NCBI GenBank assembly: GCA_015228815.1 | Contig: JADGCV010000027.1 | Location: forward strand, 1 to 63,836 | DNA length: 63,836 nucleotides | Direction of reading: 5' to 3' | Source: Magnetococcales bacterium | GTDB taxonomy: Bacteria; Pseudomonadota; Magnetococcia; Magnetococcales; UBA8363 | Shown: positions 1-63,836 of the stretch, in pieces | Numbering within the stretch: the first letter of the stretch is position 1 | How the letters are laid out: each line of letters opens with the position of its first letter | The notes under the pieces: model-generated | Told to the model about the DNA's origin: nothing | Databases searched by the model: none | The model's input: the letters and a program-made list of their open reading frames with translations, nothing else | Translations under genes and position numbers: made by a program

Positions 1-33
1 CAAGATTCCCGCAAAAACCACGCGGGAATCTTG
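1..33. repeat. Perfect 12-bp inverted repeat (hairpin)
   Basis: Bases 1-12 and 22-33 are exact reverse complements separated by a 9-base loop. The hairpin begins at the window edge, so an upstream gene may end just outside. No T tract follows it, so its role as a terminator is only a possibility. Confidence 0.6.
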
Positions 34-60
34 CTTCGGGTGAAATGGCGCGTGGAAAAA

Positions 61-120
61 CAAAGTCAAAAACAAAATCAAAAACAAAGTCAAAAACAAA
101 GTCAAAAACAAAGTCAAAAC
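61..120. repeat. Five tandem copies of a 12-bp A-rich repeat
   Basis: The unit CAAAGTCAAAAA occurs five times head to tail, with one copy carrying AATC in place of AGTC and the last ending in C. It has no spacers, so it is not a CRISPR. Any reading frame through it gives a lysine/glutamine/serine repeat peptide, which I do not regard as a gene. Confidence 0.85.
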
Positions 121-280
121 CCTGGGGGCAATCCCCCAGACCCCTTTTTTCTTTCAATAATTCTGGACCCTGGGGTACCTGGGCAGTTACAAACAAAGTC
201 AAAATCAAAACCCTGGGGGCAATCCCCCAGACCCCTTTTTTCTTTCAATAATTAAACCCGTAAGGTACCTGGGCAGTTAC
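101..280 (+). repeat. Two ~90-bp tandem units of a terminator-like repeat (family 1)
   Basis: Each unit contains an A-rich CAAAGTCAAAA stretch and then a hairpin with 7-bp arms CTGGGGG and CCCCCAG. An ACCCC plus six T then follows, and the unit ends with GGTACCTGGGCAGTTAC. The hairpins lie at 122-139 and 213-230. Hairpin plus T tract is the form of a Rho-independent terminator reading rightwards. A related copy lies inside a gene at 34344-34417. Confidence 0.75.
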
Positions 281-293
281 GTCGTCCGCTCTT

Positions 294-638
294 TCAGAGG
301 CGGTCGTGCGGTTTGTATGCCACCTTCACCTCCGTGGTGATGCCGCCACGAACATTGAACACCGCCCGAACCACCATGGATCGCGGCTGCACCACCGCCA
401 CCAGATCATCGAGAATCCGATTGGTCACCGCCTCGTGGAACGTCCCCACATCCCTGAAACTCCATAGATAAAGTTTCAATGATTTAAGCTCGACGCATGA
501 CCGGTCCGGGACATAGTGGACATGAATGACCGCGAAATCGGGTTGCCCCGTCTTGGGACAAAGACAGGTAAACTCCGGACAGGTCATGGAGATTTCATAA
601 TCGCGTCCAGGATTGGGATTGGCAAAGGTTTCAAGCAT
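294..638 (-). CDS. queF: NADPH-dependent 7-cyano-7-deazaguanine reductase
   Basis: QueF reduces preQ0 to preQ1 in queuosine biosynthesis in the cytoplasm. The 114-residue product carries the family signature [16 protein letters not shown], which includes the catalytic cysteine of the LCPKTG stretch and the acid/base aspartate of QPDF. It also has [21 protein letters not shown], and the C-terminal half ends in an RGGI motif, as in short (type I) QueF. The frame stays open upstream to 770, but those 44 codons read through a hairpin repeat (681-745) and do not match the family. I therefore start at the ATG at 638. The upstream neighbour on the same strand is the SPOR lipoprotein gene. No preQ1 riboswitch was recognised in the 128-base gap. 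Confidence 0.9.
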
Positions 639-680
639 CGGAAATACCCTGAAGGATGACGATCGGAAACGGCCACTTTC

Positions 681-745
681 GGGTCCAGAACCCCCTTCGG
701 GGCTTCGCCTCTGGACCCCACCAGGGGGATGATCCCCCTGGACTA
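681..745. repeat. Dispersed hairpin repeat (family 2), copy 1
   Basis: The element contains GGGGCTTCGCCTC followed by a near-perfect palindrome at 721-741. The palindrome arms are CCAGGGGGAT and ATCCCCCTGG around a single G. The same architecture recurs at 25635-25693. It sits between queF and the SPOR gene. Confidence 0.7.
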
Positions 746-766
746 AGCAACAGTTTTCCGCGACAG

Positions 767-2035
767 TCATTCCAGGTGATTGGTGATGGACCCTACCTGG
801 ATCTTGTTTTTCTCCAAATCCTTGGCCATCGCTTCCGCATCCTTGCGATCCGCCATGGGACCGACAAAAACCTTGTGTACCACCTCCCCCGCGACACGCG
901 CCTGCTGCCGAAGAAAAGGAACATTCAATTTTTTTAATTGTTTTGCCAATTGATCCGCACTTTCACCATCGGGAAAAGCCCCCACCGGAAGATAATAGCC
1001 ACTGCCAGAATCAGTCATGGTCCCCGATTGCCACGGAGACACGCCTCCCTCGGAACCGTCCTGATCTGGAACAACCTGATCCACGCCAGATACGACAGGC
1101 TCCGGTTCCTTATTGCCAGACCCGAACAATTTGCCAAAAAATCCCCCAACCGCCGATGAACCCTCCCCGGCACCATCGACCTTCGGTTCTTCCCGTGACG
1201 CCGCCGCCATCATGTCGCCTCCCGAAACCTCCTCCGGATGCGCCTCCGATCGCGAAACGGTACCCGAATCCAACGCCGTCCGATCATCACCAAGCACCTC
1301 TTTTTCCGAAAGAGACGGACGTAACGTGTACCCCCCCTTGTCCGGTCCCGCGGCAAGAACCTGACGCGATTCCACCTCGATCGCATCCTTCGGAGCCCCT
1401 CCTTCCGCCGAAGACCCCTTCAAAAGTTCCGCCAATTGAGCACTCGCCTGCCGATACCAGGTCGAAAGAATCCCGGAAGCCGCCCCATCGTCTTTTTTTT
1501 CTTCCGTCACCGATCGACCCTCATCCGGCATTGGTTCCATCGACGGTCCCCCTTCGGGAAGAACAACCCTCTCGTCAGATAAACCCATCTTCTCCGCCGA
1601 GGTGACGACCGGGGGTTCCCGATCAGGCAGCGGCGCGGCAGGCATCGAAGGTTGAACCGCGGCATCGGAAGGCCCATCCATCACCTTTTCCGTCCCTTCC
1701 CGCAACCAGGGCACCCTTGCGGGGACCTCCGGCGGCGTCACGGGAACCTCGACCTTGGGTTTCTCGGGAACCACGGGAACCGAAGGGGTCGAAGGAACCA
1801 TTTTTTCCCCCCGCCCCGAGGAAAAATCGCCCGGAGATTCCTTCTCCCCTGCCGTTCTGGAATCAGAATTGCTTTGATCCTGGCTGGATCGTTCCACGGA
1901 AGGGGCGTACTGAATGGGAACCCTCTGAAGATTGTTGGTGCATCCCGCCAGAAGCGACCACAATCCCAAAAGAGACATGAGACAATACTTCCATAATCCA
2001 ACAGGAATTTTTTCCCGTGGTCCAATCATTTTCAT
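767..2035 (-). CDS. SPOR-domain lipoprotein
   Basis: The predicted product has 422 residues. It opens with a lipoprotein signal ending in the lipobox LLAGC (cysteine 32). A long proline-, serine- and glutamate-rich low-complexity region of about 300 residues follows. A SPOR domain occupies roughly residues 345-422, beginning YYLPVGAF and including [19 protein letters not shown] domains bind glycan strands stripped of stem peptides at the division septum, so an envelope or cell-division role is likely. The specific partner cannot be told. The start at 2035 has a GGGAG Shine-Dalgarno sequence; the frame extends to 2131 without a signal peptide at its head. Confidence 0.8.
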
Positions 2036-2172
2036 TCTCCCTTGCCTTTCCAGAAAAAGTGCAACACTTTCTTTAATGTCTTGGCAACCGTGATGCAAGT
2101 CAAAAACCGCACCGTCGATGGCCATCGTCATCGGTCATACCCCGTCACACCCAAAACCAAAGGGAGATGAAT

Positions 2173-2538
2173 ATGAAAATAAATCCGACGCTTCTCGCCA
2201 TACCCCTCGTCGCCCTGCTGTTCTCCGGATGCGCCACGATGTATCCACCCCAGGCGGTGACAAATGCCGCATTGATGGATCCGGCAGTCAAATACCCACC
2301 CAGCGAATCCGTGGAATTGTTGGAAACCGCCCCCAAGAAATCATTCGTCAAGATTGCCCGCATGGAAACCTTGGGCAACGAAGGGGTCATGTCGGAGGTG
2401 TTTCTGCTGGAAGACATGCGGGCCACGGCACGAGAACTGGGCGCCAACGCCATCATCGTCCCCTTCGGACGGGTACGCAAATTTTCCCCGGATGGAATGC
2501 ACTGGGTCGTCCAGGGAGATGCCATCCGCTATCAATGA
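2173..2538 (+). CDS. Small lipoprotein of unknown function
   Basis: This 121-residue protein has a classical lipoprotein signal with lipobox LFSGC (cysteine 20), and a short mature domain containing LEDMRATARELGANAIIVPF. That stretch resembles the AGA-N-A-(I/V) core seen in small outer-membrane lipoproteins of the DUF4156 type, but the match is weak. The ATG at 2173 lies six bases after AGGGAG. The ATG at 2167 touches that site and is less likely. It is transcribed divergently from the SPOR lipoprotein gene with about 137 bases between the starts. Confidence 0.75.
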   Translation: MKINPTLLAIPLVALLFSGCATMYPPQAVTNAALMDPAVKYPPSESVELLETAPKKSFVKIARMETLGNEGVMSEVFLLEDMRATARELGANAIIVPFGRVRKFSPDGMHWVVQGDAIRYQ

Positions 2539-2563
2539 ACACGCAAAAAACGCCGACTTGACC

Positions 2564-2586
2564 CGGGAAGGGGACACCCCTTCCCG
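2564..2586. terminator. Perfect 10-bp stem-loop after the lipoprotein gene
   Basis: CGGGAAGGGG and CCCCTTCCCG flank a three-base loop. No T run follows, so termination is uncertain. It lies between the convergent 3' ends of the lipoprotein (2538) and methyltransferase (2665) genes, where a bidirectional terminator would be expected. Confidence 0.45.
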
Positions 2587-2664
2587 ATACACCGCGACAC
2601 AACGTCCAGGGTCCTCACAGACCCCACCCTTCGAGACGAAGATGTCACATCGGAGCGACATCAC

Positions 2665-3408
2665 TCAAACCATCGCCCCCTTCAACGTCGCCAGGACGAT
2701 CAAATGCGGCTGTTTGCGCGGCATGCCAAAAATCGCGCCCCATTTTTGCTTCACGAATTGCATCACCCGCTCGCGTCGCCGCATGCGCCGACGTACCCGG
2801 GTCTCGAATACCCTCCGAACCACAAATCCCTTCTTCTCCAGCCACCCCCCCAGCGTAAAACGGTCCCAACACCGCAAATGCTGCCATCGATGAAACGTCT
2901 GGTTGCAGCATGGACAGTAAATGGTCCGATCCTGGAGATTTTCATCGTTGGGTGTCGAAATGATCAATAATCCACCAGGTTTCAATATTTTTCCAATAAT
3001 ATTAAACGTATCCTCAAGCCGTTCATCATCCAAATGCTCGATGACCTCAGTCATCAGGATCGTCGAAAACGATTTCCCCTGATCAAGAATCTCTTCCAGG
3101 GTCAGAGCACCGCCAAAATTTGGCTCGCCAGAAAAGGTGGCCGCGAGCGACACAACCGAGGCCCTGGAAAAATCAGCCGCCGTCACCCGGTACCCGGCTG
3201 CCAGCAAAGCTTTTGTCAAAAAACCACGTCCCGCCCCATAGTCAAGCATATCTTCGTTTTTGTTCAAATCCTTCCCAAGAAGATCGACGATTCCCACGCC
3301 ATGGTCGTAGGTAAAGTAGGTCTCCGGAAACTGCTGACAATAATCCCAATACCGCCCGACCCGCTCTTCCGTCCATTCCATGGGTTTTGGAGAAGGAACG
3401 TCATTCAT
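2665..3408 (-). CDS. Class I SAM-dependent methyltransferase
   Basis: The 247-residue protein has a Rossmann-type methyltransferase fold. Motif I is MLDYGAGRGFLTK (about residues 54-66). An acidic motif II stretch VTAADFS follows, then the post-I segment TEVIEHLDDERL and motif LKPGGLLIISTPN. After the core comes a cysteine/histidine cluster (YCPCCNQTFHRWQHLRCW, about 163-180) that could bind a metal. The C-terminus is very arginine-rich. The overall form is like UbiG-type and sugar- or lipid-modifying methyltransferases, but the substrate cannot be named. Confidence 0.8.
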   Translation of the reverse strand: MNDVPSPKPMEWTEERVGRYWDYCQQFPETYFTYDHGVGIVDLLGKDLNKNEDMLDYGAGRGFLTKALLAAGYRVTAADFSRASVVSLAATFSGEPNFGGALTLEEILDQGKSFSTILMTEVIEHLDDERLEDTFNIIGKILKPGGLLIISTPNDENLQDRTIYCPCCNQTFHRWQHLRCWDRFTLGGWLEKKGFVVRRVFETRVRRRMRRRERVMQFVKQKWGAIFGMPRKQPHLIVLATLKGAMV

Positions 3409-3536
3409 GGACGGAATCTTCTACCGCCATGGAACAGGCCAGCGTCACACGAAAAAACATACGCGCCAGAGCCAAACCAGAGATTCGATGCGACATGCAA
3501 CGATGCTCCCAAAAACGGTGGTTATGGAAATTTTCT

Positions 3537-6500
3537 TCAACGGCACTGAATCTGCGCCGCATCGCAGGCCTCGATGTCCCCCTTGCCACAGGCACTCTTC
3601 AAGTCACGGCACATGGCATCGACATTTTTCAGGCTTTGATGGGCATTGCCCCGGGCAAAATAATACTCCGCATCATTTTCCTCCAGGGCAATCGCCTTGT
3701 CATAATCGCCGATGGCCTGGCTGATCTGTCCCGATGCGCCAATGGCATTGGCGCGCTCGAAATAATAATGGGCCTCGTCGGGATTCAGAGCAATGGCCAG
3801 ATTGAAACTTTCGATGGCCTCGTCCGCACGATTGCTTCGCGCCAACACCAATCCCTTCACATAATGGGCCCGCTCCAGCCTGGGTTCCCGGGTCAGGGCC
3901 TGCCGCAGATCGGCCAGGGCCTCCTCGTAACGCTCCATCTCCATGTAAGTCAGTGCCCGTTCGACAAAAGGCTCGGGACCCGTTTCGGGACGGACCAGAA
4001 CCAAACCCAGATCCCTGAGCGACCCCTTGAAATCCTTGAGCAGACGCAACGTCAGACCACGATGGAGCAAGGTATCGAAACGTCCCGGATCCCCTTCCAA
4101 CGCCGCATCGAAATCACGAATCGCCCGATCGGGAATCCCCAACTTCAACAATGCCATTCCCCGTCCATGATGGGCCTCGGGATTGTCCGGCTTGAGTCCC
4201 AGGGCACAGGTGAAGGTGTAGATGGCACGATTGTACTGCCCCTTCTCATTCTGCATTTCCCCTTCACGCAACAACTGCCCAAGTTCCGCCGCCACATCCC
4301 GAACCTTCTCCCGCGGCGGCATCGGCAAATCCTTGAAAGCGATCGCATCCTCCCGAACCACCTCGGTTTCATCGATCGCCACTTCCCCTCCTGACGCCAC
4401 TTCCCCTCCTGACGCCACTTCCCCTCCTGACGCCACTTCCCCTCCTGACGCCACTGGTTGCCGCTCCATGGACACGGAAGCGCCATCCACCAACGTCACC
4501 GTCCACGAAGCCTTCAGCCGAACCGTATCCTTCACTCGGGCCTTGGGTTTGACTTCATCCAACATTCGCCGAAACACCTGAGCCATGATCGCGTCCGTTA
4601 CCCGGATCCTTGGCTCCGGCACTGCCACCCCCATCCCCGGAAGCCATTCGGAATCATCAAGGACCCGCCCCAACTGCGTCTCGGGCACATCCTTCTCCGG
4701 CAAGACCGGTTCGGTCACGTCGAATCCCCTTTTCTCCGTTTCCGCATCAACGGACGTTCCCGAAGAATCGCTGGTTCCTCCGGCCACTTCCTGGGACGTG
4801 GAGACGACACCCAAACCCTTCGCAACGGAAACGATCGGTAACGAGGTCCCCCTCCGGGCAAGAGGCAACGGTTCCGGGAAGACCAGGCGTGGACGGACCA
4901 TCGGTGTGACGGCGGGAACCTGGATCGGTTCCGGTTTGGGGACCGGTTTGGGCAGGGTCACCGGAACCATGATCGAAACTGGTTCGAGTTTGGCGACCGC
5001 CACCGGCAGTGTTTCCTCGGGTGTCATCACAGTGGCAGAGCCCCCGGCGCCCGTGGCCCCAATGTCCGTGACCGCCTCGGCCTGGGTCGTCTCCTTCGCC
5101 GGAAGCACCACCACGGACGAGACGATCGCCACGCTTCGCAAACGGGGCGTGGGAACCGCCATCGTTGCCGTCATCCGCACGACCTCCTCGGGTGATTGTT
5201 GCACGCGCACCACCGCCTTCGGCAACGGCACGGGACGCGGACCGGGAGATGTGTCTTCACCCAGGATCCGATCAAGCCTGCCGACGGGTTCCACTTCAGT
5301 CAGGGTGACCGGATACATCGGCCCCTTGTGCCGCCCCATGACGCCAGGCTTTGCCTCCTGGGAAGCGATTTCCTGGCGTCGGGCGGGCACGGAATGACGC
5401 ACACGGGGTGCGACGGATGGAAGCGGTGAAAGAGATTGAAAGGACGGCCAGACACCAAGAATCGCGGCATCCCGATGCAAAAGAGGACGCGCATCCGCCA
5501 CCGACAGGGTTTCCCCCTCCAGACGGGACCCCGACCGGGATACGGCGTTGCCCGCGCTGCCGGCATCGGGATTGGGGGTGCGCAAAGTGTCTCCCGGACT
5601 CCCTTGCCCCTCACGGGTGGGACGATGCCGCCCCCCCTTGGGTGATTGCTCCGGTTGCTCCACCTTGGGCATGGCGGGAGGAACCCCTGGACCCGGAGTG
5701 GCATTTCCTTTCTTTTCCGGGGTTTTTGGAACATTTCCACCCGATGGCCCCGAGGTTTTGTTCGTCTCCTTCGCCGGAACCGCCTGCCGCGGTTCGATCA
5801 TCTCCCTGGGCGGCATCACCTCCCGTCCCTTGGGATTCTCCTTCGCGGGCGTTTCTTTCGCGGGTTTCGTGGATTCCTTTTCCGTCGTCTTTTTCTCGAC
5901 CGCGGGCGCTTCCTTCGGGGTCTTGGGAGCCGCTTCCCTGGTCGCCTTGGGGACGTCCTTCGCGGGAATCCCTTTTTTTACAGGGGTGGCAGGAGTGGCG
6001 CTTCCCCCCTGTTGACCAATCTCCCGGGTCTTGGACCGTTCGCGATGTCCCGAAGACTCTTTGGGTTTGACGACTTCCCTGGGCTTGAGAACTTCCCTGG
6101 AGCTGGCCTTGGAACCGCCCCTGGATTTGGGATTGGATGAATCTCCCTCGTTTCGGACGGGCGTTCCCTTGACCCGTGCCGCGCCGACCAACCGGTCACG
6201 CCAGAAGGTCCCCTGTTCGATGCGGCCATCGGGCCAGGATTTCCGTCCCGGCCCATGCTGAAAGCCGCGGTTCCAGGTCCCCGAATATCTTTTCCCCGAG
6301 GACCAGATCAAGGTCCCCTGTCCATGGCGCCAGCCCATGTAATATTCGCCGGTGTAGACCGAACCGTCGCCGTGGACATACTGCCCCCGACCATGACGCT
6401 GCCCGTTCCTGAACTGGCCGTGATAACGATCCCCCGAAGGCCACAGGAAGATTCCAACCCCATCCTGGCAATCCCCTCGAAGGCATTCGGCGGTGGCAAA

Positions 6501-6596
6501 CCGGGGCATGAACCCGAACAGGACAACCGCCACGGCCATCGCTTTGCGCCAATCGCAATGACCAACCCGCGACAACACACGCATTGGAGTGTTCAT
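3537..6596 (-). CDS. Exported MORN-repeat and TPR protein with long low-complexity linker
   Basis: The 1019-residue product starts with a signal peptide ending near ATAEC. About four MORN repeats follow (roughly residues 45-135), for example YHGQFRNGQRHGRGQY and YTGEYYMGWRHGQGTL. A ~600-residue linker rich in lysine, proline, threonine and valine contains a fourfold SGGEVA repeat. The C-terminal ~230 residues are TPRs, such as EAHHGRGMALLKLGIPDRAI and EAHYYFERANAIGASGQISQ. MORN repeats contact lipids or proteins and TPRs bind proteins, so a periplasmic scaffold is plausible. The start at 6596 puts the signal peptide at the N-terminus; an ATG at 6584 is an alternative. Confidence 0.75.
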   Translation of the reverse strand: MNTPMRVLSRVGHCDWRKAMAVAVVLFGFMPRFATAECLRGDCQDGVGIFLWPSGDRYHGQFRNGQRHGRGQYVHGDGSVYTGEYYMGWRHGQGTLIWSSGKRYSGTWNRGFQHGPGRKSWPDGRIEQGTFWRDRLVGAARVKGTPVRNEGDSSNPKSRGGSKASSREVLKPREVVKPKESSGHRERSKTREIGQQGGSATPATPVKKGIPAKDVPKATREAAPKTPKEAPAVEKKTTEKESTKPAKETPAKENPKGREVMPPREMIEPRQAVPAKETNKTSGPSGGNVPKTPEKKGNATPGPGVPPAMPKVEQPEQSPKGGRHRPTREGQGSPGDTLRTPNPDAGSAGNAVSRSGSRLEGETLSVADARPLLHRDAAILGVWPSFQSLSPLPSVAPRVRHSVPARRQEIASQEAKPGVMGRHKGPMYPVTLTEVEPVGRLDRILGEDTSPGPRPVPLPKAVVRVQQSPEEVVRMTATMAVPTPRLRSVAIVSSVVVLPAKETTQAEAVTDIGATGAGGSATVMTPEETLPVAVAKLEPVSIMVPVTLPKPVPKPEPIQVPAVTPMVRPRLVFPEPLPLARRGTSLPIVSVAKGLGVVSTSQEVAGGTSDSSGTSVDAETEKRGFDVTEPVLPEKDVPETQLGRVLDDSEWLPGMGVAVPEPRIRVTDAIMAQVFRRMLDEVKPKARVKDTVRLKASWTVTLVDGASVSMERQPVASGGEVASGGEVASGGEVASGGEVAIDETEVVREDAIAFKDLPMPPREKVRDVAAELGQLLREGEMQNEKGQYNRAIYTFTCALGLKPDNPEAHHGRGMALLKLGIPDRAIRDFDAALEGDPGRFDTLLHRGLTLRLLKDFKGSLRDLGLVLVRPETGPEPFVERALTYMEMERYEEALADLRQALTREPRLERAHYVKGLVLARSNRADEAIESFNLAIALNPDEAHYYFERANAIGASGQISQAIGDYDKAIALEENDAEYYFARGNAHQSLKNVDAMCRDLKSACGKGDIEACDAAQIQCR
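4381..4452 (-). repeat. Four exact 18-bp tandem repeats inside the MORN/TPR gene
   Basis: The unit ACTTCCCCTCCTGACGCC (plus strand) occurs four times without change and encodes SGGEVA on the minus strand. Absence of any divergence suggests recent slippage or copy-number variation between strains. Confidence 0.9.
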
Positions 6597-6739
6597 GATT
6601 CCTGGACCACCGGGACTTGAGTTGCACGACCGACCTGACCTGGTGTGGCCCAACCGTCATGACCGGGAACAACGACCGCCCTGGAAGCATCGGGGCGACA
6701 CGGCCCTCCCCGATCCGCTCAAGCGGCGTTCTCCCGATG

Positions 6740-8551
6740 TCACTCCGCCGCGATGGGAACCCGCGCATCCTCCTCCGGAAGCGAAAAATCGACCCCCTCC
6801 GGACTTCCCGAGCCGCCGACATCGTGGGGCTTGACGGTTTTGGGTGATGATAATCCCTTGTTTTGGGAGAAATCATGCATCCTCTGCCACATGCCCTCCT
6901 TATCGGATGTTCCGCCCGATCCCGACATCATTTTAAGCTGTTCCTCGACATCAGGTTCATTTCCGGTCTCCATGGCCGCGAGCAGGGCCGCCGTGGCGCT
7001 TTCATGGCGAAAGGCGATATTGGCCGTCAACGTCGGTGGGGCAAGGTTTTCGAGGCCGGGCATGGGAGGAACAGGATCGCGTCCCAGGGACATCAACAAT
7101 CGACCCAAAGCGACCTGATGGTCGGCGAAGGCCAATCCCTGAAGCACGCGCAGGATCAAGCCCTCCGCATTGGCGACAATCCGCGAACTGTCGGGATCGT
7201 CCTCCTTGCCGGGTGGAAAACGAATGGTGGTCCGTTTCAACCCTTCCTTGTTCCGGTCGCGGATCCCGGCCAGCCTTTTTTCGGTCATCCGGCACTCCAG
7301 GAGCGCCAGATGCACCTGCATGAGGGTGGCAACCCCCTGGGCCAGACGTACCACCCGATTCCCGGTGTCGGAGTCGGCGGCGGGAGGCCGTTGCCCCTCG
7401 ACCAGCTGTCCCGTCAGCGTCATCCCCGCCTCGACCCATGACGGTGCCCCCGCCGGCGCCCACGCCACCGATTCATGTCCCAGACCGGGAAAGGAATGCC
7501 CTGGAAAAGCCGCCATGAGACCCCGCTCCACTTGGGCGCCACCCAACCGCTCTTCCCTGGGAAGATGGGCGCGGTTGGCCCAATGGAGCAACGCCTGGTC
7601 CTCCATGAAGACAACCGGCAGGGCGAGAATCCCCGGATCAAGCATCTCGGTCGCCGCCACCTTCACCCGGACCGCTCCGGCCCCCCCCGGCCATCCCAGC
7701 AATCGGGCGAGCGTTTCCTTGGATGCCTGCAACGTCTTCCGCCATTTCCACAACGTGTCGGTCGTCGTCAGCAGGTCGCTCTGGCTTTTCAGCATCCTGG
7801 CATCCGCCGAGGCCAGGGTTCCTTTGGGAGTTCGCAGGCGCACCAACGCCGCGTTGGCCTCCTGAAGCAATCGATCCAGTTCATCGAGCAACAGATCGGC
7901 GGTCGCCGAGCGCCAGTAGGCGGCACGAACATCGGTCGCGAGCGTCACGGCAACGGCGCGGACCAGCGATGGCGCAGGCTCGCCCCCTCCCGGTTCCCGT
8001 GGCGCCCGTTCCTTTTCCAACGCAAGCGTCACCAGGTTCCATACCACCGCCGGATCGAATTCCCCAAGACGCGCCTCCTCCTCCCCCCTCATCCCTTTTC
8101 CGCCCATCCATCCCGCCGTTTCCAGCCATTCCCGCAACCGCGCCGGGGTCGCATCGGGCGGCGTCAGGGCGATCAATGCCTGAAGCGTCCGATCCATCCG
8201 CTCCTTCATTCCCGCTCCCAGTCCCACGCCCATCGCCTCGAACAGGCCGATGCGACGCTCCACGACCGCCGTCGCTCCCCCCCCCTTCGGCGACGGGAGC
8301 GATTTGGCGGGATCGGCCACCGTCGCAGCCTCCCCCTCCCAGGCAGGAACAGCCAGAAACAATCCCAGGACCATCCCGGGCCACAAGCGATACCGGCGCC
8401 GGGTCCGCCGCGAAACCGCAAGGCCCCCGCCGCCGCCATCGTGCAATGAATGTTTGATCACGTACACGTTCCACCAGAAAAAAAGAATCTTGGACCCGAC
8501 CCCCATCCCGCAAGCACAATGACCGTGGCCGGCAAGGTTAATGGTTTGCAA
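6740..8551 (-). CDS. TolC-like outer-membrane efflux protein (probable)
   Basis: The 603-residue protein has long amphipathic helices. One pair reads DVRAAYWRSATADLLLDELD and LLTTTDTLWKWRKTLQASKE, and a second helical region lies around 430-500. This spacing is typical of the helical barrel of outer-membrane factors (TolC family). These exit ducts work with tripartite pumps, but no pump or adaptor gene is adjacent. The N-terminus is uncertain. The longest start is a TTG at 8551 preceded by AAGAGG, whereas the signal-peptide-like stretch GMVLGLFLAVPAWEGEA begins about residue 59. A start near there would shorten the protein to about 545 residues. Confidence 0.6.
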   Translation of the reverse strand: MQTINLAGHGHCACGMGVGSKILFFWWNVYVIKHSLHDGGGGGLAVSRRTRRRYRLWPGMVLGLFLAVPAWEGEAATVADPAKSLPSPKGGGATAVVERRIGLFEAMGVGLGAGMKERMDRTLQALIALTPPDATPARLREWLETAGWMGGKGMRGEEEARLGEFDPAVVWNLVTLALEKERAPREPGGGEPAPSLVRAVAVTLATDVRAAYWRSATADLLLDELDRLLQEANAALVRLRTPKGTLASADARMLKSQSDLLTTTDTLWKWRKTLQASKETLARLLGWPGGAGAVRVKVAATEMLDPGILALPVVFMEDQALLHWANRAHLPREERLGGAQVERGLMAAFPGHSFPGLGHESVAWAPAGAPSWVEAGMTLTGQLVEGQRPPAADSDTGNRVVRLAQGVATLMQVHLALLECRMTEKRLAGIRDRNKEGLKRTTIRFPPGKEDDPDSSRIVANAEGLILRVLQGLAFADHQVALGRLLMSLGRDPVPPMPGLENLAPPTLTANIAFRHESATAALLAAMETGNEPDVEEQLKMMSGSGGTSDKEGMWQRMHDFSQNKGLSSPKTVKPHDVGGSGSPEGVDFSLPEEDARVPIAAE

Positions 8552-8677
8552 ATTTCATACCTCTTATCAATAAAAAAAACGGACATTCAACACCCGTTCG
8601 ACATGGGAAACAATTGACTCACACCTTAATTGGTGGATAATGTTTTCATAAAATATTTCAATTTTTTGGAGGTTCCT

Positions 8678-9928
8678 TTGCAGTTCTGGCATGGAAAAGA
8701 GATTGTCCTGATTGTTGGTGGTGGCATCGCCGCCTGCCGCGCCCTCGATCTTATCCGCGGACTCAAGGCCATGGGCGCCCAGGTCACCGTCGTCGGCACA
8801 CCCGCCGCCACCCGTTTCGTGACCCCTCTGACCTTCCAGGCGATCTCCGGTCGTCCCTTTCACGGCGATCTGTTCGATCCCACCCTGGAAGGGGGAATGG
8901 ATCATATCCGGCTGGCGCGGGAGGCGGAACTGGTGATCATCGCCCCGGCGACAGCCGACCTCCTTGCCAAAATGGCCCACGGCCTGGCCAACGATCTGGC
9001 CAGCGCCCTGCTTTTGGCACGCCGGGGACCCGTTCTGGCCGCCCCGGCCATGAATGTCGCCATGTGGGAACACCCCGCCACCCGGCGCAATCGGAACATA
9101 CTGGAATCCTCGGGCATTTTTTTCCACGGCCCGGAATCGGGCCTCCTTGCCTGCGGCGAGGAGGGAATGGGACGCCTGGCCACCGTGGAAAGCATCATCG
9201 AATCGGCACGGCGGCTCCTGGAAACCAAACCACTCGCCGAACGCCATGTCGTCATCACCGCCGGCCCCACCCGCGAGGAACTGGATCCGGTTCGTTACAT
9301 CTCCAATCATTCGAGCGGCAGGATGGGTTACGCCATCGCCACGGCGGCGCTGCGCGCCGGTGCCCGGGTCACCCTGGTCCACGGCCCGGTCCATCTTCCC
9401 CCCCCCCTGGGGGCGACCATGGTCCCGGTGGCAAGCGCCCGGGAAATGCACGCCGCGGTCATGGATCTCCGGGAACGTCACCCGATGCCCGGACACACCA
9501 TCGACGCCATCGTCCTGACCGCGGCCGTGGCGGATTATCGCCCTGTCACGCGCCATGCCGAAAAAATCAAGAAAAATGGCGCCGACCATCTTCACATCGA
9601 ACTGGAAGCCAATCCCGACATTCTCCTCGATCTTTCCAGAAAACGATCCGCCGGTGGAGGAGATCCCGTTCCACTTCTCGTCGGCTTCGCCGCGGAAACC
9701 GGATCGGCCCTGGAACGGGGTCGGGAAAAGATGAAACGAAAAGGGTGCGATCTTCTCGTCATCAACGATCTGCTCGAAGAGGGCGCCGGTTTTGGCGTGG
9801 CGACCAACCGGGTCACAGTGCTCGATCACCAGGGCAACGAGGAAGTCTGGCCACTCATGTCCAAGGATGCGGTGGGAGAACGATTGGTTGGCGCCATCGC
9901 CGCCCGCATCCAACACGAAAAACGTTGA
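8678..9928 (+). CDS. coaBC: Bifunctional phosphopantothenoylcysteine decarboxylase/phosphopantothenate-cysteine ligase
   Basis: CoaBC catalyses two steps of coenzyme A biosynthesis. The N-terminal FMN domain (CoaC, residues 1-~185) has IVLIVGGGIAACRAL, IIAPATADLLAKMAHGLAND and the substrate loop APAMNVAMW, and the conserved cysteine lies in LLACGEEGMG. The C-terminal CoaB domain starts at VVITAGPTREELDPVRYISN and includes SSGRMGYA and the AAVADYRP motif. The start is a TTG five bases after GGAGG; the frame extends upstream to 8630 without family similarity. At 416 residues the length is typical. It is divergent from the TolC-like gene. Confidence 0.93.
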   Translation: MQFWHGKEIVLIVGGGIAACRALDLIRGLKAMGAQVTVVGTPAATRFVTPLTFQAISGRPFHGDLFDPTLEGGMDHIRLAREAELVIIAPATADLLAKMAHGLANDLASALLLARRGPVLAAPAMNVAMWEHPATRRNRNILESSGIFFHGPESGLLACGEEGMGRLATVESIIESARRLLETKPLAERHVVITAGPTREELDPVRYISNHSSGRMGYAIATAALRAGARVTLVHGPVHLPPPLGATMVPVASAREMHAAVMDLRERHPMPGHTIDAIVLTAAVADYRPVTRHAEKIKKNGADHLHIELEANPDILLDLSRKRSAGGGDPVPLLVGFAAETGSALERGREKMKRKGCDLLVINDLLEEGAGFGVATNRVTVLDHQGNEEVWPLMSKDAVGERLVGAIAARIQHEKR

Positions 9929-10053
9929 CCGCAATCGATAATCGCCGCACCCTCCCGTTTTTTTCACGCGGAGGAACCATCCACCAAGGGCGAGGTCGAT
10001 TCAGGAAGCCAAGCATGGACGCCTTGGGGCCGAAGCGGAAGGGGGGCCGTGAC

Positions 10054-10073
10054 AATCATCAAACATGATGATT
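10054..10073. promoter_or_regulatory. Palindrome upstream of the Rrf2 gene, possible operator
   Basis: Seven-base arms AATCATC and GATGATT flank six bases, 47 bases before the Rrf2 start. Rrf2 regulators often repress their own operons through dyads of about this size. The link is by position only. Confidence 0.35.
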
Positions 10074-10119
10074 TTCCGGCTTGGGTTGTTTGACGAAAGG
10101 ATGATCCGAGGTAAGGACA

Positions 10120-10581
10120 GTGCTTAAATTTTCAAAGAAATTGCTTTATGCCATCGAGGCGGTTGTCGATATCGCCTACAACTCCGGGGGAGAGCCGGTG
10201 CAGATCCGTGAGGTGACCAACCGTCAAGGGGTGCCGCAACGCTATCTTGAACAGGTGATGCAACGACTGGTCAAGGCAGGCATCCTCAAGGGAATCCGCG
10301 GTCCCCGAGGCGGCTACCTTCTGGCCCGGGAACGTTCCCGGATCAGCGTCGGCGACATTGCCCGGGTCGTCATGGAAGTTCGACCGGCGGGCGATTCGGG
10401 TCTCCCCGACGATCTGGCCACCGGTCCGATCGGTCGGCAGGTGATCCGCCCCCTGTGGTCGGAATTCCAGGACCAGATCCTGGACATGATGGACCGGATC
10501 ACCATCGAGGAATTGACAACGAGGGCCTTTCGCAACGGGGTTCCAAGCGAGGTCTACAGTCGCATCACCTATTCCATCTGA
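10120..10581 (+). CDS. Rrf2-family transcriptional regulator
   Basis: The 153-residue protein has the Rrf2 winged-helix domain: YAIEAVVDIAYNSG, VPQRYLEQVMQRLVKAGIL and the wing GIRGPRGGYLLAR. It contains no cysteine, so it cannot bind an iron-sulfur cluster as IscR does. It is closer in this respect to CymR-type regulators of cysteine metabolism. It is the first gene of a run with a MoeB/ThiF-like E1, cysteine synthase and a TusA fusion, so control of sulfur assimilation is a reasonable inference. The start is GTG with GAGG eight bases upstream. Confidence 0.9.
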   Translation: MLKFSKKLLYAIEAVVDIAYNSGGEPVQIREVTNRQGVPQRYLEQVMQRLVKAGILKGIRGPRGGYLLARERSRISVGDIARVVMEVRPAGDSGLPDDLATGPIGRQVIRPLWSEFQDQILDMMDRITIEELTTRAFRNGVPSEVYSRITYSI

Positions 10582-10620
10582 GGTCTGACTGGTCATGGAT
10601 CCGAACCATCCAGAATCGCC

Positions 10621-11307
10621 ATGCCACACGCCTCGGTCCTGATCATCGGCGCCGGAGGTCTGGGTTCGGTGGCGGCAATGGCCCTGGCCGAAACGGGCAT
10701 CGCCAGGTTGACCCTGGCCGATCCCGATGTCGTGGAGGTCTCCAACCTTCATCGACAACCGCTCTATCTGGAAGAGGATGTCGGCCAGCCCAAGGTCACC
10801 GTCGCGGCCCGTCGTCTTCAGGAGATCCGGCCCGGAATCGAGATCGGCATCGTGCAACAAAAGCTCGACCGGTTCGATGAACTGGTCTGCCTGGCGCAGG
10901 ACCATGATTGCTTCATCGACGCATCCGACAACTTCGCCACCCGTTTTCTGGCCAACGATGTTGCGCTTCGGTCCGGCCGGCCACTCGTGCATGGCGCCGC
11001 CACCGGCCTCAGGGGACAGGTCATGACCATTCTGCCCCACCGCACCGCCTGCCTGCGTTGCCTTTTCGAAGCCCCCCCCATCCGAAATCTTCCCACCTGC
11101 CGGGAGGGTGGAATTTTCGGCCCCCTGGTCATGGAGGTCGGCTGGCTTGCCGCCATGGAAGTCGTCAAATTTCTGGAAAACAGCCCCGATCTTCTGACCG
11201 ACCGAATGTTGACCATCGATCTGACGCGCCACATACGCCGACACGTCCCCCTGCCACGTCAGTCACGGTGCCCCGGCTGCCGCTCCAACCCCATAAACAC
11301 CCATTGA
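10621..11307 (+). CDS. MoeB/ThiF-family adenylyltransferase (E1-like)
   Basis: E1-like enzymes adenylate the C-terminal glycine of ubiquitin-fold sulfur carriers such as MoaD or ThiS. This 228-residue protein has the nucleotide-binding GAGGLG (residues 10-15), the LADPDVVEVSNLHRQ strand and helix, and DASDNFATR. A MoeB-like C-terminal half carries CLRCLF and CPGC (zinc ligands) and CREGGIFGPL with the candidate catalytic cysteine. No sulfur-carrier gene is next to it. It lies 39 bases after the Rrf2 gene and 18 before cysK. Its job is probably to activate a carrier protein for cysteine or cofactor synthesis; the exact carrier is unknown. Confidence 0.88.
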   Translation: MPHASVLIIGAGGLGSVAAMALAETGIARLTLADPDVVEVSNLHRQPLYLEEDVGQPKVTVAARRLQEIRPGIEIGIVQQKLDRFDELVCLAQDHDCFIDASDNFATRFLANDVALRSGRPLVHGAATGLRGQVMTILPHRTACLRCLFEAPPIRNLPTCREGGIFGPLVMEVGWLAAMEVVKFLENSPDLLTDRMLTIDLTRHIRRHVPLPRQSRCPGCRSNPINTH

Positions 11308-11325
11308 AACCAAGGTATGCGTTCC

Positions 11326-12255
11326 ATGGCAAACATTTACGACAGCATCACGGAAACCATCGGACGAACCCCCATCGTTCGCATCCAGCGACTCGCCTCC
11401 GGCCTGAACGTCGAACTCATGGCCAAGGTCGAGGCGTTCAATCCGATGGGTTCCCTGAAGGATCGCATCGGACTGGCCATGATCGAAGCCCTCGAACGGT
11501 CCGGCAAGGTCAATGCCCGCACCCGGATCGTCGAACCGACCTCGGGCAATACCGGAATCGCGCTCGCCTTCGTCTGCGCCGCCCGCGGCTATGACCTGAC
11601 GCTGACGATGCCGGAAAACCTGTCGGTCGAGCGCCGCCGCCTGTTCGAACTTCTCGGGGCGCGCGTTGTCCTGACGCCAGCCCTGGAAGGGATGAAAGGG
11701 GCCATCGACGAGGCGCGGCGCATCCTGGCAAGCGAGCGCAATGCCGTCATGCCCAACCAGTTCGAAAACCCCGTCAACCCCGAAACCCATGCCCAAACAA
11801 CCGCCCGGGAAATCCTCGCCGATACCGACGGAAAACTGGATGTCCTGGTGGCAGGGGTCGGGACCGGAGGCTCCCTGACCGGAATCTCCCGCGCCCTCAA
11901 GGAAAAGATTCCCCACTTCACAACCGTCGCGGTGGAGCCGGAAAATTCGCCGGTCCTGTCGGGAGGCATGCCGGGACCTCATCTGATTCAGGGAATCGGC
12001 GCCGGATTCATCCCCCCCATTCTCGACCGCACCCAGATCGACCTCATCATCCGCATCGGCGACAAACGGGCCATCAAGACCGCCCGGATGTGCGCCCGCC
12101 TGGAAGGAATCGCCTGCGGCATCTCCTCGGGAGCGGCCCTGGCGGCAGCCCTGGAAATCGGCGAAGACCCCGGCTATCGCGGCAAACGAATCCTGGCGCT
12201 TCTGCCCGACTTCGCCGACCGCTATCTGTCCATGCCGCAGTTTCAGGAGCCCTGA
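11326..12255 (+). CDS. cysK: Cysteine synthase (O-acetylserine sulfhydrylase family)
   Basis: This PLP enzyme makes cysteine from O-acetylserine (or a related activated serine) and a sulfur donor. The 309-residue protein begins MANIYDSITETIGRTP and has the PLP-lysine motif NPMGSLKDR. The substrate loop is PTSGNTGIALAF, and the phosphate-binding GTGGSLTG and the CGISSGAA segment are present. The ATG at 11326 has AAGG ten bases upstream; the ATG at 11317 is too close to it. It sits between two E1-like genes. This suggests that the sulfur donor could be a carrier-protein thiocarboxylate (as in the CysM/CysO route) rather than free sulfide, but this is inference. Confidence 0.9.
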   Translation: MANIYDSITETIGRTPIVRIQRLASGLNVELMAKVEAFNPMGSLKDRIGLAMIEALERSGKVNARTRIVEPTSGNTGIALAFVCAARGYDLTLTMPENLSVERRRLFELLGARVVLTPALEGMKGAIDEARRILASERNAVMPNQFENPVNPETHAQTTAREILADTDGKLDVLVAGVGTGGSLTGISRALKEKIPHFTTVAVEPENSPVLSGGMPGPHLIQGIGAGFIPPILDRTQIDLIIRIGDKRAIKTARMCARLEGIACGISSGAALAAALEIGEDPGYRGKRILALLPDFADRYLSMPQFQEP

Positions 12256-13346
12256 TGATCCACTCCGATGGCGCCGAGCGCTATTCCAGACACATTCTCA
12301 TCCCCGAATTCGGGGGGCGGGGACAGGAACGGTTGATGAAGTCGGCCATCGGCGTCGTCGGCCATACCGCAATGGCCGAAACCATGCTCGAAATCTTCGC
12401 CCGGAGCGGCATCGGCACCCTTGGAATCGGACCGGAAACGTTACCCCGGAAATGTTGCTCCATCCCCCCGATCCCTACCACCACCTTTGGCGCGCGTGTC
12501 ACACGGCGCGTTCGTCTGGCCAACCGCCATACCCTTCTCCAGGCCGATGGAACAACGCATCTTCCCACCCCATCGTCTCCCCTTGACGGGCTTCTTCACT
12601 GGGCCACGCCCTGGGACGGGATCGTGGATACCTCGGGCGATCCTGGACTTGCCCATCGACTGGGGCATTTTTGCCGGGAACAGGGCAAGTTTTTTCTCTC
12701 CTGCCGTTTGTCCCAGGGATACGGTTGGGTCTGGTCGCCTCCCCATCCCCCCATGAACGATGACACCGGAATCTGCCCCGGCGGCGCCCCGCCCCTCGAT
12801 GCCACGCCGTGTCATCCCCCCCCCCCTTCCCTCGAACTTCTTCTCGCACGCCTGACCGCAACCGTTGGTGCCGGCACGCTGTTGTCGCGTCTGGCGGGTC
12901 TGGAGCTTGGCCAGCCAATTTTTTTGTTGCGCATCGATGCCAAAAAAAGCCATTATGACCCGGTTGTGCCCCTGAGCAGAATTGAATGCGGTGAATGTGG
13001 AACCCATGCATCGAGCGGCGGATCACCCCGTCCGGATCATGCTTCCGGCGCTTCTCCGGAGGCGATCACAAACGATCCGGGCCGGGAACCTCATGGCATC
13101 GTGGAGGAATTCATCGACATCACCGGCGATGCCTGTCCGATGACCTTCGTTCGCGTCAAGCTCAGGATGGAATCGCTGGTCGCGGGCGCCCTGCTCCGGG
13201 TGCGCCTGAAAGGTGACGAAGCCCTGGTCAACGTCCCTGGATCGCTCCGCCTGGGAGGGCATGAGGTCATCCGTATCGAAAATCGGGGTTTGTTTCACGA
13301 ATTGGTTGTCAGAAAAATTGTCTCGACAAAGGGGATCGGTACATAG
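12255..13346 (+). CDS. Degenerate E1-like domain fused to a TusA sulfur-carrier domain
   Basis: The 363-residue protein begins like MoeB/ThiF family members (ERYSRHILIPEFGGRGQERL). Its Rossmann strand reads AIGVVGHTAMAETML, so the glycine-rich ATP loop is lost, and no zinc cysteines like those of MoeB are evident. The C-terminal ~75 residues form a TusA domain: FIDITGDACPMTFVRVKLRM with the carrier cysteine, then GHEVIRIENRG. The usual second proline of CPxP is threonine. The start overlaps the cysK stop by one base (TGATG), indicating translational coupling. The likely role is to hand sulfur from a persulfide carrier to its operon partners. Confidence 0.8.
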   Translation: MIHSDGAERYSRHILIPEFGGRGQERLMKSAIGVVGHTAMAETMLEIFARSGIGTLGIGPETLPRKCCSIPPIPTTTFGARVTRRVRLANRHTLLQADGTTHLPTPSSPLDGLLHWATPWDGIVDTSGDPGLAHRLGHFCREQGKFFLSCRLSQGYGWVWSPPHPPMNDDTGICPGGAPPLDATPCHPPPPSLELLLARLTATVGAGTLLSRLAGLELGQPIFLLRIDAKKSHYDPVVPLSRIECGECGTHASSGGSPRPDHASGASPEAITNDPGREPHGIVEEFIDITGDACPMTFVRVKLRMESLVAGALLRVRLKGDEALVNVPGSLRLGGHEVIRIENRGLFHELVVRKIVSTKGIGT

Positions 13347-13420
13347 TTTTACATGTGTAAAATATTATTTCATTAGCCGGCATCAAAGGCACATTTTCCA
13401 CGATTTTTCGGCTTTTATAC

Positions 13421-13435
13421 TGGCCCGTTGTTTGC
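13421..13435 (+). promoter_or_regulatory. Sigma-54 (-24/-12) promoter of the pilin gene
   Basis: TGGCCCGTTGTTTGC matches TGGCACG-N4-TTGC with GG and GC exactly ten bases apart. It is 108 bases upstream of the pilin start, giving a 5' leader of roughly 97 bases. Type IV pilins in many proteobacteria are transcribed by RpoN with PilR, which fits. Confidence 0.75.
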
Positions 13436-13543
13436 GACATGATTGTCTGTCGATCGGCTCCGGGAACACCGCGGAAGCGCTGCCCATATGAAGGCATTCC
13501 TTCAATCTTAACGGATGATGATCACCTAATCGGGAGAGGAACA

Positions 13544-13975
13544 ATGAAACACCGCATGGATCAAAAAGGTTTTACCCTTATCGAATTGATGATCGTCATC
13601 GCGATCATCGGCATTCTGGCCGCGGTCGCCATTCCATCCTACATGGACTACACCGTTCGCGCCAAGATGTCCGGCCCCTTGAGCCTTGCCGCCATGGCCA
13701 AGTCCCATGTGGCTGAGTTCTACCAGGCCAACGGGTCCTGGCCCGCCACGAACAGCCTGGCGGGAATGAGTTCCTCCAGTGCCTACACCAGTTCCTATGT
13801 GTCCCGTCTCGCCGTTGTTTCCAGTCAGATCACGGTGCTGCTGAAAACCATCGGCAACAGCGCCGTCGCTTCGGGTTCGACCATCGTCTTCCAGGGTGCC
13901 GATGCGTCGGGTACCGTTCGCTGGACCTGCACGACCGCCATTGCCGACAAGTATGTACCAAAAGAGTGCCGTTGA
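13544..13975 (+). CDS. pilA: Type IV major pilin
   Basis: The 143-residue prepilin has a short leader ending in KG, the cleavage site followed by [20 protein letters not shown], and glutamate at mature position 5. The globular domain ends with a cysteine pair (WTCTT and KECR) that would form the C-terminal disulfide loop. The start at 13544 follows GGGAGAGGA. Expression is probably from the sigma-54 site at 13421. The next gene overlaps its 3' end by ten bases, an arrangement known for pilin-specific accessory or glycosylation proteins. Confidence 0.93.
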
Positions 13976-15969
13976 CCTTGTCCGATCGACGCGACTCCCG
14001 GGGCCTGGCGCATGTCAGGCCCCTTGCGTTTGGACTTCGTCCTTCATTGCACGTCCGACCTTTTTTTTTGTTTCTTCTTCTTCTGGTTGCCTCGGGTGCG
14101 GTGTTCTGGCCCGGGTTGCCGGGAAGTTTCCTTCTGGATGACAATGCCAATCTTGGTGGATTGTCGGCAATCCGGAAGGATCCTTCGATCTACAGTTGGG
14201 TCAGTTTTCTGTTTGAAGGACGCAGCGGTCCGGGGGGGCGTTCGCTGTCGCTTTTGACCTTTGCCGCGCAATATTCTTCATGGCCCGAGCTTCCGGTCGA
14301 TTTCAAGCTGGTCAATCTTGGGATTCATCTGTTCAACGGCGTCCTGCTGCACATCACCCTCATGATGCTGGGGCGTCTGGCTTCGTGGCCCGTCTCCTTC
14401 ACCCATCCCGTGGCATTAATGGCCCCGGCCCTGTGGCTGCTCCATCCGATGCAGGTTTCAAGCGTCTTTTACGTGGTGCAGCGGATGACCCTCCTGTCCG
14501 CCACCTTTGTCCTGTTGGGAATCCTGACCTGTCTGAAGGGTCGGGAATGGATGCTTGCGAAAGCGGAAAAGAAAAAACAAACCCGGGGACTGGTGTTGAG
14601 CGGACTGGGGATCACCGTGGGCGGGACCCTGGCAGCCCTTGCCAAGGAAAACGGGGCGTTGCTTCCGGTCTTTGTACTCGCCATCGAAACGGCCCTTCTG
14701 GCCCATCGCCCCTGGCCCAAGCGTTTCAGGATGTGGCGTGGCACGTTGTTGCACGGTCCCTGGATCGTGATGTGCCTCTATCTGGCGATCACCTGGGACA
14801 GCCTTGCCGGACATTATGCGTCACGTCCCTATACGATGATGGAACGGCTCCTGACCCAGGGACGAATCGTTACCGAATACCTGTGGCACATTCTTTTTCC
14901 GCGAAGCCAGGGGCTTGGTTTGTTTCATGACGATTATCCGATCTCCCATGGTTTGACACAACCGCTTTCAACCTTTGGCGCCCTGTTGTTTCTCCTCGCC
15001 CTGACAGGGATCGCGTATTATTTTCTCCGCGCACGGGGTTGGATCTCCTTCGGGATTTTATGGTTTTTCGCCGGCCACCTTCTGGAATCGACGATTCTGC
15101 CGCTGGAACTCTATTTTGAACACCGCAACTATCTACCGCTGTTTGGCATCACCTTTCTGTTAGCGGCAGGGTTCAACCATCTTCATCGTCACGCCGCAAC
15201 GGTGCGACTGAAAGGGTTGACGCTGCTTCTGGGGCTGGTGATCGTGTTGCCACTCGGTTTCCTGAGCCGCCAGGAAAGTCTTTTATGGGGACAACCGTTT
15301 CGGCAGGCGTTGGTCTGGGCCGAGGAAAACCCCGATTCGATGCGGGCACTGTTGAACTGGGGCAATGTCTTGTATGCGGTCGATCTGATCGATGACGCCC
15401 AAAACCTGTTGGATCGTTACAGCCGTCTCCATCCCGACGACCCTTCGGCGGATCTGGTCAAACTGAAAATACGTTGCGATCATCCCGAAAAAAAGATCCT
15501 GGTGGACGATGCCTACATTCGCGACGTCACCCGGAAACAGGATGGCAACAAGGCAACCATCACCGGTATTCTGGAGTTTACCCTTGCCGCGTTTGAACAA
15601 AAGAAATGTCCGTCGATCGATCCGGAACTTTATCTAAAAATTCTTCTTGGATTCCTGGAAAACCCATCGTTCGGCGGACCGATCACCAAAAGCAGCCTGC
15701 ACCTGATGACAGGTCGCGCCTATGCGGTGTTGGGCAACCTGAATGGGGCGATGACCCATTTCGATCATTCCCAGGAACACGACCTGCGCCTGGACGCCTG
15801 CCTGCAACAAGTGCGCTGGTTGCTGAGCGCCGGGCTGATCGATGATGCCCGGGCCTATCTTGCCAAGGCCAGGACGATCCAATCAAAAAACTTTATCGTC
15901 AATCATTTGCGAACCCGGGAACTGCAACGTTACGAGGCTGCCATCAAAATGAACGTTTCCGGAGAATAA
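13966..15969 (+). CDS. GT-C-type multi-spanning membrane protein with TPRs, candidate pilin glycosyltransferase
   Basis: The 667-residue protein has about ten transmembrane segments and a soluble C-terminal third. The first periplasmic loop has FLLDDNANL, which resembles the paired-acid motif of GT-C (TMTC/PMT-like) glycosyltransferases. [13 protein letters not shown] and [14 protein letters not shown] follow, and are also seen in TMTC-like families. After about residue 440 there are TPR-like helices ([20 protein letters not shown]). The start is a GTG inside pilA; the exact start is uncertain. The position suggests it glycosylates pilin in the periplasm using a lipid-linked sugar, much as TfpW does in other species. 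This is not proven by sequence. Confidence 0.65.
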
Positions 15970-16031
15970 CGAAAACCTGGGGCGGAAATGAGGGCATCGC
16001 AATCCCCCTCGTCCGATCCAGTAGGCCCAAG

Positions 16032-16565
16032 TCAAGACGCGAATACCTCGTCCACGGAATTCGCGAACACAAAGTTGTCGCTCCATGTCTCGATCAGTTC
16101 CAGGCTCGCTGAGTTCACCTTCTCGGTCACCCAGTCTGGTGTTTGGCCGAACTTGCGGCGCATCTGTTTCAGAAGCATGATTACGGCTTCTTCCTGACGG
16201 CCTTCTTCCTTGCCTCTCTTATGACCAATCCGTTCCACGCTCGTGATATAAGGCATCTTTTGGTTCTCCTCAAAGTTGGATAGATTTGTCCAGAATTGGT
16301 TGTCCAACTCTTCTGGCAGGCTCAGCACCCAGTCGATGAATCGAAAGAGATCAACGATCTGTTGGCGGTTGAAACCACGCTCGTACAGCATGCGCGTGAT
16401 GCGCATTTTCTGCTGGAATCGCTCTGTCGGCTGGTTTTTGGTCTGTTTGCCGGTCAGATGTGCCAGAGTGACGATGGCAAACGGATTGGTGGATACTTCC
16501 AGGAGATCCATTCGAGACAGATAATCCAGCAATGTGGATGGAGCCCGTGCCTTACATGAAGCCAA
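16032..16565 (-). pseudogene. C-terminal remnant of an Rpn-family (PD-(D/E)XK recombination-promoting) gene
   Basis: The frame encodes the C-terminal half of Rpn/YhgA-like proteins: NPFAIVTLAHL, then ERGFNRQQIVDLFRFIDWVL, then EEENQKMPYITSVE-like and the DUF4351-like tail LLKQMRRKFGQTPDWVTEKV. The N-terminal nuclease domain is missing: the frame begins abruptly where it meets a Phd-type antitoxin gene. An internally deleted N-terminal fragment of the same family lies at 52707-52907. This copy is almost certainly inactive. Confidence 0.7.
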
Positions 16566-16731
16566 ACAGATCGGGGATAAGCGTCTCTTCCTCTGGAATC
16601 ACCTTGACCATGGGGCGTCCCCGCCGGGTCACGATCAGTTCATCGTGCGCGTTGGCCACTTCATCCATCAGCTGAGGGCACCGGGCCTGGAAGTCTCCCG
16701 CCGGAATCTCGGACGACGAAATAGAAGTCAT
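16552..16731 (-). CDS. Phd/YefM-type antitoxin, orphan
   Basis: The 59-residue product has the Phd/YefM DNA-binding fold: SSSEIPAGDFQARCPQLMDE, then ELIVTRRGRPMVKVIP. A GGAG Shine-Dalgarno site lies eight bases before the ATG at 16731. It is shorter than usual (75-90 residues), lacking much of the C-terminal toxin-binding tail, and no toxin gene follows. Instead the Rpn remnant overlaps its 3' end. I read it as an orphan antitoxin whose toxin was lost in a rearrangement. Confidence 0.7.
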   Translation of the reverse strand: MTSISSSEIPAGDFQARCPQLMDEVANAHDELIVTRRGRPMVKVIPEEETLIPDLFGFM

Positions 16732-17007
16732 ATAGGGTTCTCCATGCGCATCCTTCCTCAAGCTCAAGAGCAGGATAACCTGGACCTGGGGCGAAGGCAA
16801 CGACGAATCCCGCGCCATCGAACATCTCGCGAACTGCCTGACGGAAGTACTCGGCTTGCGTGACGCATTCTTTTTCTTTCGGATACGGCGCGGATGCACT
16901 TGCCTTGCCCGAGGATCCACAGCAAACTTCACCGCAAGCAACCCGATTCCCGATGTCCGGGGGATTGGATCATCGTCATGCAATCTTGCAAGGGAGTTGA
17001 CGGCAAC

Positions 17008-17292
17008 ATGTTGAAGGTCAATGAATACTTTGATGGAAAGGTGAAATCGATCGCCTTTCGGACCGCCACCCTTCCGGCGACCGTGGGGGTCATGGCGCCG
17101 GGGACCTATGAATTCGGCACCGCGCAACATGAAACCATGACCGTCATCAGCGGCGCATTGACCGTCAAATTGCCGGGGCGGGAAGAATGGCAAACCTTCA
17201 CACCCAATCAATCCTTCGAAGTGGCGGCCCAACAAAAATTTCAACTCAAGGTTGACATCGATACCGCCTATCTGTGTACCTATGGTTCATAA
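17008..17292 (+). CDS. ppnP: Pyrimidine/purine nucleoside phosphorylase (DUF1255)
   Basis: PpnP cleaves nucleosides to the base and ribose-1-phosphate. The 94-residue single-domain cupin matches the usual length and begins [17 protein letters not shown]. It contains [20 protein letters not shown] and [20 protein letters not shown]. The ATG at 17008 follows AAGGGAG by eleven bases; the upstream extension of the frame to 16894 has no family match. It precedes the ABC transporter operon by 14 bases but is probably not functionally linked to it. Confidence 0.88.
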
Positions 17293-17306
17293 GGTTGGAT
17301 TGATCG

Positions 17307-17996
17307 ATGTTCATCCGTCTGAACGGCCTCGAGAAGTGCTACCACGAAGGAGAACGAAAGGTGGCGGTGCTGCAACAACTCGATGCTGTTTTCAATGAAG
17401 GAGAAACCACCGCGATCATCGGTCGTTCGGGATCGGGAAAAACGACCCTCCTCAATCTTGTCAGCGGCATCGACCTTCCCGACAAGGGAACGGTACGGAT
17501 CGGCGCGGTCGAGCTGACACGGATGGACGATGGACAACGCACCCTCTTTCGCCGTCACCGGATTGGCTTCATCTTCCAGTTTTTCAACCTGATTCCAACA
17601 TTGACCGTCTTGGAAAACGTCCTGTTCCCGCTGCAACTGATCGGAAAGGGAGGTCCCCCCGGACAACGATGGGCCAGAACCCTCCTCGAACAGGTGGAGC
17701 TGGCCGACCGTGGCGATTCCTATCCCGACCGCCTCTCGGGCGGCGAGCGGCAACGGGTCGCCATCGCCCGGGCCCTGGTCCATCAACCCCACCTGCTCCT
17801 GGCCGATGAACCGACCGGCAACCTTGATCAGGAAACGGGTATCGCCGTCCTTCATTTGATGACGCAGCTTGTGCGCCAACATCGCCAGACCCTGATCATG
17901 GTCACCCACAGCATGCATTTCGCCCGCCAGGCCCAGCGCATCCTGACCATGGAGGGGGGACGGCTGCATGAATCAATTCTTCAGGAGGCGTTGTAG
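17307..17996 (+). CDS. ABC transporter ATP-binding protein (LolD/MacB type)
   Basis: The 229-residue ATPase has Walker [10 protein letters not shown], the signature [15 protein letters not shown], Walker [13 protein letters not shown] and the switch histidine in MVTHSMHFA. The sequence between Walker A and the signature ([18 protein letters not shown]) is typical of ATPases that partner FtsX-type permeases. These act in lipoprotein release, export or mechanotransmission. The next gene is a large FtsX-like permease, 30 bases downstream. Confidence 0.92.
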
Positions 17997-18026
17997 AATC
18001 AGACCGATCCCGGACCCATTGTCCCC

Positions 18027-20582
18027 ATGATGTCAATGAACCGTCCCTTGCCACCACTCCTGATCCGTGCCGCCCTGCGTCATTTTCTCCGCCATCCCTG
18101 GATGACCGGCCTGGCCATTTTCGGCATCGCCCTCGGAGTGGCGGTGGTGACGGCAGTGGATCTGGCCAACGAAGGGGCGATGCGGGCCATGCGTCTGACC
18201 GTCTCCTCCCTCGGTGGAACCACGACCCACACCCTCTCGGGAACCACAACCGGACTGGACGAAAACCTGTTCGCGCCATTGCGCTGGTCCGCGGGGGTGG
18301 AACACGCCGCGCCCATCGTCGCAGGCACGGCACGATGGCACCGGTTTCCCGAAAAAACATTGAAAATCCTTGGGATCGATCCCATCGCCGAAATCCCGAT
18401 CCGCCCGCGCCTGACGCAAAATATCCAGGGCCCACACCTGCATTCCCTTCTGACCGTTCCCGGCACCGCCCTTCTATCGACCGCAACCGCCACGCACATG
18501 GGCGTTGCCGTCGGCGACACGATTCCCCTTCTGCTCGGTGACCGGAAAAAAAACGTCACCCTCATCGGTCTGATCGATCCCGCCGACCCACACATACGCC
18601 AGGGATTGGCCGATACCGTCGTCATGGACATCGCCAGCGCCCAGGAACTGCTCGATTTTCAGGGGCGTCTCACACGAATCGACCTGGTGGCGACTCCGGG
18701 GATGTCCCCTCCCCCGGTGGTCCGCCCTCTTCACTGGATCCAAACCCGGCACCACGGAAACGCCCTCGAAGGGATGACCGAGGCCTTCCGGCGCAACCTG
18801 TCGGTCCTCGGACTCCTCGCCCTTCTGGTCGGAATGTTCATCATCTTCAATACCATCACCTTCTCCGTCGTCCGTCGCCGTCACCTCATCGGACTGTTAC
18901 GCGCCCAGGGGGTGACGCGCAGGGAATTGATGCTGCAATTGTTTATCGACGGGCTCCTTCTGGGACTCCCCGGCACCCTCCTGGGGCTCCTTCTGGGCAT
19001 CGCGCTTGGCAAGGGTCTCCTGGGACTGGTCGTCCAGACCATCAACGATCTTTATTTTTCACTGGAGGTCGTCCATTGGTCTCCCGAACCGCTGTCGCTG
19101 CTCAAGGGCGCCCTCCTCGGACTTGGCGCCACGGCAGTCGCGACCTGGCCTGCCGCCTGGGAAGCGGTCTCGATCCCCCCATCCATCGCCCTGACCCGTT
19201 CGGCCCTCGAACAATCGATGGGGACGGGCGTATCCCGGGCAGGTCGCTGGGGGGCGATTCTTCTCTTCGCGGGAGGGGCGATCCTGTGGCTTCCGGGAGA
19301 ACACCTTGACGCCGGTTTCGCCGCCCTGGGGCTCATCATCCCTGGATCGGCACTGATGATCCCACGATTCATGACCGTTCTGGTCGCGGGTCTGCGTCCG
19401 ATGGCACGCTACTTCGGCGAATGGAAACTGAACCTGGCCCTGGGGTCGATCCCCCGCAATCTGAGCCGGACCGGTGTCGCCATGGCCGCCCTGACCGTCG
19501 CCGTGGCGACCGCCATCGGCATGGGTATCCTGGTCGAAAGTTTCCGTGCCACCGTCGAGCGCTGGCTGAACGAAACGATCGCCTCCGACATCTACGTTTC
19601 CTCTGGTGAAACCTCCTCCGGGGCAGGGGTCGAAACGGGAACGCTCGATCCCGAGCTGATCCGGGCCCTTGCCGGCGTTCCGGGGGTTGCCAGCGTCGGC
19701 CTGGGACGGCGCCTCGCCCTGGAAACCCCGGAAGGGATGATCAACCTGTTCGTTCTCGATGTCGATCGGGAGCGCTTCCTGGATCGATGGTTTCTCGCGG
19801 GCGACCCGGAAACGCTCTGGCCCCGGTTTGCCAACGGAGACATCGTCCTGGTTTCCGAATCGTTCGCCTTTCGCCGCAAGGTGCGGCCTGGGAGCAACAT
19901 CGACCTTCCGGCACCACAAGGACCTCATCCCATTGCGATCGGGGGAATCCTGGCCGATTACCGGTCCGATACCGCTTCCATCACCATCAGCCGTTCCCTC
20001 TTTGCCCGCCTTTGGGACGATGCCGCGATGGGCAGCATGGGCATCCGGATCGCCAGGGAGGCCAACCTTGACACGGTGATGGACCGGTTGTATCAGGCGG
20101 CAACACCTTGGCAACCGGTGGAAATTCAATCCAATCGCCGACTGCGCGAGGCCTCCCTGGAAATTTTCGACCGCACCTTCGCCGTGACCCGGGTATTGCG
20201 CCTGATCAGCATCGCCATCGCCTTTTTTGGCATCTGGACCGCCCTCATGGCCATTCAACTGGAACGAACCCGGGAACTGGCGGTCTTTCGCGCCCTGGGA
20301 ATGACCCGTGGAGAACTGTTGCACATCAACCTGCTGGAAACGGCCCTCCTGGGTCTGGTCTCCGGAATCATCGCCATGCCGCTTGGATGGCTCCTGGGAC
20401 TTCTTCTCGTCGAGGTGATCAACCATCGCTCCTTTGGTTGGAGCCTTGTCCTGGAGACCCGCCCCGGCCTGATCCTCCAGGCCATCGCCATCGCCCTTCC
20501 CGCCGCGCTCATGGCAGGGTTTTTCCCGTCGCGACACATGGCGGCGACCTCCCCCATGGAGGCCTTGCGTGAACTGGAATAG
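18027..20582 (+). CDS. FtsX-like ABC permease, two FtsX domains
   Basis: The 851-residue membrane protein has an N-terminal transmembrane helix (WMTGLAIFGIALGVAVVTAV) followed by a periplasmic MacB-like domain. FtsX domain 1 lies around residues 255-380, then a pair of further helices, a second periplasmic domain, and FtsX domain 2 near 730-845. This is the double-length DevC/YbbP-type form that works as one chain with a LolD-like ATPase. The AttH-like gene starts within its last codons, so the three genes form an operon. Substrate unknown; lipid or lipoprotein handling is the usual role of such systems. Confidence 0.88.
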   Translation: MMSMNRPLPPLLIRAALRHFLRHPWMTGLAIFGIALGVAVVTAVDLANEGAMRAMRLTVSSLGGTTTHTLSGTTTGLDENLFAPLRWSAGVEHAAPIVAGTARWHRFPEKTLKILGIDPIAEIPIRPRLTQNIQGPHLHSLLTVPGTALLSTATATHMGVAVGDTIPLLLGDRKKNVTLIGLIDPADPHIRQGLADTVVMDIASAQELLDFQGRLTRIDLVATPGMSPPPVVRPLHWIQTRHHGNALEGMTEAFRRNLSVLGLLALLVGMFIIFNTITFSVVRRRHLIGLLRAQGVTRRELMLQLFIDGLLLGLPGTLLGLLLGIALGKGLLGLVVQTINDLYFSLEVVHWSPEPLSLLKGALLGLGATAVATWPAAWEAVSIPPSIALTRSALEQSMGTGVSRAGRWGAILLFAGGAILWLPGEHLDAGFAALGLIIPGSALMIPRFMTVLVAGLRPMARYFGEWKLNLALGSIPRNLSRTGVAMAALTVAVATAIGMGILVESFRATVERWLNETIASDIYVSSGETSSGAGVETGTLDPELIRALAGVPGVASVGLGRRLALETPEGMINLFVLDVDRERFLDRWFLAGDPETLWPRFANGDIVLVSESFAFRRKVRPGSNIDLPAPQGPHPIAIGGILADYRSDTASITISRSLFARLWDDAAMGSMGIRIAREANLDTVMDRLYQAATPWQPVEIQSNRRLREASLEIFDRTFAVTRVLRLISIAIAFFGIWTALMAIQLERTRELAVFRALGMTRGELLHINLLETALLGLVSGIIAMPLGWLLGLLLVEVINHRSFGWSLVLETRPGLILQAIAIALPAALMAGFFPSRHMAATSPMEALRELE

Positions 20583-21708
20583 GTGGATCGTCGCCCTCTG
20601 CGTGATGGGTCTCGGATTTTTCTTCCTGCGCCAGGAGCCAAACGTCGCGCCCGCGCCCATCGTCAAATTTCTCGGAGAAGCGACCGATCCCGGCTTCGAC
20701 CGACCCCTGGCGCCAAGGGAATTTCGTTTTCCCGAGGATCATGGCCCCCATGCCCGGTTCAAGCAGGAATGGTGGTACATGACGGGAAATCTGGCCACAA
20801 AACCTCAAGAACGCCGTTTTGGTTTCGAACTGACCCTGTTTCGCATCGCCCTTGCGCCGCAAGCAACGGCACGAACCTCCGCCTGGGGCAGTTCGCAGGT
20901 GATGATGGGACATTTTGCCCTGACCGACATCCAGGAACAACAATTCCATCATGGAGAGCGCTTTTCCCGTATCGCCCTCGACCTTGCGGGAGCGATCGCC
21001 GATCCGTTCCGGGTGTGGTTGGGAGATTGGTCGATCACCGCGACGGGAGGAACCCCGGAACGGCCCATTCTGCATCTGAAGGGGGGAGAAAAAAACATTC
21101 GGCTCGATCTGAACTTGGTCGCTCGCAAACCGGTGGTGTTGCAGGGACAGGACGGGCTGAGCCGGAAGGGTGATCGTCCGGGAAACGCCTCCTATTATTA
21201 TTCCCTGCCGCGAATGGAAACCTCGGGGACGATCACCCTTGGGGAAGAACGGTTCGAGGTTTCCGGGTGGAGTTGGTTCGACCGGGAATGGAGCACCAAC
21301 CCTCTCGACGAAAACCAGGAGGGCTGGGACTGGTTCGCCGTGCAACTCTCCGACGGCTGGGACCTGATGCTCTATCGAATGCGCGACAAAACAGGACGGT
21401 CGCAATCGACGAGCGGTGGAACCCTGATCGATCCCGAAGGTAAAACGACCGCCATCGACAACCAGCAGATGGACATCGTGCCCCATGATCACTGGCAAAG
21501 TCCCGTCACCGGCATCATCTATCCATCGGGCTGGTCACTGAAGATCGCCTCCCTGGGCATCGACCTGACGCTGATCCCGTGGAGCCGGGATCAGGAATTG
21601 AACCAAACCCTGATCCGCTATTGGGAAGGGGCGGTCCGGGTGCGGGGCGTCCATGGGACCAGGGAAGTTCAAGGCAACGGCTATGTCGAACTGGCCGGCT
21701 ATCGTTGA
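20569..21708 (+). CDS. AttH/CrtC-family (lipocalin-like) exported hydrolase
   Basis: The 379-residue protein has an N-terminal signal anchor (WIVALCVMGLGFFFL) and then the AttH/hydroxyneurosporene-synthase fold. Family motifs are FPEDHGPHARFKQEWWYMTG, FGFELTLFR, SGWSWFDREW and GWDWFAVQLSDGWDLMLY. The GTG start at 20569 overlaps the permease gene by 14 bases, so translation is coupled. The ATPase, FtsX permease and AttH trio is a recurring arrangement. A lipid or terpenoid substrate has been suggested for the family from carotenoid 1,2-hydratase (CrtC), but the reaction here is unknown. Confidence 0.85.
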   Translation: MNWNRWIVALCVMGLGFFFLRQEPNVAPAPIVKFLGEATDPGFDRPLAPREFRFPEDHGPHARFKQEWWYMTGNLATKPQERRFGFELTLFRIALAPQATARTSAWGSSQVMMGHFALTDIQEQQFHHGERFSRIALDLAGAIADPFRVWLGDWSITATGGTPERPILHLKGGEKNIRLDLNLVARKPVVLQGQDGLSRKGDRPGNASYYYSLPRMETSGTITLGEERFEVSGWSWFDREWSTNPLDENQEGWDWFAVQLSDGWDLMLYRMRDKTGRSQSTSGGTLIDPEGKTTAIDNQQMDIVPHDHWQSPVTGIIYPSGWSLKIASLGIDLTLIPWSRDQELNQTLIRYWEGAVRVRGVHGTREVQGNGYVELAGYR

Positions 21709-21739
21709 GCGGAAGGGATTATGTCCCCGCGCCCGATTT

Positions 21740-21762
21740 CAGGGAATCATTCAGATCCCCTG
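21740..21762. terminator. Stem-loop between convergent genes
   Basis: CAGGGAATC and GATCCCCTG pair with one mismatch around a five-base loop. It lies between the 3' ends of the AttH-like gene (21708) and a glycosyltransferase gene (21781). No T run follows on either strand. The adjoining CCTGGCAGTTAC resembles the end of repeat family 1. Confidence 0.4.
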
Positions 21763-21780
21763 GCAGTTACCACTCTTTGA

Positions 21781-22878
21781 TCACCCACCCCGGATCAATC
21801 GAAAATAGTTTCCCGCAATTTCCGTCCAGTCCAGGTGACGGACGGAATCGAGCCCACCCTGACGACAGGCACGCTGGCATCCGGAATCGAAAAAAAGCGT
21901 ATCCAGGGCAGAGGCAAGGGACTGGCAGTCTTCGATGTCGGCGAGGAAACCGTTTTCCCCCGAACGGATGCCATCGGCGGGCATCCCCACCCGGGTCGAG
22001 ACCACGGGAACGCCCGAAGCCCAACATTCGGGCAACGCCTTGGGTCCCCCCTCGGCGCGGGAACCGATCAGATAGGCATCCAGGGCATGGTAGCAGGAGA
22101 CGATTTCATGATAATCGTCGAGAAAACGATGCCGCCAGGAAATCCCCAATCGATCAAGCCCCTGCTTGACATACCCCCGCGCCGGTCCGGTCAGCAGAAC
22201 CAGCAACCGTTCCCTGGGAATCCGCAATCGCGACAAGGTTTCCAGGAAGACATCGGGACCCTTGACCGGTTTGGGATGCAAACCATCGCCCCAACCCGAT
22301 CCATCCTTCTGGAAGGAACCGATGCAAAAGGCCTCCTCGGGGATCCCCAGGTCGGCGCGGCAACGCTGTCTTTCCACCGCGGATGGGGGGCGAAAACGGG
22401 TCAGATCGACCCCGAGGGGAATGGTGACCAGTTTGTGCTCCGGAACACCACTGTCAGCAAGAACCTGCCGCGAAATGGAACAGCTCACCACCACCGCCAC
22501 CATAGGATCGAGCGCCGCCGGCAACTGTCGAAACATGGCGCGCATGTTTTCATCGGGATCGTCCGGGTGTCCATGGAACCACGTCAGAAACAGCCTGTTG
22601 GACGGGTGCAAACGTTGCCTGGGACCGAAAAACCAGGGGTAGCGGTTGCCGAACAGGATGTCCTGATGGCGCAAATGCCAGGGCGTCGTGATGATGGGCA
22701 CCTCATCGCCCAAAAGCTGGCTCATGCCGGTGGCGATGTAGTGGGCATCCCACTTGAACGACCAGTTGGCCGCATCGGTGACGAAATGAACCTGACGCCG
22801 CCGCCGTCCCCGCCATTCGTTGGCCAGCATGTGGCGAAAACGCCACCATCGTTCCCTGGAGATCGCTTTACCCATCAC
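21781..22878 (-). CDS. Glycosyltransferase, family 4-like (GT-B)
   Basis: The 365-residue protein has the C-terminal donor-binding half of a GT-B enzyme: LVTIPLGVDLTRFRP, LLVLLTGPARGYV, then the EX7E-like stretch SRAEGGPKALPECWASGVPV with VVSTRVGMPADGI. The N-terminal acceptor domain is less conserved. The start is GTG at 22878 directly after the stop of the upstream glycosyltransferase gene, with an ATG as second codon. Both genes are probably co-transcribed and may build an exopolysaccharide or a glycan for a surface protein. Confidence 0.82.
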   Translation of the reverse strand: MMGKAISRERWWRFRHMLANEWRGRRRRQVHFVTDAANWSFKWDAHYIATGMSQLLGDEVPIITTPWHLRHQDILFGNRYPWFFGPRQRLHPSNRLFLTWFHGHPDDPDENMRAMFRQLPAALDPMVAVVVSCSISRQVLADSGVPEHKLVTIPLGVDLTRFRPPSAVERQRCRADLGIPEEAFCIGSFQKDGSGWGDGLHPKPVKGPDVFLETLSRLRIPRERLLVLLTGPARGYVKQGLDRLGISWRHRFLDDYHEIVSCYHALDAYLIGSRAEGGPKALPECWASGVPVVSTRVGMPADGIRSGENGFLADIEDCQSLASALDTLFFDSGCQRACRQGGLDSVRHLDWTEIAGNYFRLIRGG

Positions 22879-24111
22879 TCAAGTCCGCATGTTCCGTTCG
22901 CGGCGGGTGTCCAAGGAGTTCGGCACGTCCCCGCGCAGGATTCCGTCAAACAATTCAAGCTGCCCGCGGGTCGTCCGGTCCCAGGAAAACCGTTCGGCAT
23001 ACGCCCGGGTCGCGGACCGCTCGGGCATTGCAGCGCCAAGTCGGCCAAAAGCGGCCAGGAAGCCTGCCACCGAACGCTCCTCCATCAAGACCCCCGCCTC
23101 GGGCGCCGCCACCACCTCCGGCGTCCCCCAGACATTGGAGGCGATGACCGGCAGACCACAGGCCATCGCCTCCAGAAGCACATTGGCCCACCCTTCACGG
23201 GTACTGGCCAGCACCAGAATATCGGCGGCGGAATAGTGCATCGGCAACCGGGCTTGCGGTACCGGTCCGGCAAAACAAACCCGGTCGGCAACCCCCAGGT
23301 CCCGAGCCAGTCGTTTCAGGACGAGTTCGTTGTCATCCTCGAAGGTGCCGCCCCCCCCCGCCACCACCAGACGAACCCCAGGCAAAGAAGGCAGGGCACG
23401 AATGGGAATGTCATGCCCCTTGCGCCGTACCAGGTGCCCCACCGACAACAGAGTCGTTCCCTCGATGCCCAGCTCCCGCCGCGCCGCGTCGCGATCAAGG
23501 GGACGGAAAAGCTCCAGATCGACCCCATTGGGCAACACCCGAATATGCTCCTCGGGGATCCCCAGGGGAATCAGCGCCTGTTTGAGGGCGTTGCACACCG
23601 TGATCACTGCCTTGGCCTTGCGGCAAGCCCAGGCAATCATGCGCCGGGGAATACGATGGTTCGGAATCAGGGTGATGTCGGTACCTCGACCTGTCAGGAC
23701 CACCGGTCGGTCAAACCATTGTCCCAGCAGTGCCGCGGCAACCCCGTCGGGGTAGAGAAAATGGGCATCGATCAGATCGATCGCGAATCCCTGACGAAGA
23801 ATGTCGCCAACCGGACCGATCATGGCGGCGGCCATGGTCCAGGGGGTCAGGTTCATGCCAATTTTCGGAATCAGGGGAAAACGGGGGTGATCGATACGCA
23901 ATCCATGGCGAAGATCGGTCCGTGGAACCCGCGCCAGCCCGGCATAGTTGCCAAACCGGGGATGGGTCGAGGGAAACCAGGCCACCGGAGCCAGAACCCG
24001 CACGCGCGCCTCACCGCTCGCCGCCACACGGCGGACGCGATGTTCCACGAAAAGACCATGGTTGGGCTGGCTGTCGTTGGGATAGAGGGTGGTGAAGGTG
24101 AGAATGTTCAT
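22879..24111 (-). CDS. Glycosyltransferase family 4
   Basis: The 410-residue GT-B protein has the N-terminal opening MNILTFTTLYPNDSQPNHG with FVEHRVRRVAA, typical of family 4 enzymes. The donor-binding half carries VLPNGVDLELFRP, LSVGHLVRRKGHD, and the EX7E motif in ASTREGWANVLLEAMACGLP. The ATG at 24111 is preferred over 24132 because the family begins at MNILTF. Activity on nucleotide-sugar donors is likely; the product is unknown. Confidence 0.88.
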   Translation of the reverse strand: MNILTFTTLYPNDSQPNHGLFVEHRVRRVAASGEARVRVLAPVAWFPSTHPRFGNYAGLARVPRTDLRHGLRIDHPRFPLIPKIGMNLTPWTMAAAMIGPVGDILRQGFAIDLIDAHFLYPDGVAAALLGQWFDRPVVLTGRGTDITLIPNHRIPRRMIAWACRKAKAVITVCNALKQALIPLGIPEEHIRVLPNGVDLELFRPLDRDAARRELGIEGTTLLSVGHLVRRKGHDIPIRALPSLPGVRLVVAGGGGTFEDDNELVLKRLARDLGVADRVCFAGPVPQARLPMHYSAADILVLASTREGWANVLLEAMACGLPVIASNVWGTPEVVAAPEAGVLMEERSVAGFLAAFGRLGAAMPERSATRAYAERFSWDRTTRGQLELFDGILRGDVPNSLDTRRERNMRT

Positions 24112-24209
24112 GCCGTCAGGATACGGTCGCATCCGGATGCTGTAAAGTGGCGCACAACCGCAAACGATGATACGAAGCCATCGCCACGACCGTCAAAGGG
24201 TATGTGTCC

Positions 24210-24521
24210 ATGATCCCCACATCGCTCCTGGGTTTCGCCGCCGCTTTTCTGACCACCTTCGCCCTGGTTCCCCAGGCGCTGCGTATCCTCAGGACCCGGG
24301 ACACCCGGGCCATTTCCCTGGGAATGTACGTCATGTCGAGCCTGGGGGCCTTCCTGTGGGTCCTTTACGGCTGGATCCTGAACGCCTGGCCGATCGTCAT
24401 CGCCAATTCGATCGCCTTTCTTCTTCTGCTCTTCATCCTGATGATGAAAATTCGTCTGGAATCGCGGCTGCGGGAAAAATCTTTATCGATACCGGTTCCA
24501 CCCTTCTTGAAAAAGCGGTAA
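24210..24521 (+). CDS. SemiSWEET sugar transporter (MtN3/PQ-loop family)
   Basis: The 103-residue protein has three transmembrane helices and the PQ-loop signature FALVPQALRILRTRDTRAIS, then GMYVMSSLGAFLWVLYGWIL and ANSIAFLLLLFILMMK. SemiSWEETs dimerise to form a bidirectional sugar channel in the inner membrane. The ATG at 24210 is nine bases after AAAGGG; the GTG at 24204 is too near. It is divergent from the glycosyltransferase pair and 74 bases before moxR. Confidence 0.88.
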   Translation: MIPTSLLGFAAAFLTTFALVPQALRILRTRDTRAISLGMYVMSSLGAFLWVLYGWILNAWPIVIANSIAFLLLLFILMMKIRLESRLREKSLSIPVPPFLKKR

Positions 24522-24595
24522 ACGTGATTACCTGGAAACGGGTGACCGCCAGATCAATCGATCGATTGTCACTAATAATAATTCAGGAGAAAACG

Positions 24596-25555
24596 ATGGA
24601 ACGAGCGGGCCATCTGGGAACGGACCTGTCCACGGAGATCGGCAAGGTCCTGGTAGGACAGGAAGCGTTGGTGACACGACTGTTGATCGGTCTTTTGACC
24701 GGGGGACATATCCTGTTGGAAGGGATGCCGGGACTGGCCAAGACGATGACGGTTCGCGCCCTGGCCCAGGCGATCGACACCGGCTTTTCCCGCATCCAGT
24801 TCACCCCCGACATGCTCCCCGCCGATGTGGTGGGAACCGAGGTGTTCAATCCCAGGGAAGGGACCTACAGCGTCAAGAAGGGGCCGGTTTTCTCCAATCT
24901 GGTCCTGGCCGACGAAATCAACCGCGCCCCCGCCAAAGTGCAGTCGGCACTGCTGGAAGTGATGCAGGAACGCCAGGTGACCCTGGGTGGGACGACCTAT
25001 CCCCTGGAGGAACCCTTTCTGGTCCTGGCGACCCAGAACCCCATCGAACAGGAGGGAACCTATCCCTTGCCAGAGGCGCAGCTTGACCGGTTCATGATGA
25101 AGGTCCGCGTTGGTTATCCGAGTCGCGACGAGGAGCGCAAAATCCTCGATCGGATGGCGGGTCATCAACCGCTGCCCCGGATTCGTCCCGTCACCCGCCC
25201 CGAGGAGATTGCCCGGGCGCGTCAGGGGGTCGAGGAGGTCTTCGTCGATGAAAAGGTTCGCGACTATATCGTCGATGTCGTGCGCGCCAGCCGCAATCCC
25301 AAGGAGGCGGGCATCGAGGGATTGGAGGGGATGATCGAATTCGGGGCCAGTCCGCGGGCGGGGATTGCCCTGATGCGGGCGGCCAAGGCCCAGGCGTTCC
25401 TTCAGGGACGCAACTATGCCACCCCTCATGATGTGAAAAGCCTGGTTCCCGATGTCTTGCGGCATCGGGTGCAGCCCAGTTATGAAGCCGAGGCCGAGGG
25501 GAAGGATGCCGATGGGTTGATCCAAAGAATCCTGGATTCAGTTCTGGTCCCATAG
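24596..25555 (+). CDS. moxR: MoxR-family AAA+ ATPase
   Basis: The 319-residue AAA+ protein has Walker A LLEGMPGLAKTMTVRALAQA, Walker B NLVLADEINRAPAKVQSALL, sensor I VLATQNPIEQEGTYPLPEAQ and sensor II near GASPRAGIALMRAAKA. MoxR ATPases act as chaperones that mature proteins with von Willebrand factor A domains. It starts after CAGGAG, and is the first gene of the Bat operon. It therefore probably acts on the VWA proteins encoded at 27704 and 28759. Confidence 0.93.
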   Translation: MERAGHLGTDLSTEIGKVLVGQEALVTRLLIGLLTGGHILLEGMPGLAKTMTVRALAQAIDTGFSRIQFTPDMLPADVVGTEVFNPREGTYSVKKGPVFSNLVLADEINRAPAKVQSALLEVMQERQVTLGGTTYPLEEPFLVLATQNPIEQEGTYPLPEAQLDRFMMKVRVGYPSRDEERKILDRMAGHQPLPRIRPVTRPEEIARARQGVEEVFVDEKVRDYIVDVVRASRNPKEAGIEGLEGMIEFGASPRAGIALMRAAKAQAFLQGRNYATPHDVKSLVPDVLRHRVQPSYEAEAEGKDADGLIQRILDSVLVP

Positions 25556-25634
25556 GGTGTGTTGACATAGAATAAAATTATTAAAAGGAAAAAGGGCGCG
25601 TAGAAAAAAATAATCAAAATAATAAAAAATAAAA

Positions 25635-25693
25635 ACCTTGGAGGCTCTGCCTCCAAACCTCCGCCGGGGGGGATGATCCCCCCCGGACCCCCA
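25635..25693. repeat. Dispersed hairpin repeat (family 2), copy 2
   Basis: GGAGGCTCTGCCTCC is followed by an almost perfect palindrome at 664-686 of this kilobase (25664-25686), with arms CCGGGGGGGAT and ATCCCCCCCGG around one G. It matches the element at 681-745 in order and spacing. It lies between moxR and the DUF58 gene, so it would be transcribed within the operon and could attenuate or stabilise the message. Confidence 0.75.
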
Positions 25694-25711
25694 CAATAGG
25701 GAAAACCGCGC

Positions 25712-26713
25712 ATGTTGACCAGTGAAATCATCCGCCGCGTCAAGGAAATCCAAATCCGCACCGGTCGTCCGGTGACCGATATTCTCGCGGGTGAATACAT
25801 GTCGGTCTTCAAGGGAGGCGGCGTCGAATTCGATGAGGTCCGCCCCTATGTCCCCGGCGACGACATCCGGACCATCGATTGGAACGTCACCGCCCGCGCC
25901 GGACAACCCTTCGTCAAACGATTTCAGGAAGAACGGCAACGCTCCCTGCTGATGGTGGCGGACGTTTCCGCCTCGCAAAACTTCGGCTCCCACAACCGAA
26001 GCAAACGCGAAATCACCGCCGAATTGTGCGCACTCCTCGCCTTTTCCGCCATTCACAACGACGACAAGGTCGGTCTGCTCCTGTTTCACGACGGCATCGA
26101 ACACTACATCCCCCCCCGACGCGGACAAACCCATGCCCTGCGCGTGGTACGCGAAGTCCTGGCCCATGGCCGCGACGACACCAGGGAAAACCCAGGACAA
26201 CCCACCCGGCCAACACCCTGGCGTGATTTCATACGCCACCCCTCCCTCCTGCGCCAGGAATGGCGCCGCTGGCGCACCGGCACAAACGCATCCCCACCGC
26301 CAAACACCGACATCGCCCAGGCGATGGATTTCATGATGACGGTCAACAAACGCCGGGGCATCTGTTTTCTGATCAGTGACTTTTTCGCCCCCGAATTCGA
26401 TCGGGCAGTGGCCGCGGCCAACCGGAAACACGACGTGATCGCCGTCCTCGTCAGCGATCCCCGGGAAGAGATCCTCCCCGACGTCGGACTGTTGACCTTG
26501 CAGGATGCGGAAACGGGGGAAATCCAGGTCGTGGATACCGGATCGCAGGCCTTTCGCGACGGCGTGGCGCGACAGGCCAGAGAACGAATCAGCGCCCTCG
26601 AAAAACGGTTCGGTTCCCTGGGAATCGATTGCATCCACGTCGATACCACGCACAATGTCGTCGATCCCCTGATCCATTTTTTCCGGATGCGCGAGCGGAG
26701 AATTCGCCGATGA
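25712..26713 (+). CDS. DUF58 protein of the Bat operon
   Basis: The 333-residue protein has the DUF58 signature YVPGDDIRTIDWNVTARAGQ with FVKRFQEERQRSLLMVADVS, which is a VWA-like fold with a partial metal site (DVSAS). DUF58 genes are standard companions of moxR, and the proteins are thought to be MoxR clients. AGGG lies ten bases before the ATG. The next gene overlaps its stop codon (ATGA). Confidence 0.9.
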   Translation: MLTSEIIRRVKEIQIRTGRPVTDILAGEYMSVFKGGGVEFDEVRPYVPGDDIRTIDWNVTARAGQPFVKRFQEERQRSLLMVADVSASQNFGSHNRSKREITAELCALLAFSAIHNDDKVGLLLFHDGIEHYIPPRRGQTHALRVVREVLAHGRDDTRENPGQPTRPTPWRDFIRHPSLLRQEWRRWRTGTNASPPPNTDIAQAMDFMMTVNKRRGICFLISDFFAPEFDRAVAAANRKHDVIAVLVSDPREEILPDVGLLTLQDAETGEIQVVDTGSQAFRDGVARQARERISALEKRFGSLGIDCIHVDTTHNVVDPLIHFFRMRERRIRR

Positions 26714-27711
26714 ACAACAGGTGGCGTCACCGGACGACCTTGGACTTGTTTCTTCCGATGCTGATGCTGCTCTGGGGCGGCCTGTCATCCGCCCATGGCG
26801 GAGAAACGACAGCCACGACAAAAAATGGACCGGTCTCGGCCCGGTTGATCCTGTCCCCGGAAAAATCGCGGCTGGGCGATCCGCTCACCCTGACCCTGGA
26901 GGTCACGGCGGAACCGGGAATCGAACTCCTGATGCCCGAATTCGGTCAATCCCTGGGACGGTTCATCATCGTCGCCTTCGCCCCTGGAGAAAAAATCGAT
27001 CCGGATGGAAAAACCGTCTCCTGGCAACGCCATACCCTGCACCCATCGATGTCGGGCCGGCAGTTCATCCCGCCGCTGCTCATCGAATTCATCGACCGCC
27101 GTCCCGGTCATCCCCCCGCCCCGCCCGGAGAGGACGCCCATGAATTGATCACCGAACGTCTGGAATTCACGGTCGATCCGGTCGCGCCCCAGGATGCGGC
27201 GCTGGAACTGAAACCACCACCGCAACCATTGGCGCCAATCAAGACCTTGAACCCCGTCCCGTCGGGATGGCTCCTTCCCGGACTCTTGACGCTGGCTCTG
27301 TCTCTGGCGACACTCTGGATCGTCGCCCGACGACGACGGCGCACGACCACCATCCGCACCCCCTATGAAATCGCCCTGTTCCGCCTGCGACGGCTCAAGG
27401 GAGAACCACCACCGACCGCGGACGAAATGGATCCTTTCTTTGTGCGACTGTCGGCCATCATCCGCCATTATCTCGAAGATCGTTTTCGCATCCGCGCCCC
27501 GGAAAAGACGACCGAGGAATTCTTCGAGGCCGCAGGGCAATCACCCGAGCTTACGGCGGAACATCGGGGATTCCTGTTTCGATTTCTGGAGTTCTCCGAC
27601 CAGGTCAAATTTGCCCGGCACCGGCCAACCCCGGATCATGTGTCCCAGGCGCTGCAAGCGGCGGAAGATTTTCTCCATCAGACGGGCCGAACGGAGGCGC
27701 CCCATGTTTGA
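26710..27711 (+). CDS. Signal-peptide, single-span membrane protein of the Bat operon (DUF4381-like)
   Basis: The 333-residue protein has a signal peptide (LDLFLPMLMLLWGGLSSAHG), a beta-rich periplasmic domain, one transmembrane helix (GWLLPGLLTLALSLATLWIV) and a cytoplasmic helical tail. The tail includes PYEIALFRLRRLKGEPP and FFVRLSAIIRHYLEDRF, which are characteristic of DUF4381 proteins. Overlap with both neighbours shows that it belongs to the operon. It probably anchors or regulates the VWA complex at the membrane. Confidence 0.82.
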   Translation: MNNRWRHRTTLDLFLPMLMLLWGGLSSAHGGETTATTKNGPVSARLILSPEKSRLGDPLTLTLEVTAEPGIELLMPEFGQSLGRFIIVAFAPGEKIDPDGKTVSWQRHTLHPSMSGRQFIPPLLIEFIDRRPGHPPAPPGEDAHELITERLEFTVDPVAPQDAALELKPPPQPLAPIKTLNPVPSGWLLPGLLTLALSLATLWIVARRRRRTTTIRTPYEIALFRLRRLKGEPPPTADEMDPFFVRLSAIIRHYLEDRFRIRAPEKTTEEFFEAAGQSPELTAEHRGFLFRFLEFSDQVKFARHRPTPDHVSQALQAAEDFLHQTGRTEAPHV

Positions 27712-28762
27712 GGGGATGTTTTCAGGTCTGGAATGGCGCGAACCCCTGGCCCTGCTGGTCATGGCGCTGGCCCCCTGGGTCTTCATGCGCTCGCGACGAC
27801 CCACGGGCACGGTCGTCACTTCACACCTTGGACTGGTGAAGGGGGCGCGGCACGGGGCCTTGGTCGGGTGGATCGGGTTTCCGGGATTGTTGTCGGCCCT
27901 GGCACTGGTCTGCCTCGCCATCGCCCTGGCGGGACCGCGCACCGGCGATGAAACCTCCCGGATCCGTCGCGAGGGAATCGCCATCATGCTGGTCATCGAC
28001 CGTTCCGGCTCCATGGACGCCCGCGATTTCGTCGCCCAGGATTACAGCGTCAGTCGCCTCGACGCCGTAAAAAAGGTCATCGCAACCTTCGTCAAGGGGG
28101 GCGAATCGGGTCCGGGACGGGGCAACGACCTGATCGGCATCGTCACCTTCGGCACCTATGCCGACAGCATTTCCCCCCTGACCCTGGACCATGACAATCT
28201 GTTGTCCATTCTCGATCAGGTCACGGTCGCCAATGAAAAATCGGAGGCGGCCACCGCCATCGGCGAAGGGGTTGGCCTGGCGGTCGAACGTCTGCGGCTT
28301 CTGGAACGCGATCCCTCCCAGGGACCGATCCGCTCCAAGGTCATCATTCTTCTCAGCGACGGGGTCAACAACGCAGGCGACCTCGATCCGCTGCACGCCG
28401 CCGACCTGGCCGCAAGCCTCGACATCCAGATTCATGCCATCGCCGCCGGGACCACCGGCAACGTCCCCATCCCCATGACCACCGCCGACGGTCAGCAACG
28501 GCTTGTCCGGCAATACATGGAAGTCGATGAAAAAACACTTGAGGCGATGGCGCAACGGACCCGGGGACGATTCTTTCACGCCGGCGACGCCCAGGAACTC
28601 GCCGAGACCTACCAGGCCATCGACCAATTGGAAAAAAGCGACATCGGCGAAATTCGTTATCTTCAGTATCGCGAACATTATCCCTACTTTGTCGCCGCCG
28701 CCATGGCGCTGATGGCGGTCGCGCTGCTGTTGAACGCCACCTTGTTGCGGAGGCTGCCATGA
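27704..28762 (+). CDS. batA: BatA-type VWA-domain membrane protein
   Basis: The 352-residue protein has two N-terminal helices and then a VWA domain with a complete MIDAS: VIDRSGSMDARDF, the threonine in GIVTFGTYAD and the aspartate in ILLSDGVNNAGD. A C-terminal helix (YPYFVAAAMALMAVALLLNA) follows. BatA acts with BatB in envelope stress or oxygen tolerance complexes. GGAGG lies seven bases before the ATG; the gene overlaps its neighbours on both sides. Confidence 0.9.
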   Translation: MFEGMFSGLEWREPLALLVMALAPWVFMRSRRPTGTVVTSHLGLVKGARHGALVGWIGFPGLLSALALVCLAIALAGPRTGDETSRIRREGIAIMLVIDRSGSMDARDFVAQDYSVSRLDAVKKVIATFVKGGESGPGRGNDLIGIVTFGTYADSISPLTLDHDNLLSILDQVTVANEKSEAATAIGEGVGLAVERLRLLERDPSQGPIRSKVIILLSDGVNNAGDLDPLHAADLAASLDIQIHAIAAGTTGNVPIPMTTADGQQRLVRQYMEVDEKTLEAMAQRTRGRFFHAGDAQELAETYQAIDQLEKSDIGEIRYLQYREHYPYFVAAAMALMAVALLLNATLLRRLP

Positions 28763-31700
28763 GCGAACCATCGTTCGCCCATCCGGAGGCGATCCATCTG
28801 CTCTGGGCCATCCTGGGGTTGATGACGGCCCTGTTCATTCTCGACCGCCGTGCCCGGCGACGGCTGTCCCTGGTGATCGCCCCGCCCCTTCAGACAGGAC
28901 TTGTCTCGGGACCGGGCAGGGTTCGCCGAGGATTGGGATTGTTTTTCACCACCCTGACCCTGGTTTTTCTGACCATCGCCCTGATGCGACCCCAATGGGG
29001 AACCCACCAGGTCATCACGCCGCGCAGCGGCGCCAACCTCATGGTCTGCCTCGATGTTTCCAAATCGATGCTCGCGGAAGATGTCGCCCCCAACCGCCTG
29101 GAACGGGCCAAGGCGGAATTGCGTGATCTTCTGTCCCACCTGCACGGCCACCAGGTGGGACTGATCCTGTTCGCGGGACGGGCGACGGTGGTCTCCCCCC
29201 TGACGCCCGATTTCGGCTTTTTCCGCCTGGCCCTCGATCAGGCCGCCCCCAACAGCGTCTCCCGTGGCGGAACCCGTCTGGAGGAGCCGATCCGCAAGGC
29301 GATCGCCGGATTGAACGCGGATGCAGGAGTCTCCCGCTCGATTCTCCTCATCACCGACGGCGAGGACCAGGATTCCTTCCCCCTGGAGGCGGCCCACGCG
29401 GCGGCGGAACGTGGCATCCGCATCCTTGCCATCGGCTTCGGTGACGAAGCGGGAAGCGCCATCCCGATCACCGATCACAAAACCCGGACAAGCTCGCTCC
29501 TGCGCGATGCCAACGGCCAGGTGGTCAAAAGCAGGCTCGATGGCGACCTGTTGCGCCAGATCGCCCGGATCACCGATGGCGCCTACATCCCCGCGGGGAC
29601 CGGCGTCCTCGATCTCAAGGCCATCCATGACCGGCACATCGCTCCCCTGACCCGGGGCGCGATCGATGGCACCCGGCGCACCGTCGGCAACGAGGTCTAC
29701 CCGTGGGCCGTCCTGTCGGCCCTGGTTTCATTATTGGCCGCGGTGGCCACGACCTCGGGCCGGGGCGGACCCGATTCTCCGCCATGGATGAAACCGGCCC
29801 GAAACATCGGTCTTCTCCTCCTGGGCGTGTTTCTTTCCCTGCCGTCTGCGAACGCCGCCCCGGCAACGAAGTCCCAGGAAGGAAAAAACGCTCGGGAACA
29901 ACAGACGACGGCGACCGGGAGCAACATCACACCCCAGGCCGCCAACGAAACAAAACGGACGGCACGGGAAGAGTACAATCTGGGATTGGTCCTCCTCGGG
30001 CAGAAGAATTACGACAGCGCCATGGAACACTTGACGAAGGGACGGGATCAGGCGGAAACCGATGGTACACTGCGACTCCGGGCAACCCATGCCCTGGGAT
30101 GGGCCGAGGCGGAACGGGCAGCGACACAGGTCGCGGCGTCCCCCGAGGAGGCGTTGCGGGGAATTCATCGCGCCGCATCCTGGTTTCGCGAAGCCCTGGA
30201 ACTCGATCCAACCCATGAGGAGAGCCGTTACAATCTGGAGATCGTGTCGCGGCGGGCACTGGCGTTGGCCGACGCGATGGCGACGACGGGCAAGAACGAC
30301 ATCGCGGCCCGTCTGGAGGCCCTGATCGTGGGCCAAAGGGCGCTTCTCGACCAGATGACACCGTTGATCGGCGAAGGTTCGCAAGAGGAAGAAACCTCCC
30401 CCGCCATGACCAGGGACCCGAAACTGAAACAATCCTTGCGCGACCTGGCGGCGGGCCAGCTTGAACTTCTGTCCCAGGGGGAAGATCTGGGATCGATGGC
30501 CACCCTGGAACAGGAAAACCTGAGCCGCAAGGGGGAAGGCACCCCCGATGACCGCCTGCGCCGACTGCGTCTGGAACGGATGTTGGCCGATCTGCACGAG
30601 GCCCGGGAACGAATGACACAGGGACGCGGCGCCCTGCGCCGCGGCGAGGGGATCCGCGCCTTTCGCAGGGCAACGGTGGCCCTTGCGCGGTTGAAGCAGG
30701 CCCGGGAGCGGTTGGCGGAATTGCCGTCCCGATTGGCCACCCTGTCCATGGACGCGGCGGAACTGGCGGGGCATACCCGGAGCGTTGCCCATCCCGAAGG
30801 GGAAAAGGATTCCCGCCCCCCCGGGTACACCACAACCTGGTTGCGGGAGGTCCAGGAAGTCCTGTCCGATCGGACCCGGGCGTTGCGGGAAGAGATCGCG
30901 ACAGGATTGAATCGGGAGGAAACCGCATCGACGCCGACCCCACCCGTGACCAGGGAACCATCCTCCGCCAAAGCCGATGAGACATCGCATCATGATCAGA
31001 CACACCTTCTCGAAAAGGCCCTCCCCCTGATCGACGGGGTGGCACGACATTTTGCCTCGGCCCAGGCCGCCCTGGGGACGGGAGAGACACGTCAGGCCCT
31101 GGAGCATCAGGAAATGGCCCTCCAGGGACTCGAAACGGCGCGGGCACTGTTTTTTTCCCTGGAGGATCTGATCGAGCGTTCCTGGCTGGAAGAGGAACGG
31201 ATACGCCAACACCTTCGGGAAGATCCCTCCCTGGACAAAAACGCGCTCCCGTCCGCCATGACGTTGCAGGAGGCGAACATTGAACGGATGCGCCGGATCG
31301 GGGCCAGGATCGACGAAAGGCTGCGTCAGGCCCGGGCATCGGGCCCCCCCGGAACGGTCGGCACGGAACAACCCGCCGCGGACACCACGACGGCGAATGG
31401 CGTTCGGAACGAGGAGGTTCAACGGTTGGAACGGGCGAAAGAACTCGCGGCGCTCGCGAGCGAAAGGATGGATCAGGCGCGGCAGGATCTTCGCCTCATC
31501 CAGGATCGATCCGTCACCGCTCCTCTTGCCCCCATGGATCCGGGACCGGCACGGGTGCGGGTCGATGTGGCGGTGGCGATCCTGGACGAACTCAGGCAAT
31601 TGTTTTTTTCGATCGTCCAACATTTGCAACGGACCGCGCAACGCCAGCAGGATCTGGCGGATGAAACCCGGGGGCTTGAACCGTTGACGGCGGAACCGGA

Positions 31701-32394
31701 AGAAAAACCCTTGAAAGAGCGCGCCGGACCGCTCGGAGAACGGCAACGGGGCCTGGCCCGGACCACGCACGCGATCCGGGAGTCCCTGGAAAAACAGCGT
31801 GATGCGATGTCATCCCCGCCCCAGCCATCCGCCCCGGCGATCCAGGGCGATCCCGGAAGCCCCGCGGAGAATCACCAGACATCTCCTCAAGCGGCACCCG
31901 CAAAAGCCGGTGGACCCCCCCCCACCTCCGCCCAGACCCCCGAGACGACCCGGACCGGAGACATTGAAAAACTGGGGAAGGCCATCGTCCAGGTGGACAC
32001 GGCGGAAAAGGAGATGGAAAAAGCGGCCCTGTCCCTGGACAATCCGCGAAAACAACTGGAATCGGCCAGAGGTTCACAAGAGGCGGCGCTCGTGGCGCTG
32101 GCCGAGGCCCTTGCCTTGTTGTCCCCCCCGGACCAAAATGACCCGTCGAAAAACAAGGAAGGGATGGAAAAAGCGGGAGGGACAGCGACACATTCGGAAA
32201 ACGGCGCGAAAGAGGCGGGTGACAAGGAGAAAAAGGGGGAAGAGGCCTCGGGACAGGAGCCTCGGCGACCGTCCCCCACCATGGAGGGAGAATCACCGCT
32301 ATTGCAGGGGATCCGGGATCGGGAAGCGCTGCGACAACGGCAGAGGGGCGCTCGTGGAACCATGAAGTATGAACCGGTGGAGAAGGATTGGTGA
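28759..32394 (+). CDS. Giant BatB-like VWA protein fused to TPR and long coiled-coil region
   Basis: The 1211-residue protein begins as BatB: two helices and a VWA domain with MIDAS residues in MVCLDVSKSMLAEDVAPNRL and ILLITDGEDQDS. It has helices after about residue 310 (YPWAVLSALVSLLAAVA) and 350 (IGLLLLGVFLSLPSANA). A TPR-like segment follows (EEYNLGLVLLGQKNYDSAME), corresponding to BatC. The remaining ~750 residues are charged, strongly alpha-helical coiled coil, rich in glutamate, arginine, alanine and leucine. BatB is normally about 330 residues, so this is a BatB-BatC fusion with a large extension. Its reading frame runs uninterrupted and ends with TGATG overlap to batD. Confidence 0.85.
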   Translation: MSEPSFAHPEAIHLLWAILGLMTALFILDRRARRRLSLVIAPPLQTGLVSGPGRVRRGLGLFFTTLTLVFLTIALMRPQWGTHQVITPRSGANLMVCLDVSKSMLAEDVAPNRLERAKAELRDLLSHLHGHQVGLILFAGRATVVSPLTPDFGFFRLALDQAAPNSVSRGGTRLEEPIRKAIAGLNADAGVSRSILLITDGEDQDSFPLEAAHAAAERGIRILAIGFGDEAGSAIPITDHKTRTSSLLRDANGQVVKSRLDGDLLRQIARITDGAYIPAGTGVLDLKAIHDRHIAPLTRGAIDGTRRTVGNEVYPWAVLSALVSLLAAVATTSGRGGPDSPPWMKPARNIGLLLLGVFLSLPSANAAPATKSQEGKNAREQQTTATGSNITPQAANETKRTAREEYNLGLVLLGQKNYDSAMEHLTKGRDQAETDGTLRLRATHALGWAEAERAATQVAASPEEALRGIHRAASWFREALELDPTHEESRYNLEIVSRRALALADAMATTGKNDIAARLEALIVGQRALLDQMTPLIGEGSQEEETSPAMTRDPKLKQSLRDLAAGQLELLSQGEDLGSMATLEQENLSRKGEGTPDDRLRRLRLERMLADLHEARERMTQGRGALRRGEGIRAFRRATVALARLKQARERLAELPSRLATLSMDAAELAGHTRSVAHPEGEKDSRPPGYTTTWLREVQEVLSDRTRALREEIATGLNREETASTPTPPVTREPSSAKADETSHHDQTHLLEKALPLIDGVARHFASAQAALGTGETRQALEHQEMALQGLETARALFFSLEDLIERSWLEEERIRQHLREDPSLDKNALPSAMTLQEANIERMRRIGARIDERLRQARASGPPGTVGTEQPAADTTTANGVRNEEVQRLERAKELAALASERMDQARQDLRLIQDRSVTAPLAPMDPGPARVRVDVAVAILDELRQLFFSIVQHLQRTAQRQQDLADETRGLEPLTAEPEEKPLKERAGPLGERQRGLARTTHAIRESLEKQRDAMSSPPQPSAPAIQGDPGSPAENHQTSPQAAPAKAGGPPPTSAQTPETTRTGDIEKLGKAIVQVDTAEKEMEKAALSLDNPRKQLESARGSQEAALVALAEALALLSPPDQNDPSKNKEGMEKAGGTATHSENGAKEAGDKEKKGEEASGQEPRRPSPTMEGESPLLQGIRDREALRQRQRGARGTMKYEPVEKDW

Positions 32395-34295
32395 TGGTGA
32401 TCCGGCGATGGCTGGTGGTGATGGGTTTTATCTGGCTGACCCTGGCCGCCCCAGCCCTGGGCCAGGAGGCGCAAATACGGTTGGAGGAAGGTCCCCATCA
32501 GACGGAAGTCCCGATTCGTATCGAAATCGTGGCCACCGGTTTCGCGGAGACGCCGGAACCCGAGGTCCGGGTTGCGGCCCCCCCCTGGGGACAGCTTGAA
32601 CTGGTGGGGATCAGTCCCGAGGTCCGTTCGCAGGTCCAGATCGTCAATGGCCAGATGAGCCAGTGGAAAAGCGTCCGCTTTATTTTCCACTACCGCTTCA
32701 TCGGCGACCGGACCGGAACGGTGACCCTGGGTCCCTTTCAGGTGGTGCAGGGGACGCATGAAGCCTTCACCACCCCCGTGACCCTGGAACTGGGGGAAAT
32801 CCCGGTCGCGGGAAAGGATCAACGGATTGTATTGAGCCTGCCGGAAGAGGGCATTTATGTCGGACAAAGGGTTCCGGTCCGCCTGCAATGGTGGATCGAG
32901 GAATCGCTGGCGGAACGGCTGGTTGGACATGAAGCGCGGGTTCCCCTGTTCGAGATGACCGATCGATTGGCCTTCGAGGAGGTCAGGGAGGACAATCAAA
33001 CCAACGCCCTGGTGATACACTCCCCTTCCGGCGCGAAAAAGTTTGCCGCCGATACCTCGCGGGGGACCTGGGAGGGGCGTTCATGGCTGGTGCTGACGGT
33101 CGATCGGATCATGATCGCGCTCAAGGAGGGGGATCTTGACATTCCGGGAACGAGTGTCATCCTGGAGGAGGGAATCCGCTGGCAGCGCACCTTTTTCGGT
33201 GAAAAAACCGCCACCCAGGTACGGCGGTTGCGGGTTGCCGACAGCCCAAGGACGCTTCACGTCAAACCGCTCCCCGAAGAGGGACGGCCTCGGGGATTTT
33301 CCGGGGCCATCGGCCAGGATTTTTCCCTGGAGGTGACGGCCCAACGTTCGGTGGTTCAGGCGGGAGATCCGATTCATCTGACCCTGACCCTCAAAGGAGA
33401 AGGGACGCTGACGATGGCGGGGCTGCCACCGCTCGACCGGGCGGATGGGGGCCTGCCGGTCGGGGATTTTCGCGTTCCGGAGGGCCATGTGGCGGGAATT
33501 GTCACCGACGGAGTCAAGAAATTCGAGATGACGGTCCGGGTGCTGCATGAAGGGGTCCGGGAAATTCCACCGCTTGCCTTTTCCTGGTTCGACCCGAAAA
33601 GCGGACGCTACGAAACCACCCACTCCCGTCCCATCGCCCTGTCGGTCAGCCCGGCGCGGCGGGTATCGGCGGCGGATGTGGAGCGTGGAGGAAGAACGGA
33701 GGGAGAACACCCCGACCGCTTGCCCGAGTCGGCCACCGATGCCGTGCCCGCGACCGTTCCGGAACAGCGGCATGAAACACCGACCGTCACACCCGAAACG
33801 CCCCCCGGTTCAACCTCCGTGAAGGAAGACGCCACCGCCGCCAACGGAAAGGGCCTGAACACGGAGACCTCCCCCTGGACCGGGGCCGATTTTGCCATCG
33901 AGCGACGGGTGGCGGTCCTCCAGGGAAAGACACCCACCGACCGGATCCTCCAGGGGGTGTGGATCGGAGGATACGGCGGTGGGGTGGTCTGTCTTGGATA
34001 CGCCTTGTGGCGCTGGCGGCGCAATCGGGAAGATCCGATCAAGGCGCGGCGCCGGGCCATGCTCCGTCCCCTGGCCCTGGAGGTCACGCACGGCAAAACG
34101 CCCAAGGCCCTGGCCGACGCCTTGCGCCGCATGGCCATGGTCGCGACCGATTTTTCGCGCCCTGAACTGGATTCACTGCTCGAAGCATTGGACAACCTGG
34201 CCTATGCCCCGGGAACGGGAGAAAAAGACATTCCATCGGCACTGAAATCCCGGGCCGTGGCGTTTGCCAAACGGCTCATGGATGCGGCATCATGA
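32394..34295 (+). CDS. batD: BatD-type periplasmic/membrane protein
   Basis: The 633-residue protein has a signal peptide ending in ALGQE, several immunoglobulin-like beta domains typical of BatD, and LNVKP-like strands such as LHVKPLPEEGRPRGFSGAIG. A proline/threonine-rich segment leads to one transmembrane helix (WIGGYGGGVVCLGYALWRWR) and a cytoplasmic tail. The ATG at 32394 overlaps the previous stop. BatD works in the periplasm with BatA and BatB. Confidence 0.88.
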   Translation: MVIRRWLVVMGFIWLTLAAPALGQEAQIRLEEGPHQTEVPIRIEIVATGFAETPEPEVRVAAPPWGQLELVGISPEVRSQVQIVNGQMSQWKSVRFIFHYRFIGDRTGTVTLGPFQVVQGTHEAFTTPVTLELGEIPVAGKDQRIVLSLPEEGIYVGQRVPVRLQWWIEESLAERLVGHEARVPLFEMTDRLAFEEVREDNQTNALVIHSPSGAKKFAADTSRGTWEGRSWLVLTVDRIMIALKEGDLDIPGTSVILEEGIRWQRTFFGEKTATQVRRLRVADSPRTLHVKPLPEEGRPRGFSGAIGQDFSLEVTAQRSVVQAGDPIHLTLTLKGEGTLTMAGLPPLDRADGGLPVGDFRVPEGHVAGIVTDGVKKFEMTVRVLHEGVREIPPLAFSWFDPKSGRYETTHSRPIALSVSPARRVSAADVERGGRTEGEHPDRLPESATDAVPATVPEQRHETPTVTPETPPGSTSVKEDATAANGKGLNTETSPWTGADFAIERRVAVLQGKTPTDRILQGVWIGGYGGGVVCLGYALWRWRRNREDPIKARRRAMLRPLALEVTHGKTPKALADALRRMAMVATDFSRPELDSLLEALDNLAYAPGTGEKDIPSALKSRAVAFAKRLMDAAS

Positions 34296-35200
34296 ACATT
34301 TTCAATCGGCGTGCGGATATGGCGGTCAAAAAGATACCGACATCAAAGTCAAAAACAAAATCCTGGGGCAATCCCCGTCATTCCCTGCCACGGTGGGCCC
34401 CCCTTTTTTCTTTCAATGGTTGGTTATTGTTGTTTCTTGTCGTCGTCCCCGCATGGGCGGGAACGGAGTCACGGTTGGATGAGGCCATCGGTCTGTATCT
34501 CAAGGCCCAGGAAGAACGGGATCCGTCCGCCCGTCGCGATGGTTTTCGTCAATCGGCCCGATTGTTCCGGGAACTGGCCGATGGGATGACCCCTCATGCC
34601 GCGCTGCACACCAATCTGGGGAATGCCGCCCTCCAGGGGGGCGATCTGGGTCAGGCGATTCTCGCCTTTCGCCGCGCCCTGGTATTGGATCCGGGACACG
34701 AACAGGCGCGAAACAATCTTCACCATGCCCGCGACACCCTCCCCCCGACGATCCCCCGTCCGGCGACGGATGACCTGGACCTCCTCCCGATACCGGGCAT
34801 GAACATGCGCTCGACCACCGGACGGGCCGCGCTCGAAGGGATTCTTTTTTTCCTTGGCGCGGCCCTCGTCGCCATTGCGGTCCAGCGCAAAAGCGTTCGC
34901 ACCCGTATCATCGCCCTGATCCCCTTTCTGCTCTGGATGACCCTGCTCCTCCACGAGACCATCCGCACCGCCCGGGAAAAAGACCACGCCGTCATCGTCC
35001 AGGAAGAAACCATCGGCCATGCCGCCGACTCGATCAATTCCCCGCCCGCCTTTCCCCAACCCCTGCCCGCCGGTACCGAGGTACGCATCCTCGAACGACG
35101 CCGCGACTGGATCCGCATCACCCTGGCCAACGGCGGCAGCGCCTGGATCCGCTCCTCCGACACAGCCCTCATCGACCACCATCGACCCGACCCCGAATGA
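34292..35200 (+). CDS. batE: BatE-like TPR and SH3-like membrane protein with repeat-derived N-terminus
   Basis: The 302-residue protein has TPR repeats (HAALHTNLGNAALQGGDLGQ, then ILAFRRALVLDPGHEQARNN), two transmembrane helices (about 185-230) and a C-terminal SH3-like segment (LPAGTEVRILERRRDWIRIT). The signal-peptide-like stretch is at residues 43-58. Residues 18-42 are encoded by a copy of hairpin repeat family 1, so the first 40 residues are probably a recent addition. ATGA overlap couples the start to batD. It is the last gene of the operon. Confidence 0.82.
   Translation: MNIFNRRADMAVKKIPTSKSKTKSWGNPRHSLPRWAPLFSFNGWLLLFLVVVPAWAGTESRLDEAIGLYLKAQEERDPSARRDGFRQSARLFRELADGMTPHAALHTNLGNAALQGGDLGQAILAFRRALVLDPGHEQARNNLHHARDTLPPTIPRPATDDLDLLPIPGMNMRSTTGRAALEGILFFLGAALVAIAVQRKSVRTRIIALIPFLLWMTLLLHETIRTAREKDHAVIVQEETIGHAADSINSPPAFPQPLPAGTEVRILERRRDWIRITLANGGSAWIRSSDTALIDHHRPDPE
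34344..34417 (+). repeat. Copy of repeat family 1 inside the batE coding region
   Basis: CAAAGTCAAAAACAAAATC, CTGGGGCAATCCCC and CCCCCTTTTTTCTTTCAAT occur here in the same order as in the intergenic repeats at 101-250. A short unrelated segment lies between the hairpin and the T tract. It is in frame, encoding the KSKTKSWGN stretch of BatE. Confidence 0.8.
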
Positions 35201-35331
35201 AGCCAGAAAACATGTCCCCCCCGGCATCACATTCACCAGGAGCCCAGCGGAGGTCACCGTGGATTCACACCCGTCAATGATCCGGAAAATCGTTTTTTTT
35301 GCGATTTCGCTTTTTTTTTGCACAAATTTGT

Positions 35332-35359
35332 TTGCTTCCGGGCTGCAACATGCTATAAA
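35332..35359 (+). promoter_or_regulatory. Sigma-70-type promoter of the cold-shock gene
   Basis: A -35-like TTGCTT and a -10 TATAAA are separated by 16 bases, with TGC just before the -10. It is 40 bases upstream of the cold-shock start, with AGGAG at 35385. The stretch before it is T-rich (runs at 35293 and 35311). Confidence 0.55.
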
Positions 35360-35398
35360 CGCCCTGTACATTGATCAAACCAACAGGAGTTTTGCATA

Positions 35399-35608
35399 AT
35401 GGCTGACAGGGAAACAGGAACCGTCAAATGGTTCAACGACAGCAAAGGCTTTGGATTCATTGCCCGCGAACATGGTGAAGATGTCTTCGTCCACTTTTCC
35501 TCCATCAAGAGCGACGGCTTTCGTTCGCTGAAGGAAGGTCAAAAGGTCGAATTCACCGTTGTTCAAGGCCAAAAAGGTCTCCAGGCCAACGACGTGGAGG
35601 TGGTCTAG
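35399..35608 (+). CDS. Cold-shock domain protein (CspA family)
   Basis: The 69-residue OB-fold protein binds single-stranded RNA and DNA. RNP1 is KGFGFIA and RNP2 is [18 protein letters not shown] opens the domain. Length is typical. AGGAG is nine bases before the ATG. Single-gene transcript that probably runs on to the terminator at 35838. Confidence 0.95.
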
Positions 35609-35936
35609 ACATTTTTCCTTACCCCTCCGGGGATCAGAACAACTCGATCCACCCGATCAGTGGCAGGTTTTGGTTGCGAACAGCAGCAATTCGCAAGTCA
35701 AACCATCAAGTCCAACGGAACGGATGTCGTGCTGAGAGGATGATTCCCCAGTTCGTCGAGAGAACGAAGGGCGACCTGCTTCAAGGTCCTCCACTCTGGG
35801 TGGGACTGGTGGTGTGGATGGAACGTCTGTAAAAAAGAGACCTGCCGGTGATTCGGACCGGGCTGAAGGAGTAGCCCTGTTTTTCATCGGCGGTCTTTTT
35901 TTTTGCCCGTTGGCAATCATTCGGGCATTCATTGGT
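35609..35936. other. 328-bp intergenic region without a recognised gene
   Basis: No frame here looks coding. The main structure is the bidirectional terminator at 35838-35904. The 230 bases between the cold-shock stop and that terminator could be a long 3' untranslated region or hold a small RNA; I see no clear evidence for either. Confidence 0.5.
35838..35904. terminator. Bidirectional Rho-independent terminator with branched stem
   Basis: An outer stem (AGACCTGCCGGTGA with TCATCGGCGGTCT, one bulge) encloses an inner hairpin (GGGCT and AGCCC around eight bases). Nine T follow on the plus strand, and six T follow on the minus strand shortly after the stem. It ends the defence operon 33 bases after its last stop (35937), and would also stop the cold-shock transcript. 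Confidence 0.75.
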
Positions 35937-36770
35937 TCATGGTTCATCCTTGATCCACTGACGGAGTTGCCACCACTCAGGCAACCAAGACGCGATGTCT
36001 TTATCGGTACCACTAATGCCTCTCAACACCTTTTCTCGAAATGCCCACGCTCCACCCAACTGATTTTTCTTGAGCCAGCAATCCATGGCCCAAAGGAGGT
36101 CCTTGCCCGCGAACGCATAAAGAAAATGTCGCCATCTGCTTCCTTGGGGACGACATTCATCAAGGTACCTTTTGAAGGATTCCACCACTTCGTTCTCACA
36201 GACCAATTGACCCTGCCGGTGGTCGCCGACCGTCTTTCTGATGCCATCAAGGCAATGCCGTTCATCCAGTTCATTAGGAAAAAGGTGCCGTTCCTTTCCC
36301 CGTTCATCACCGAAACTGGAAGCAAGATCATGGAAACGCTTCCGATTGGCACTCAACGCCGTTCGTGCCGCCTGATAATCAGCAATCCGGTCCCTGGCCG
36401 CTTCAAGGGCCAGACGATACGGACCCAGATCAACCTCGTTTTTCATGGATTTGCCGACGATGTCCGGGTCGATCAGGTAGTTTTCAATCTCTTTGCGCTC
36501 CCAACGCCAACCAAAGTTGATCGTCTCATCCCCTGATTTCCAGACACGAGGTTTTCCAATCGGTCGCTCCCATGTCGAAAGGAAATCGCCGTCCAGGATC
36601 CCCACCACGGCCTTATTGCCAAGTACCTCCCGTTTGGCAATAATCTTGTTGCCCATTCCATACTTCCCCCCTTCAGACGAGACCATGCAAATCCCTGCAA
36701 GGAGTTTTCCAAGGACCCTGACATCCGGACTGCCCTTTTTCCCTTCGCACAGGAGCTGATTCACAGGCAT
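35937..36770 (-). CDS. TOPRIM/DUF4435-like nuclease partner of an AAA ATPase
   Basis: The 277-residue protein begins NQLLCEGKKGSPDVRVL, which fits the TOPRIM glutamate strand. VVGILDGDF follows (aspartates 60 and 62), and then WERKEIENYLIDPD, a motif typical of DUF4435/OLD-type TOPRIM proteins. The gene overlaps the end of the upstream ATPase gene by ten bases and has GAGGA before its ATG. An AAA ATPase followed by a DUF4435 TOPRIM protein is the layout of the anti-phage system PARIS (AriA-AriB), so an abortive-infection effector is likely. Family assignment is by motif only. Confidence 0.72.
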   Translation of the reverse strand: MPVNQLLCEGKKGSPDVRVLGKLLAGICMVSSEGGKYGMGNKIIAKREVLGNKAVVGILDGDFLSTWERPIGKPRVWKSGDETINFGWRWERKEIENYLIDPDIVGKSMKNEVDLGPYRLALEAARDRIADYQAARTALSANRKRFHDLASSFGDERGKERHLFPNELDERHCLDGIRKTVGDHRQGQLVCENEVVESFKRYLDECRPQGSRWRHFLYAFAGKDLLWAMDCWLKKNQLGGAWAFREKVLRGISGTDKDIASWLPEWWQLRQWIKDEP

Positions 36771-37879
36771 AATCGTCCTCCCGACAAGCGGCAGGTCTCC
36801 TCGGGACTGACCAGGGAAGAGATGGCTTCGGAATGGGTGGTCAACAAGAACTGACAGTTGGGACCGATGGTTGGCAGAGCCGAAAGAAGCGCTTGCGCCA
36901 TGGGAGGATGCAAATTAAGGTCGATTTCATCAATCAACACGATGGAGTTGCGAATCCGCATCCGAACGAACTCATAGAGCATCGGAAAGACCGACTGCTC
37001 ACCGGCGGACATCTCTTCGATGTCATAGGTTCGGTTGCCGTCGTTCAGACAGAAGTAATAATCCTCCGCAGTTGGCATCCCACCTCGAAACATGGGCTCC
37101 GGCATGGAGAATGAACGACCTGGGAATATCTTTTTATAGCTGTTTTCAAGCTCCGTCAACCAATCGCTTGCACCACCTGTCAACCGATTCATCATCCATC
37201 CATTGAGGTGCTTCCTCAACCGGGAGACACCGATTGAAAAGTGCTCGTTGCGGCGTAATGTCTGATCGTCATCGGCAAACTGTCCTCGTTTTTTTTCCGG
37301 TTGATCAGGCCGCGGCGAAGCCAAATTCCTGTATTGGTCGAACCAAAAGATACCAGGAAGGCGGGTAAAAAACTCCCTGGCGCCAATAATGCCACGCTTC
37401 ACCAATTGTGTTGCATAATACCGACCGCGAAACTGGAAAATGTGTTCCTGCTGGCCATCGACAATGGAATAATGGCCGCCTTCCAAGCGAACGGTCACCT
37501 TCGTTGCACCACCGGGTTGGACATAACACCCCGCGACAGAATGGCTTCCGTTTCCATACCATAACCGGGCCGCCTCTTGGGTCGCCATGATTTCGTCGTC
37601 GCTGAAATGGACCTCCACCTCGACCACGGGCGTCCCCCATTTCTCATAGCGTCCGGGAACCCACCCTTGCCAATCAAAATCGTTCACATCATGGGTTGTG
37701 TCGGTAATTCTGGACAGGCACAAGGCAATCGCCTGAAGCACAGTCGTTTTTCCCGTGCCATTATCCCCAAGAATCAGGAACGAATCCGAGATGTCATCCG
37801 TCAGTGCGTTCTTGATCTCGATTTCCAGTGTCCCGAATCGTTTAAAATTTTCCAGTTTGACGCGCGAGATTTTCATCAT
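36761..37879 (-). CDS. AAA15/AAA21-type (OLD/SMC-like) ATPase, PARIS AriA-like
   Basis: The 372-residue ABC-type ATPase has KISRVKLENFKRF, Walker A LGDNGTGKTTVLQAIAL (about 38-48), a signature MSAGEQSVFPML (about 290), Walker B SIVLIDEIDLNLHP (about 314-320) and a switch histidine in LLTTHSEA. There is no fused nuclease; the nuclease-like domain is the next gene. The start at 37879 is five bases after GGAG. It is lower in GC than the flanking metabolic genes, as expected of a transferred defence module. It likely senses phage factors and controls the TOPRIM effector. Confidence 0.82.
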   Translation of the reverse strand: MMKISRVKLENFKRFGTLEIEIKNALTDDISDSFLILGDNGTGKTTVLQAIALCLSRITDTTHDVNDFDWQGWVPGRYEKWGTPVVEVEVHFSDDEIMATQEAARLWYGNGSHSVAGCYVQPGGATKVTVRLEGGHYSIVDGQQEHIFQFRGRYYATQLVKRGIIGAREFFTRLPGIFWFDQYRNLASPRPDQPEKKRGQFADDDQTLRRNEHFSIGVSRLRKHLNGWMMNRLTGGASDWLTELENSYKKIFPGRSFSMPEPMFRGGMPTAEDYYFCLNDGNRTYDIEEMSAGEQSVFPMLYEFVRMRIRNSIVLIDEIDLNLHPPMAQALLSALPTIGPNCQFLLTTHSEAISSLVSPEETCRLSGGRLCL

Positions 37880-37906
37880 CCGGTCTCCAATAACCACGGC
37901 ACGGGG

Positions 37907-37935
37907 CCGCCGGGAAGGACTTTGATCATCGCCCC
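37907..37935. repeat. 29-bp direct repeat, left copy
   Basis: CCGCCGGGAAGGA then TTTGATCATCGCCCC recurs with two changes at 38918-38946. The pair brackets the HEPN/MNT genes and lies just upstream of the ATPase start. Confidence 0.7.
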
Positions 37936-38047
37936 CTCTTCATGCCTGAAAAAACGCTGCTCCCGTCACATGAATGTACTGAAGAGAGATTGAAAACCAG
38001 CTGATACGAGATGACCGTTTGTCGAATTTGCGCTGAACCAGCACACT

Positions 38048-38371
38048 CTAAATCTGTTCCCCAATCCGCACCACAACCTTCTCCCGCTCGATGATCTTCC
38101 TGAACGACGCACTGGTCGTCGCCCAATCCACCACATCCACCTTCCAGGGTAAATCAGACTCCGAAAAATCATCCCGCAAATCGCCCTGCACATCCAAACC
38201 GATGGGCTGGTCGGAAATCACGCACAAGTCCAGGTCTGAATATTCCTTCGCGGTCCATTTGACGCGAGAACCAAACGCCCACACCTCATGGTTGGGTACA
38301 TGTTTTTTTAGAATATCCAGTACGATTTGCAGATGGTCTGGACGGATATCAATCGGGGGTTGTTTTCTCAC
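38048..38371 (-). CDS. MNT-type minimal nucleotidyltransferase antitoxin
   Basis: The 107-residue protein has the nucleotidyltransferase motif FGSRVKWTAKEYSDLDL, with GS at 34-35 and aspartates 46 and 48. A third acidic residue follows in KVDVVDW (79). MNT antitoxins neutralise their HEPN partner, in known cases by AMPylating it. The GTG start at 38371 falls within the HEPN gene and overlaps it by 23 bases; the frame stays open to 38422 through lysine-rich sequence that is probably not used. Confidence 0.82.
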   Translation of the reverse strand: MRKQPPIDIRPDHLQIVLDILKKHVPNHEVWAFGSRVKWTAKEYSDLDLCVISDQPIGLDVQGDLRDDFSESDLPWKVDVVDWATTSASFRKIIEREKVVVRIGEQI

Positions 38372-38792
38372 CTCTTTTCGATTTTTTTTTTTGCAGTTGT
38401 TCCAGAAGATAACGGGCCTCATTCAGAAAGGCAGGAATGTACCGAACAACGTCAATGGCCATCATTTCATCACAGGTATGACTGGTCTTGCCTCTGCACT
38501 CCCGGTATTTTTTCCAATCGGTCCAATTCCCCAACAACAGCCCATATTCATTGCCCGTGCGAATCAAATCTGGAAAAAGCATATCATCAATCACATCTGC
38601 CGAAGGAGATGCCGAGGCCAAAAATCTCCTGAGCATTTTGTGACTTATTTCGTAGGTGAATTCAAAGCGTTGTATCAAGCCGTCTCGAATCTGGATATCG
38701 GAGACATCCAGTTGATAACGGCTCAAACCCTCATCGAGCCGCTGAACCGCTCTTTCCAAGGGTGACAGGTCAAGTTCATCCGTCATGGTCAT
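38349..38792 (-). CDS. HEPN-domain toxin (HI0074-like nucleotidyltransferase-partner protein)
   Basis: The 147-residue all-helical protein matches nucleotidyltransferase substrate-binding/HEPN proteins: FEFTYEISHKMLRRFL, then YRECRGKTSHTCDE. The latter carries the HEPN RNase motif RX4H (arginine 100 and histidine 105). It precedes and overlaps the MNT gene, the standard order of HEPN/MNT toxin-antitoxin pairs. The start overlaps the small HsdM-tail gene. The system probably acts as an RNase-based defence or persistence module. Confidence 0.82.
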   Translation of the reverse strand: MTMTDELDLSPLERAVQRLDEGLSRYQLDVSDIQIRDGLIQRFEFTYEISHKMLRRFLASASPSADVIDDMLFPDLIRTGNEYGLLLGNWTDWKKYRECRGKTSHTCDEMMAIDVVRYIPAFLNEARYLLEQLQKKKSKRGEKTTPD

Positions 38793-38971
38793 CGGAACTC
38801 ATACCCCAAGGAACCCAATTTCCGCCGAATCAACTGGTCCAACTCCTGCCCCTTGGCCATCTGCTCGCCCAGCTTTTCGGTCAACTTGCGCATCTTCTCG
38901 GCGAAGGCTTCATCGGACCGCCGGGAAGGATTTCGATCATCGCCCGCCCTTGCGTCGCCAATCTGTTCCAT
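38789..38971 (-). pseudogene. C-terminal remnant of a type I restriction methylase (HsdM)
   Basis: The 60-codon frame encodes FAEKMRKLTEKLGEQMAKGQ and ELDQLIRRKLGSLGYEF, which resembles the extreme C-terminus of HsdM (N6-adenine methylase) proteins. The rest of the methylase and all of HsdS/HsdR are absent; transketolase follows immediately upstream. It overlaps the HEPN gene start by four bases, so it may now act only as a leader for translating the HEPN gene. Confidence 0.55.
38918..38946. repeat. 29-bp direct repeat, right copy
   Basis: Second copy of the repeat at 37907-37935, about 1 kb away, inside the HsdM-tail frame. The two copies could have recombined to bring in or delete the HEPN/MNT cassette. 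Confidence 0.7.
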
Positions 38972-38984
38972 CGGTCAACGGGCT

Positions 38985-41012
38985 TCAGTTTGTTTTATAT
39001 TTTTTCAGCAGAGCCAGAGATTTTGCCAGTGCCACATCAAGGCTGAGTCCAAGTTGTTCCTGGACCGTCTTGTAGGGGGCGGAAGCCCCGAAACGGTTGA
39101 TGCCGAGGACATCGCCGCGAACGCCGACCCATTCGCGCCAACCCAGGGTCACCCCCGCCTCGATGGCCAATCGGGCATGGACCCGGGCCGGAAGGATCTC
39201 CTCCTGATAGGACGCGGGCTGTTCCTTGAAGAGTTCCCAGGAGGGCATCGACAGGACGCGCACCTGGACGTGGCCAAGTTTTGCCAACGCTTCGCGAGTC
39301 TCGACCGCCAGATGAACCTCCGAACCGCTGGCCATGATGATCAGGTCGGGATCCCCGTCGCAATCTTCGAGGATATAGGCCCCCCTGGCAACCATTTCGC
39401 GGGAACGTTCGGTCAATACCGGAAGCGCCTGCCGTGTCAGACAAATGGCGACCGGTCGTTTGTTGGCGATGGCCACCCTCCAGGCCCCAGCCGTTTCGAA
39501 GGCATCGGCAGGACGCAACGTGGTCAAATGGGGGATGAGCCTGAGACTCATGACATGTTCGATCGGTTGATGGGTCGGTCCGTCCTCGCCAACACCGATG
39601 CTGTCATGGCTGAGGACGAAAATGACATGGGTCCCCATGACCGCGGCCAGGCGTATGGCGCCGCGCATGTAGTCGGAAAAGACGAGAAACGTGCCGCAGA
39701 AGGGGACAGTGCCCCCATGCCGGGCGATGCCGTTGGTGATGGCCCCCATGGCATGCTCGCGGATGCCAAAATGGATGTACCGGTCTTCCGAATCCCAGAT
39801 CCAGGTCTGATTGGAATCGGTCAGATCGGCGGAACCGCCGATCATGGCGGGAAGACGGCGGGCAACGGCATTGAGCGCCTTTCCCGAAGCCTGGCGCGTC
39901 GTGACCATCTTGCCGCCGAAATCGATCGTATCAAGCCCCTTGTCCCATCCCTCCGGAAGGACACCGGCCATCCAGTCACGCAATCTTTTCGCCTCCTCGG
40001 GAAAACGGGTGGCGAAAGCCCCAAGACGGGCTTCCCATTCCCCCATGAGTTCCGCCCCCCGTTTGACCATCCTCCGGCAATGATGCAACGCCTCCGCAGG
40101 GACATGAAAAGAGGTTTCCGGCCAATTGTAGAACTGTCGGGTCGCCACCATATCGACCGGCCCCAGAGGCGCGCCATGACTGGCACAGGTCCCGGCCTTC
40201 GGAGACCCATGGCCGATCCGGGTCCGAACCATGATCAACGATGGCCGTTCCTCCTCGGCCTGGGCCGCGCGAACCGCACGTTCGATCGCTTCCATGTCCT
40301 CGCCATCGTCAACGCGCAATACCTGCCATTGATAGGCCTCGAAACGGCCCTTGACATCCTCGCTGAAGGTCAGGCTGGTCGGTCCGTCGATGGTGATCCC
40401 GTTATCGTCATACAGGTAGATCAGCTTTCCCAGGCACAAATGTCCCGCCAGGGAGGCCGCTTCGCATCCCAGACCGACCATCAGGTCGCCATCGGAAACG
40501 ATGGCATAGGTGAAATGATCGACGATGGGAAGAAATTCCTGACGATTGAAGTTCTGCGCCAGATGCCGTTCGGCAATGGCCATGCCCACACCCATGGCAA
40601 AGCCCTGTCCCAGAGGGCCGGTCGTCGTCTCCACGCCAGGAGTCACTCCGAACTCGGGATGGCCCGGCGTGCGACTGCCCCATTGCCGAAACTGTTTGAG
40701 TTCGTCAAGCTCAAGACCAAATCCCGTCATGTACAACAGGGCGTAGAGAAGGGCCGAACCGTGCCCCGGAGAAAGAATGAACCGATCACGATCGGGCCAG
40801 TTGGGATCCTTGGGGTTGTAGCGCATGATCCGCGACCACAGGACATAGGCCATCGGCGCAGTCCCCAGGGGCATGCCGGGATGGCCCGAGCGGGCCTGTT
40901 CCACCTGGTCGGCGGCCAGCATGCGCAGGGTGGTGACACAAAGGCGGTCCAGGTCCGTGTAGGGAAGGATCGAACGGGGTGCTGCGTCGGTGTAAGCGGG
41001 CATGTCTTTCAT
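38985..41012 (-). CDS. tkt: Transketolase
   Basis: Transketolase moves two-carbon units between sugar phosphates in the pentose phosphate pathway and the Calvin cycle, using thiamine diphosphate. The 675-residue protein has [55 protein letters not shown], and the ThDP motif [20 protein letters not shown]. The DxxRxA-type middle domain has [19 protein letters not shown]. The start is uncertain: the ATG at 41012 gives a normal N-terminus, while the frame is open to 41135. A cold-shock gene and a defence island separate it from the Bat operon. Confidence 0.93.
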
Positions 41013-41416
41013 TGGCGGTCCAAAACAGTCGCTATTGTGTGATTTGTTCATGAGGGGTTCCGTCATGGAGGAAAACGGCGCTCGAAAAACCTTACTTCCT
41101 GCCGGCACGGCGGCGGCCATGTTGGAATCGATCACGCTCCGTGGAATTGGTTACTGGTTGAAAAAAAGATTTAAAGTAACCTGGATTCCCGCGACAGGTC
41201 CAGACTTCAAATGAACATGGGTCCCATATTTTTCATTTTCCCCGGGATCGCACACGCAGGCGTTCCGGCAACGCCCGAAGCCCGAACTGCGTCCGATCGA
41301 TCCCGAATAATGGAAAAATGTAAGAAAAAAATGGATAAATTTCATACGGATATTTTTACACCGCCCGCATCGACGGCACTTCATTCGGAACGAAAAACTG
41401 GTTATAGTCGGCTACC
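41013..41416. other. 404-bp divergent intergenic region between tkt and the squalene synthase gene
   Basis: It should hold the promoters of both genes, but I could not assign one with confidence. A 49-codon plus-strand frame (41065-41214, after GAGGGG) has no recognisable similarity and is not called as a gene. The stretch 41300-41360 is A-rich. Confidence 0.4.
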
Positions 41417-42328
41417 ATGTTTCATGCTCCCAACATACCCATCCATCTGGCGGACGATTTCCAGTATTGCCGGGAAATCGTGCGGAAAAACTCGGAACAG
41501 CACTCCCTGGGGTCGCTTCTGGTTCCGCGCAAGCTGCGCCCCTTTCTTTATGCCATCTTTGCCTTCGCCAAGACCGCCGATGACTTTACCGGTCTGCCCG
41601 GTCGCGACGACTCGGCACGATTGCGGTTGCTGGATGATTGGTCGCGACGGCTGTTGCAGGCGGAAGCGGGGGAACCGGACCATCCCATCTTCCGTTCCCT
41701 GGCCCATACCCTCGATGTCACCGCCCTGCCGGCGATCTATCTGCACGAGCTTCTGATCGCCTGCCGGATGAACATCACCAATAAACGGTATGACTGCATC
41801 GGCGAACTGGAAGAATACTGTCGCTATTCCGCCAACCCCATCGGTCGGATCATCATGCACCTGGCAGGAGAGGCGACCCAGGAACCACGACAACCGGTCC
41901 CGCTCAAAATTCGCCTGGCCGATTCGATCTGCACCGCGATGATGTTGACCCATCTGTGGCAGAACCTGGGCCAGGATCCCTGGAGTGGCCGACCGTTGTA
42001 TCTGCCCATCGAGGAAATGAACCGCTTCGGGGTCACCGAGGAAATGATCCTGGCGCGACGTTTCACCCCCATGCTTGGCGACCTGATGCTGCATCTGATC
42101 GGCGATACCCGCCAGTTGTTTCATCGCGGGCAAATGCTGCTCGAAATGGTCCAGTGGCCCCTTCGACTCGAATTGGCCACCATGATCGAACAGGGACAGG
42201 CCATCCTTGACAAGATCGAGGAAAATGGCGGCAACACCCTGCGATCAAAACCGCAACTCTCCCCGTGGAATCGAGTCAATTGTCTGTTTCGCGCCCTCGG
42301 TCGTTCCTCTTCGACCCAACCGCCCTGA
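41417..42328 (+). CDS. hpnC: Squalene synthase HpnC-like
   Basis: HpnC-type enzymes of the trans-isoprenyl diphosphate synthase family act in squalene formation for hopanoids. The 303-residue protein has HSLGSLLVPRKLRPFLYAIF, the first acidic motif as AFAKTADDF, and YCRYSANPIGRIIMHL, typical of HpnC. The second motif reads LTHLWQNLGQDPWSGRPLYL, where the family usually has WQD, so an aspartate is replaced by asparagine. No hpnD or hpnE lies nearby. The start lacks a clear Shine-Dalgarno site. It is convergent with trpA. Confidence 0.82.
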   Translation: MFHAPNIPIHLADDFQYCREIVRKNSEQHSLGSLLVPRKLRPFLYAIFAFAKTADDFTGLPGRDDSARLRLLDDWSRRLLQAEAGEPDHPIFRSLAHTLDVTALPAIYLHELLIACRMNITNKRYDCIGELEEYCRYSANPIGRIIMHLAGEATQEPRQPVPLKIRLADSICTAMMLTHLWQNLGQDPWSGRPLYLPIEEMNRFGVTEEMILARRFTPMLGDLMLHLIGDTRQLFHRGQMLLEMVQWPLRLELATMIEQGQAILDKIEENGGNTLRSKPQLSPWNRVNCLFRALGRSSSTQPP

Positions 42329-42365
42329 CGAACCGGAACAATGGATGGCTCCGAGAAAAATGTCC

Positions 42366-43154
42366 TCATCCCTTGAGCCCGGCAAAAAACCGTCCCACCG
42401 CTTCCGCCCCCTGGGCGCGATGGATTTCGATGGCAGCACTTCCGACCACGGCCAGTTCGACCTTTCCAATCAGACTTTGCACATCCGCCGTCGCGCGAAC
42501 ACCGAACCCCAAAGCCAGGGGAACACCCGTTGCCCGACGGCACCGACCAAGAAAATCCATCAACCGGGGGTCGAATTCGGTATGCTGTCCAGTCACCCCG
42601 CGTCGGGCAACACAGTAAACCAGCCCCGAGGCATGCCGGCCCAGGGTTTCCAGGCGATTCCCGGGCGTCGTCGGAGTAAACAGGTGGATCCAGTCCAGCG
42701 TTCCCTTGCCATGGATCCGACACCATTCCATGGCCGGCCCCGCCTCGTCGAAAGGAAGATCGGGAACGATCAGACCACGGACGCCCATCGCGGCCGCTTC
42801 CTTGATGAAGGATTCCATCCCCCGGGCCAAGAGAATGTTCAAATAAGTCATGATCAGAATGGGAATGGGATAGCGGCGGACGCTCTCGGCAATCAACTTC
42901 AACCCCTCCGCGACACGGAACCCCCCCTTGAGCGACTCCTGATTGGCATGCGCGATCACCGGACCATCGGCGATGGGTTCGGAAAAGGGAATCTGCAATT
43001 CGATGACATGCACCCCCGCCGCCACCATTTGATCCATCACCTTCCGGTTTTCCTCCAGGGACGGATATCCCAACACCAGATGGGACATGATCTGGATGGG
43101 GTCGGAACGCGAACGAATGCATTCCTCAAGGAAACTTGGAGCGGCGGCGGTCAT
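42366..43154 (-). CDS. trpA: Tryptophan synthase alpha chain
   Basis: TrpA cleaves indole-3-glycerol phosphate and passes indole to TrpB. The 262-residue protein has catalytic glutamate in VIELQIPFSEP and aspartate in IADGPVIAHA, then GLIVPDLPFDEA and YCVARRGVTGQH. The family usually has ELGIPFSDP, so two positions next to the active site differ. The ATG at 43154 is six bases after GGAAGGG. It lies 67 bases after trpB on the same strand. Confidence 0.92.
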   Translation of the reverse strand: MTAAAPSFLEECIRSRSDPIQIMSHLVLGYPSLEENRKVMDQMVAAGVHVIELQIPFSEPIADGPVIAHANQESLKGGFRVAEGLKLIAESVRRYPIPILIMTYLNILLARGMESFIKEAAAMGVRGLIVPDLPFDEAGPAMEWCRIHGKGTLDWIHLFTPTTPGNRLETLGRHASGLVYCVARRGVTGQHTEFDPRLMDFLGRCRRATGVPLALGFGVRATADVQSLIGKVELAVVGSAAIEIHRAQGAEAVGRFFAGLKG

Positions 43155-43221
43155 GTTCATCCCTTCCGAGCAAAAAGAAGTATTTTCGAAAATGTGTCCC
43201 ATGGAACAATCGATCGATGTG

Positions 43222-44451
43222 TCAATCGGCGCGGTACTGCCGACTCTTTTCCACGATGAATGCACGCCATCCCGGATCATCGAGGGCGTCGGCGATGGTG
43301 AAGATGTCCTTGTCGCCGCGTCCCGAAAGATTGATGATCACGACCGAATCCGGCGGCATGGAGGAAATTTCGGAGAAGGCGCCGGCAACGGCATGGGTCG
43401 ATTCCAGGGCGCCGATCAATCCTTCGAAACGCATCAGTTTTTTCAGTGCCAGGACGACCTCCTGGTTGTTGGCCGCGGCAAAGCGGACCCGCCCCCGCTC
43501 ATGAAGATCGGCCAGAATCGGCGATACCCCCACATAGTCCAGTCCGGCGGCCACGGAATGGGTTTCACACATCTGTCCGTCATCGTCCTGGAGGAATCGT
43601 GTCCGGTAACCGTGGGCGACCCCCACCCGGCCATCTCCCGAGGCCAGACGCGCCGCATGGCGTCCCGAGTCAAGCCCCTCCCCACCCGCCTCGACCCCCA
43701 CCAGTTCCACCTGGGGATCCTCCAGGAACCCCTGGAAAATGCCCATGGCATTGGAACCGCCGCCAACACAGGCATAGACCCGGTCCGGAAGACGTCCGGC
43801 CTGCTGGAGAATCTGTTTTCTGGCCTCGATGCCGATGATCGACTGAAACCAGGAAACCATTTCGGGAAAGGGATGCGCCCCACAGGCGGTACCCAGGACA
43901 TAGTGGGTGTCATCCATGCTCCCGACCCAGTCGCGCATGGCCTCGTTGATGGCATCCTTGAGGGTGCGCGAGCCGGAATGGACCGGGACCACATCGGCCC
44001 CCAACTGCTGCATCCAGAAAACGTTGGGGCGTTGCCGCTCCACATCCTTGGCCCCCATGTAGATGACACATTCGAATCCCATGCGCGCCGCCATGGTGGC
44101 GGTGGCGACGCCATGTTGTCCGGCCCCGGTTTCGGCGATGACCCGCCTCTTGCCCATCCGCCGCACCAGCAACCCCTGCCCCATGACGTTGTTGGCCTTG
44201 TGGGCGCCGGTTTGATTCAGATCCTCGCGTTTGATATAGATCTTCCTGCCAAAATGTCGTGACAGATTTTCCGCGAAGGTCAGAGGGGTCGGGCGGCCCG
44301 AATAGTTCTCCATCACATCGAGATATTCCCGCCAGAAATGGGGGTCGGCGCGCGCCTCTTCATAGGAGGCGGTGAGACGGCGAAAAGTCTCGTGCAGAAT
44401 TTCCGGTATATAAGCCCCGCCAAAGGTGCCAAAATAGCCTTTTTTCATCAT
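43222..44451 (-). CDS. trpB: Tryptophan synthase beta chain
   Basis: TrpB joins indole and serine on PLP. The 409-residue protein has the PLP lysine in TGAHKANN, AETGAGQHGVATATMAARMG, GGGSNAMGIFQGF for phosphate binding and GLDYVGVSPILADL, with ALESTHAV near the C-terminus. Length and ends are normal. It is the first gene of a trpBA pair; trpF and trpC are not in the window. No trp attenuator was recognised in the gap upstream. Confidence 0.95.
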   Translation of the reverse strand: MMKKGYFGTFGGAYIPEILHETFRRLTASYEEARADPHFWREYLDVMENYSGRPTPLTFAENLSRHFGRKIYIKREDLNQTGAHKANNVMGQGLLVRRMGKRRVIAETGAGQHGVATATMAARMGFECVIYMGAKDVERQRPNVFWMQQLGADVVPVHSGSRTLKDAINEAMRDWVGSMDDTHYVLGTACGAHPFPEMVSWFQSIIGIEARKQILQQAGRLPDRVYACVGGGSNAMGIFQGFLEDPQVELVGVEAGGEGLDSGRHAARLASGDGRVGVAHGYRTRFLQDDDGQMCETHSVAAGLDYVGVSPILADLHERGRVRFAAANNQEVVLALKKLMRFEGLIGALESTHAVAGAFSEISSMPPDSVVIINLSGRGDKDIFTIADALDDPGWRAFIVEKSRQYRAD

Positions 44452-44700
44452 CGATCCCTGGATAAGGTTTGGTCCTGGACCGCCCCACTATAGCCCCTTG
44501 CACGGCCTCGGGGAAAGTGAATGCCTCATGGAACGCAAACAACCGATGCCAAACCTGGCTGCGGGGATACGAAGTCAAAACCCCAAGGAGTTGCCCATGA
44601 ACAGGATTTGGCACGATTTTGGCGCATATTTAACAGTAATATATTGTATTTTAATCGGGGTAAAATCGACGAGACATTGCTTTCGCGTTTGGTTGGCAGC

Positions 44701-44865
44701 ATGATTGGGCATATGGCCCACGACGAAAAGGGGGGTGCTGCTTCACTAAAAAGGAGCAGGAAATCGGCAAAACAAGCCGGGAAGTCCGACACACCACCAG
44801 AGGAACACCCTCCTGCCGTGGAAGATCGACTGGAGCCGTTGCCAATTTCAGGAAGTCCTGCATGA
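44701..44865 (+). CDS. Small gene preceding a PIN toxin, possible antitoxin
   Basis: The 54-residue lysine-, proline- and glutamate-rich product (MAHDEKGGAASLKRSRKS near its start) has no recognised domain. It overlaps the PIN gene by four bases (ATGA), so translation is coupled, as is common for antitoxin and toxin. The start is uncertain, because the frame is open upstream to 44521 and no strong Shine-Dalgarno sequence is seen. The region is lower in GC than its neighbours. Confidence 0.4.
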   Translation: MIGHMAHDEKGGAASLKRSRKSAKQAGKSDTPPEEHPPAVEDRLEPLPISGSPA

Positions 44866-45338
44866 AGCCGCGTCTTTACCTGGAAACGAGCATCATCAGC
44901 TACCTGGCTGCGTTACCAAGTCGGGATCTGATCGTTGCCGCCCATCAACAGATCACGCACGAATGGTGGAATGAACGACGTGATCGATACGAACTATACG
45001 TGTCGGAATTGGTCATACAAGAAATTGAAATGGGAAATCGCGATGCAGCGCAAAGACGGTTGTCTCTGGTGGTGTCCGTTCCTGTTTTAAGGCTTGATGA
45101 TGCGACGATCCTGCTTGGTGAGAACTTACACAGGCTTGCGAATCTACCAAAAAAAGCGGAAGCAGACGGATTACATATTGCTTTGGCAGCCTCCCATTGT
45201 ATGGATTTCTTGCTGACGTGGAATTGTCGCCATATCGCAAATGGCAGAACCAAACGTGCTATCGATAACGCATTGCATGCACAAATGATGGTACCTCCTA
45301 TAATCGTCACACCCGAGGAACTGCCAGAGGAAGATTGA
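44862..45338 (+). CDS. PIN-domain ribonuclease toxin (VapC-like)
   Basis: PIN toxins are metal-dependent RNases. The 158-residue protein has the N-terminal strand RLYLETSIISYLAALPS (glutamate in place of the usual first aspartate), the acidic helix ELVIQEIEMG, KAEADGLHIALAASH and FLLTWNCRHIAN. These fit the PIN subfamily often annotated as DUF-type VapC. It is translationally coupled to the small gene before it. A second small gene follows, three bases after its stop. Confidence 0.78.
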   Translation: MKPRLYLETSIISYLAALPSRDLIVAAHQQITHEWWNERRDRYELYVSELVIQEIEMGNRDAAQRRLSLVVSVPVLRLDDATILLGENLHRLANLPKKAEADGLHIALAASHCMDFLLTWNCRHIANGRTKRAIDNALHAQMMVPPIIVTPEELPEED

Positions 45339-45340
45339 AT

Positions 45341-45577
45341 ATGTGGACCGATCCGATTGTTGAAGAAGTTCGTAAAAACCGAGAAGAGTTTGCCGCTCGA
45401 TTCAATTTTGATTTGCGCGCCATGGGTAAAGCATTGCAAGAACGGGAAAAAATATCTTGCAGGAAAATGATTTCCCCGGTTTCGGAAGGTCTGAATGGAA
45501 CCAACGAAATTGTTGAAGAAATTTCTGTTCCGGATATCCGGGGAAATGCCGGGGATACCCATTGTCCAAAGCCGTAG
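45341..45577 (+). CDS. Small partner protein of the PIN toxin
   Basis: The 78-residue protein begins MWTDPIVEEVRKNREEFAAR and continues FNFDLRAMGKALQERE. I recall this opening from small proteins encoded beside this PIN subfamily, and it is a likely antitoxin. The last ~25 residues run into the sequence just before the next gene and may not belong to the original protein. AGAGG lies ten bases before the ATG. Confidence 0.6.
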   Translation: MWTDPIVEEVRKNREEFAARFNFDLRAMGKALQEREKISCRKMISPVSEGLNGTNEIVEEISVPDIRGNAGDTHCPKP

Positions 45578-45578
45578 C

Positions 45579-46790
45579 ATGAAAGACCTTCTTTTTCTCT
45601 GTCATCGAATTCCCTACCCTCCCAACAAGGGAGACAAGGTGCGTTCCTACCATCTGTTGCGCTTTCTGGAACGCCATTACCGCGTTCATCTCGGGGCGTT
45701 CATCGACGATCCGACCGATCGGGACCATGGGTCAACCGTGAAGGAATGGTGTGGCGGAGAAACCTTTTGGGCGACGTTGCGCCCGAGGATGCAAAAAATG
45801 CGCGCCCTTCGTGCCCTCGGCGGAAACGATGCCCTGACCTTTCATTACTATGCCCACACGGGGATGGAACGCTGGGTCGATGACATGATGCAGCGCTACC
45901 AGATTCCCCGAATCCTGGTCTATTCCGCCGCCCCCAGCCGTTTTGTCCTCAAGAATTGGCCACACCGCCCCAGACGCATCATCGATCTGGTCGATGTCGA
46001 TTCGGAAAAATGGCGGCAGTATGCGCAAAACAGCCGCGGGCCGATGCAGCTGCTGTATTCCCGCGAGGCGCGAACCCTGCTCGAAGCGGAACAAACCATC
46101 GCCCGAACCTTCGATGCCACCCTGTTCGTCAGCCAGGCGGAAGCGGAACTCTTCACCCATCTGACGCCCGAATCCTCCGAACGAATCAACTTCTGGGAAA
46201 ACGGAGTGGACAGCGATTATTTCGATCCGCTCCTTCCCAGTCCCAATCCCTATGGCCCCGGAGAAACGCTCGTCTTCACCGGCGCCATGGACTATCCCCC
46301 CAACGTCCAGGCGGTCCTGTGGTTCGCCGAGCGGGTGTTTGGCATGATCCGCCAGAAGGCGCCGACCACCCGGTTCGCCATCGTCGGTGCCCGTCCCACC
46401 CGGGCGGTGCAAAAACTTGGCCGTCGGGCGGGAATCGAAGTCATCGGCGCCGTCCCCGACATCCGTCCCTACCTTGCCCATGCCCGAATCGCCGTTGCCC
46501 CTCTGCTCATCGCCCGCGGGGTGCAGAACAAGGTCCTGGAAGCGATGGCCATGGCCAAACCGGTCATCGCCACCCCCCAGGCCATGGAGGGGATCCGTCA
46601 TCATTCCCCCCTGCACCATTGGGTCACCGACATTCCGGAACTCTTTGCCCATTATGCCCTCAAACTGCTCGACCCCGTCGAAGGAACCCCCAGGGTTGCC
46701 GAATACGGCCAGATGGGACGACAGTTCGTGCGCACCTTCTACCACTGGGACACCAATCTGCAAAAAGTGCTCACCATTCTGGAAGGGTAA
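45579..46790 (+). CDS. Glycosyltransferase of the PEP-CTERM/EpsH1-associated type (TIGR03087-like)
   Basis: The 403-residue GT-B protein begins MKDLLFLCHRIPYPPNKGDK and has WENGVDSDYFDP, FTGAMDYPPNVQAVLWFAE, and VAPLLIARGVQNKVLEAMAM, typical of sugar transferases linked to exosortase A systems. It is followed three bases later by a second such enzyme. They probably build the exopolysaccharide that accompanies sorted surface proteins. No exosortase gene is in the window. The ATG at 45579 fits the family, though the Shine-Dalgarno site is weak. Confidence 0.85.
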   Translation: MKDLLFLCHRIPYPPNKGDKVRSYHLLRFLERHYRVHLGAFIDDPTDRDHGSTVKEWCGGETFWATLRPRMQKMRALRALGGNDALTFHYYAHTGMERWVDDMMQRYQIPRILVYSAAPSRFVLKNWPHRPRRIIDLVDVDSEKWRQYAQNSRGPMQLLYSREARTLLEAEQTIARTFDATLFVSQAEAELFTHLTPESSERINFWENGVDSDYFDPLLPSPNPYGPGETLVFTGAMDYPPNVQAVLWFAERVFGMIRQKAPTTRFAIVGARPTRAVQKLGRRAGIEVIGAVPDIRPYLAHARIAVAPLLIARGVQNKVLEAMAMAKPVIATPQAMEGIRHHSPLHHWVTDIPELFAHYALKLLDPVEGTPRVAEYGQMGRQFVRTFYHWDTNLQKVLTILEG

Positions 46791-46793
46791 TCC

Positions 46794-47930
46794 ATGCGGA
46801 TCGTTCATCTGCTCCATCGCCTGGATGTCGGGGGACTGGAAACGGTCGTGGTCAACCTGATCGACCGTCTTCCACGCGACCGGTTCGAACATCACGTCGT
46901 CGCCCTGACCCGATGCACCTCCTTCAAGAACAGAATCGACAACCCCCAGGTCCGGTTTTACGAGCTGAACAAGAAAGAGGGCAAGGACTGGATCGTCTGG
47001 TTCAATCTTTGGAAACTGTTGCGCCGCATCCAACCTGATCTGGTCCATACCTTCAACATTGGCGCCATCGAAGGGGTCATTCCCGCCTGGTTCGCCGGAC
47101 GTCCCGTCACCATCCATGCCGAACACGGTCGCGACAGCAGCGATCCCGATGGAGAAAACAAAAAATATATTTTCCTGCGCCGCTTCCTTCATCCGTGGAT
47201 CGACCGTTTCGTCGCCGTCTCCCGCGACCTCGACACCTGGTTGACCAACCGGGTCGGAATTCCCGCAGCCAAGGTGCGACGTATCGAAAACGGCATCGAT
47301 ACCTCCCTTCATCACCCCGGTCCCCGGACCTCCCTGCCCCTCGATCTTCCCCCACTCCCCGCCGGGAACCGATACGTCATCGGCAGCGTCGGTCGGTTGT
47401 GGCCCATCAAGGACCAGGCCACTCTGGTCCGTGCCATGGCCCGGCTCGGCCAACACGACCGTTCCCTGTTCGAGCGCTGTCACCTGGTCCTCATCGGCGA
47501 CGGTCCCAACCGCGGGGAACTCGAACGGTTGGCCCGGGAAACAGGCATCGCCGACAGGATGTGGATCACCGGCTGGCGCGACGACGTGCCACGCCTTTTG
47601 CACTGCCTGGACCTTTTCGTCCTCCCCTCCCTGGCCGAGGGGACCCCTCTGACTCTGCTGGAGGCGATGGCCTGCCAAAAACCGGTCATCGCCACCCGTG
47701 TCGGCGGCGTCGCCGATCTTCTTCAGGATGGCCTGAACGGAACCCTCGTCCCCCCCGCCGACCCCGAGGCGCTGTCCCTGGCGATTCGACGACACTTGGA
47801 CCATCCCGCCTGGTCCCAAACCCTGGCCAATAAGGGCAGGATCCGGGTCCAACGACACCACGCACTCGATGCCATGGTCGAAAGCTATCGAATCTTGTTC
47901 CAGAATTCCTTGTTACAAAAGAGACGGTAA
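46794..47930 (+). CDS. Glycosyltransferase of the PEP-CTERM/EpsH1-associated type (TIGR03088-like)
   Basis: The 378-residue family 4 protein begins MRIVHLLHRLDVGGLETVVV. It has HAEHGRDSSDPDGENKKY, IENGIDTSLHHPGP, SVGRLWPIKDQATLVRAMA and the EX7E motif in SLAEGTPLTLLEAMACQKPV. TIGR03088-type enzymes are usually paired with TIGR03087-type enzymes in exosortase loci. It lies 183 bases before the Tat-exported protein gene and on the same strand. Confidence 0.88.
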   Translation: MRIVHLLHRLDVGGLETVVVNLIDRLPRDRFEHHVVALTRCTSFKNRIDNPQVRFYELNKKEGKDWIVWFNLWKLLRRIQPDLVHTFNIGAIEGVIPAWFAGRPVTIHAEHGRDSSDPDGENKKYIFLRRFLHPWIDRFVAVSRDLDTWLTNRVGIPAAKVRRIENGIDTSLHHPGPRTSLPLDLPPLPAGNRYVIGSVGRLWPIKDQATLVRAMARLGQHDRSLFERCHLVLIGDGPNRGELERLARETGIADRMWITGWRDDVPRLLHCLDLFVLPSLAEGTPLTLLEAMACQKPVIATRVGGVADLLQDGLNGTLVPPADPEALSLAIRRHLDHPAWSQTLANKGRIRVQRHHALDAMVESYRILFQNSLLQKRR

Positions 47931-48113
47931 TTTACAAATCTCCTTTTGATTTTTTTCCGCGCACGGGGTATCCTGCGCATGAATGGTGTATTCGTGCCAG
48001 AGTCGTGTCCATGTTCCAACCAGAGAGGACAGATTCCGGCGGCACGACGCCGGCATGCCAAACATCACAAAGAAATCGACACGATTTCGACAAGATTTCG
48101 AGGATCCAAATCC

Positions 48114-48632
48114 ATGGCTGAAGGGCGCCACGATTCCAACGAATTGGATGATTCCAACTCCGAAGCGTTCCGGTCCGATGGTCTGTCTTGCGCGCAAACC
48201 CCAGACGCCGAAGCCGCCGAAGCCGCCGAAGCCCGATTGGCGCGGCGGCGTCTTCTTCTCAAGGGGCTTGCCGCCGGCGTCCCCGCCATCGTCACCCTGC
48301 AAAGCGGCGCCGCCCTGGCCGCGCAAAGCACCAGTTCCAACTGCATCAGCAATGGTGGCGGCGCTTCGTTCAATGAGGCCCGATGCAAAACAGCCACCGC
48401 CGCGGGGACCAACAATTGGAAGCACGTCATCGATACCGACACCTCCACATGGGGAGTCGGTGGAGGTCCCTGCCCGACAACAACCCATTACGGAGCAGTT
48501 TTCGTTGACAATCTGGGCAATATCGCCACGGGAGGGTCCTTTGGCGGCAATGGTACCGGCGCCGCCAATCCCACGACCCCCGCCAGCGGCTATTACGCCG
48601 TCCGTCAATCCTGTTGGACCTCTTTTCACTGA
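48114..48632 (+). CDS. Tat-exported, cysteine-containing small protein; possible substrate of the kinase/PqqD module
   Basis: The 172-residue protein has an unusual 45-residue acidic, alanine/glutamate-rich N-terminus. A twin-arginine signal follows (RRRLLLKGLAAGVPAIVTLQ) and then an AxA-type site in GAALAAQS. The mature ~95 residues are glycine-, threonine- and asparagine-rich, with four cysteines (NCIS, RCKT, PCPT, SCWT) and end in SCWTSFH. I know no family for it. It is 26 bases upstream of a PqqD-like gene and HprK-like kinase, so it could be the protein that they bind and modify. Start supported by AGGA eleven bases upstream. Confidence 0.65.
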   Translation: MAEGRHDSNELDDSNSEAFRSDGLSCAQTPDAEAAEAAEARLARRRLLLKGLAAGVPAIVTLQSGAALAAQSTSSNCISNGGGASFNEARCKTATAAGTNNWKHVIDTDTSTWGVGGGPCPTTTHYGAVFVDNLGNIATGGSFGGNGTGAANPTTPASGYYAVRQSCWTSFH

Positions 48633-48658
48633 TCACGTCGTTTTATCTTCGGGATTCC

Positions 48659-48976
48659 ATGTCCTCCGCCCCTTTCCCCCTGAAAAACGCGGCCATTCCA
48701 GTGCCACGGCGGTGGGTCGGCGGGGATGCCTCCACCTGGATTCACGCCCGTTTCGGCGCGGATCATCTGCTGTTCGATCGCCGGTCGGGAGCGACGCACC
48801 GGGTCAATGACCTTGTGATCGACATCCTTCACGCCCTGGCCCGGGAACCCGGCGACGCCCTCGAACTGGCCCGACGGTTACAGTTGGATCCGGAAGAAAA
48901 AACGGTGCTCGGAGATCTGGAGCGAATCATCGAGGATCTGGATCGACTGGGACTGCTCGCGCCGGTGGAACGGTGA
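48659..48976 (+). CDS. PqqD-family peptide chaperone (HPr-rel-A system type)
   Basis: The 105-residue protein has the PqqD winged-helix fold: HLLFDRRSGATHRVNDLVID, ILHALAREPGDALELARRL and LERIIEDLDRLGLL. PqqD-like domains (RiPP recognition elements) bind leader peptides and present them to a modifying enzyme. Its GTGA overlap with the HprK-like gene means the two are made together. The usual name is the HPr-rel-A system PqqD chaperone; I base this on order and sequence form. Confidence 0.75.
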   Translation: MSSAPFPLKNAAIPVPRRWVGGDASTWIHARFGADHLLFDRRSGATHRVNDLVIDILHALAREPGDALELARRLQLDPEEKTVLGDLERIIEDLDRLGLLAPVER

Positions 48977-49923
48977 AGATTCAGCATCTGTCATCCGAGG
49001 CACTTGAACATCATCTCGGATCAACGGGCTTGCGCTGGATGATTGGACCGTTTCTGATTCATCTTCGCAGTCGCGTCCCCCGGTTTTCCGAGTTTCTTTT
49101 GCAGTTTTATGGCGACAATCAGGCAACCTTCCCCCCCTGGGATGAGATTGCCGATTTTCACCTGACCCTGCAACCTTCCCGGGGATGGCGCCGCTTCATT
49201 CGTCCCAAGGTCCATTTCCGGTTGGATGGCAACTCGTTTTTTGCCCCCTTTCCCCGCGACCATGCCCCCCCCTTGTTCGAATGGGGCCTCAACATGGCCA
49301 TCGCCGCCCGCGTCAATCATCTTCTGCTGCTGCATGCCGCGGTTGTGGAACGGGACGGCCTGGCCCTGGTGTTGCCGGGGACGCCCGGATCGGGAAAGAG
49401 CACCCTGTGCGCCGCTCTGACGCTGCGCGGTTTCCGCCTTCTGTCGGATGAGTTCGGCCTGTATTGTCCCAAACGCCGTGCATTCCTGCCCCATCCACGT
49501 CCCATCGGCCTGAAGAACGAATCGATCGAGGTCATCCGCGACTTCGCCCCCGAGGCGATCCTCGGCCAGGAATATCCCAATACCCGAAAAGGGACGGTCT
49601 GTTATCTGCAACCACCCCGCCAAAGCATCGTTCAAGCCGATCACCCGGCCCCCCCTTCCCGGATCATCTTTCCCATCTTCAATGAACACAGCCCGACCAC
49701 TCTGGAGCGGGTCGATCCCGCCGAAGGATTCTTGCGTCTGGCCGCCAATGCCTTCAACTATGAAACCATGGGCGCCACCGGCTTCGAAGGGATCACCGAT
49801 CTTGTCCGCCGCTCCAGGATGATGCAACTGCGTTTCGGCAGCCTGGATGAAGCGGTCGCCGCCGTGGAAGCGTGGACACACCAGGAATTCTCCGGAAGCG
49901 GCCCCGGAGTCGTGTCGGCATGA
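48973..49923 (+). CDS. HprK-related kinase A
   Basis: The 316-residue protein has a variable N-terminal domain, then a P-loop (VLPGTPGSGKSTLCAALTLR, about residues 135-155), LLSDEFGLYCP with the acidic catalytic region, and GLKNESIEVIRDFAPEAI. This matches the kinase core of HPr kinase/phosphorylase relatives, which phosphorylate serine on proteins or peptides. Similar HprK-like kinases act on lasso-peptide precursors. The start GTG overlaps the PqqD gene, and the next gene starts within its last codon. Confidence 0.83.
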   Translation: MKIQHLSSEALEHHLGSTGLRWMIGPFLIHLRSRVPRFSEFLLQFYGDNQATFPPWDEIADFHLTLQPSRGWRRFIRPKVHFRLDGNSFFAPFPRDHAPPLFEWGLNMAIAARVNHLLLLHAAVVERDGLALVLPGTPGSGKSTLCAALTLRGFRLLSDEFGLYCPKRRAFLPHPRPIGLKNESIEVIRDFAPEAILGQEYPNTRKGTVCYLQPPRQSIVQADHPAPPSRIIFPIFNEHSPTTLERVDPAEGFLRLAANAFNYETMGATGFEGITDLVRRSRMMQLRFGSLDEAVAAVEAWTHQEFSGSGPGVVSA

Positions 49924-51650
49924 GACTGCCGTCGTTCACGCACGAATCGGCCATCTCCTCGATGCGTTCCTTCGTCCGGGGATGGAACACGGTGTCCCTT
50001 CTGGTCTTGGGCATGTTTCTCCGGGTCTTTCCCCACAACGGTCGGGCGTGGGGACAACGAGGGCGCCTGCTGGTGGCCAACGGACGTTTCGGAGAAGCCC
50101 TCCCGTGCCTGCATCAAGCCCTGAAACAGGGACACCAAACCGCACGGATCCATGCCGACCTTGCCCGAAGCTATCGTCATTCGCGACGATGGACCGCCGC
50201 GGAACGATCCTTGCGGCACGCCCTGGAACTGGAACCGCGACACGCGGAATTGTGGCTGGAACTGGGATCGCTTTACATGGGGCGCCAGCGCCATGGCGCG
50301 GCAGTCCATGCCTTCGAACAGGCAATTCACTGCCAACCCGACCATCCGACCCCCCTCTTTCACCTGGCCAGGCTCCACCTTTCCGTGGAACATGTCGATG
50401 CCCAGGCCTGCGAAAAACTTTGCCGCAAGGCCCTGACCCTCGACCCCGATCATGAGGGCTGCCTGTCCCTTCTGGCCAAATCACTCGACATTCTGGGAAG
50501 ACTGGACGAATCCACCGCGATTCATACCCATATCCTGAAGAAAAACCCGAACGATCCCACATCCCTGGAAACCCTGTCCGCCCTGGGACGACTCCCCGGG
50601 GAAACCTTCGGTACGGCGCCCTCCCCGAACACCCTGGTCGAACCATCGCCCTCTGGCCCCCACGTCCATCCCCAGGAACGCGCCATCACCTATTTTTCCC
50701 GGGCCAAGGTGTTCATGAAGCAGGGCCATCACACGGAAGCCTTCTCCCAGTTTCGTGCCGGAAACGCCCTGGTCCGCCAGGGCATCGTTTACGACATTCA
50801 TCAGGATGCGCTGTTTTTTCAACGCATCCAGGCAGTGTTCGATCACGATTTTTTCGCCGTGCGTCGCGGCTGGGGTCATTCATCGGCGAAGCCGGTCTTC
50901 ATCGTCGGGATGCCCCGTTCCGGAACGACCCTGGTCGAACAGATTCTTGCGGCCCACCCCTCCTGTCATGGTGGCGGCGAACGGACCGACCTCATGGAAT
51001 GCGCCCAATCGCTTGGGGTGCTTTCACGTCATCATCAACCGTTTCCCGAGGCGGTCCGGGAACTGACCCCGGAAGAGGCGGACCTCCTCGGAGCAAGTTT
51101 TGTCATGGGGTTGACCCTGGCCGGCGGCGACGCCTTGCGCGTCACCGAAAAACTGCCGCACAATTTTCTTTATCTGGGACTGATTCGCCTGCTTCTCCCC
51201 CAGGCGCGGATCATTCATTGCCGCCGCCATCCGATGGATACCTGCCTGAGTTGTTACCAGCAGATGTTCGCAAGCCTCCACCCCTACGCCTATGATCTGA
51301 CGGAACTGGGTCGTTATTACCGCATGCATCACCATTTGATGGTACATTGGCATCGAACCATTCCGGAAAACCTTCTGGAAATCCACTATGAGGACATCGT
51401 CGCCCATCCGAAGGAATCGATCAGTCGGATTCTCGAACATTGTGGACTCCCCTGGGAGGATCGATGCCTTGAGTTTCACAAGGTTTCCCGTCCGGTCGAT
51501 ACCGCCAGCCTCATCGAGGTGCGGCAACCGCTCTATCGAACCTCGGTGGCGCGCTGGCGTCGGTTCGAAGACGAACTGCACCCCCTGCGCACAGCCCTTG
51601 GAGACCTTCTCGACGAGGCGGGCAATCTCTCGAAACGACCAGAACCGTAG
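49920..51650 (+). CDS. TPR-sulfotransferase fusion protein
   Basis: The 576-residue protein has an N-terminal hydrophobic segment and TPR repeats (about 45-290), such as ALPCLHQALKQGHQTARIHA and AAVHAFEQAIHCQPDHPTPL. The sulfotransferase domain has the PAPS 5'-phosphate loop KPVFIVGMPRSGTTLVEQIL (about 323-342), the conserved helix KLPHNFLYLGLIRLLLPQA and the 3'-phosphate site RRHPMDTCLSCYQ. It is ATGA-coupled to the kinase gene. Fused TPR-sulfotransferases can sulfate proteins, so it may act on the same target as the kinase. This remains inference. Confidence 0.85.
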   Translation: MRLPSFTHESAISSMRSFVRGWNTVSLLVLGMFLRVFPHNGRAWGQRGRLLVANGRFGEALPCLHQALKQGHQTARIHADLARSYRHSRRWTAAERSLRHALELEPRHAELWLELGSLYMGRQRHGAAVHAFEQAIHCQPDHPTPLFHLARLHLSVEHVDAQACEKLCRKALTLDPDHEGCLSLLAKSLDILGRLDESTAIHTHILKKNPNDPTSLETLSALGRLPGETFGTAPSPNTLVEPSPSGPHVHPQERAITYFSRAKVFMKQGHHTEAFSQFRAGNALVRQGIVYDIHQDALFFQRIQAVFDHDFFAVRRGWGHSSAKPVFIVGMPRSGTTLVEQILAAHPSCHGGGERTDLMECAQSLGVLSRHHQPFPEAVRELTPEEADLLGASFVMGLTLAGGDALRVTEKLPHNFLYLGLIRLLLPQARIIHCRRHPMDTCLSCYQQMFASLHPYAYDLTELGRYYRMHHHLMVHWHRTIPENLLEIHYEDIVAHPKESISRILEHCGLPWEDRCLEFHKVSRPVDTASLIEVRQPLYRTSVARWRRFEDELHPLRTALGDLLDEAGNLSKRPEP

Positions 51651-51776
51651 AAAAGGCAGTCAGCGTTTCTTGTTGGTGTCAAGAAATTTCAAATGCGATT
51701 GCCCTGCGTCCAGGAACGTTCCACTGTCAGGATGATTTCCGATGTGGTATGCTTCTGCGGAATAGGAGAAAGAGAT

Positions 51777-52049
51777 ATGACAACGATTACGTTCGACACC
51801 CTGGAATTTGCCGAAGAATTGAAAGCCGCCGGTTTTACCGAAGAACAGGCGAAGGCGCAGGCTCGCGCACTTTCGAAAGCCCTGGAATCCAAGGGGCTGG
51901 CGACGAAGGCCGATCTGAAAGAACTCGATCTTACTTTTAAAGGAGAACTCGAAAAAATTAATGGTGAACTCAAACTCATCAAGTGGATGCTGGCGCTTGT
52001 TGTTGTCGTGACCGTCATTCCCGCTTTGAAGTCGCTATTCATTCCCTGA
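51777..52049 (+). CDS. DUF1640-like coiled-coil membrane protein
   Basis: The 90-residue protein begins MTTITFDTLEFAEELKAAGF and has TEEQAKAQARALSKALESKG, a short coiled coil, and one C-terminal transmembrane helix (KWMLALVVVVTVIPALKSLF). It fits the DUF1640/CCDC90-like family of small tail-anchored proteins with unknown function. AGGAG lies ahead of the ATG at 51777; the frame's extension upstream to 51693 looks non-coding. Confidence 0.75.
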   Translation: MTTITFDTLEFAEELKAAGFTEEQAKAQARALSKALESKGLATKADLKELDLTFKGELEKINGELKLIKWMLALVVVVTVIPALKSLFIP

Positions 52050-52184
52050 AGCCTGATGATCACCCAGGGAAGAGGATCCGTCCAATGGGTCGAAGTCTCG
52101 TCGTCGAATGGCGTGTTTGTTATTGGGGTGGTTCATGCACGAAAGTACGTCATGGAGGTTACCAAAAGGCATGGAACAAGGATT

Positions 52185-52272
52185 TGGCGGATGGGGAGGG
52201 ATTTGAACCCCCGGTGCCTTGCGACACGGCGGTTTTCAAGACCGCTGCTTTAAACCACTCAGCCACTCTTCA
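52185..52272 (-). tRNA. tRNA-Ser(UGA) with mismatched acceptor stem
   Basis: The D arm, the anticodon stem (GCGGT/ACCGC) with loop CTTGAAA, the variable arm, the T arm (GGGGGTTCAAATCCCTC) and an encoded CCA are all present, giving anticodon UGA. The 3' acceptor strand is CCCATCC, but the 5' strand reads TGAAGAG, leaving only four of seven pairs where GGATGGG would be expected. The gene may be inactive or may have lost its 5' end in an insertion. A normal tRNA-Ser(UGA) is at 52941. Confidence 0.75.
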
Positions 52273-52320
52273 GCGCATTTAATATGATGAAAGGCAACCG
52301 TTCATCCCCCCCTTGACAAG

Positions 52321-52394
52321 CGTCATCCTAAGCGAAAGCGGGGATCCAGGGAGACCCCGCAAATCCTGGATTCCCTCTGTAGCAGGGAATGACG
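52321..52394. repeat. Inverted-repeat element of the CGTCAT...ATGACG type
   Basis: CGTCAT and ATGACG bound a 74-base stretch containing GGATCCAGG and CCTGGATTCC as inner arms. Elements of this type are widespread small dispersed repeats. This one borders the 3' end of a truncated ATPase gene. Confidence 0.6.
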
Positions 52395-52406
52395 GGGTCT
52401 GAACGG

Positions 52407-52688
52407 TTACGCCGGTATTGGCAGGCGATCCGAGAAATCAAGCCATAATTCAACTTCAATCGTGCCGCCCCGACGCATCCAGGTAAGGTCATTAAAATCT
52501 GCACTATGGCGAGACTCAACGGCTATAGCGGGGCTTTTCGCAAGGCAATCACGCACAAAGTCGATGGCATCCAGAAATGTTGTTTTTCCAACGCCATTTG
52601 GCCCGACCAGAACATGAAATCTTGATAGCGGGATATTTGTAACGGCACGAATACCTTTAAAATTTTTTATGGTAACACCAACGATCAT
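52407..52688 (-). pseudogene. Truncated AAA ATPase gene (N-terminal fragment)
   Basis: The 93-codon frame begins MIVGVTIKNFKGIRAVTNIP and has Walker A VLVGPNGVGKTTFLDAIDFV, then DLTWMRRGGTIEVELWLDF. It stops just after, 12 bases from an inverted-repeat element, so the Walker B half is missing. It resembles the N-terminus of AAA15/AAA21 ATPases that often have a defence role, and is presumably inactive. Confidence 0.7.
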
Positions 52689-52706
52689 GGTTGACCTTGT
52701 GCTGGT

Positions 52707-52907
52707 TCAGCGCAAATCCGATTGCGGCTCGACGATGACAATTTCATCACGGGTATTTTTGATTTGTGGATCGACACGGTTGAATGTGTCGTTGCGGGCT
52801 TCCTGATTGCTTTCGCTCTCTGGAAGGATTGCAAAATTGGCCTTGCTGCGTAAAAACCGTTTCAAGGCCCAGTCGAAAGTGATGAGGCGACGTTTGCTCA
52901 TGGTCAT
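52707..52907 (-). pseudogene. Internally deleted N-terminal fragment of an Rpn-family gene
   Basis: The 66-codon frame starts MSKRRLITFDWALKRFLRSK and ANFAILP, the opening of Rpn/PD-(D/E)XK proteins. It then jumps to ESESNQEARNDTFNRVDPQI and TRDEIVIVEPQ. Full-length family members have about 15 more residues between these segments and then a catalytic and C-terminal region, which are absent here. A C-terminal remnant of the family is at 16032. This fragment is inactive. Confidence 0.65.
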
Positions 52908-52940
52908 GCTCCGTCAGCCCCTGCAATACCATGCATACGA

Positions 52941-53030
52941 TGGCGGTGGGTCAGGGATTCGAACCCTGGAAGGACTTTCATCCTTGCTAGTTTTCAAGAC
53001 TAGTGCAATCAACCGCTCTGCCAACCCACC
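52941..53030 (-). tRNA. tRNA-Ser(UGA)
   Basis: The acceptor stem pairs fully (GGTGGGT with ACCCACC) and CCA is encoded. The D arm is TGGCAGAGCGGTTGA, the anticodon stem is CTAGT/ACTAG with loop CTTGAAA (anticodon UGA), the long variable arm GGATGAAAGTCC is class II, and the T arm is CAGGGTTCGAATCCCTG. All features of a working serine tRNA are present. It differs widely in sequence from the copy at 52185. Confidence 0.92.
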
Positions 53031-53120
53031 ATACCCTGCAACGCGCTGACACCGTCGCCAGAGGCACTTGGACAACTCATTATTTTTTCTGAAATTATTC
53101 TAATTTGTTTTTCCTGCCTG

Positions 53121-53160
53121 GACACAGGTTTTCAAGACCGATGTTTCAATGACCAACCGA
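53121..53160 (-). repeat. tRNA-Ser-like fragment (anticodon arm)
   Basis: GGTTTTCAAGACCG occurs here (53127-53140) and in the anticodon arm of the tRNA at 52231-52244, with GACAC just before it in both. D-arm-like sequence follows weakly. It looks like an integration-site remnant or the relic of a third tRNA-Ser gene. Confidence 0.5.
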
Positions 53161-53482
53161 TCCTCCGCCCATGATAGTAAATCACAGCCACTGGCGCAAT
53201 ACAACGGTCCGGGCATTTTCCGGTCACTCGATGGCATCGATCGAAATCTCCCCAACCCCTGCCGGTCAACGCGACCGGAACACGGAACCACTCCCGGGAA
53301 AAGGTGTCCAAACCGGTCATCGGCGCCGCGATCCCATCACCATGATGACACCATAAAGAAAAAAAATGATCATTTTTTCTTGCGCCCGGGGCATACGTGG
53401 CTTAGAACCAGTAACCTGCGGTGTATCGATACTCAACGGCGGACCGAAACCCCCTCGTCATCCCATTCCGGGATCATCGACG

Positions 53483-53512
53483 AAGCCCAGGGCCTGAAAG
53501 ATGGGCTTTTTT
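53483..53512 (+). terminator. Hairpin terminator upstream of the PFOR gene
   Basis: AAGCCCA and TGGGCTT flank a 12-base loop and run into six T in total, a good Rho-independent form on the plus strand. No plus-strand gene lies upstream in the preceding 1.4 kb, so it probably ends a leader or small RNA, or acts as an attenuator of the PFOR operon. Confidence 0.6.
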
Positions 53513-53572
53513 CGTTTCAGTCCGAGAAACTCCAAAGATAGAGCGTCTCTTATATAAAGATGGGGAAAGAAA

Positions 53573-56500
53573 ATGGCAAATGGCAATTCTTCGGGGGAAC
53601 CCCGGTTCCCGGGTCTCAAGGCGGTCATTCACGGCAACGGCGCCGTGGCGCATGTCATGGGACATGTTTGTGGCGGCGTGATCGGCTACCCCATCACCCC
53701 CTCCACGGAAATCTCCGAGATCTACGAATCCTACCGGGCCAACGGCGGCATGAACGTTTGGGGCCGGCATCCTTTTTTCTTCGAACCGGAAGGGGAACAC
53801 TCGGCGCAGAGCGGCGCCCTCGGGGCAGCGATGACAGGTGGTCTCTATGTTTCCAACGCCTCGTCCAGCCAGGGAATCCTCTATGGCCTGGAATCGCATT
53901 ATGTCACCGCCGGAAAGAAAGTCGGTGGATTCGTTCTCCATATTGCCGCGCGCGTGGTGTCCAAACACTCCCTCAACGTCATGGCGGGGCATGACGATGT
54001 CTACGCCATGGTCAATTCGGGCTATACCATCCTGTTCGGCAGCAATCCCCAGGAGGCGGCGGATCTGGCGGCCATCAGCTACAAGGTCAGCGCCCTGTCG
54101 CTGATTCCCGTCGCCAACGCGATGGACGGCTTCGCCACCTCCCACATGCAAAGCGAGGCGCTCCTCCCCGAAGCGCAGCTGCTCAAGACCTTCGTCGGCG
54201 ATCCCGAAGAACGGATCCCCTGTCCGACCCTGGCCCAGGAAATGCTTTTTGGCGCCAAGGGGCGGGTCGTTCAACTGAAGAGTTTCCTCCAGAAGAACCG
54301 GACCGATTTTACCGATGCCGCCTTCGGTCAACTCATGGCCCATCTTGACGCCAACGCCCACGAAGTGGAACAGGACAATGAGGGAGGCACCATTGGTCGG
54401 ACCCTCGAATGGATCCCCGAACCCCTTCAAGCCCGCTGGAGCCGTCAATGGCGCAATGCCCAACCCAAGGGTACGCGCCAACGGGTCCCGGCCCTCATCG
54501 ATCCCAACAATCCCGGATCCACGGGGCCGGTGCAGAACCAGCCCGACTTTCAGGCCGGCTCCGCCGATCACCGTTCCCACTTCGCCAGCGCCGTGCCCGG
54601 ATTCATCCGTCAGGCGATGGAAGAGTACTCCCAGCTCACCGGTCGCTCCTACACCCCGGTTGCGACCTACCGCAACGACGATGCCGATTGTGTCATTGTC
54701 TCCATGGGATCGGTCACCGACGACGTCGAAGCGGTCGTCGATCACCTGAGAAACCAGGGACATCGGGTCGGCTCCGTCTCCATCAAACAGTTCATGCCCT
54801 TCCCCGAGGCGGATATCGTGACGGCACTCCAGGGTAAACGGGCAGTGACCGTCCTGGAACGCTCCGATTCCACCCTCTTGAGCGAACTTGTGGCCAACGC
54901 CCTCTTCAAGGCGGTGCAAAACCACAAACAGCCGCGACATGACGGCATCCCCGCAATCCACGAAGCCCCGATCCTGTGTACCGGAATTTTCGGCCTTGGC
55001 GGTCATGATCTGCAACCCCGGCATCTGGTCGCGGCTTTTCGCAACATGGAGGAAGGAAAGAACATCCCTCTGTTCTATCTTGGCTCCCGGTTTTTCGAGG
55101 AGGCCCAGGATCAGGAATTGATCGATCTGCAACAACGGTTGCGCCAGGCCTATCCCGAAACGACGCGGATGTCCTTCGCCACCGAGACCAATCCCCACCT
55201 ACTGCCTTCCGGTGCGCTCCGGGTCCGGTTTCATTCGGTCGGCGGATACGGCACCATCGCCACCGGGAAACTTTTGACCGACATTCTGTCCGGGGTCATG
55301 GAACTCCATTCCAAATCGGCGCCGAAATACGGCTCCGAAAAAAGCGGCGCCCCGACCAACTTCTATCTGACCCTCAGCCCTGAACCGATCAAGATCACCA
55401 ATGCCGAGCTCGAAGAGGTCGAAATCGTCCTTTCCCCCGACCACAAGGTCTTCGAGCACACCAATCCATTGCGCGGTCTGACCGATGGCGGCACGTTCAT
55501 CATGCAGTCCAACGAGACGCCGCTCGATGTCTGGAAAGGACTGCCCGCCTCCGCCCGGCGTGTGATTCGGGAAAAGGGGATCAATTTCCATGTTGTCGAT
55601 GCCTTCAGCATCGCCAAGGAAAACGCGCCGACCCAGGATCTCCAGGTGCGGATGATGGGCATTGCCTTCATCGGCGCCATGTGCGGCAATGTCTCCCAGG
55701 TGGTCGGAAGATCGACCGAAGAGACCCTGCTGACCAAGATCCAGAACCAGATCCAGAAAAAGTTTGGCGGCAAGGGCGACAAGGTGGTCGCCAGCAACAT
55801 GGCGGTCATCAAACGGGGCATCCTCTCGACCCGCAAGGTTGAATACAACGAGCCTGCCTTCGTCGAGGCGGAGGGACAACAGGCCCAGAGCAGCCGCGGG
55901 CCTGGAGTGGCCATATCCGCCGCCATGGTGCAACGTGGTCCCGCCTCGGGTTGCGCCGGCATGTTCGACCAGAATTATTTTACCAAGACAGCCGCCGATC
56001 CGATCAAGGCGGGGACCATCGGCGAAAGCCCGGTCTTCCCCGGTCAGGGATTGCACATCCCCATTGCCACCGCCGCATGGAAGGACAAGGGGCTGTTCCG
56101 GCTGGATGTTCCCGAATACATACCGCACCTGTGTACCGGTTGCATGGAATGCGCCATTGCCTGTCCCGACGCCGCCATTCCCAACACTGTGCATGAAATC
56201 CACGACCTCATCAACGCCGGCATCGCCGAGTTGCCCATTCCTCCCCAGCAAAAGCACGCCCTGAGCGATCTGGTGATTCCTCTTGCCAATGTGGTCCGGG
56301 AGATCTATCGCAAACTGCCCGCCAAGGATCCGAAGCCGTTCAGTGAAGCGGTCGCCGACGCCGGTTTCCAGATGGACATCGGGATGGACTTTGGTTCCAG
56401 CACCACCACCCGGGAAAATTTTTCAAAACTGGTCACGGTCCTGTCACGGTTTCAGGTGGCCAAGACCCGCCCCTTCTTCGATGCCATGGAAAAGGGGGTT

Positions 56501-58612
56501 CCGGGAAGCGGTGGACTCTATTCGGTGGCGGTGGATCCCTGGAAATGCACCGGATGCCTCGAATGCGTCGATGTCTGCGGCCCCAAGGCGCTCGTCGAAC
56601 GGGTCCAGACCCCGGACCTGGCGCGGAGGCTCGAAGAATCCTTCACCTTTTTGTCACGCCTTCCCAATACCCCGAACCGGTTTTTCAACAACGCACTGGG
56701 GGCCGGAGGCGATACCAAACGACTGATGCTCGACCACAAGAACTATTATGCCCTGACCGGAGGCCATGGCGCCTGCCGCGGATGCGGCGAAGTGACTGCG
56801 GTCCGGCTGTTCACCGGCATGAACCGGGCACTGCACAGCGAACGTCATCGGCGCCGTCTGTCGCATCTGGAACAGCTCCTGGCCCAGGTCAAGGAGAAGC
56901 TGTCGCAACTCGACGGCGATGAAAACCGTCGCCGGCGATTGCACGCCGTCGTTCCCGTCATCGAACGCAGCCTGTTCAACCTGGAAAGCGGCCCGACCGG
57001 CAATGGTCCCGCCAATGCCGTTTTCGCCAACGCCACCGGGTGTACCAGTGTCTATGGTTCGACCTTTCCTTTCAATCCCTACACCGACCCGTGGGTCAAC
57101 AGCCTGTTTCACGATACCGCGCCCCTCGCCAAGGGGATTTTCGAAGGGTTGTCGCAGAACATGGCCCAGGAATTCAAGGCGGTCCGGGTGGCACGACTTG
57201 AAATCGAAGACAGCTACGACCCCGCCGTCCACGATGGCTTTTTCAAATACTTTGGCTGGGAGGATTTCGATCATGAGGAGCGCTCTCTGCTGCCGACGGT
57301 TCTGACCCTGGGCGGCGACGGTTCCCAGTTCGACATCGGTTTTGGCGCCTTGTCACGCCTGCTGGCGACCCGGACACCGATCAAATGCGTCATCGTCGAT
57401 ACCGGCGTCTATTCCAACACCGGAGGCCAGGCCTCGACGTCGAGCTACATGGGGCAGGATTCCGATCTGGCGCGTCATGGAAAAAAACATGGCGGAAAGA
57501 CGGAGAGTCGCAAGGAATTGGGGCTTCTGGCCGCATTTCATCCCCATGTCTTCGTGGTCCAGACCTCGGTCGGCATCCAGAACCATTTTCTGAAAAACGT
57601 CCTGGATCTTCTCAATCATCAGGAAACCCCGGCGCTTTTGACGGTCTATACCCCCTGCCAGCCGGAACACGGCATCGGCGACAACGCCTCGACCCGGCGC
57701 GCCCGGGAGGCGGTGCAAAGCCGGATGCATCCGGTGTTCGTCCATCATCCTCTGGCGGGAAATTCGCTGTCGGAACGTTTTTCCATCGAGGGCAACCCCG
57801 ATCCCGAAAGCGACTGGAGCAAAACAACCATCGCCTACGATGATGCCGAAGGACATCCGCAAATCAAGGAAATTCCCTTCACGCCAGCCGATTTTGCCGT
57901 CAAGGAAGGGCGTTTCAAGAAACATTTCACCCCGGTGCGCGACGATGACGAACTGCGCGAGATTGCGCCATACATCGCCCTTTCGCCCGAGGCGCGGGAA
58001 GGATTGACCCCGTTTGTCTGGTCCACCGACAAGAAGAATCATCTGGTCAAACTGGCGGTATCCCCCGCCATCGTCGCCATGACCGACGACTGCCTGCGTC
58101 ACTGGCGAACGCTGCAAACCCTTTCGGGAATGCAGTTGGGACAGATGGCCGAAAGCCACCGCCGCGAGATGGAACTGTGGAAGGAACGCTATGCCCAGGC
58201 GGTCAAGGAACGCGAACAAAGCATGGATTCGATTGCCCGCGGCATGTCGGAACTGGCTTCCGGGGCCAGGGCCCGGGCAGCGGGAATCGTCGGCGCCGCC
58301 CTGGTGGGGGCGGGTGTTCTGCCTGCCGCCGAAGGAAGTGCCGCGGCGGGTGGCAAGGGTTCGGGCAAACCCCTCGTGATGATCGCCGAGGAGGACATTT
58401 ACAAATGCTCCAACTGCAAAAAGTGCTATCTCGATGTCAGCACCCTTTTTGAAAACGTGACCATCATGCACGAAGGAAAGTCCAAAGAGGTCAGCCGGGT
58501 GAAACAAGGGGTTCTGCAAACGTTGGAACTGACACCCGAACTGATCAAGAAAGCCGAACGTGTCGCCAACGATTGCGATGCCGCGATCATTCAGTTCAAC
58601 CGTCCGGCATGA
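53573..58612 (+). CDS. Large pyruvate:ferredoxin oxidoreductase-type 2-oxoacid oxidoreductase
   Basis: This enzyme interconverts pyruvate and acetyl-CoA plus CO2 with low-potential electrons. The 1679-residue chain exceeds the usual ~1170-1230. In order it has: domain I opening at GGVIGYPITPSTEISEIYES with an insert near 190-335; domain II (MGSVTDDVEAVV); the gamma-like domain (FHSVGGYGTIATGKLLTDIL, from ~550); two 4Fe-4S motifs CTGCMECAIACPD (~853) and CTGCLECVDVCGP (~992); and the thiamine diphosphate domain from GACRGCGE (~1066) with GDGSQFDIG (~1247). A ~200-residue tail carries a further CSNCKKC motif (~1612). GGGGAAAGA precedes the ATG. The next gene encodes a probable electron partner. 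Confidence 0.9.
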   Translation: MANGNSSGEPRFPGLKAVIHGNGAVAHVMGHVCGGVIGYPITPSTEISEIYESYRANGGMNVWGRHPFFFEPEGEHSAQSGALGAAMTGGLYVSNASSSQGILYGLESHYVTAGKKVGGFVLHIAARVVSKHSLNVMAGHDDVYAMVNSGYTILFGSNPQEAADLAAISYKVSALSLIPVANAMDGFATSHMQSEALLPEAQLLKTFVGDPEERIPCPTLAQEMLFGAKGRVVQLKSFLQKNRTDFTDAAFGQLMAHLDANAHEVEQDNEGGTIGRTLEWIPEPLQARWSRQWRNAQPKGTRQRVPALIDPNNPGSTGPVQNQPDFQAGSADHRSHFASAVPGFIRQAMEEYSQLTGRSYTPVATYRNDDADCVIVSMGSVTDDVEAVVDHLRNQGHRVGSVSIKQFMPFPEADIVTALQGKRAVTVLERSDSTLLSELVANALFKAVQNHKQPRHDGIPAIHEAPILCTGIFGLGGHDLQPRHLVAAFRNMEEGKNIPLFYLGSRFFEEAQDQELIDLQQRLRQAYPETTRMSFATETNPHLLPSGALRVRFHSVGGYGTIATGKLLTDILSGVMELHSKSAPKYGSEKSGAPTNFYLTLSPEPIKITNAELEEVEIVLSPDHKVFEHTNPLRGLTDGGTFIMQSNETPLDVWKGLPASARRVIREKGINFHVVDAFSIAKENAPTQDLQVRMMGIAFIGAMCGNVSQVVGRSTEETLLTKIQNQIQKKFGGKGDKVVASNMAVIKRGILSTRKVEYNEPAFVEAEGQQAQSSRGPGVAISAAMVQRGPASGCAGMFDQNYFTKTAADPIKAGTIGESPVFPGQGLHIPIATAAWKDKGLFRLDVPEYIPHLCTGCMECAIACPDAAIPNTVHEIHDLINAGIAELPIPPQQKHALSDLVIPLANVVREIYRKLPAKDPKPFSEAVADAGFQMDIGMDFGSSTTTRENFSKLVTVLSRFQVAKTRPFFDAMEKGVPGSGGLYSVAVDPWKCTGCLECVDVCGPKALVERVQTPDLARRLEESFTFLSRLPNTPNRFFNNALGAGGDTKRLMLDHKNYYALTGGHGACRGCGEVTAVRLFTGMNRALHSERHRRRLSHLEQLLAQVKEKLSQLDGDENRRRRLHAVVPVIERSLFNLESGPTGNGPANAVFANATGCTSVYGSTFPFNPYTDPWVNSLFHDTAPLAKGIFEGLSQNMAQEFKAVRVARLEIEDSYDPAVHDGFFKYFGWEDFDHEERSLLPTVLTLGGDGSQFDIGFGALSRLLATRTPIKCVIVDTGVYSNTGGQASTSSYMGQDSDLARHGKKHGGKTESRKELGLLAAFHPHVFVVQTSVGIQNHFLKNVLDLLNHQETPALLTVYTPCQPEHGIGDNASTRRAREAVQSRMHPVFVHHPLAGNSLSERFSIEGNPDPESDWSKTTIAYDDAEGHPQIKEIPFTPADFAVKEGRFKKHFTPVRDDDELREIAPYIALSPEAREGLTPFVWSTDKKNHLVKLAVSPAIVAMTDDCLRHWRTLQTLSGMQLGQMAESHRREMELWKERYAQAVKEREQSMDSIARGMSELASGARARAAGIVGAALVGAGVLPAAEGSAAAGGKGSGKPLVMIAEEDIYKCSNCKKCYLDVSTLFENVTIMHEGKSKEVSRVKQGVLQTLELTPELIKKAERVANDCDAAIIQFNRPA

Positions 58613-58644
58613 CCGGAAGCGAACGCGGCACAGGAGACAGCATC

Positions 58645-61515
58645 ATGGATCAAATGCACACTTCCATGGAATACAACTACGATCCGTCCGATCTTGAACG
58701 GTACTATCGCGCCTCGCAGGAAATCGAGGCGACCAGCCATCATCAGCAATCGGTGGCGGAACAGATGAAAAATCTTGAAAGCAGTCATGCGGTCGAGATT
58801 TTCCAGAAGCAGATGGATCTGCTCAAGGAACGGTTGTTCAACAATCCGGCGATGTTTCGTGGCATTTTCATCGAGGAAGGGGTCGAGGCGATCGCCAACG
58901 AGTTCAAGAAGGAGGAGATGTCCGGAGAATTCATCCATAAATTCTGGCATCTTCTGTTGCAGGACGACGCCATGAGCGTCGTCCTGATGCGTTTTGTCTG
59001 GGATGTCCCCCTGAAGTTCAAGAGAAGGTTCATCCAGGCCCTCGACCGGCACCTTTCCGAGCGCTACCCGATGTTCAAAGGGCTGTCGGTGAACTGGCCG
59101 AGTCAGAACAACATTCCGCCCTACATCCGCCCCGCCAACGAGCGCAACAAGGATTTCGATCTGGTGACCCAGGGGTATCTGGGCTACATGGGATTGGGAT
59201 ATTCCTTCCGCGAGGTGGAGTTGTTTGTCTGGCTCGAAGTGTTGCGCGACAAGCAGTGTGACGACCGTCCCTGCGAAATCGGCGTTCAATGCGGCAAGAG
59301 CGAACCCAAAGGAGGATGTCCGGTCAAGATTCACATTCCGGAAATGCTTCACTGCCTGGGCGAGGGGCGTTTCGAGGATGCCTACGCCATCATCCGCGAT
59401 TCCAATCCGCTGCCCAACGTCACCGGTCGCGTCTGCCCCCAGGAACATCAATGCCAGGGGGTGTGTACGCTTTCGGAAAAACCGATGGAAATCGGCCAGT
59501 TGGAATGGTATCTGCCGCAAAGCCGCAAGGTTCGCGATCCGGAGGCATTGTTTGCCCTCGCCAGTGATTATGTCAGTCCGTGGATCGAGGGGAAAAAACC
59601 GCCGATCGCCGTTGTCGGCTCCGGTCCGGCAGGGATGATCAACGCCTATCTTCTGCTCAAGGAAGGGTTTCCGGTCACGGTATTCGAGGCGTTTCACGAA
59701 CTGGGCGGGGTGCTGCGTTATGGCATTCCCGAATTCCGCCTTCCCAATGAATTGATCGATGATGTCATCAAGAAGATCAAGCAATTGGGTGGTGAATTCG
59801 TCACCAATTTCCTTGTCGGCAAGACAGCGACGCTGACACAACTCAAGGAAGCGGGGTTCTGGAAAATCTTCGTGGGGACGGGGGCCGGATTGCCGAAGTT
59901 TCTCAACGTCCCCGGGGAACACCTCAACGGGGTGATGTCGGCCAATGAATTCTTGACCCGGGTCAACCTGATGCAGGCGCATCGGGAAGATTATGAAACC
60001 CCTCTGCCGGACATCGAGGGCAAGAAGATCATCGTCATCGGCGGCGGCAACACGGCGATGGACTCGGTGCGCACGGCCAAACGGTTGGGCGGGGATGTCA
60101 CCATCGTCTACCGCCGGACCCGCGAGGAAATGCCGGTTCGGGTCGAGGAGTTGCATCATGCCCTGGAGGAAGGGGTGGCTCTGAAGGTATTGCGGACCCC
60201 CATCGAATTTCGCGGCGACAACCATCATTTTGTCCGCGAGGCGGTCTTGGATGTCATGACCCTGGGTGAACCCGATGCTTCGGGCCGGCGCAGTCCGGTG
60301 CATACGGGGCATACCGAGACCATTCAGATCGATCTGGCCATCATGGCGCTTGGCAACAGCTCCAATCCGATCGTCAAGGATGCGGAACCGGGGTTGAAGA
60401 CGACCAAATGGGGCACCATCGAGGTCGGACCCAATTCCCAGGAAACCTCGATCGAGAATGTTTTCAGCGGCGGTGACGCGGCCCGTGGTGGCTCGACGGC
60501 GATCAAGGCGGCGGGTGATGGTCTGAGTGCCGCCCGCGAGATCGGGATGAACCTGCCGGACGATCCCCTGGCGATCCGCAAGATGGTCGCCAAGGCGATC
60601 CACTACACCCGGATGGGACAGGCCAGGGCGGTCATCCGTGACAAGATTCAACTGGCCGAAGGGATTGTCGAGTTCGTCGTCGAATCACCCCTGATCGCGC
60701 GCGCGGCGAAGGCGGGACAGTTTGTCCGGGTGTTGGCCTGGCAAAAGGGTGAATTGATTCCCCTGACCCTGGCCGACTGGGATGCCCGCCGGGGCACCAT
60801 CACCCTGGTGGTTCAGGGGTTGGGAACGAGCAGCATGGTGATCAACAGGATGGCCATCGGGGAAAGTTTTCACGGAATCGCCGGTCCCCTGGGATTGCCA
60901 AGCCATCTGAAACGTTATGAAAATGGGGAAACAGTCGTCTTCACCGCAGGCGGGGTGGGTCTGCCGCCGGTCTATCCGATCATGCGGGAACATCTGGAGT
61001 TGGGCAATCATGTCACCCTGATTTCCGGTTTTCGGAGCAAGGGGCATATTTTCTGGTCGCGGGTCGATGAACGGGTTGGCCGGTTGCAGGCACGGTTTCC
61101 GAAAACCCTCGAAGTCATCTATACGACCAACGATGGCAGCATGGGCTTCAAGGGCTTTGTGACGGGACCGCTGATGAAAATCCTCGAAAAAGCCCGCGAC
61201 GGACAGGGAAGGCCGGTCGGAGAGGTGGTCACCATCGGCCCGCCACTGATGATGCGGGCGGTCAGTGATCTGACCCGTCCCTTCGGTGTACGCACCATCG
61301 CCAGCCTCAACTCGATCATGGTCGATGCGACCGGCATGTGCGGTGCGTGCATGGTCCCGGTGACCATCAATGGCAAGATGGTGCGCAAACATGCCTGCAT
61401 CGATGGTCCGGAGTTGGATGCCCACATCATCGATTGGGAAAAATTCATGCCCAGATTCATGCAGTTCCGCGCCAAGGAACTCAAAAGCATGGAGGCTCAC
61501 GGACTGAAGGTGTAA
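58645..61515 (+). CDS. Nfn-like fused flavoprotein (NfnB/GltD-type plus NfnA-type domains)
   Basis: The 956-residue protein has an N-terminal ~190 residues of no known family, then a GltD/NfnB-type half. That half has a cysteine-rich 4Fe-4S domain (GRVCPQEHQCQGVCTLSEKP), an FAD-binding VVGSGPAGMINAYLL, and NAD(P)-binding VIGGGNTAMDSVRTAK. A ferredoxin-NADP-reductase-like NfnA half follows, ending with the 2Fe-2S-type cysteines in ATGMCGACMVP. Nfn couples NADH, NADPH and ferredoxin by electron bifurcation; here both subunits are one chain. AGGAG lies eight bases before the ATG. It sits 32 bases after the PFOR gene, so it probably exchanges electrons with that enzyme's ferredoxin. Confidence 0.87.
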   Translation: MDQMHTSMEYNYDPSDLERYYRASQEIEATSHHQQSVAEQMKNLESSHAVEIFQKQMDLLKERLFNNPAMFRGIFIEEGVEAIANEFKKEEMSGEFIHKFWHLLLQDDAMSVVLMRFVWDVPLKFKRRFIQALDRHLSERYPMFKGLSVNWPSQNNIPPYIRPANERNKDFDLVTQGYLGYMGLGYSFREVELFVWLEVLRDKQCDDRPCEIGVQCGKSEPKGGCPVKIHIPEMLHCLGEGRFEDAYAIIRDSNPLPNVTGRVCPQEHQCQGVCTLSEKPMEIGQLEWYLPQSRKVRDPEALFALASDYVSPWIEGKKPPIAVVGSGPAGMINAYLLLKEGFPVTVFEAFHELGGVLRYGIPEFRLPNELIDDVIKKIKQLGGEFVTNFLVGKTATLTQLKEAGFWKIFVGTGAGLPKFLNVPGEHLNGVMSANEFLTRVNLMQAHREDYETPLPDIEGKKIIVIGGGNTAMDSVRTAKRLGGDVTIVYRRTREEMPVRVEELHHALEEGVALKVLRTPIEFRGDNHHFVREAVLDVMTLGEPDASGRRSPVHTGHTETIQIDLAIMALGNSSNPIVKDAEPGLKTTKWGTIEVGPNSQETSIENVFSGGDAARGGSTAIKAAGDGLSAAREIGMNLPDDPLAIRKMVAKAIHYTRMGQARAVIRDKIQLAEGIVEFVVESPLIARAAKAGQFVRVLAWQKGELIPLTLADWDARRGTITLVVQGLGTSSMVINRMAIGESFHGIAGPLGLPSHLKRYENGETVVFTAGGVGLPPVYPIMREHLELGNHVTLISGFRSKGHIFWSRVDERVGRLQARFPKTLEVIYTTNDGSMGFKGFVTGPLMKILEKARDGQGRPVGEVVTIGPPLMMRAVSDLTRPFGVRTIASLNSIMVDATGMCGACMVPVTINGKMVRKHACIDGPELDAHIIDWEKFMPRFMQFRAKELKSMEAHGLKV

Positions 61516-61570
61516 TGGTTCATACGCCATACTTCCATGGCGTGTTTTTGTTATTATCGAATAAAAAAAA

Positions 61571-61606
61571 GGGATCTTGGGGATTGCCTCCAGGTCCCTT
61601 TTTTTT
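61571..61606 (+). terminator. Rho-independent terminator of the PFOR/Nfn operon
   Basis: GGGATCTTGGGG pairs with CCTCCAGGTCCC around a four-base loop with one mismatch, followed by eight T. It is 56 bases after the Nfn-like stop codon. Confidence 0.85.
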
Positions 61607-61674
61607 CATTTTTTTTCTATGTCAGTAGACCATGTTGCATCACGTTTTGGTCATGAAGAAAGGAACGCGCCAGA

Positions 61675-62706
61675 ATGGATCAACATCATCAAACCACCTG
61701 CTGGCACTGTCTGGTCGGCACCATACTGAAAACTCTGCTGGAACCGGTCGGCATCGACGTGCATTCCGAGGTTCAGGTTGTTTCCGCACCCCCCAAGGCA
61801 GACTTGATCCTGATTCAACGAAAGGACTATGGTTGGACAGATGAGCAACGGTTGCGCCTGGCGGATGGACTGCAAGACCTTGATGCAGACCATATCCTGG
61901 TTGAATTGAAAGTTACCGAAAGCCTGAATGAGGAGGCCTTGTCGCAATTGAGCGTCTATGACCATCTGTACCTGGATACGGCAAGGTTGCAACGGCATCA
62001 ACTGCGAAGTATTTTGATCAGTGCCAAGACACCCGAACGGAAATTTATCGAACGTTTTGCCTTTGAACCTGTCGGACCCAAGGGGGTCTATGAAAGCAAG
62101 CCTGTCTGGGGTGGTCTGCTCCGGTTGATTCTTTTGAACGAATTGGTGGATGAACCACGAAATGCTCCGTTGAAATGTTTTGCCAGCCGACAGGATGAGC
62201 GAAAAAAGGCGTTCAAAACCATTGAGCATGCAGGATTGCTCAAGCTGTCCGTGGCATTTGGCCGGGTCATGATCGGTTTATGGAGATTGCAGATGAAGAA
62301 TTCACTGAATAGTCCAGAGATGGAAGGAATCACCCCGGAATATGTCATGCAGCTTGGAAAAGAGTGGTTTGAATCGATGATCGATACCACACCTGATGAT
62401 GAACCTTTTTCCCTACAAAAATTTGAGCATCGTTTGCAACAGGAATATCGGGATGGACGCCAGGAAGGCGAACGTGATGGCGAGAGAAAAGGGAAAGCTG
62501 AAGGGAAAGCTGAAGGGAAAGCCGAAGGGAAAGCCGAAGGAAAGGCTGAAATACTGACCCGCCAGTTACAATACCGCTTTGGTACTGTCCCTGAATGGGT
62601 CAGTATTAAAATTACCCAGGCCGAACCGGACTCTTTGGAGACGTGGAGTCTTCGGATTCTGGACGCCCAATCATTGGATGAAGTGTTCGCGGATAAAGAA
62701 CGATGA
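61675..62706 (+). CDS. PD-(D/E)XK-like nuclease-family protein with DUF4351-like tail
   Basis: The 343-residue protein has a nuclease-like core: DVHSEVQVVSAPPKADLILI supplies the acidic residue and DHILVELKVTESLNEE the ExK pair. A helical middle region comes next, then five KAEG repeats from a 12-bp tandem repeat, and a tail LQYRFGTVPEWVSIKIT ending SLDEVFADKER. The tail resembles that of Rpn-family proteins (compare 16032-16565), which promote recombination. An ATG at 61675 starts the frame. A partly deleted near-copy follows downstream. Confidence 0.7.
   Translation: MDQHHQTTCWHCLVGTILKTLLEPVGIDVHSEVQVVSAPPKADLILIQRKDYGWTDEQRLRLADGLQDLDADHILVELKVTESLNEEALSQLSVYDHLYLDTARLQRHQLRSILISAKTPERKFIERFAFEPVGPKGVYESKPVWGGLLRLILLNELVDEPRNAPLKCFASRQDERKKAFKTIEHAGLLKLSVAFGRVMIGLWRLQMKNSLNSPEMEGITPEYVMQLGKEWFESMIDTTPDDEPFSLQKFEHRLQQEYRDGRQEGERDGERKGKAEGKAEGKAEGKAEGKAEILTRQLQYRFGTVPEWVSIKITQAEPDSLETWSLRILDAQSLDEVFADKER
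62491..62550 (+). repeat. Five 12-bp repeats encoding KAEG units
   Basis: GGGAAAGCTGAA occurs twice, GGGAAAGCCGAA twice, and GGAAAGGCTGAA once. The same array is at 63372-63431 in the duplicated copy. Confidence 0.9.
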
Positions 62707-62857
62707 CCAATATATTGGTGCATCGTGACCTGAAAATTCCGAAAGTTTCCATGTTTCATCGACAAAACGCCCCTCCACCCCTTTGGATGGGTCAGGCGCA
62801 AGCGACCTAGCAATGTCCATTCCATGAACTTCACACCGAAGAAAGGAAATTGCCCGA

Positions 62858-63587
62858 TTGGATCAACATCAGCAAACGACCTGCTGGCACTGTCTGGTCG
62901 GCACCATACTGAAAACTCTGCTGGAACCGGTCGGCATCGACGTGCATTCCGAGGTTCAGGTTGTTTCCGCACCCCCCAAGGCAGATCTGGGGTGGTCTGC
63001 TCCGGTTGATTCTTTTGAACGAATTGGTGGATGAACCACGAAATGCTCCGTTGAAATGTTTTGCCAGCCGACAGGATGAGCGGAAAAAGGCGTTCAAAAC
63101 CATTGAGCATGCAGGATTGCTCAAGCTGTCCGTGGCATTTGGCCGGGTCATGATCGGTTTATGGAGATTGCAGATGAAGAATTCACTGAATAGTCCAGAG
63201 ATGGAAGGAATCACCCCGGAATATGTCATGCAGCTTGGAAAAGAGTGGTTTGAATCGATGATCGATACCACACCTGATGATGAACCTTTTTCCCTACAAA
63301 AATTTGAGCATCGTTTGCAACAGGAATATCGGGATGGACGCCAGGAAGGCGAACGTGATGGCGAGAGAAAAGGGAAAGCTGAAGGGAAAGCTGAAGGGAA
63401 AGCCGAAGGGAAAGCCGAAGGAAAGGCTGAAATACTGACCCGCCAGTTACAATACCGCTTTGGTACTGTCCCTGAATGGGTCAGTATTAAAATTACCCAG
63501 GCCGAACCGGACTCTTTGGAGACGTGGAGTCTTCGGATTCTGGACGCCCAATCATTGGATGAAGTGTTCGCGGATAAAGAACGATGA
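62858..63587 (+). pseudogene. Second copy of the nuclease-like gene, frameshifted by internal deletion
   Basis: It begins TTG where copy one has ATG, follows copy one to the codons PPKAD, then continues at the equivalent of 62105. Exactly 302 bases (61803-62104) are missing. As 302 is not a multiple of three, the frame ends soon after the joint and the nuclease core ExK is lost. A downstream frame (62961-63587) preserves only the C-terminal half. Confidence 0.85.
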
Positions 63588-63738
63588 CCAATATATTGGT
63601 GCATCGTGACCTGAAAATTCCGAAAGTTTCCATGTTTCATCGACAAAACGCCCCTCCACCCCTTTGGATGGGTCAGGCGCAAGCGACCTAGCAATGTCCA
63701 TTCCATGAACTTCACACCGAAGAAAGGAAATTGCCCGA

Positions 63739-63836
63739 TTGGATCAACATCAGCAAACGACCTGCTGGCACTGTCTGGTCGGCACCATACTGAAAACTCT
63801 GCTGGAACCGGTCGGCATCGACGTGCATTCCGAGGT
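63739..63836 (+). pseudogene. Third copy, 5' end only, cut by the window edge
   Basis: The TTG-led opening of the second copy repeats 881 bases later and runs out of the window. Whether it too has the 302-bp deletion cannot be seen. Confidence 0.75.

Follow-up and report, generated by a model that had tools for sequence, protein, structure and literature searches.

The gene pair named HPr-rel-A in NCBIfam (a PqqD-family peptide chaperone and an HPr kinase-related protein) seems to belong to a RiPP-like system that tailors a protein before its Tat-type export, and in the stretch of DNA analysed here (the window: 63,836 nucleotides, contig JADGCV010000027.1 of a Magnetococcales bacterium) one locus encodes three of its four core members, with Ser170 of a 172-residue protein as the likely acceptor. 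We give this reading a probability of roughly 0.6.

All four of the plus-strand genes that an earlier note had recognised at this locus are real open reading frames (Table 1), and the overlaps of 4 bp that it saw are present: two of them chain the last three genes (PqqD, HprK and TPR-sulfotransferase). The first frame begins with ATG, with GAGGA nine bases 5' of the start. As the PqqD and HprK products both pass curated NCBIfam cut-offs (41.3 bits against TIGR04353, the HPr-rel-A PqqD chaperone, cut-off 35; 345.6 bits against TIGR04352, cut-off 200), the pair is an instance of HPr-rel-A, a named but uncharacterised system; the fourth product scores 165 bits against PF13469 (cut-off 27). NCBI having already named the pair, its family comments may also mention a substrate or a nucleotidyltransferase; HPr-rel-A as named in NCBIfam includes no model for the leader-bearing substrate family, and the membership of PF14907 and the independence from exosortases are added here. 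A search of the available literature found no paper on HPr-rel-A, HprK_rel_A, PF14907 or the class B GYWKN motif (see below for class B).

Table 1. Features of the HPr-rel-A locus and its upstream neighbours, in window coordinates
Feature	Position	Strand	Remarks
Glycosyltransferase stp1, neighbour	45495..46790	+	TIGR03087, above cut-off
Glycosyltransferase stp2, neighbour	46794..47930	+	TIGR03088, above cut-off
Candidate substrate gene	48114..48632	+	172 aa, class A, C-terminal SCWxS
Conserved leader, residues 44-69, RRRLLLKGLAAGVPAIVTLQSGAALA	48243..48320	+	Motif resembles a Tat signal; may be recognised by PqqD
Ser170 codon (C-terminal S-C-W-T-S-F)	48621..48623	+	Proposed phospho-acceptor
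PqqD-family peptide chaperone / RiPP recognition element	48659..48976	+	TIGR04353; ATG start
HprK-related kinase A	48973..49923	+	TIGR04352; GTG start; His121, Walker A GTPGSGKST 136-144, RLLSDEF
TPR + Sulfotransfer_3 protein, PRSGTT loop	49920..51650	+	PF13469; ATG start; accessory, lineage-limited

The small protein had been proposed in the earlier note as the substrate of the PqqD/HprK pair, with a genome search for its family beside such pairs as the means of checking, and this proposal is borne out as far as conservation goes: in several classes a gene of this type adjoins the pair, and it is present or absent together with the kinase. We surveyed 80 named HprK_rel_A loci (from Magnetococcales, beta- and gammaproteobacteria, Malonomonas and one acidobacterium), calling leader-bearing proteins with an HMM built from the leader alone. 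In 65 loci the gene just before PqqD/HprK encodes such a protein, and in another eight its gene lies a few kb further down, past that for the nucleotidyltransferase; of the other seven, most run into a contig end or keep the leader protein elsewhere in the genome, and no additional leader-profile match was found in the 80 loci. A true exception is a Nitrosospira locus, which has HprK without PqqD or a leader protein. Four loci have two leader-bearing proteins in tandem, and in plasmid loci of Sphingomonas and Vibrio the gene is annotated 'hypothetical protein', with the RR leader again present. Among 100 related genomes the small protein found a match in 35, mostly beside PqqD and HprK, so it is not the product of a chance reading frame.

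Across 48 Magnetococcales genomes (which are related, so that these co-occurrence counts are not independent), the leader protein was found in 35 of the 36 that have HprK and in none of the 12 that lack it, usually with one carrier per genome. The same comparison brings in a fourth core member, overlooked by the earlier note: an uncharacterised nucleotidyltransferase of family PF14907, present in all 36 HprK-positive genomes and in one of the 12 HprK-negative ones (a weak match), and encoded by the first or second gene after HprK in 67 of the 80 loci. The locus in the window holds the other three members, and the PF14907 gene of this genome is unlinked (contig C1, positions 79825-80589, beside an AsnB-type gene). 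Such dispersal is found elsewhere: in two Magnetococcales genomes, and probably in a third (on a short contig), a substrate–PqqD pair and an HprK–PF14907 pair lie on different contigs, and in one further genome no two of the four genes are adjacent. That the components are kept without linkage supports a common function.

Two features of gene order may be recorded here. In four loci from Hydrogenophilales and related organisms, PqqD–HprK comes after an hslV-like frame, and the leader proteins, often as a tandem pair, follow the nucleotidyltransferase gene; and three loci of the system adjoin genes for phosphate (pst) or phosphonate uptake.

The candidate substrate consists of an acidic pre-sequence of 43 residues (11 D/E, 3 K/R), the leader RRRLLLKGLAAGVPAIVTLQSGAALA and a mature part ending in SCWTSFH. 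The earlier description of it (172 residues with an acidic pre-sequence, an RR signal and four cysteines) is right in outline, except that the pre-sequence had been put at 45 residues, and that there is a fifth cysteine, located in the pre-sequence, in addition to the four that follow the leader (at 77, 91, 120 and 167). In 26 aligned Magnetococcales sequences, R45, R46, K50, P57, T61, C77, C91, C167, W168 and S170 are invariant; Thr61 lies within the leader, and Ser170 is the only invariant Ser, Thr or Tyr of the mature part. The constant presence of this serine in class A, the class of cargo to which the window's protein belongs and which ends near [ST]-C-[WLY]-x-S, is partly a matter of definition, and its independent basis is the 26-sequence alignment, which was not selected for the motif. 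Class B cargo has no C-terminal S-C-W-x-S, and is recognised by C-x-[ST]-x-SG-x-x-SGN-x-S...C, often with GCTPGYWK, the SGxxSGNxS cluster being conserved close to the leader; thus the acceptor serine is not uniform between the classes. Neither class gave a significant match in Pfam or NCBIfam, and a model of the substrate (mean pLDDT 73, with the middle part confident) found no fold match in the PDB.

The mature parts of the two classes differ, and their sole common part is the leader (consensus RR-x-L-x-K-G...P...T-L-x-S-G...A, then Cys). A constant leader before variable cargo is typical of leader-guided modification, yet export alone could also conserve it. The protein has a Tat-like motif (RRRxLLKG, a hydrophobic stretch and AxA), and TatC is encoded; the TIGR01409 Tat-signal model does not match it. 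Searched against the window's genome, the leader profile matched one protein and none of ten other, general Tat-signal candidates called by TIGR01409, so this leader is set apart from Tat signals at large by its greater specificity.

Proteins of the TorD/DmsD type bind RR leaders before Tat export, and have a fold unrelated to the RRE winged helix. In an alternative account the PqqD protein would mask the RR leader in the manner of a maturation chaperone for Tat-exported redox enzymes, and HprK_rel_A would serve as an ATPase or regulator of release, with no covalent modification of the cargo. It would fit the confinement of similarity between the cargo classes to the leader, and the persistence of the substrate–PqqD pairing where the kinase lies elsewhere, but it leaves the conserved active-site residues of HprK_rel_A (His, a Walker A motif GxxGxGKS/T and a Walker-B-like D[D/E]) unaccounted for, as it does the almost perfect co-occurrence of a nucleotidyltransferase that pure chaperoning does not need. 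We therefore consider it rather unlikely, and the resemblance to TorD/DmsD proteins would extend to the binding of an RR leader, as proposed here, and not to the fold.

The modelled fold of the PqqD protein is indeed the three-strand, three-helix winged helix of an RRE (pLDDT 89.8). Its top structure matches include TbiB1, MccB, NisB and PqqD (Z 8-10), the best among solved structures being lasso B1 proteins with their leader bound, TbiB1 (Z 9.4) and 6jx3, although it falls below the cut-off of Pfam PF05402; it models as a RiPP recognition element nearest to lasso-peptide B1 proteins, and is a candidate leader binder. For the kinase profile, the best structure matches are to HPr kinase/phosphorylase, with the catalytic His, Walker A and RGxRLxxD aligned, whereas the window's kinase is far under the cut-offs for that family (PF07475, TIGR00679) and has no HPr substrate nearby.

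The closest parallel is with the tailoring of lasso peptides. In their clusters, according to PMC8498205, PMC9266682 and PMC7533575, a B1/PqqD protein binds the leader and a homologue of HPr kinase phosphorylates the C-terminal serine; for pseudomycoidin, PMC8498205 and PMC9266682 describe phosphorylation of this serine by PsmK and the addition of one or two hexoses to the phosphate by PsmN. By analogy with these kinases (including PadeK of paeninodin), HprK_rel_A would phosphorylate a serine of a protein, and PF14907 may be likened to PsmN by type of enzyme. The earlier statement that no characterised system has this combination of genes is consequently only half right: the trio of kinase, PqqD (B1) and nucleotidyltransferase tailors phosphorylated lasso peptides, as in the same two papers, and HprK_rel_A with PqqD was already named. 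The differences are nevertheless considerable. Lasso clusters have a B2 protease and a C cyclase, neither of which is in the conserved set of HPr-rel-A (no lasso cyclase or transglutaminase-like protease recurs in the 80 loci or was identified in the window's cluster), and a lasso core has about 20 residues, whereas the candidate HPr-rel-A substrates are Cys proteins of 160-280 residues with an RR export leader. The modified lasso serine is at the C-terminus; the serine proposed here is close to it.

Since three lasso-tailoring activities are conserved around a larger, exported protein, we propose a sequence of leader capture, serine phosphorylation, transfer to the phosphate and export. From gene content, co-occurrence, folds and conserved residues we infer that the PqqD chaperone would grip the RR leader of the small Cys protein in the cytoplasm; that HprK_rel_A, using ATP, would phosphorylate the substrate, in class A most likely at Ser170 of S-C-W-x-S; that the PF14907 enzyme would add a second group (a sugar or nucleotide) onto the phosphate, as in pseudomycoidin; and that the modified product would be exported by means of its RR leader, probably through Tat. 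Outside the cell its cysteines would probably form disulfides, and its final role may be at the cell surface. A more specific version, put forward tentatively, is that the system represents a novel class of leader-guided modification: RRE, HPr-type kinase and nucleotidyltransferase would together attach a phospho-sugar or phospho-nucleotide to a serine in a Cys protein that is folded and exported by Tat, and the export leader would double as the leader by which the enzymes recognise it.

The neighbourhood of the genes in Magnetococcales, beside the stp1/stp2 glycosyltransferases and an AsnB-type amidotransferase, might instead suggest that kinase, nucleotidyltransferase and sulfotransferase make a sugar in activated form for use by the exopolysaccharide genes alongside, with the small protein as a carrier or periplasmic partner. 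This seems distinctly unlikely, as the module lies in unrelated neighbourhoods in Thiobacillus, Sphingomonas and Vibrio, and an RRE fold points to a peptide as the ligand. The two glycosyltransferases had been called exosortase-type in the earlier note; both are present, but the label misleads, because the window's genome and most related carriers of the system have no exosortase (PF09721 is absent from the former, and was found in seven and absent from 29 of the 36 HprK-positive Magnetococcales). Exosortase sorting was accordingly rejected as a frame: an exosortase is not required, nor is the system, in this lineage, an accessory to one. The occurrence of XrtA-type exopolysaccharide glycosyltransferases (TIGR03087, TIGR03088) without any exosortase, in this genome and in most related Magnetococcales, is an observation in its own right. 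Sulfation of the small protein, also suggested earlier, now appears doubtful, since a sulfotransferase gene adjoins HprK in only about 12 of the 36 genomes and about 8 of the 80 loci; being limited in lineage, it was rejected as a core component and is better seen as an add-on in some Magnetococcales.

Two other parts of the window deserve mention. Between trpB and the glycosyltransferase genes is a gene for a PIN-domain protein, possibly a VapC-like toxin (44862-45338, plus strand; PF01850 just over cut-off). Two tRNA-Ser(TGA) genes are predicted on the minus strand (52185-52264 and 52941-53030), about 760 bp apart, and a short AAA-type ORF fragment (52407-52688) lies in the interval. In the former the 5' acceptor strand appears to be missing, the kind of trace that an integrated element leaves behind.

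A lanthipeptide-like course, in which phosphorylation would activate serines for dehydration and formation of thioether rings with cysteines, draws on the Ser/Thr-rich mature protein and its four conserved cysteines, and is highly improbable, the conserved set containing no lyase or cyclase gene and disulfides of an exported protein being a better account of the cysteines.

Tailoring of the leader-bearing protein before export remains the preferred reading, and with it a widespread gene pair of no assigned function, HprK_rel_A and PqqD, gains what is likely to be its missing partner; the system narrows to one protein, one leader and one or two candidate serines. If the reading is true, the leader-guided chemistry of RiPPs would reach beyond small peptides to exported proteins of full size, and phospho-glycosylation, so far seen only on lasso peptides, may have a physiological use.

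Follow-up and report, generated by a model that had tools for sequence, protein, structure and literature searches.

In the pyruvate:NADP+ oxidoreductase of Euglena and Cryptosporidium, a PFOR core is fused to a flavodoxin/P450-reductase-type domain that reduces NADP+. In the Por-Bfu system (PMC9304861), a four-subunit POR is combined with BfuABC, a bifurcating module of a family other than NfnAB. In propionibacteria, PFOR is co-transcribed with Nfn-like flanking genes, a single bifurcating complex has been proposed, and CRISPR knockout of the PFOR severely crippled the growth of P. freudenreichii (PMC7650540). The propionibacterial ferredoxin system was assigned to FixABCX in PMC8360058, contrary to PMC7650540, according to which FixABCX homologues are absent. 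For Nfn itself, Liang et al. (2019, PMC6405883) describe a Pattern C, in which the two parts are fused with the NfnA-type part C-terminal and the protein is ~200 residues longer; it occurs in Actinobacteria and Proteobacteria, with Mobiluncus curtisii as the type. In the tree of Poudel et al. (PMC6085437), the Mobiluncus Pattern C member sits at the base of Nfn. Liang et al. (PMC6405883) state that Nfn function is not deducible from sequence and that the fused patterns are uncharacterized for bifurcation among NADPH, NAD+, and ferredoxin; the legend of their gene-arrangement figure names PFOR, and the available portions of the paper describe neither a tailed PFOR nor a fixed pairing.

Pattern C Nfn and a PFOR–Nfn-like complex are thus already described. 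In the available portions of the open-licence literature (including PMC7650540, PMC8360058, PMC5088516, PMC6405883, PMC6085437, PMC9973337, and PMC9304861), we found no ferredoxin-tailed PFOR, although one may be described elsewhere, and no Nfn/Rnf switch behind such an enzyme. Here we analyzed a 63,836-nucleotide stretch of DNA from a Magnetococcales bacterium (the window), in which a PFOR-type gene (product P0001) is followed by an Nfn-like gene (product P0002; Table 1). We consider it likely that P0001 is a PFOR with a captive ferredoxin and an acceptor that can be exchanged. With Nfn in that place, as here, the two proteins would act together as a pyruvate:NAD(P) oxidoreductase. Such a pair resembles pyruvate:NADP+ oxidoreductase in wiring a PFOR core to an NADP+-reducing module; none of the 12 Pfam families in P0001 (E ≤ 0.001) is a flavodoxin/P450-reductase domain of that type, which sets P0001 apart from it. 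As in Por-Bfu, the gene of a pyruvate oxidoreductase is joined with that of a putative flavin-based bifurcating module. The locus does not belong to that group, as the neighbor of the PFOR is NF009415 and the flanking ORFs scanned are CCDC90-like (51693–52049) and DUF4351 (61675–62706) by Pfam.

Table 1. Features of the PFOR–Nfn locus, in window coordinates.
Feature	Position	Strand	Basis
PFOR-type 2-oxoacid oxidoreductase with C-terminal ferredoxin tail (P0001), 1679 aa	53573..58612	+	ORF, Pfam domains, kept residues
72-residue insert in domain I, residues 230-301	54260..54475	+	Alignment
First [4Fe-4S] motif of domain V: C854, C857, C860, C864	56132..56164	+	Alignments
Enlarged region between the two domain-V clusters, within residues 900-964	56270..56464	+	NifJ alignment
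Second [4Fe-4S] motif of domain V: C992, C995, C998, C1002	56546..56578	+	Alignments
Proximal-cluster C1068, C1071, C1157 and enlarged region within residues 1080-1148	56774..57043	+	Alignments
TPP-binding region GGDG ... YSNTGGQ, residues 1247-1286	57311..57430	+	Alignments
Fourth proximal-cluster ligand C1362	57656-57658	+	Alignments
Helix and low-confidence, probably flexible linker, residues 1520-1599	58130..58369	+	AlphaFold model
Predicted single-cluster ferredoxin domain, residues 1600-1679; C1612, C1615, C1618, C1668	58370..58609	+	Cys conservation, Pfam, AlphaFold, Foldseek
Fused Pattern C Nfn-like protein (PRK12779; P0002), 956 aa	58645..61515	+	NF009415 score; genus neighborhood
Helical N-terminal extension, residues 1-207; candidate docking domain	58645..59265	+	Without recognized fold
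NfnB/GltD-like part, residues 214-635: 4Fe-4S motifs, FAD and NADP(H) domains	59284..60549	+	5jca_L, E 1.6e-109
NfnA-like part, residues 664-951: FAD, NAD(H) domain, [2Fe-2S] motif VDATGMCGAC...AC	60634..61497	+	5jca_S, E 1.3e-69
Terminator-like hairpin directly 3' of the Nfn stop	61522..61545	+	Consensus scan only

The oversized PFOR first noted in this window is a real product. P0001 is read from a single uninterrupted frame, and full-length homologues with 84–88% identity are present in all seven other genomes of the genus, which rules out an assembly or frameshift artifact. The layout is not unique to the source genome either: it is kept at 48–63% identity (best segment) in at least 80 loci from other classes and phyla, some of which end at contig edges, and so did not arise by chance. 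Pfam detected POR_N, PFOR_II, and POR (122.8, 62.9, and 92.7 bits against gathering scores of 27, 27, and 27.4). Together with the catalytic residues and cluster ligands, these domains place P0001 in the PFOR superfamily, pyruvate being the presumed substrate. With 414.1 bits against a curated cut-off of 911.35, it is not filed in the TIGR02176 equivalog, although it agrees with the single-chain PFOR/NifJ enzymes there (Desulfovibrio africanus, Moorella; 1b0p, 6cin) in how its domains are ordered, in its catalytic residues, and in having the three [4Fe-4S] clusters. The catalytic residues and the 12 Cys of the three standard clusters align in P0001 and Azospirillum NifJ. We scored 17 key positions (T42, E75, R127, eight domain-V Cys, four proximal-cluster Cys, D1249, and N1282), presuming for the catalytic T/E/R/N and cluster Cys the roles and numbering of D. 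africanus PFOR. All 17 are retained in 75 of 77 aligned proteins, and the remaining two lack only the first two positions, having been cut off by contig ends.

P0001 is ~500 residues longer than the NifJ used for comparison (1172 aa) and differs from it by the domain-I insert, by added length in domains V and VI, and by the ferredoxin domain at its C-terminus. The insert was correctly anticipated, but its extent, given as residues 190–335, shrinks to the 72 residues missing from both Azospirillum NifJ and two Rnf-linked relatives (see below). Two enlarged regions had been overlooked, one with 59 residues more than NifJ within 900–964 and one with 50 more between proximal-cluster Cys within 1080–1148. 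Smaller enlargements relative to NifJ also occur.

Counted from the point where the NifJ counterpart ends, near residue 1522, the tail comprises ~158 residues (about 1522–1679) rather than the ~200 proposed; the three Cys of CSNCKKC (C1612, C1615, C1618) were rightly recognized, with C1668 to be added as a fourth. This C-x2-C-x2-C ... C ligand pattern is invariant in 10 of 10 aligned proteins picked without the motif. The same four Cys are invariant across the 67 tails of a larger alignment (A2; 63 of the 64 tail loci and three of the seven genus relatives), 63 of which had been selected by the four-cysteine pattern. At E ≤ 1, 62 of these 67 members matched the Pfam family Fer4_15 and 59 matched Fer4_13; the best member reached E 6.1e-6 for Fer4_15, and the P0001 tail itself scored 14.2 bits, below the gathering cut-off of 22.4. 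The closest ferredoxin in a profile search with the tail was ferredoxin 1 of Hydrogenobacter thermophilus (E 1.6e-4), outranked by a designed helical coil because the latter match runs through the linker helix.

AlphaFold modeled the first 30 residues of that helix with a mean pLDDT of 65–79 and the ferredoxin domain with block pLDDT values of 88–95. The best matches to the tail model were single-cluster ferredoxins, both among the top six of Foldseek (best E 0.013, a weak value) and for all six structures with Z ≥ 8 in a structure comparison; superposition on 2z8q_A gave Z 8.6 and an rmsd of 2.3 over 66 residues. P. furiosus Fd (2z8q), H. thermophilus Fd1 (7m1o), and R. palustris 4ov1 share the predicted fold (Z 8.3–8.6) and the Cys pattern. 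These ferredoxins are free, whereas the domain of P0001 is fused to PFOR via a long linker. The tail is predicted to be a single-cluster ferredoxin domain with a putative low-potential [4Fe-4S] or [3Fe-4S] cluster; three stray cysteines are ruled out by the four invariant Cys and the predicted fold. In D. africanus PFOR, the C-terminal domain is protective, and some carriers of tailed PFORs are, as we assume from their names, facultative or aerobic. The tail might likewise protect against oxygen or stabilize dimer contacts around a structural cluster, with free ferredoxin transferring the electrons. We regard this as highly improbable, since a ferredoxin fold with four conserved Cys fits a redox cluster and pure protection does not predict that the tail is missing wherever Nfn is missing.

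P0002 starts 32 nt past the PFOR stop, and a gene of its type adjoins PFOR in all eight genomes of the genus. It scored 1645.6 bits against NF009415 (cut-off 1519, residues 15–954), and its NfnB-type part precedes the NfnA-type part (5jca_L at 196–635, 5jca_S at 666–950) with ~200 extra residues, identifying it as a Pattern C Nfn; in fusion, order, and extra length it resembles the proteins of PMC6405883. Its Nfn ligand motifs match up with those of P. furiosus NfnI. If the partner worked as proposed in propionibacteria (PMC7650540), it would couple PFOR electrons and quinol, not NADH, to NAD(P)+, a proposal backed there by co-transcription, matching regulation, and the crippling knockout. The alignment of the NfnA part of P0002 to P. 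furiosus NfnI beta, however, extends over its whole length and takes in both the NAD(H) domain and the [2Fe-2S] motif, and the propionibacterial case involves two separate flanking genes, with no tail described in the available portions of that paper, whereas P0002 is one fused gene. We therefore view a quinol-dependent partner as very unlikely here.

The N-terminal extension of P0002 was aligned from 41 of 46 loci (alignment A3). Pfam returned only scattered matches, each in one of 42 members, a PDB sequence search yielded none at E ≤ 10, and fold searches gave nothing above noise (best Foldseek E 1.0, best Z 4.5). A known docking fold is thus unsupported by Pfam, PDB sequences, and fold searches, which is not proof of a new fold.

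Tail and partner are tightly linked. Carriers of tailed PFORs belong to several proteobacterial classes, to Actinomycetota, and to SAR324, and a Pattern C Nfn (PRK12779) bearing the ~207-residue extension comes directly after the PFOR. We took the 80 PFOR loci ranked best by similarity to P0001 among the matches listed, 69 of which were assessable: tail and adjacent Nfn are both present in 62, at a projected gap of −150 to +87 nt, and both absent in four. The four tail-less genes have no adjoining Nfn partner and no four-Cys motif within 1.5 kb downstream; in their partly draft genomes, two of them MAGs of unstated completeness, neither full Pattern C nor Nfn residues 1–207 had a match. In a reverse search, which did not use PFOR as the query, tblastn located a tailed PFOR directly in front of all 30 Nfn matches; this search covered one family, and the 30 include the center genome, first met via its PFOR. 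A check for the EGRF motif upstream of the same matches was positive in 2 of 30, the motif being too narrow. This tracking and the predicted ferredoxin domain lend good support to the original prediction of an electron relay. The tail is fairly widespread, but it is not the common element unrelated to electron transfer that would have spoken against that idea, as its predicted fold is an electron-transfer fold.

P0002-like genes were found in 8 of 398 genomes of the phylum of the source genome (E ≤ 1e-100), all in its own genus, and, at E ≤ 1e-150, only in the center genome for the Mobiluncus phylum (1 of 396) and the Rhodopseudomonas class (1 of 385), so the pair is rare overall. The PFOR tree implies two losses of the tail. 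One row (L079), whose contig ends before the tail, groups with tail-less Pleomorphomonas rows and is assigned to neither state; labelling it as tailed by default gives three changes. PFOR and Nfn trees correlate (Pearson 0.90): of 40 strong PFOR splits, 33 recur in the Nfn tree and three contradict splits that are strong there. The tree program flagged long branches that meet (L071 joining the Rnf-linked rows, among others) as well as uneven composition, which leaves the root and deepest order unsure. Linkage and tree agreement also arise from simple co-inheritance. Only two joint losses are implied.

In Gemmatirosa and Persicobacter, rnfC follows the tailed PFOR in place of Nfn. Both relatives keep the tail, and neither PFOR has a P0002-like gene on the same record. 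These two records, which make up the whole of the Rnf linkage, favor a tail that serves as an outlet to several acceptors (nitrogenase, hydrogenase, Rnf, flavodoxin), the Nfn gene being merely co-regulated. Against this, the reverse search placed every Nfn match of one family directly behind a tailed PFOR, tail and partner are jointly missing in all four tail-less genes, and no RnfC-like ORF was found in the best-ranked 80 loci within the flanks covered. We judge such a general outlet to be quite unlikely.

Beyond the observed domains, conserved ligands, tight linkage, and joint absence, we infer docking, electron path, bifurcation, and direction for the captive-ferredoxin PFOR as follows. Pyruvate would be cleaved at TPP in the PFOR core, and the electrons would pass through the three standard [4Fe-4S] clusters in turn. 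The tail, moving on its flexible linker, would pick them up at the outermost cluster and deliver them to a partner complex rather than to soluble ferredoxin. The partner here would be the downstream Pattern C Nfn, whose ~207-residue N-terminal domain probably docks PFOR or its tail; in a sister lineage, the same tailed PFOR stands next to Rnf. The most likely reaction is confurcation at low oxygen, pyruvate + CoA + NADH + 2 NADP+ → acetyl-CoA + CO2 + NAD+ + 2 NADPH, possibly also reversible.

PFORs are reversible, and the pair could instead run as a pyruvate synthase, Nfn bifurcating NADPH electrons to NAD+ and, via the tethered ferredoxin, to PFOR for CO2 fixation or acetate assimilation. No RuBisCO match was found in the source genome (99.21% estimated completeness), and the ferredoxin closest to the tail comes from Hydrogenobacter, which uses the reductive TCA cycle; both points count for this direction. 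The same genome, however, has 2-oxoacid dehydrogenase E1 matches and a second, tail-less two-gene PFOR. Among genomes from the other families of the order, 38 of 40 have a match to this kind of PFOR (E ≤ 0.001, match level only). To judge from their names, many carriers of tailed PFORs presumably ferment, are phototrophic, or live in wastewater or the gut, and are not known as autotrophs. A citrate-lyase family search gave zero matches anywhere, controls included, and is silent on ATP-citrate lyase. We hold this reversal to be unlikely. The original prediction of a pyruvate synthase in CO2 fixation gained no specific support, considering these carriers, the missing RuBisCO match, and the separate tail-less PFOR.

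Returning to the oxidative pair with its captive ferredoxin, we tentatively suggest, at slightly less than even chances, a self-contained pyruvate:NAD(P) oxidoreductase whose ferredoxin acts as a swinging arm plugged into Pattern C Nfn, via the docking domain, or into Rnf. Low-potential electrons would then bypass the free ferredoxin pool, which would make pyruvate oxidation possible in facultative or aerobic bacteria. If electrons are channeled, this would explain how bacteria that are not strict anaerobes use a low-potential PFOR without leak from soluble ferredoxin. Under the same condition, the two genes would form a module that gains NADPH from the oxidation of pyruvate or, run the other way, spends NADPH on making pyruvate, which matters both to the physiology of fermentation and to metabolic engineering. 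For Pattern C Nfn, an uncharacterized branch, the tailed PFOR suggests itself as the electron partner and opens the way to a well-defined assay.

Regarding expression, no FNR-type site with at most one mismatch was found in the window, where 2.4 were expected by chance, and we propose no regulator because conservation of the region upstream of PFOR is poor within the genus (mean column identity 59%). The hairpin behind the Nfn stop, detected in a consensus scan that gave 18 such sites in 9 kb against 9.5 expected, would close a two-gene PFOR–Nfn operon.

The PFOR-type protein P0001 is best read as a PFOR that carries a captive ferredoxin and forms a pair with the fused Nfn-like protein P0002. 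Its ORF is uninterrupted and encodes the domains POR_N, PFOR_II, and POR; it scored 414 bits against TIGR02176 (single-chain PFOR equivalog), below the cut-off of 911. Alignment to Azospirillum NifJ (1172 residues) located extra sequence at residues 230–301 (72 residues), 59 residues inside 900–964, 50 residues inside 1080–1148, everything from ~1522 to the C-terminus, and five further short stretches of 16–25 residues each. The original prediction of an oversized PFOR, with an insert at 190–335, a ~200-residue tail, and three tail cysteines, holds for the long intact ORF and for the presence of insert, tail, and those cysteines, but this alignment redraws both extents and a fourth tail cysteine had been overlooked. 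The TPP/substrate-handling positions and all 12 cluster cysteines line up with NifJ. Of 77 aligned proteins, 75 retain all 17 checked positions, whose roles we take to be those assigned from the D. africanus structure; contig ends truncate the other two. Judged by sequence, the core appears to be that of a normal PFOR.

Coordinates of the features discussed (window unless a locus is named)
Feature	Coordinates (strand)	Description
TPR-sulfotransferase fusion	49872-51650 (+)	Sulfotransfer_3 plus TPR repeats
P0001	53573-58612 (+)	PFOR with tail, 1679 residues
P0002	58645-61515 (+)	fused Nfn-like protein, 32 nt downstream of PFOR, 956 residues, above NF009415/PRK12779 cut-off
Tandem gene 1	61675-62706 (+)	product matches DUF4351
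Tandem gene 2	62961-63587 (+)	repeats C-terminal part of tandem gene 1 after a different start
Second PFOR, same genome (L002 / L140)	3212-6958	tail-less, two genes (679 + 550 residues)
M. mulieris PFOR locus (L122)	9887-14791	neither tail nor Pattern C Nfn
FpR-like gene (L112)	16678-17532 (-)	ferredoxin/flavodoxin-NADP reductase
FpR-like gene (L072)	11920-12795 (-)	ferredoxin/flavodoxin-NADP reductase
Gemmatirosa beta-type gene (L042)	3044-4003	2-oxoacid oxidoreductase, TPP_enzyme_C

The 8 genus proteins aligned and two Rnf-linked relatives share all four tail cysteines (C1612, C1615, C1618, and C1668). Their invariance across 67 aligned tails carries little weight alone, because 63 of these rows were preselected by the four-cysteine pattern. 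Against Pfam, Fer4_15 was detected in 62 and Fer4_13 in 59 of the 67 members (E ≤ 1), with the window's own copy under the Fer4_15 cut-off. A tail profile search matched Hydrogenobacter thermophilus ferredoxin 1 (E 1.6e-4), outranked by a designed helical coil that matched via the linker helix and whose stretches fail individually. Residues 1600–1679 were modeled confidently (pLDDT 88–95 per block) and the preceding linker with low confidence. The top six Foldseek matches to this model were single-cluster ferredoxins, with modest E-values (0.013–0.092), as were the first six VIA-align rows (Z 8.6, 8.5, 8.4, 8.3, 8.3, and 8.1). The tail is a predicted ferredoxin domain.

P0002 aligns to P. furiosus NfnI over residues 196–635 (large subunit) and 666–950 (small subunit), with the motifs CPQE-x-QC-x3-C and D-x4-C-x2-C...C shared. 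Its first ~207 residues, modeled as helical, gave nothing above noise in sequence-family and fold comparisons. P0002 matches the description of "Pattern C" Nfn by Liang et al. 2019 (PMC6405883), a review that calls this type uncharacterized. A terminator-like hairpin lies just 3' of the P0002 stop codon, and the remaining neighbors of the pair, judged by eye, differ in the three genus relatives compared.

In a homology scan of genome contigs with the PFOR, capped at the best 80 loci, those kept span Alpha-, Beta-, and Gammaproteobacteria, Actinomycetota, and SAR324; two plasmid loci brought the set to 82. Of these, 69 were assessable, their sequence including the PFOR stop codon and running 900 nt or more past it; the 13 left out (11 without the tail motif, 2 with) fell short of that length or were cut by a contig end. 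The strict tail motif plus an adjacent partner was found in 62 of 69. The seven without the strict motif comprise Gemmatirosa and Persicobacter (L042 and L043), with a tail of shorter spacing; L117, with a broken PFOR ORF, a partner further downstream, and a tblastn match extending to residue 1674; and four truly tail-less PFORs (L072, L112, L080, and L122), whose downstream 1.5 kb shows no four-cysteine motif. Because the PFOR had served as query, a separate Nfn-only search was made: in the Rhodopseudomonas family, 30 of 391 genomes gave a match (E ≤ 1e-150), and all 30 carry, upstream of it, sequence that resembles P0001 and finishes with the tail motif. These 30 include the center genome, first met through the PFOR, and others may overlap species from the PFOR scan. 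In wider genome samples, the P0002-type gene is rare.

No complete Pattern C Nfn was found in the four genomes with tail-less genes, where matches to P0002 begin at residue 208 or later; the L072 and L080 genomes are MAGs of unstated completeness. In the PFOR tree the four genes occupy two places, a Pleomorphomonas/Rhodospirillum clade that also contains L079, whose contig stops short of the tail region, and Mobiluncus mulieris, sister of M. curtisii, which has tail and partner. An automated tally gave three changes with L079 labeled "tail" by default; if L079 is left unlabeled, two losses are enough. Across 64 rows, PFOR and Nfn distances correlate at 0.90. Of 40 strong PFOR splits, the Nfn tree reproduces 33, and three conflict with strong Nfn splits. 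This agreement indicates joint inheritance, not contact. The M. mulieris locus and that of M. curtisii (L091, with both features) form a natural comparison pair. By eye, FpR-like genes lie ~2 kb from the tail-less Pleomorphomonas PFORs, perhaps as a replacement acceptor.

Two tailed PFORs, those of Gemmatirosa (Gemmatimonadota) and Persicobacter (Bacteroidota), stand ahead of rnfC (RnfC_N and Complex1_51K in both) and more rnf-type genes; the Persicobacter set includes NQR2_RnfD_RnfE, and the Gemmatirosa set FMN_bind plus an RnfB-type FeS protein encoded upstream. Neither plasmid record has a P0002 match. Both PFORs lack the 72-residue insert, and a tree with a very distant NifJ as root, subject to a long-branch warning, places them outside the Nfn-linked rows. 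On these two records, the tail is probably older than the Nfn partnership, and its acceptor can be exchanged. The Gemmatirosa beta-type gene, just upstream of the rnfB/PFOR/rnfC run, suggests that several 2-oxoacid oxidoreductases feed Rnf.

The tailed PFOR/Nfn pair is established at the level of domains, ligands, linkage, and joint absence. Electrons would pass from TPP through the proximal, medial, and distal clusters of P0001 to the tail cluster, and then through the NfnB clusters to the bifurcating FAD. The electron-relay role originally proposed for the tail is supported by the predicted ferredoxin fold, ligands, Nfn linkage, and joint absence. On the potentials tabulated in PMC9304861 (pyruvate −500 mV; physiological values near −380 mV for NADP(H) and −280 mV for NAD(H)), it is downhill to oxidize pyruvate plus NADH with formation of two NADPH, whereas the opposite reaction is near balance. 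Matches of the two-gene PFOR kind occur in 38 of 40 genomes from other families of the order, among which no full-length match to the tailed PFOR was found. The oxidative direction is favored because many carriers are, by name, presumably fermenters or phototrophs, and because the genome has this separate tail-less PFOR. CO2 fixation, also proposed originally, is possible; RuBisCO was not found in the window's genome, and a citrate-lyase family search gave no match anywhere, controls included.

In PMC7650540, a propionibacterial PFOR and two Nfn-like flanking genes are proposed as a bifurcating complex, and knockout of that PFOR is reported to have severely crippled P. freudenreichii growth. 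That system has two flanking genes, whereas the window has one fused Nfn. An open-licence literature search returned no description of a PFOR tail as ferredoxin, no report of a tailed PFOR paired with Pattern C Nfn, and neither the joint loss nor the Rnf alternative.

The window also encodes a TPR-sulfotransferase fusion. The near-identical tandem genes beside the operon are a possible mobile-element duplication.
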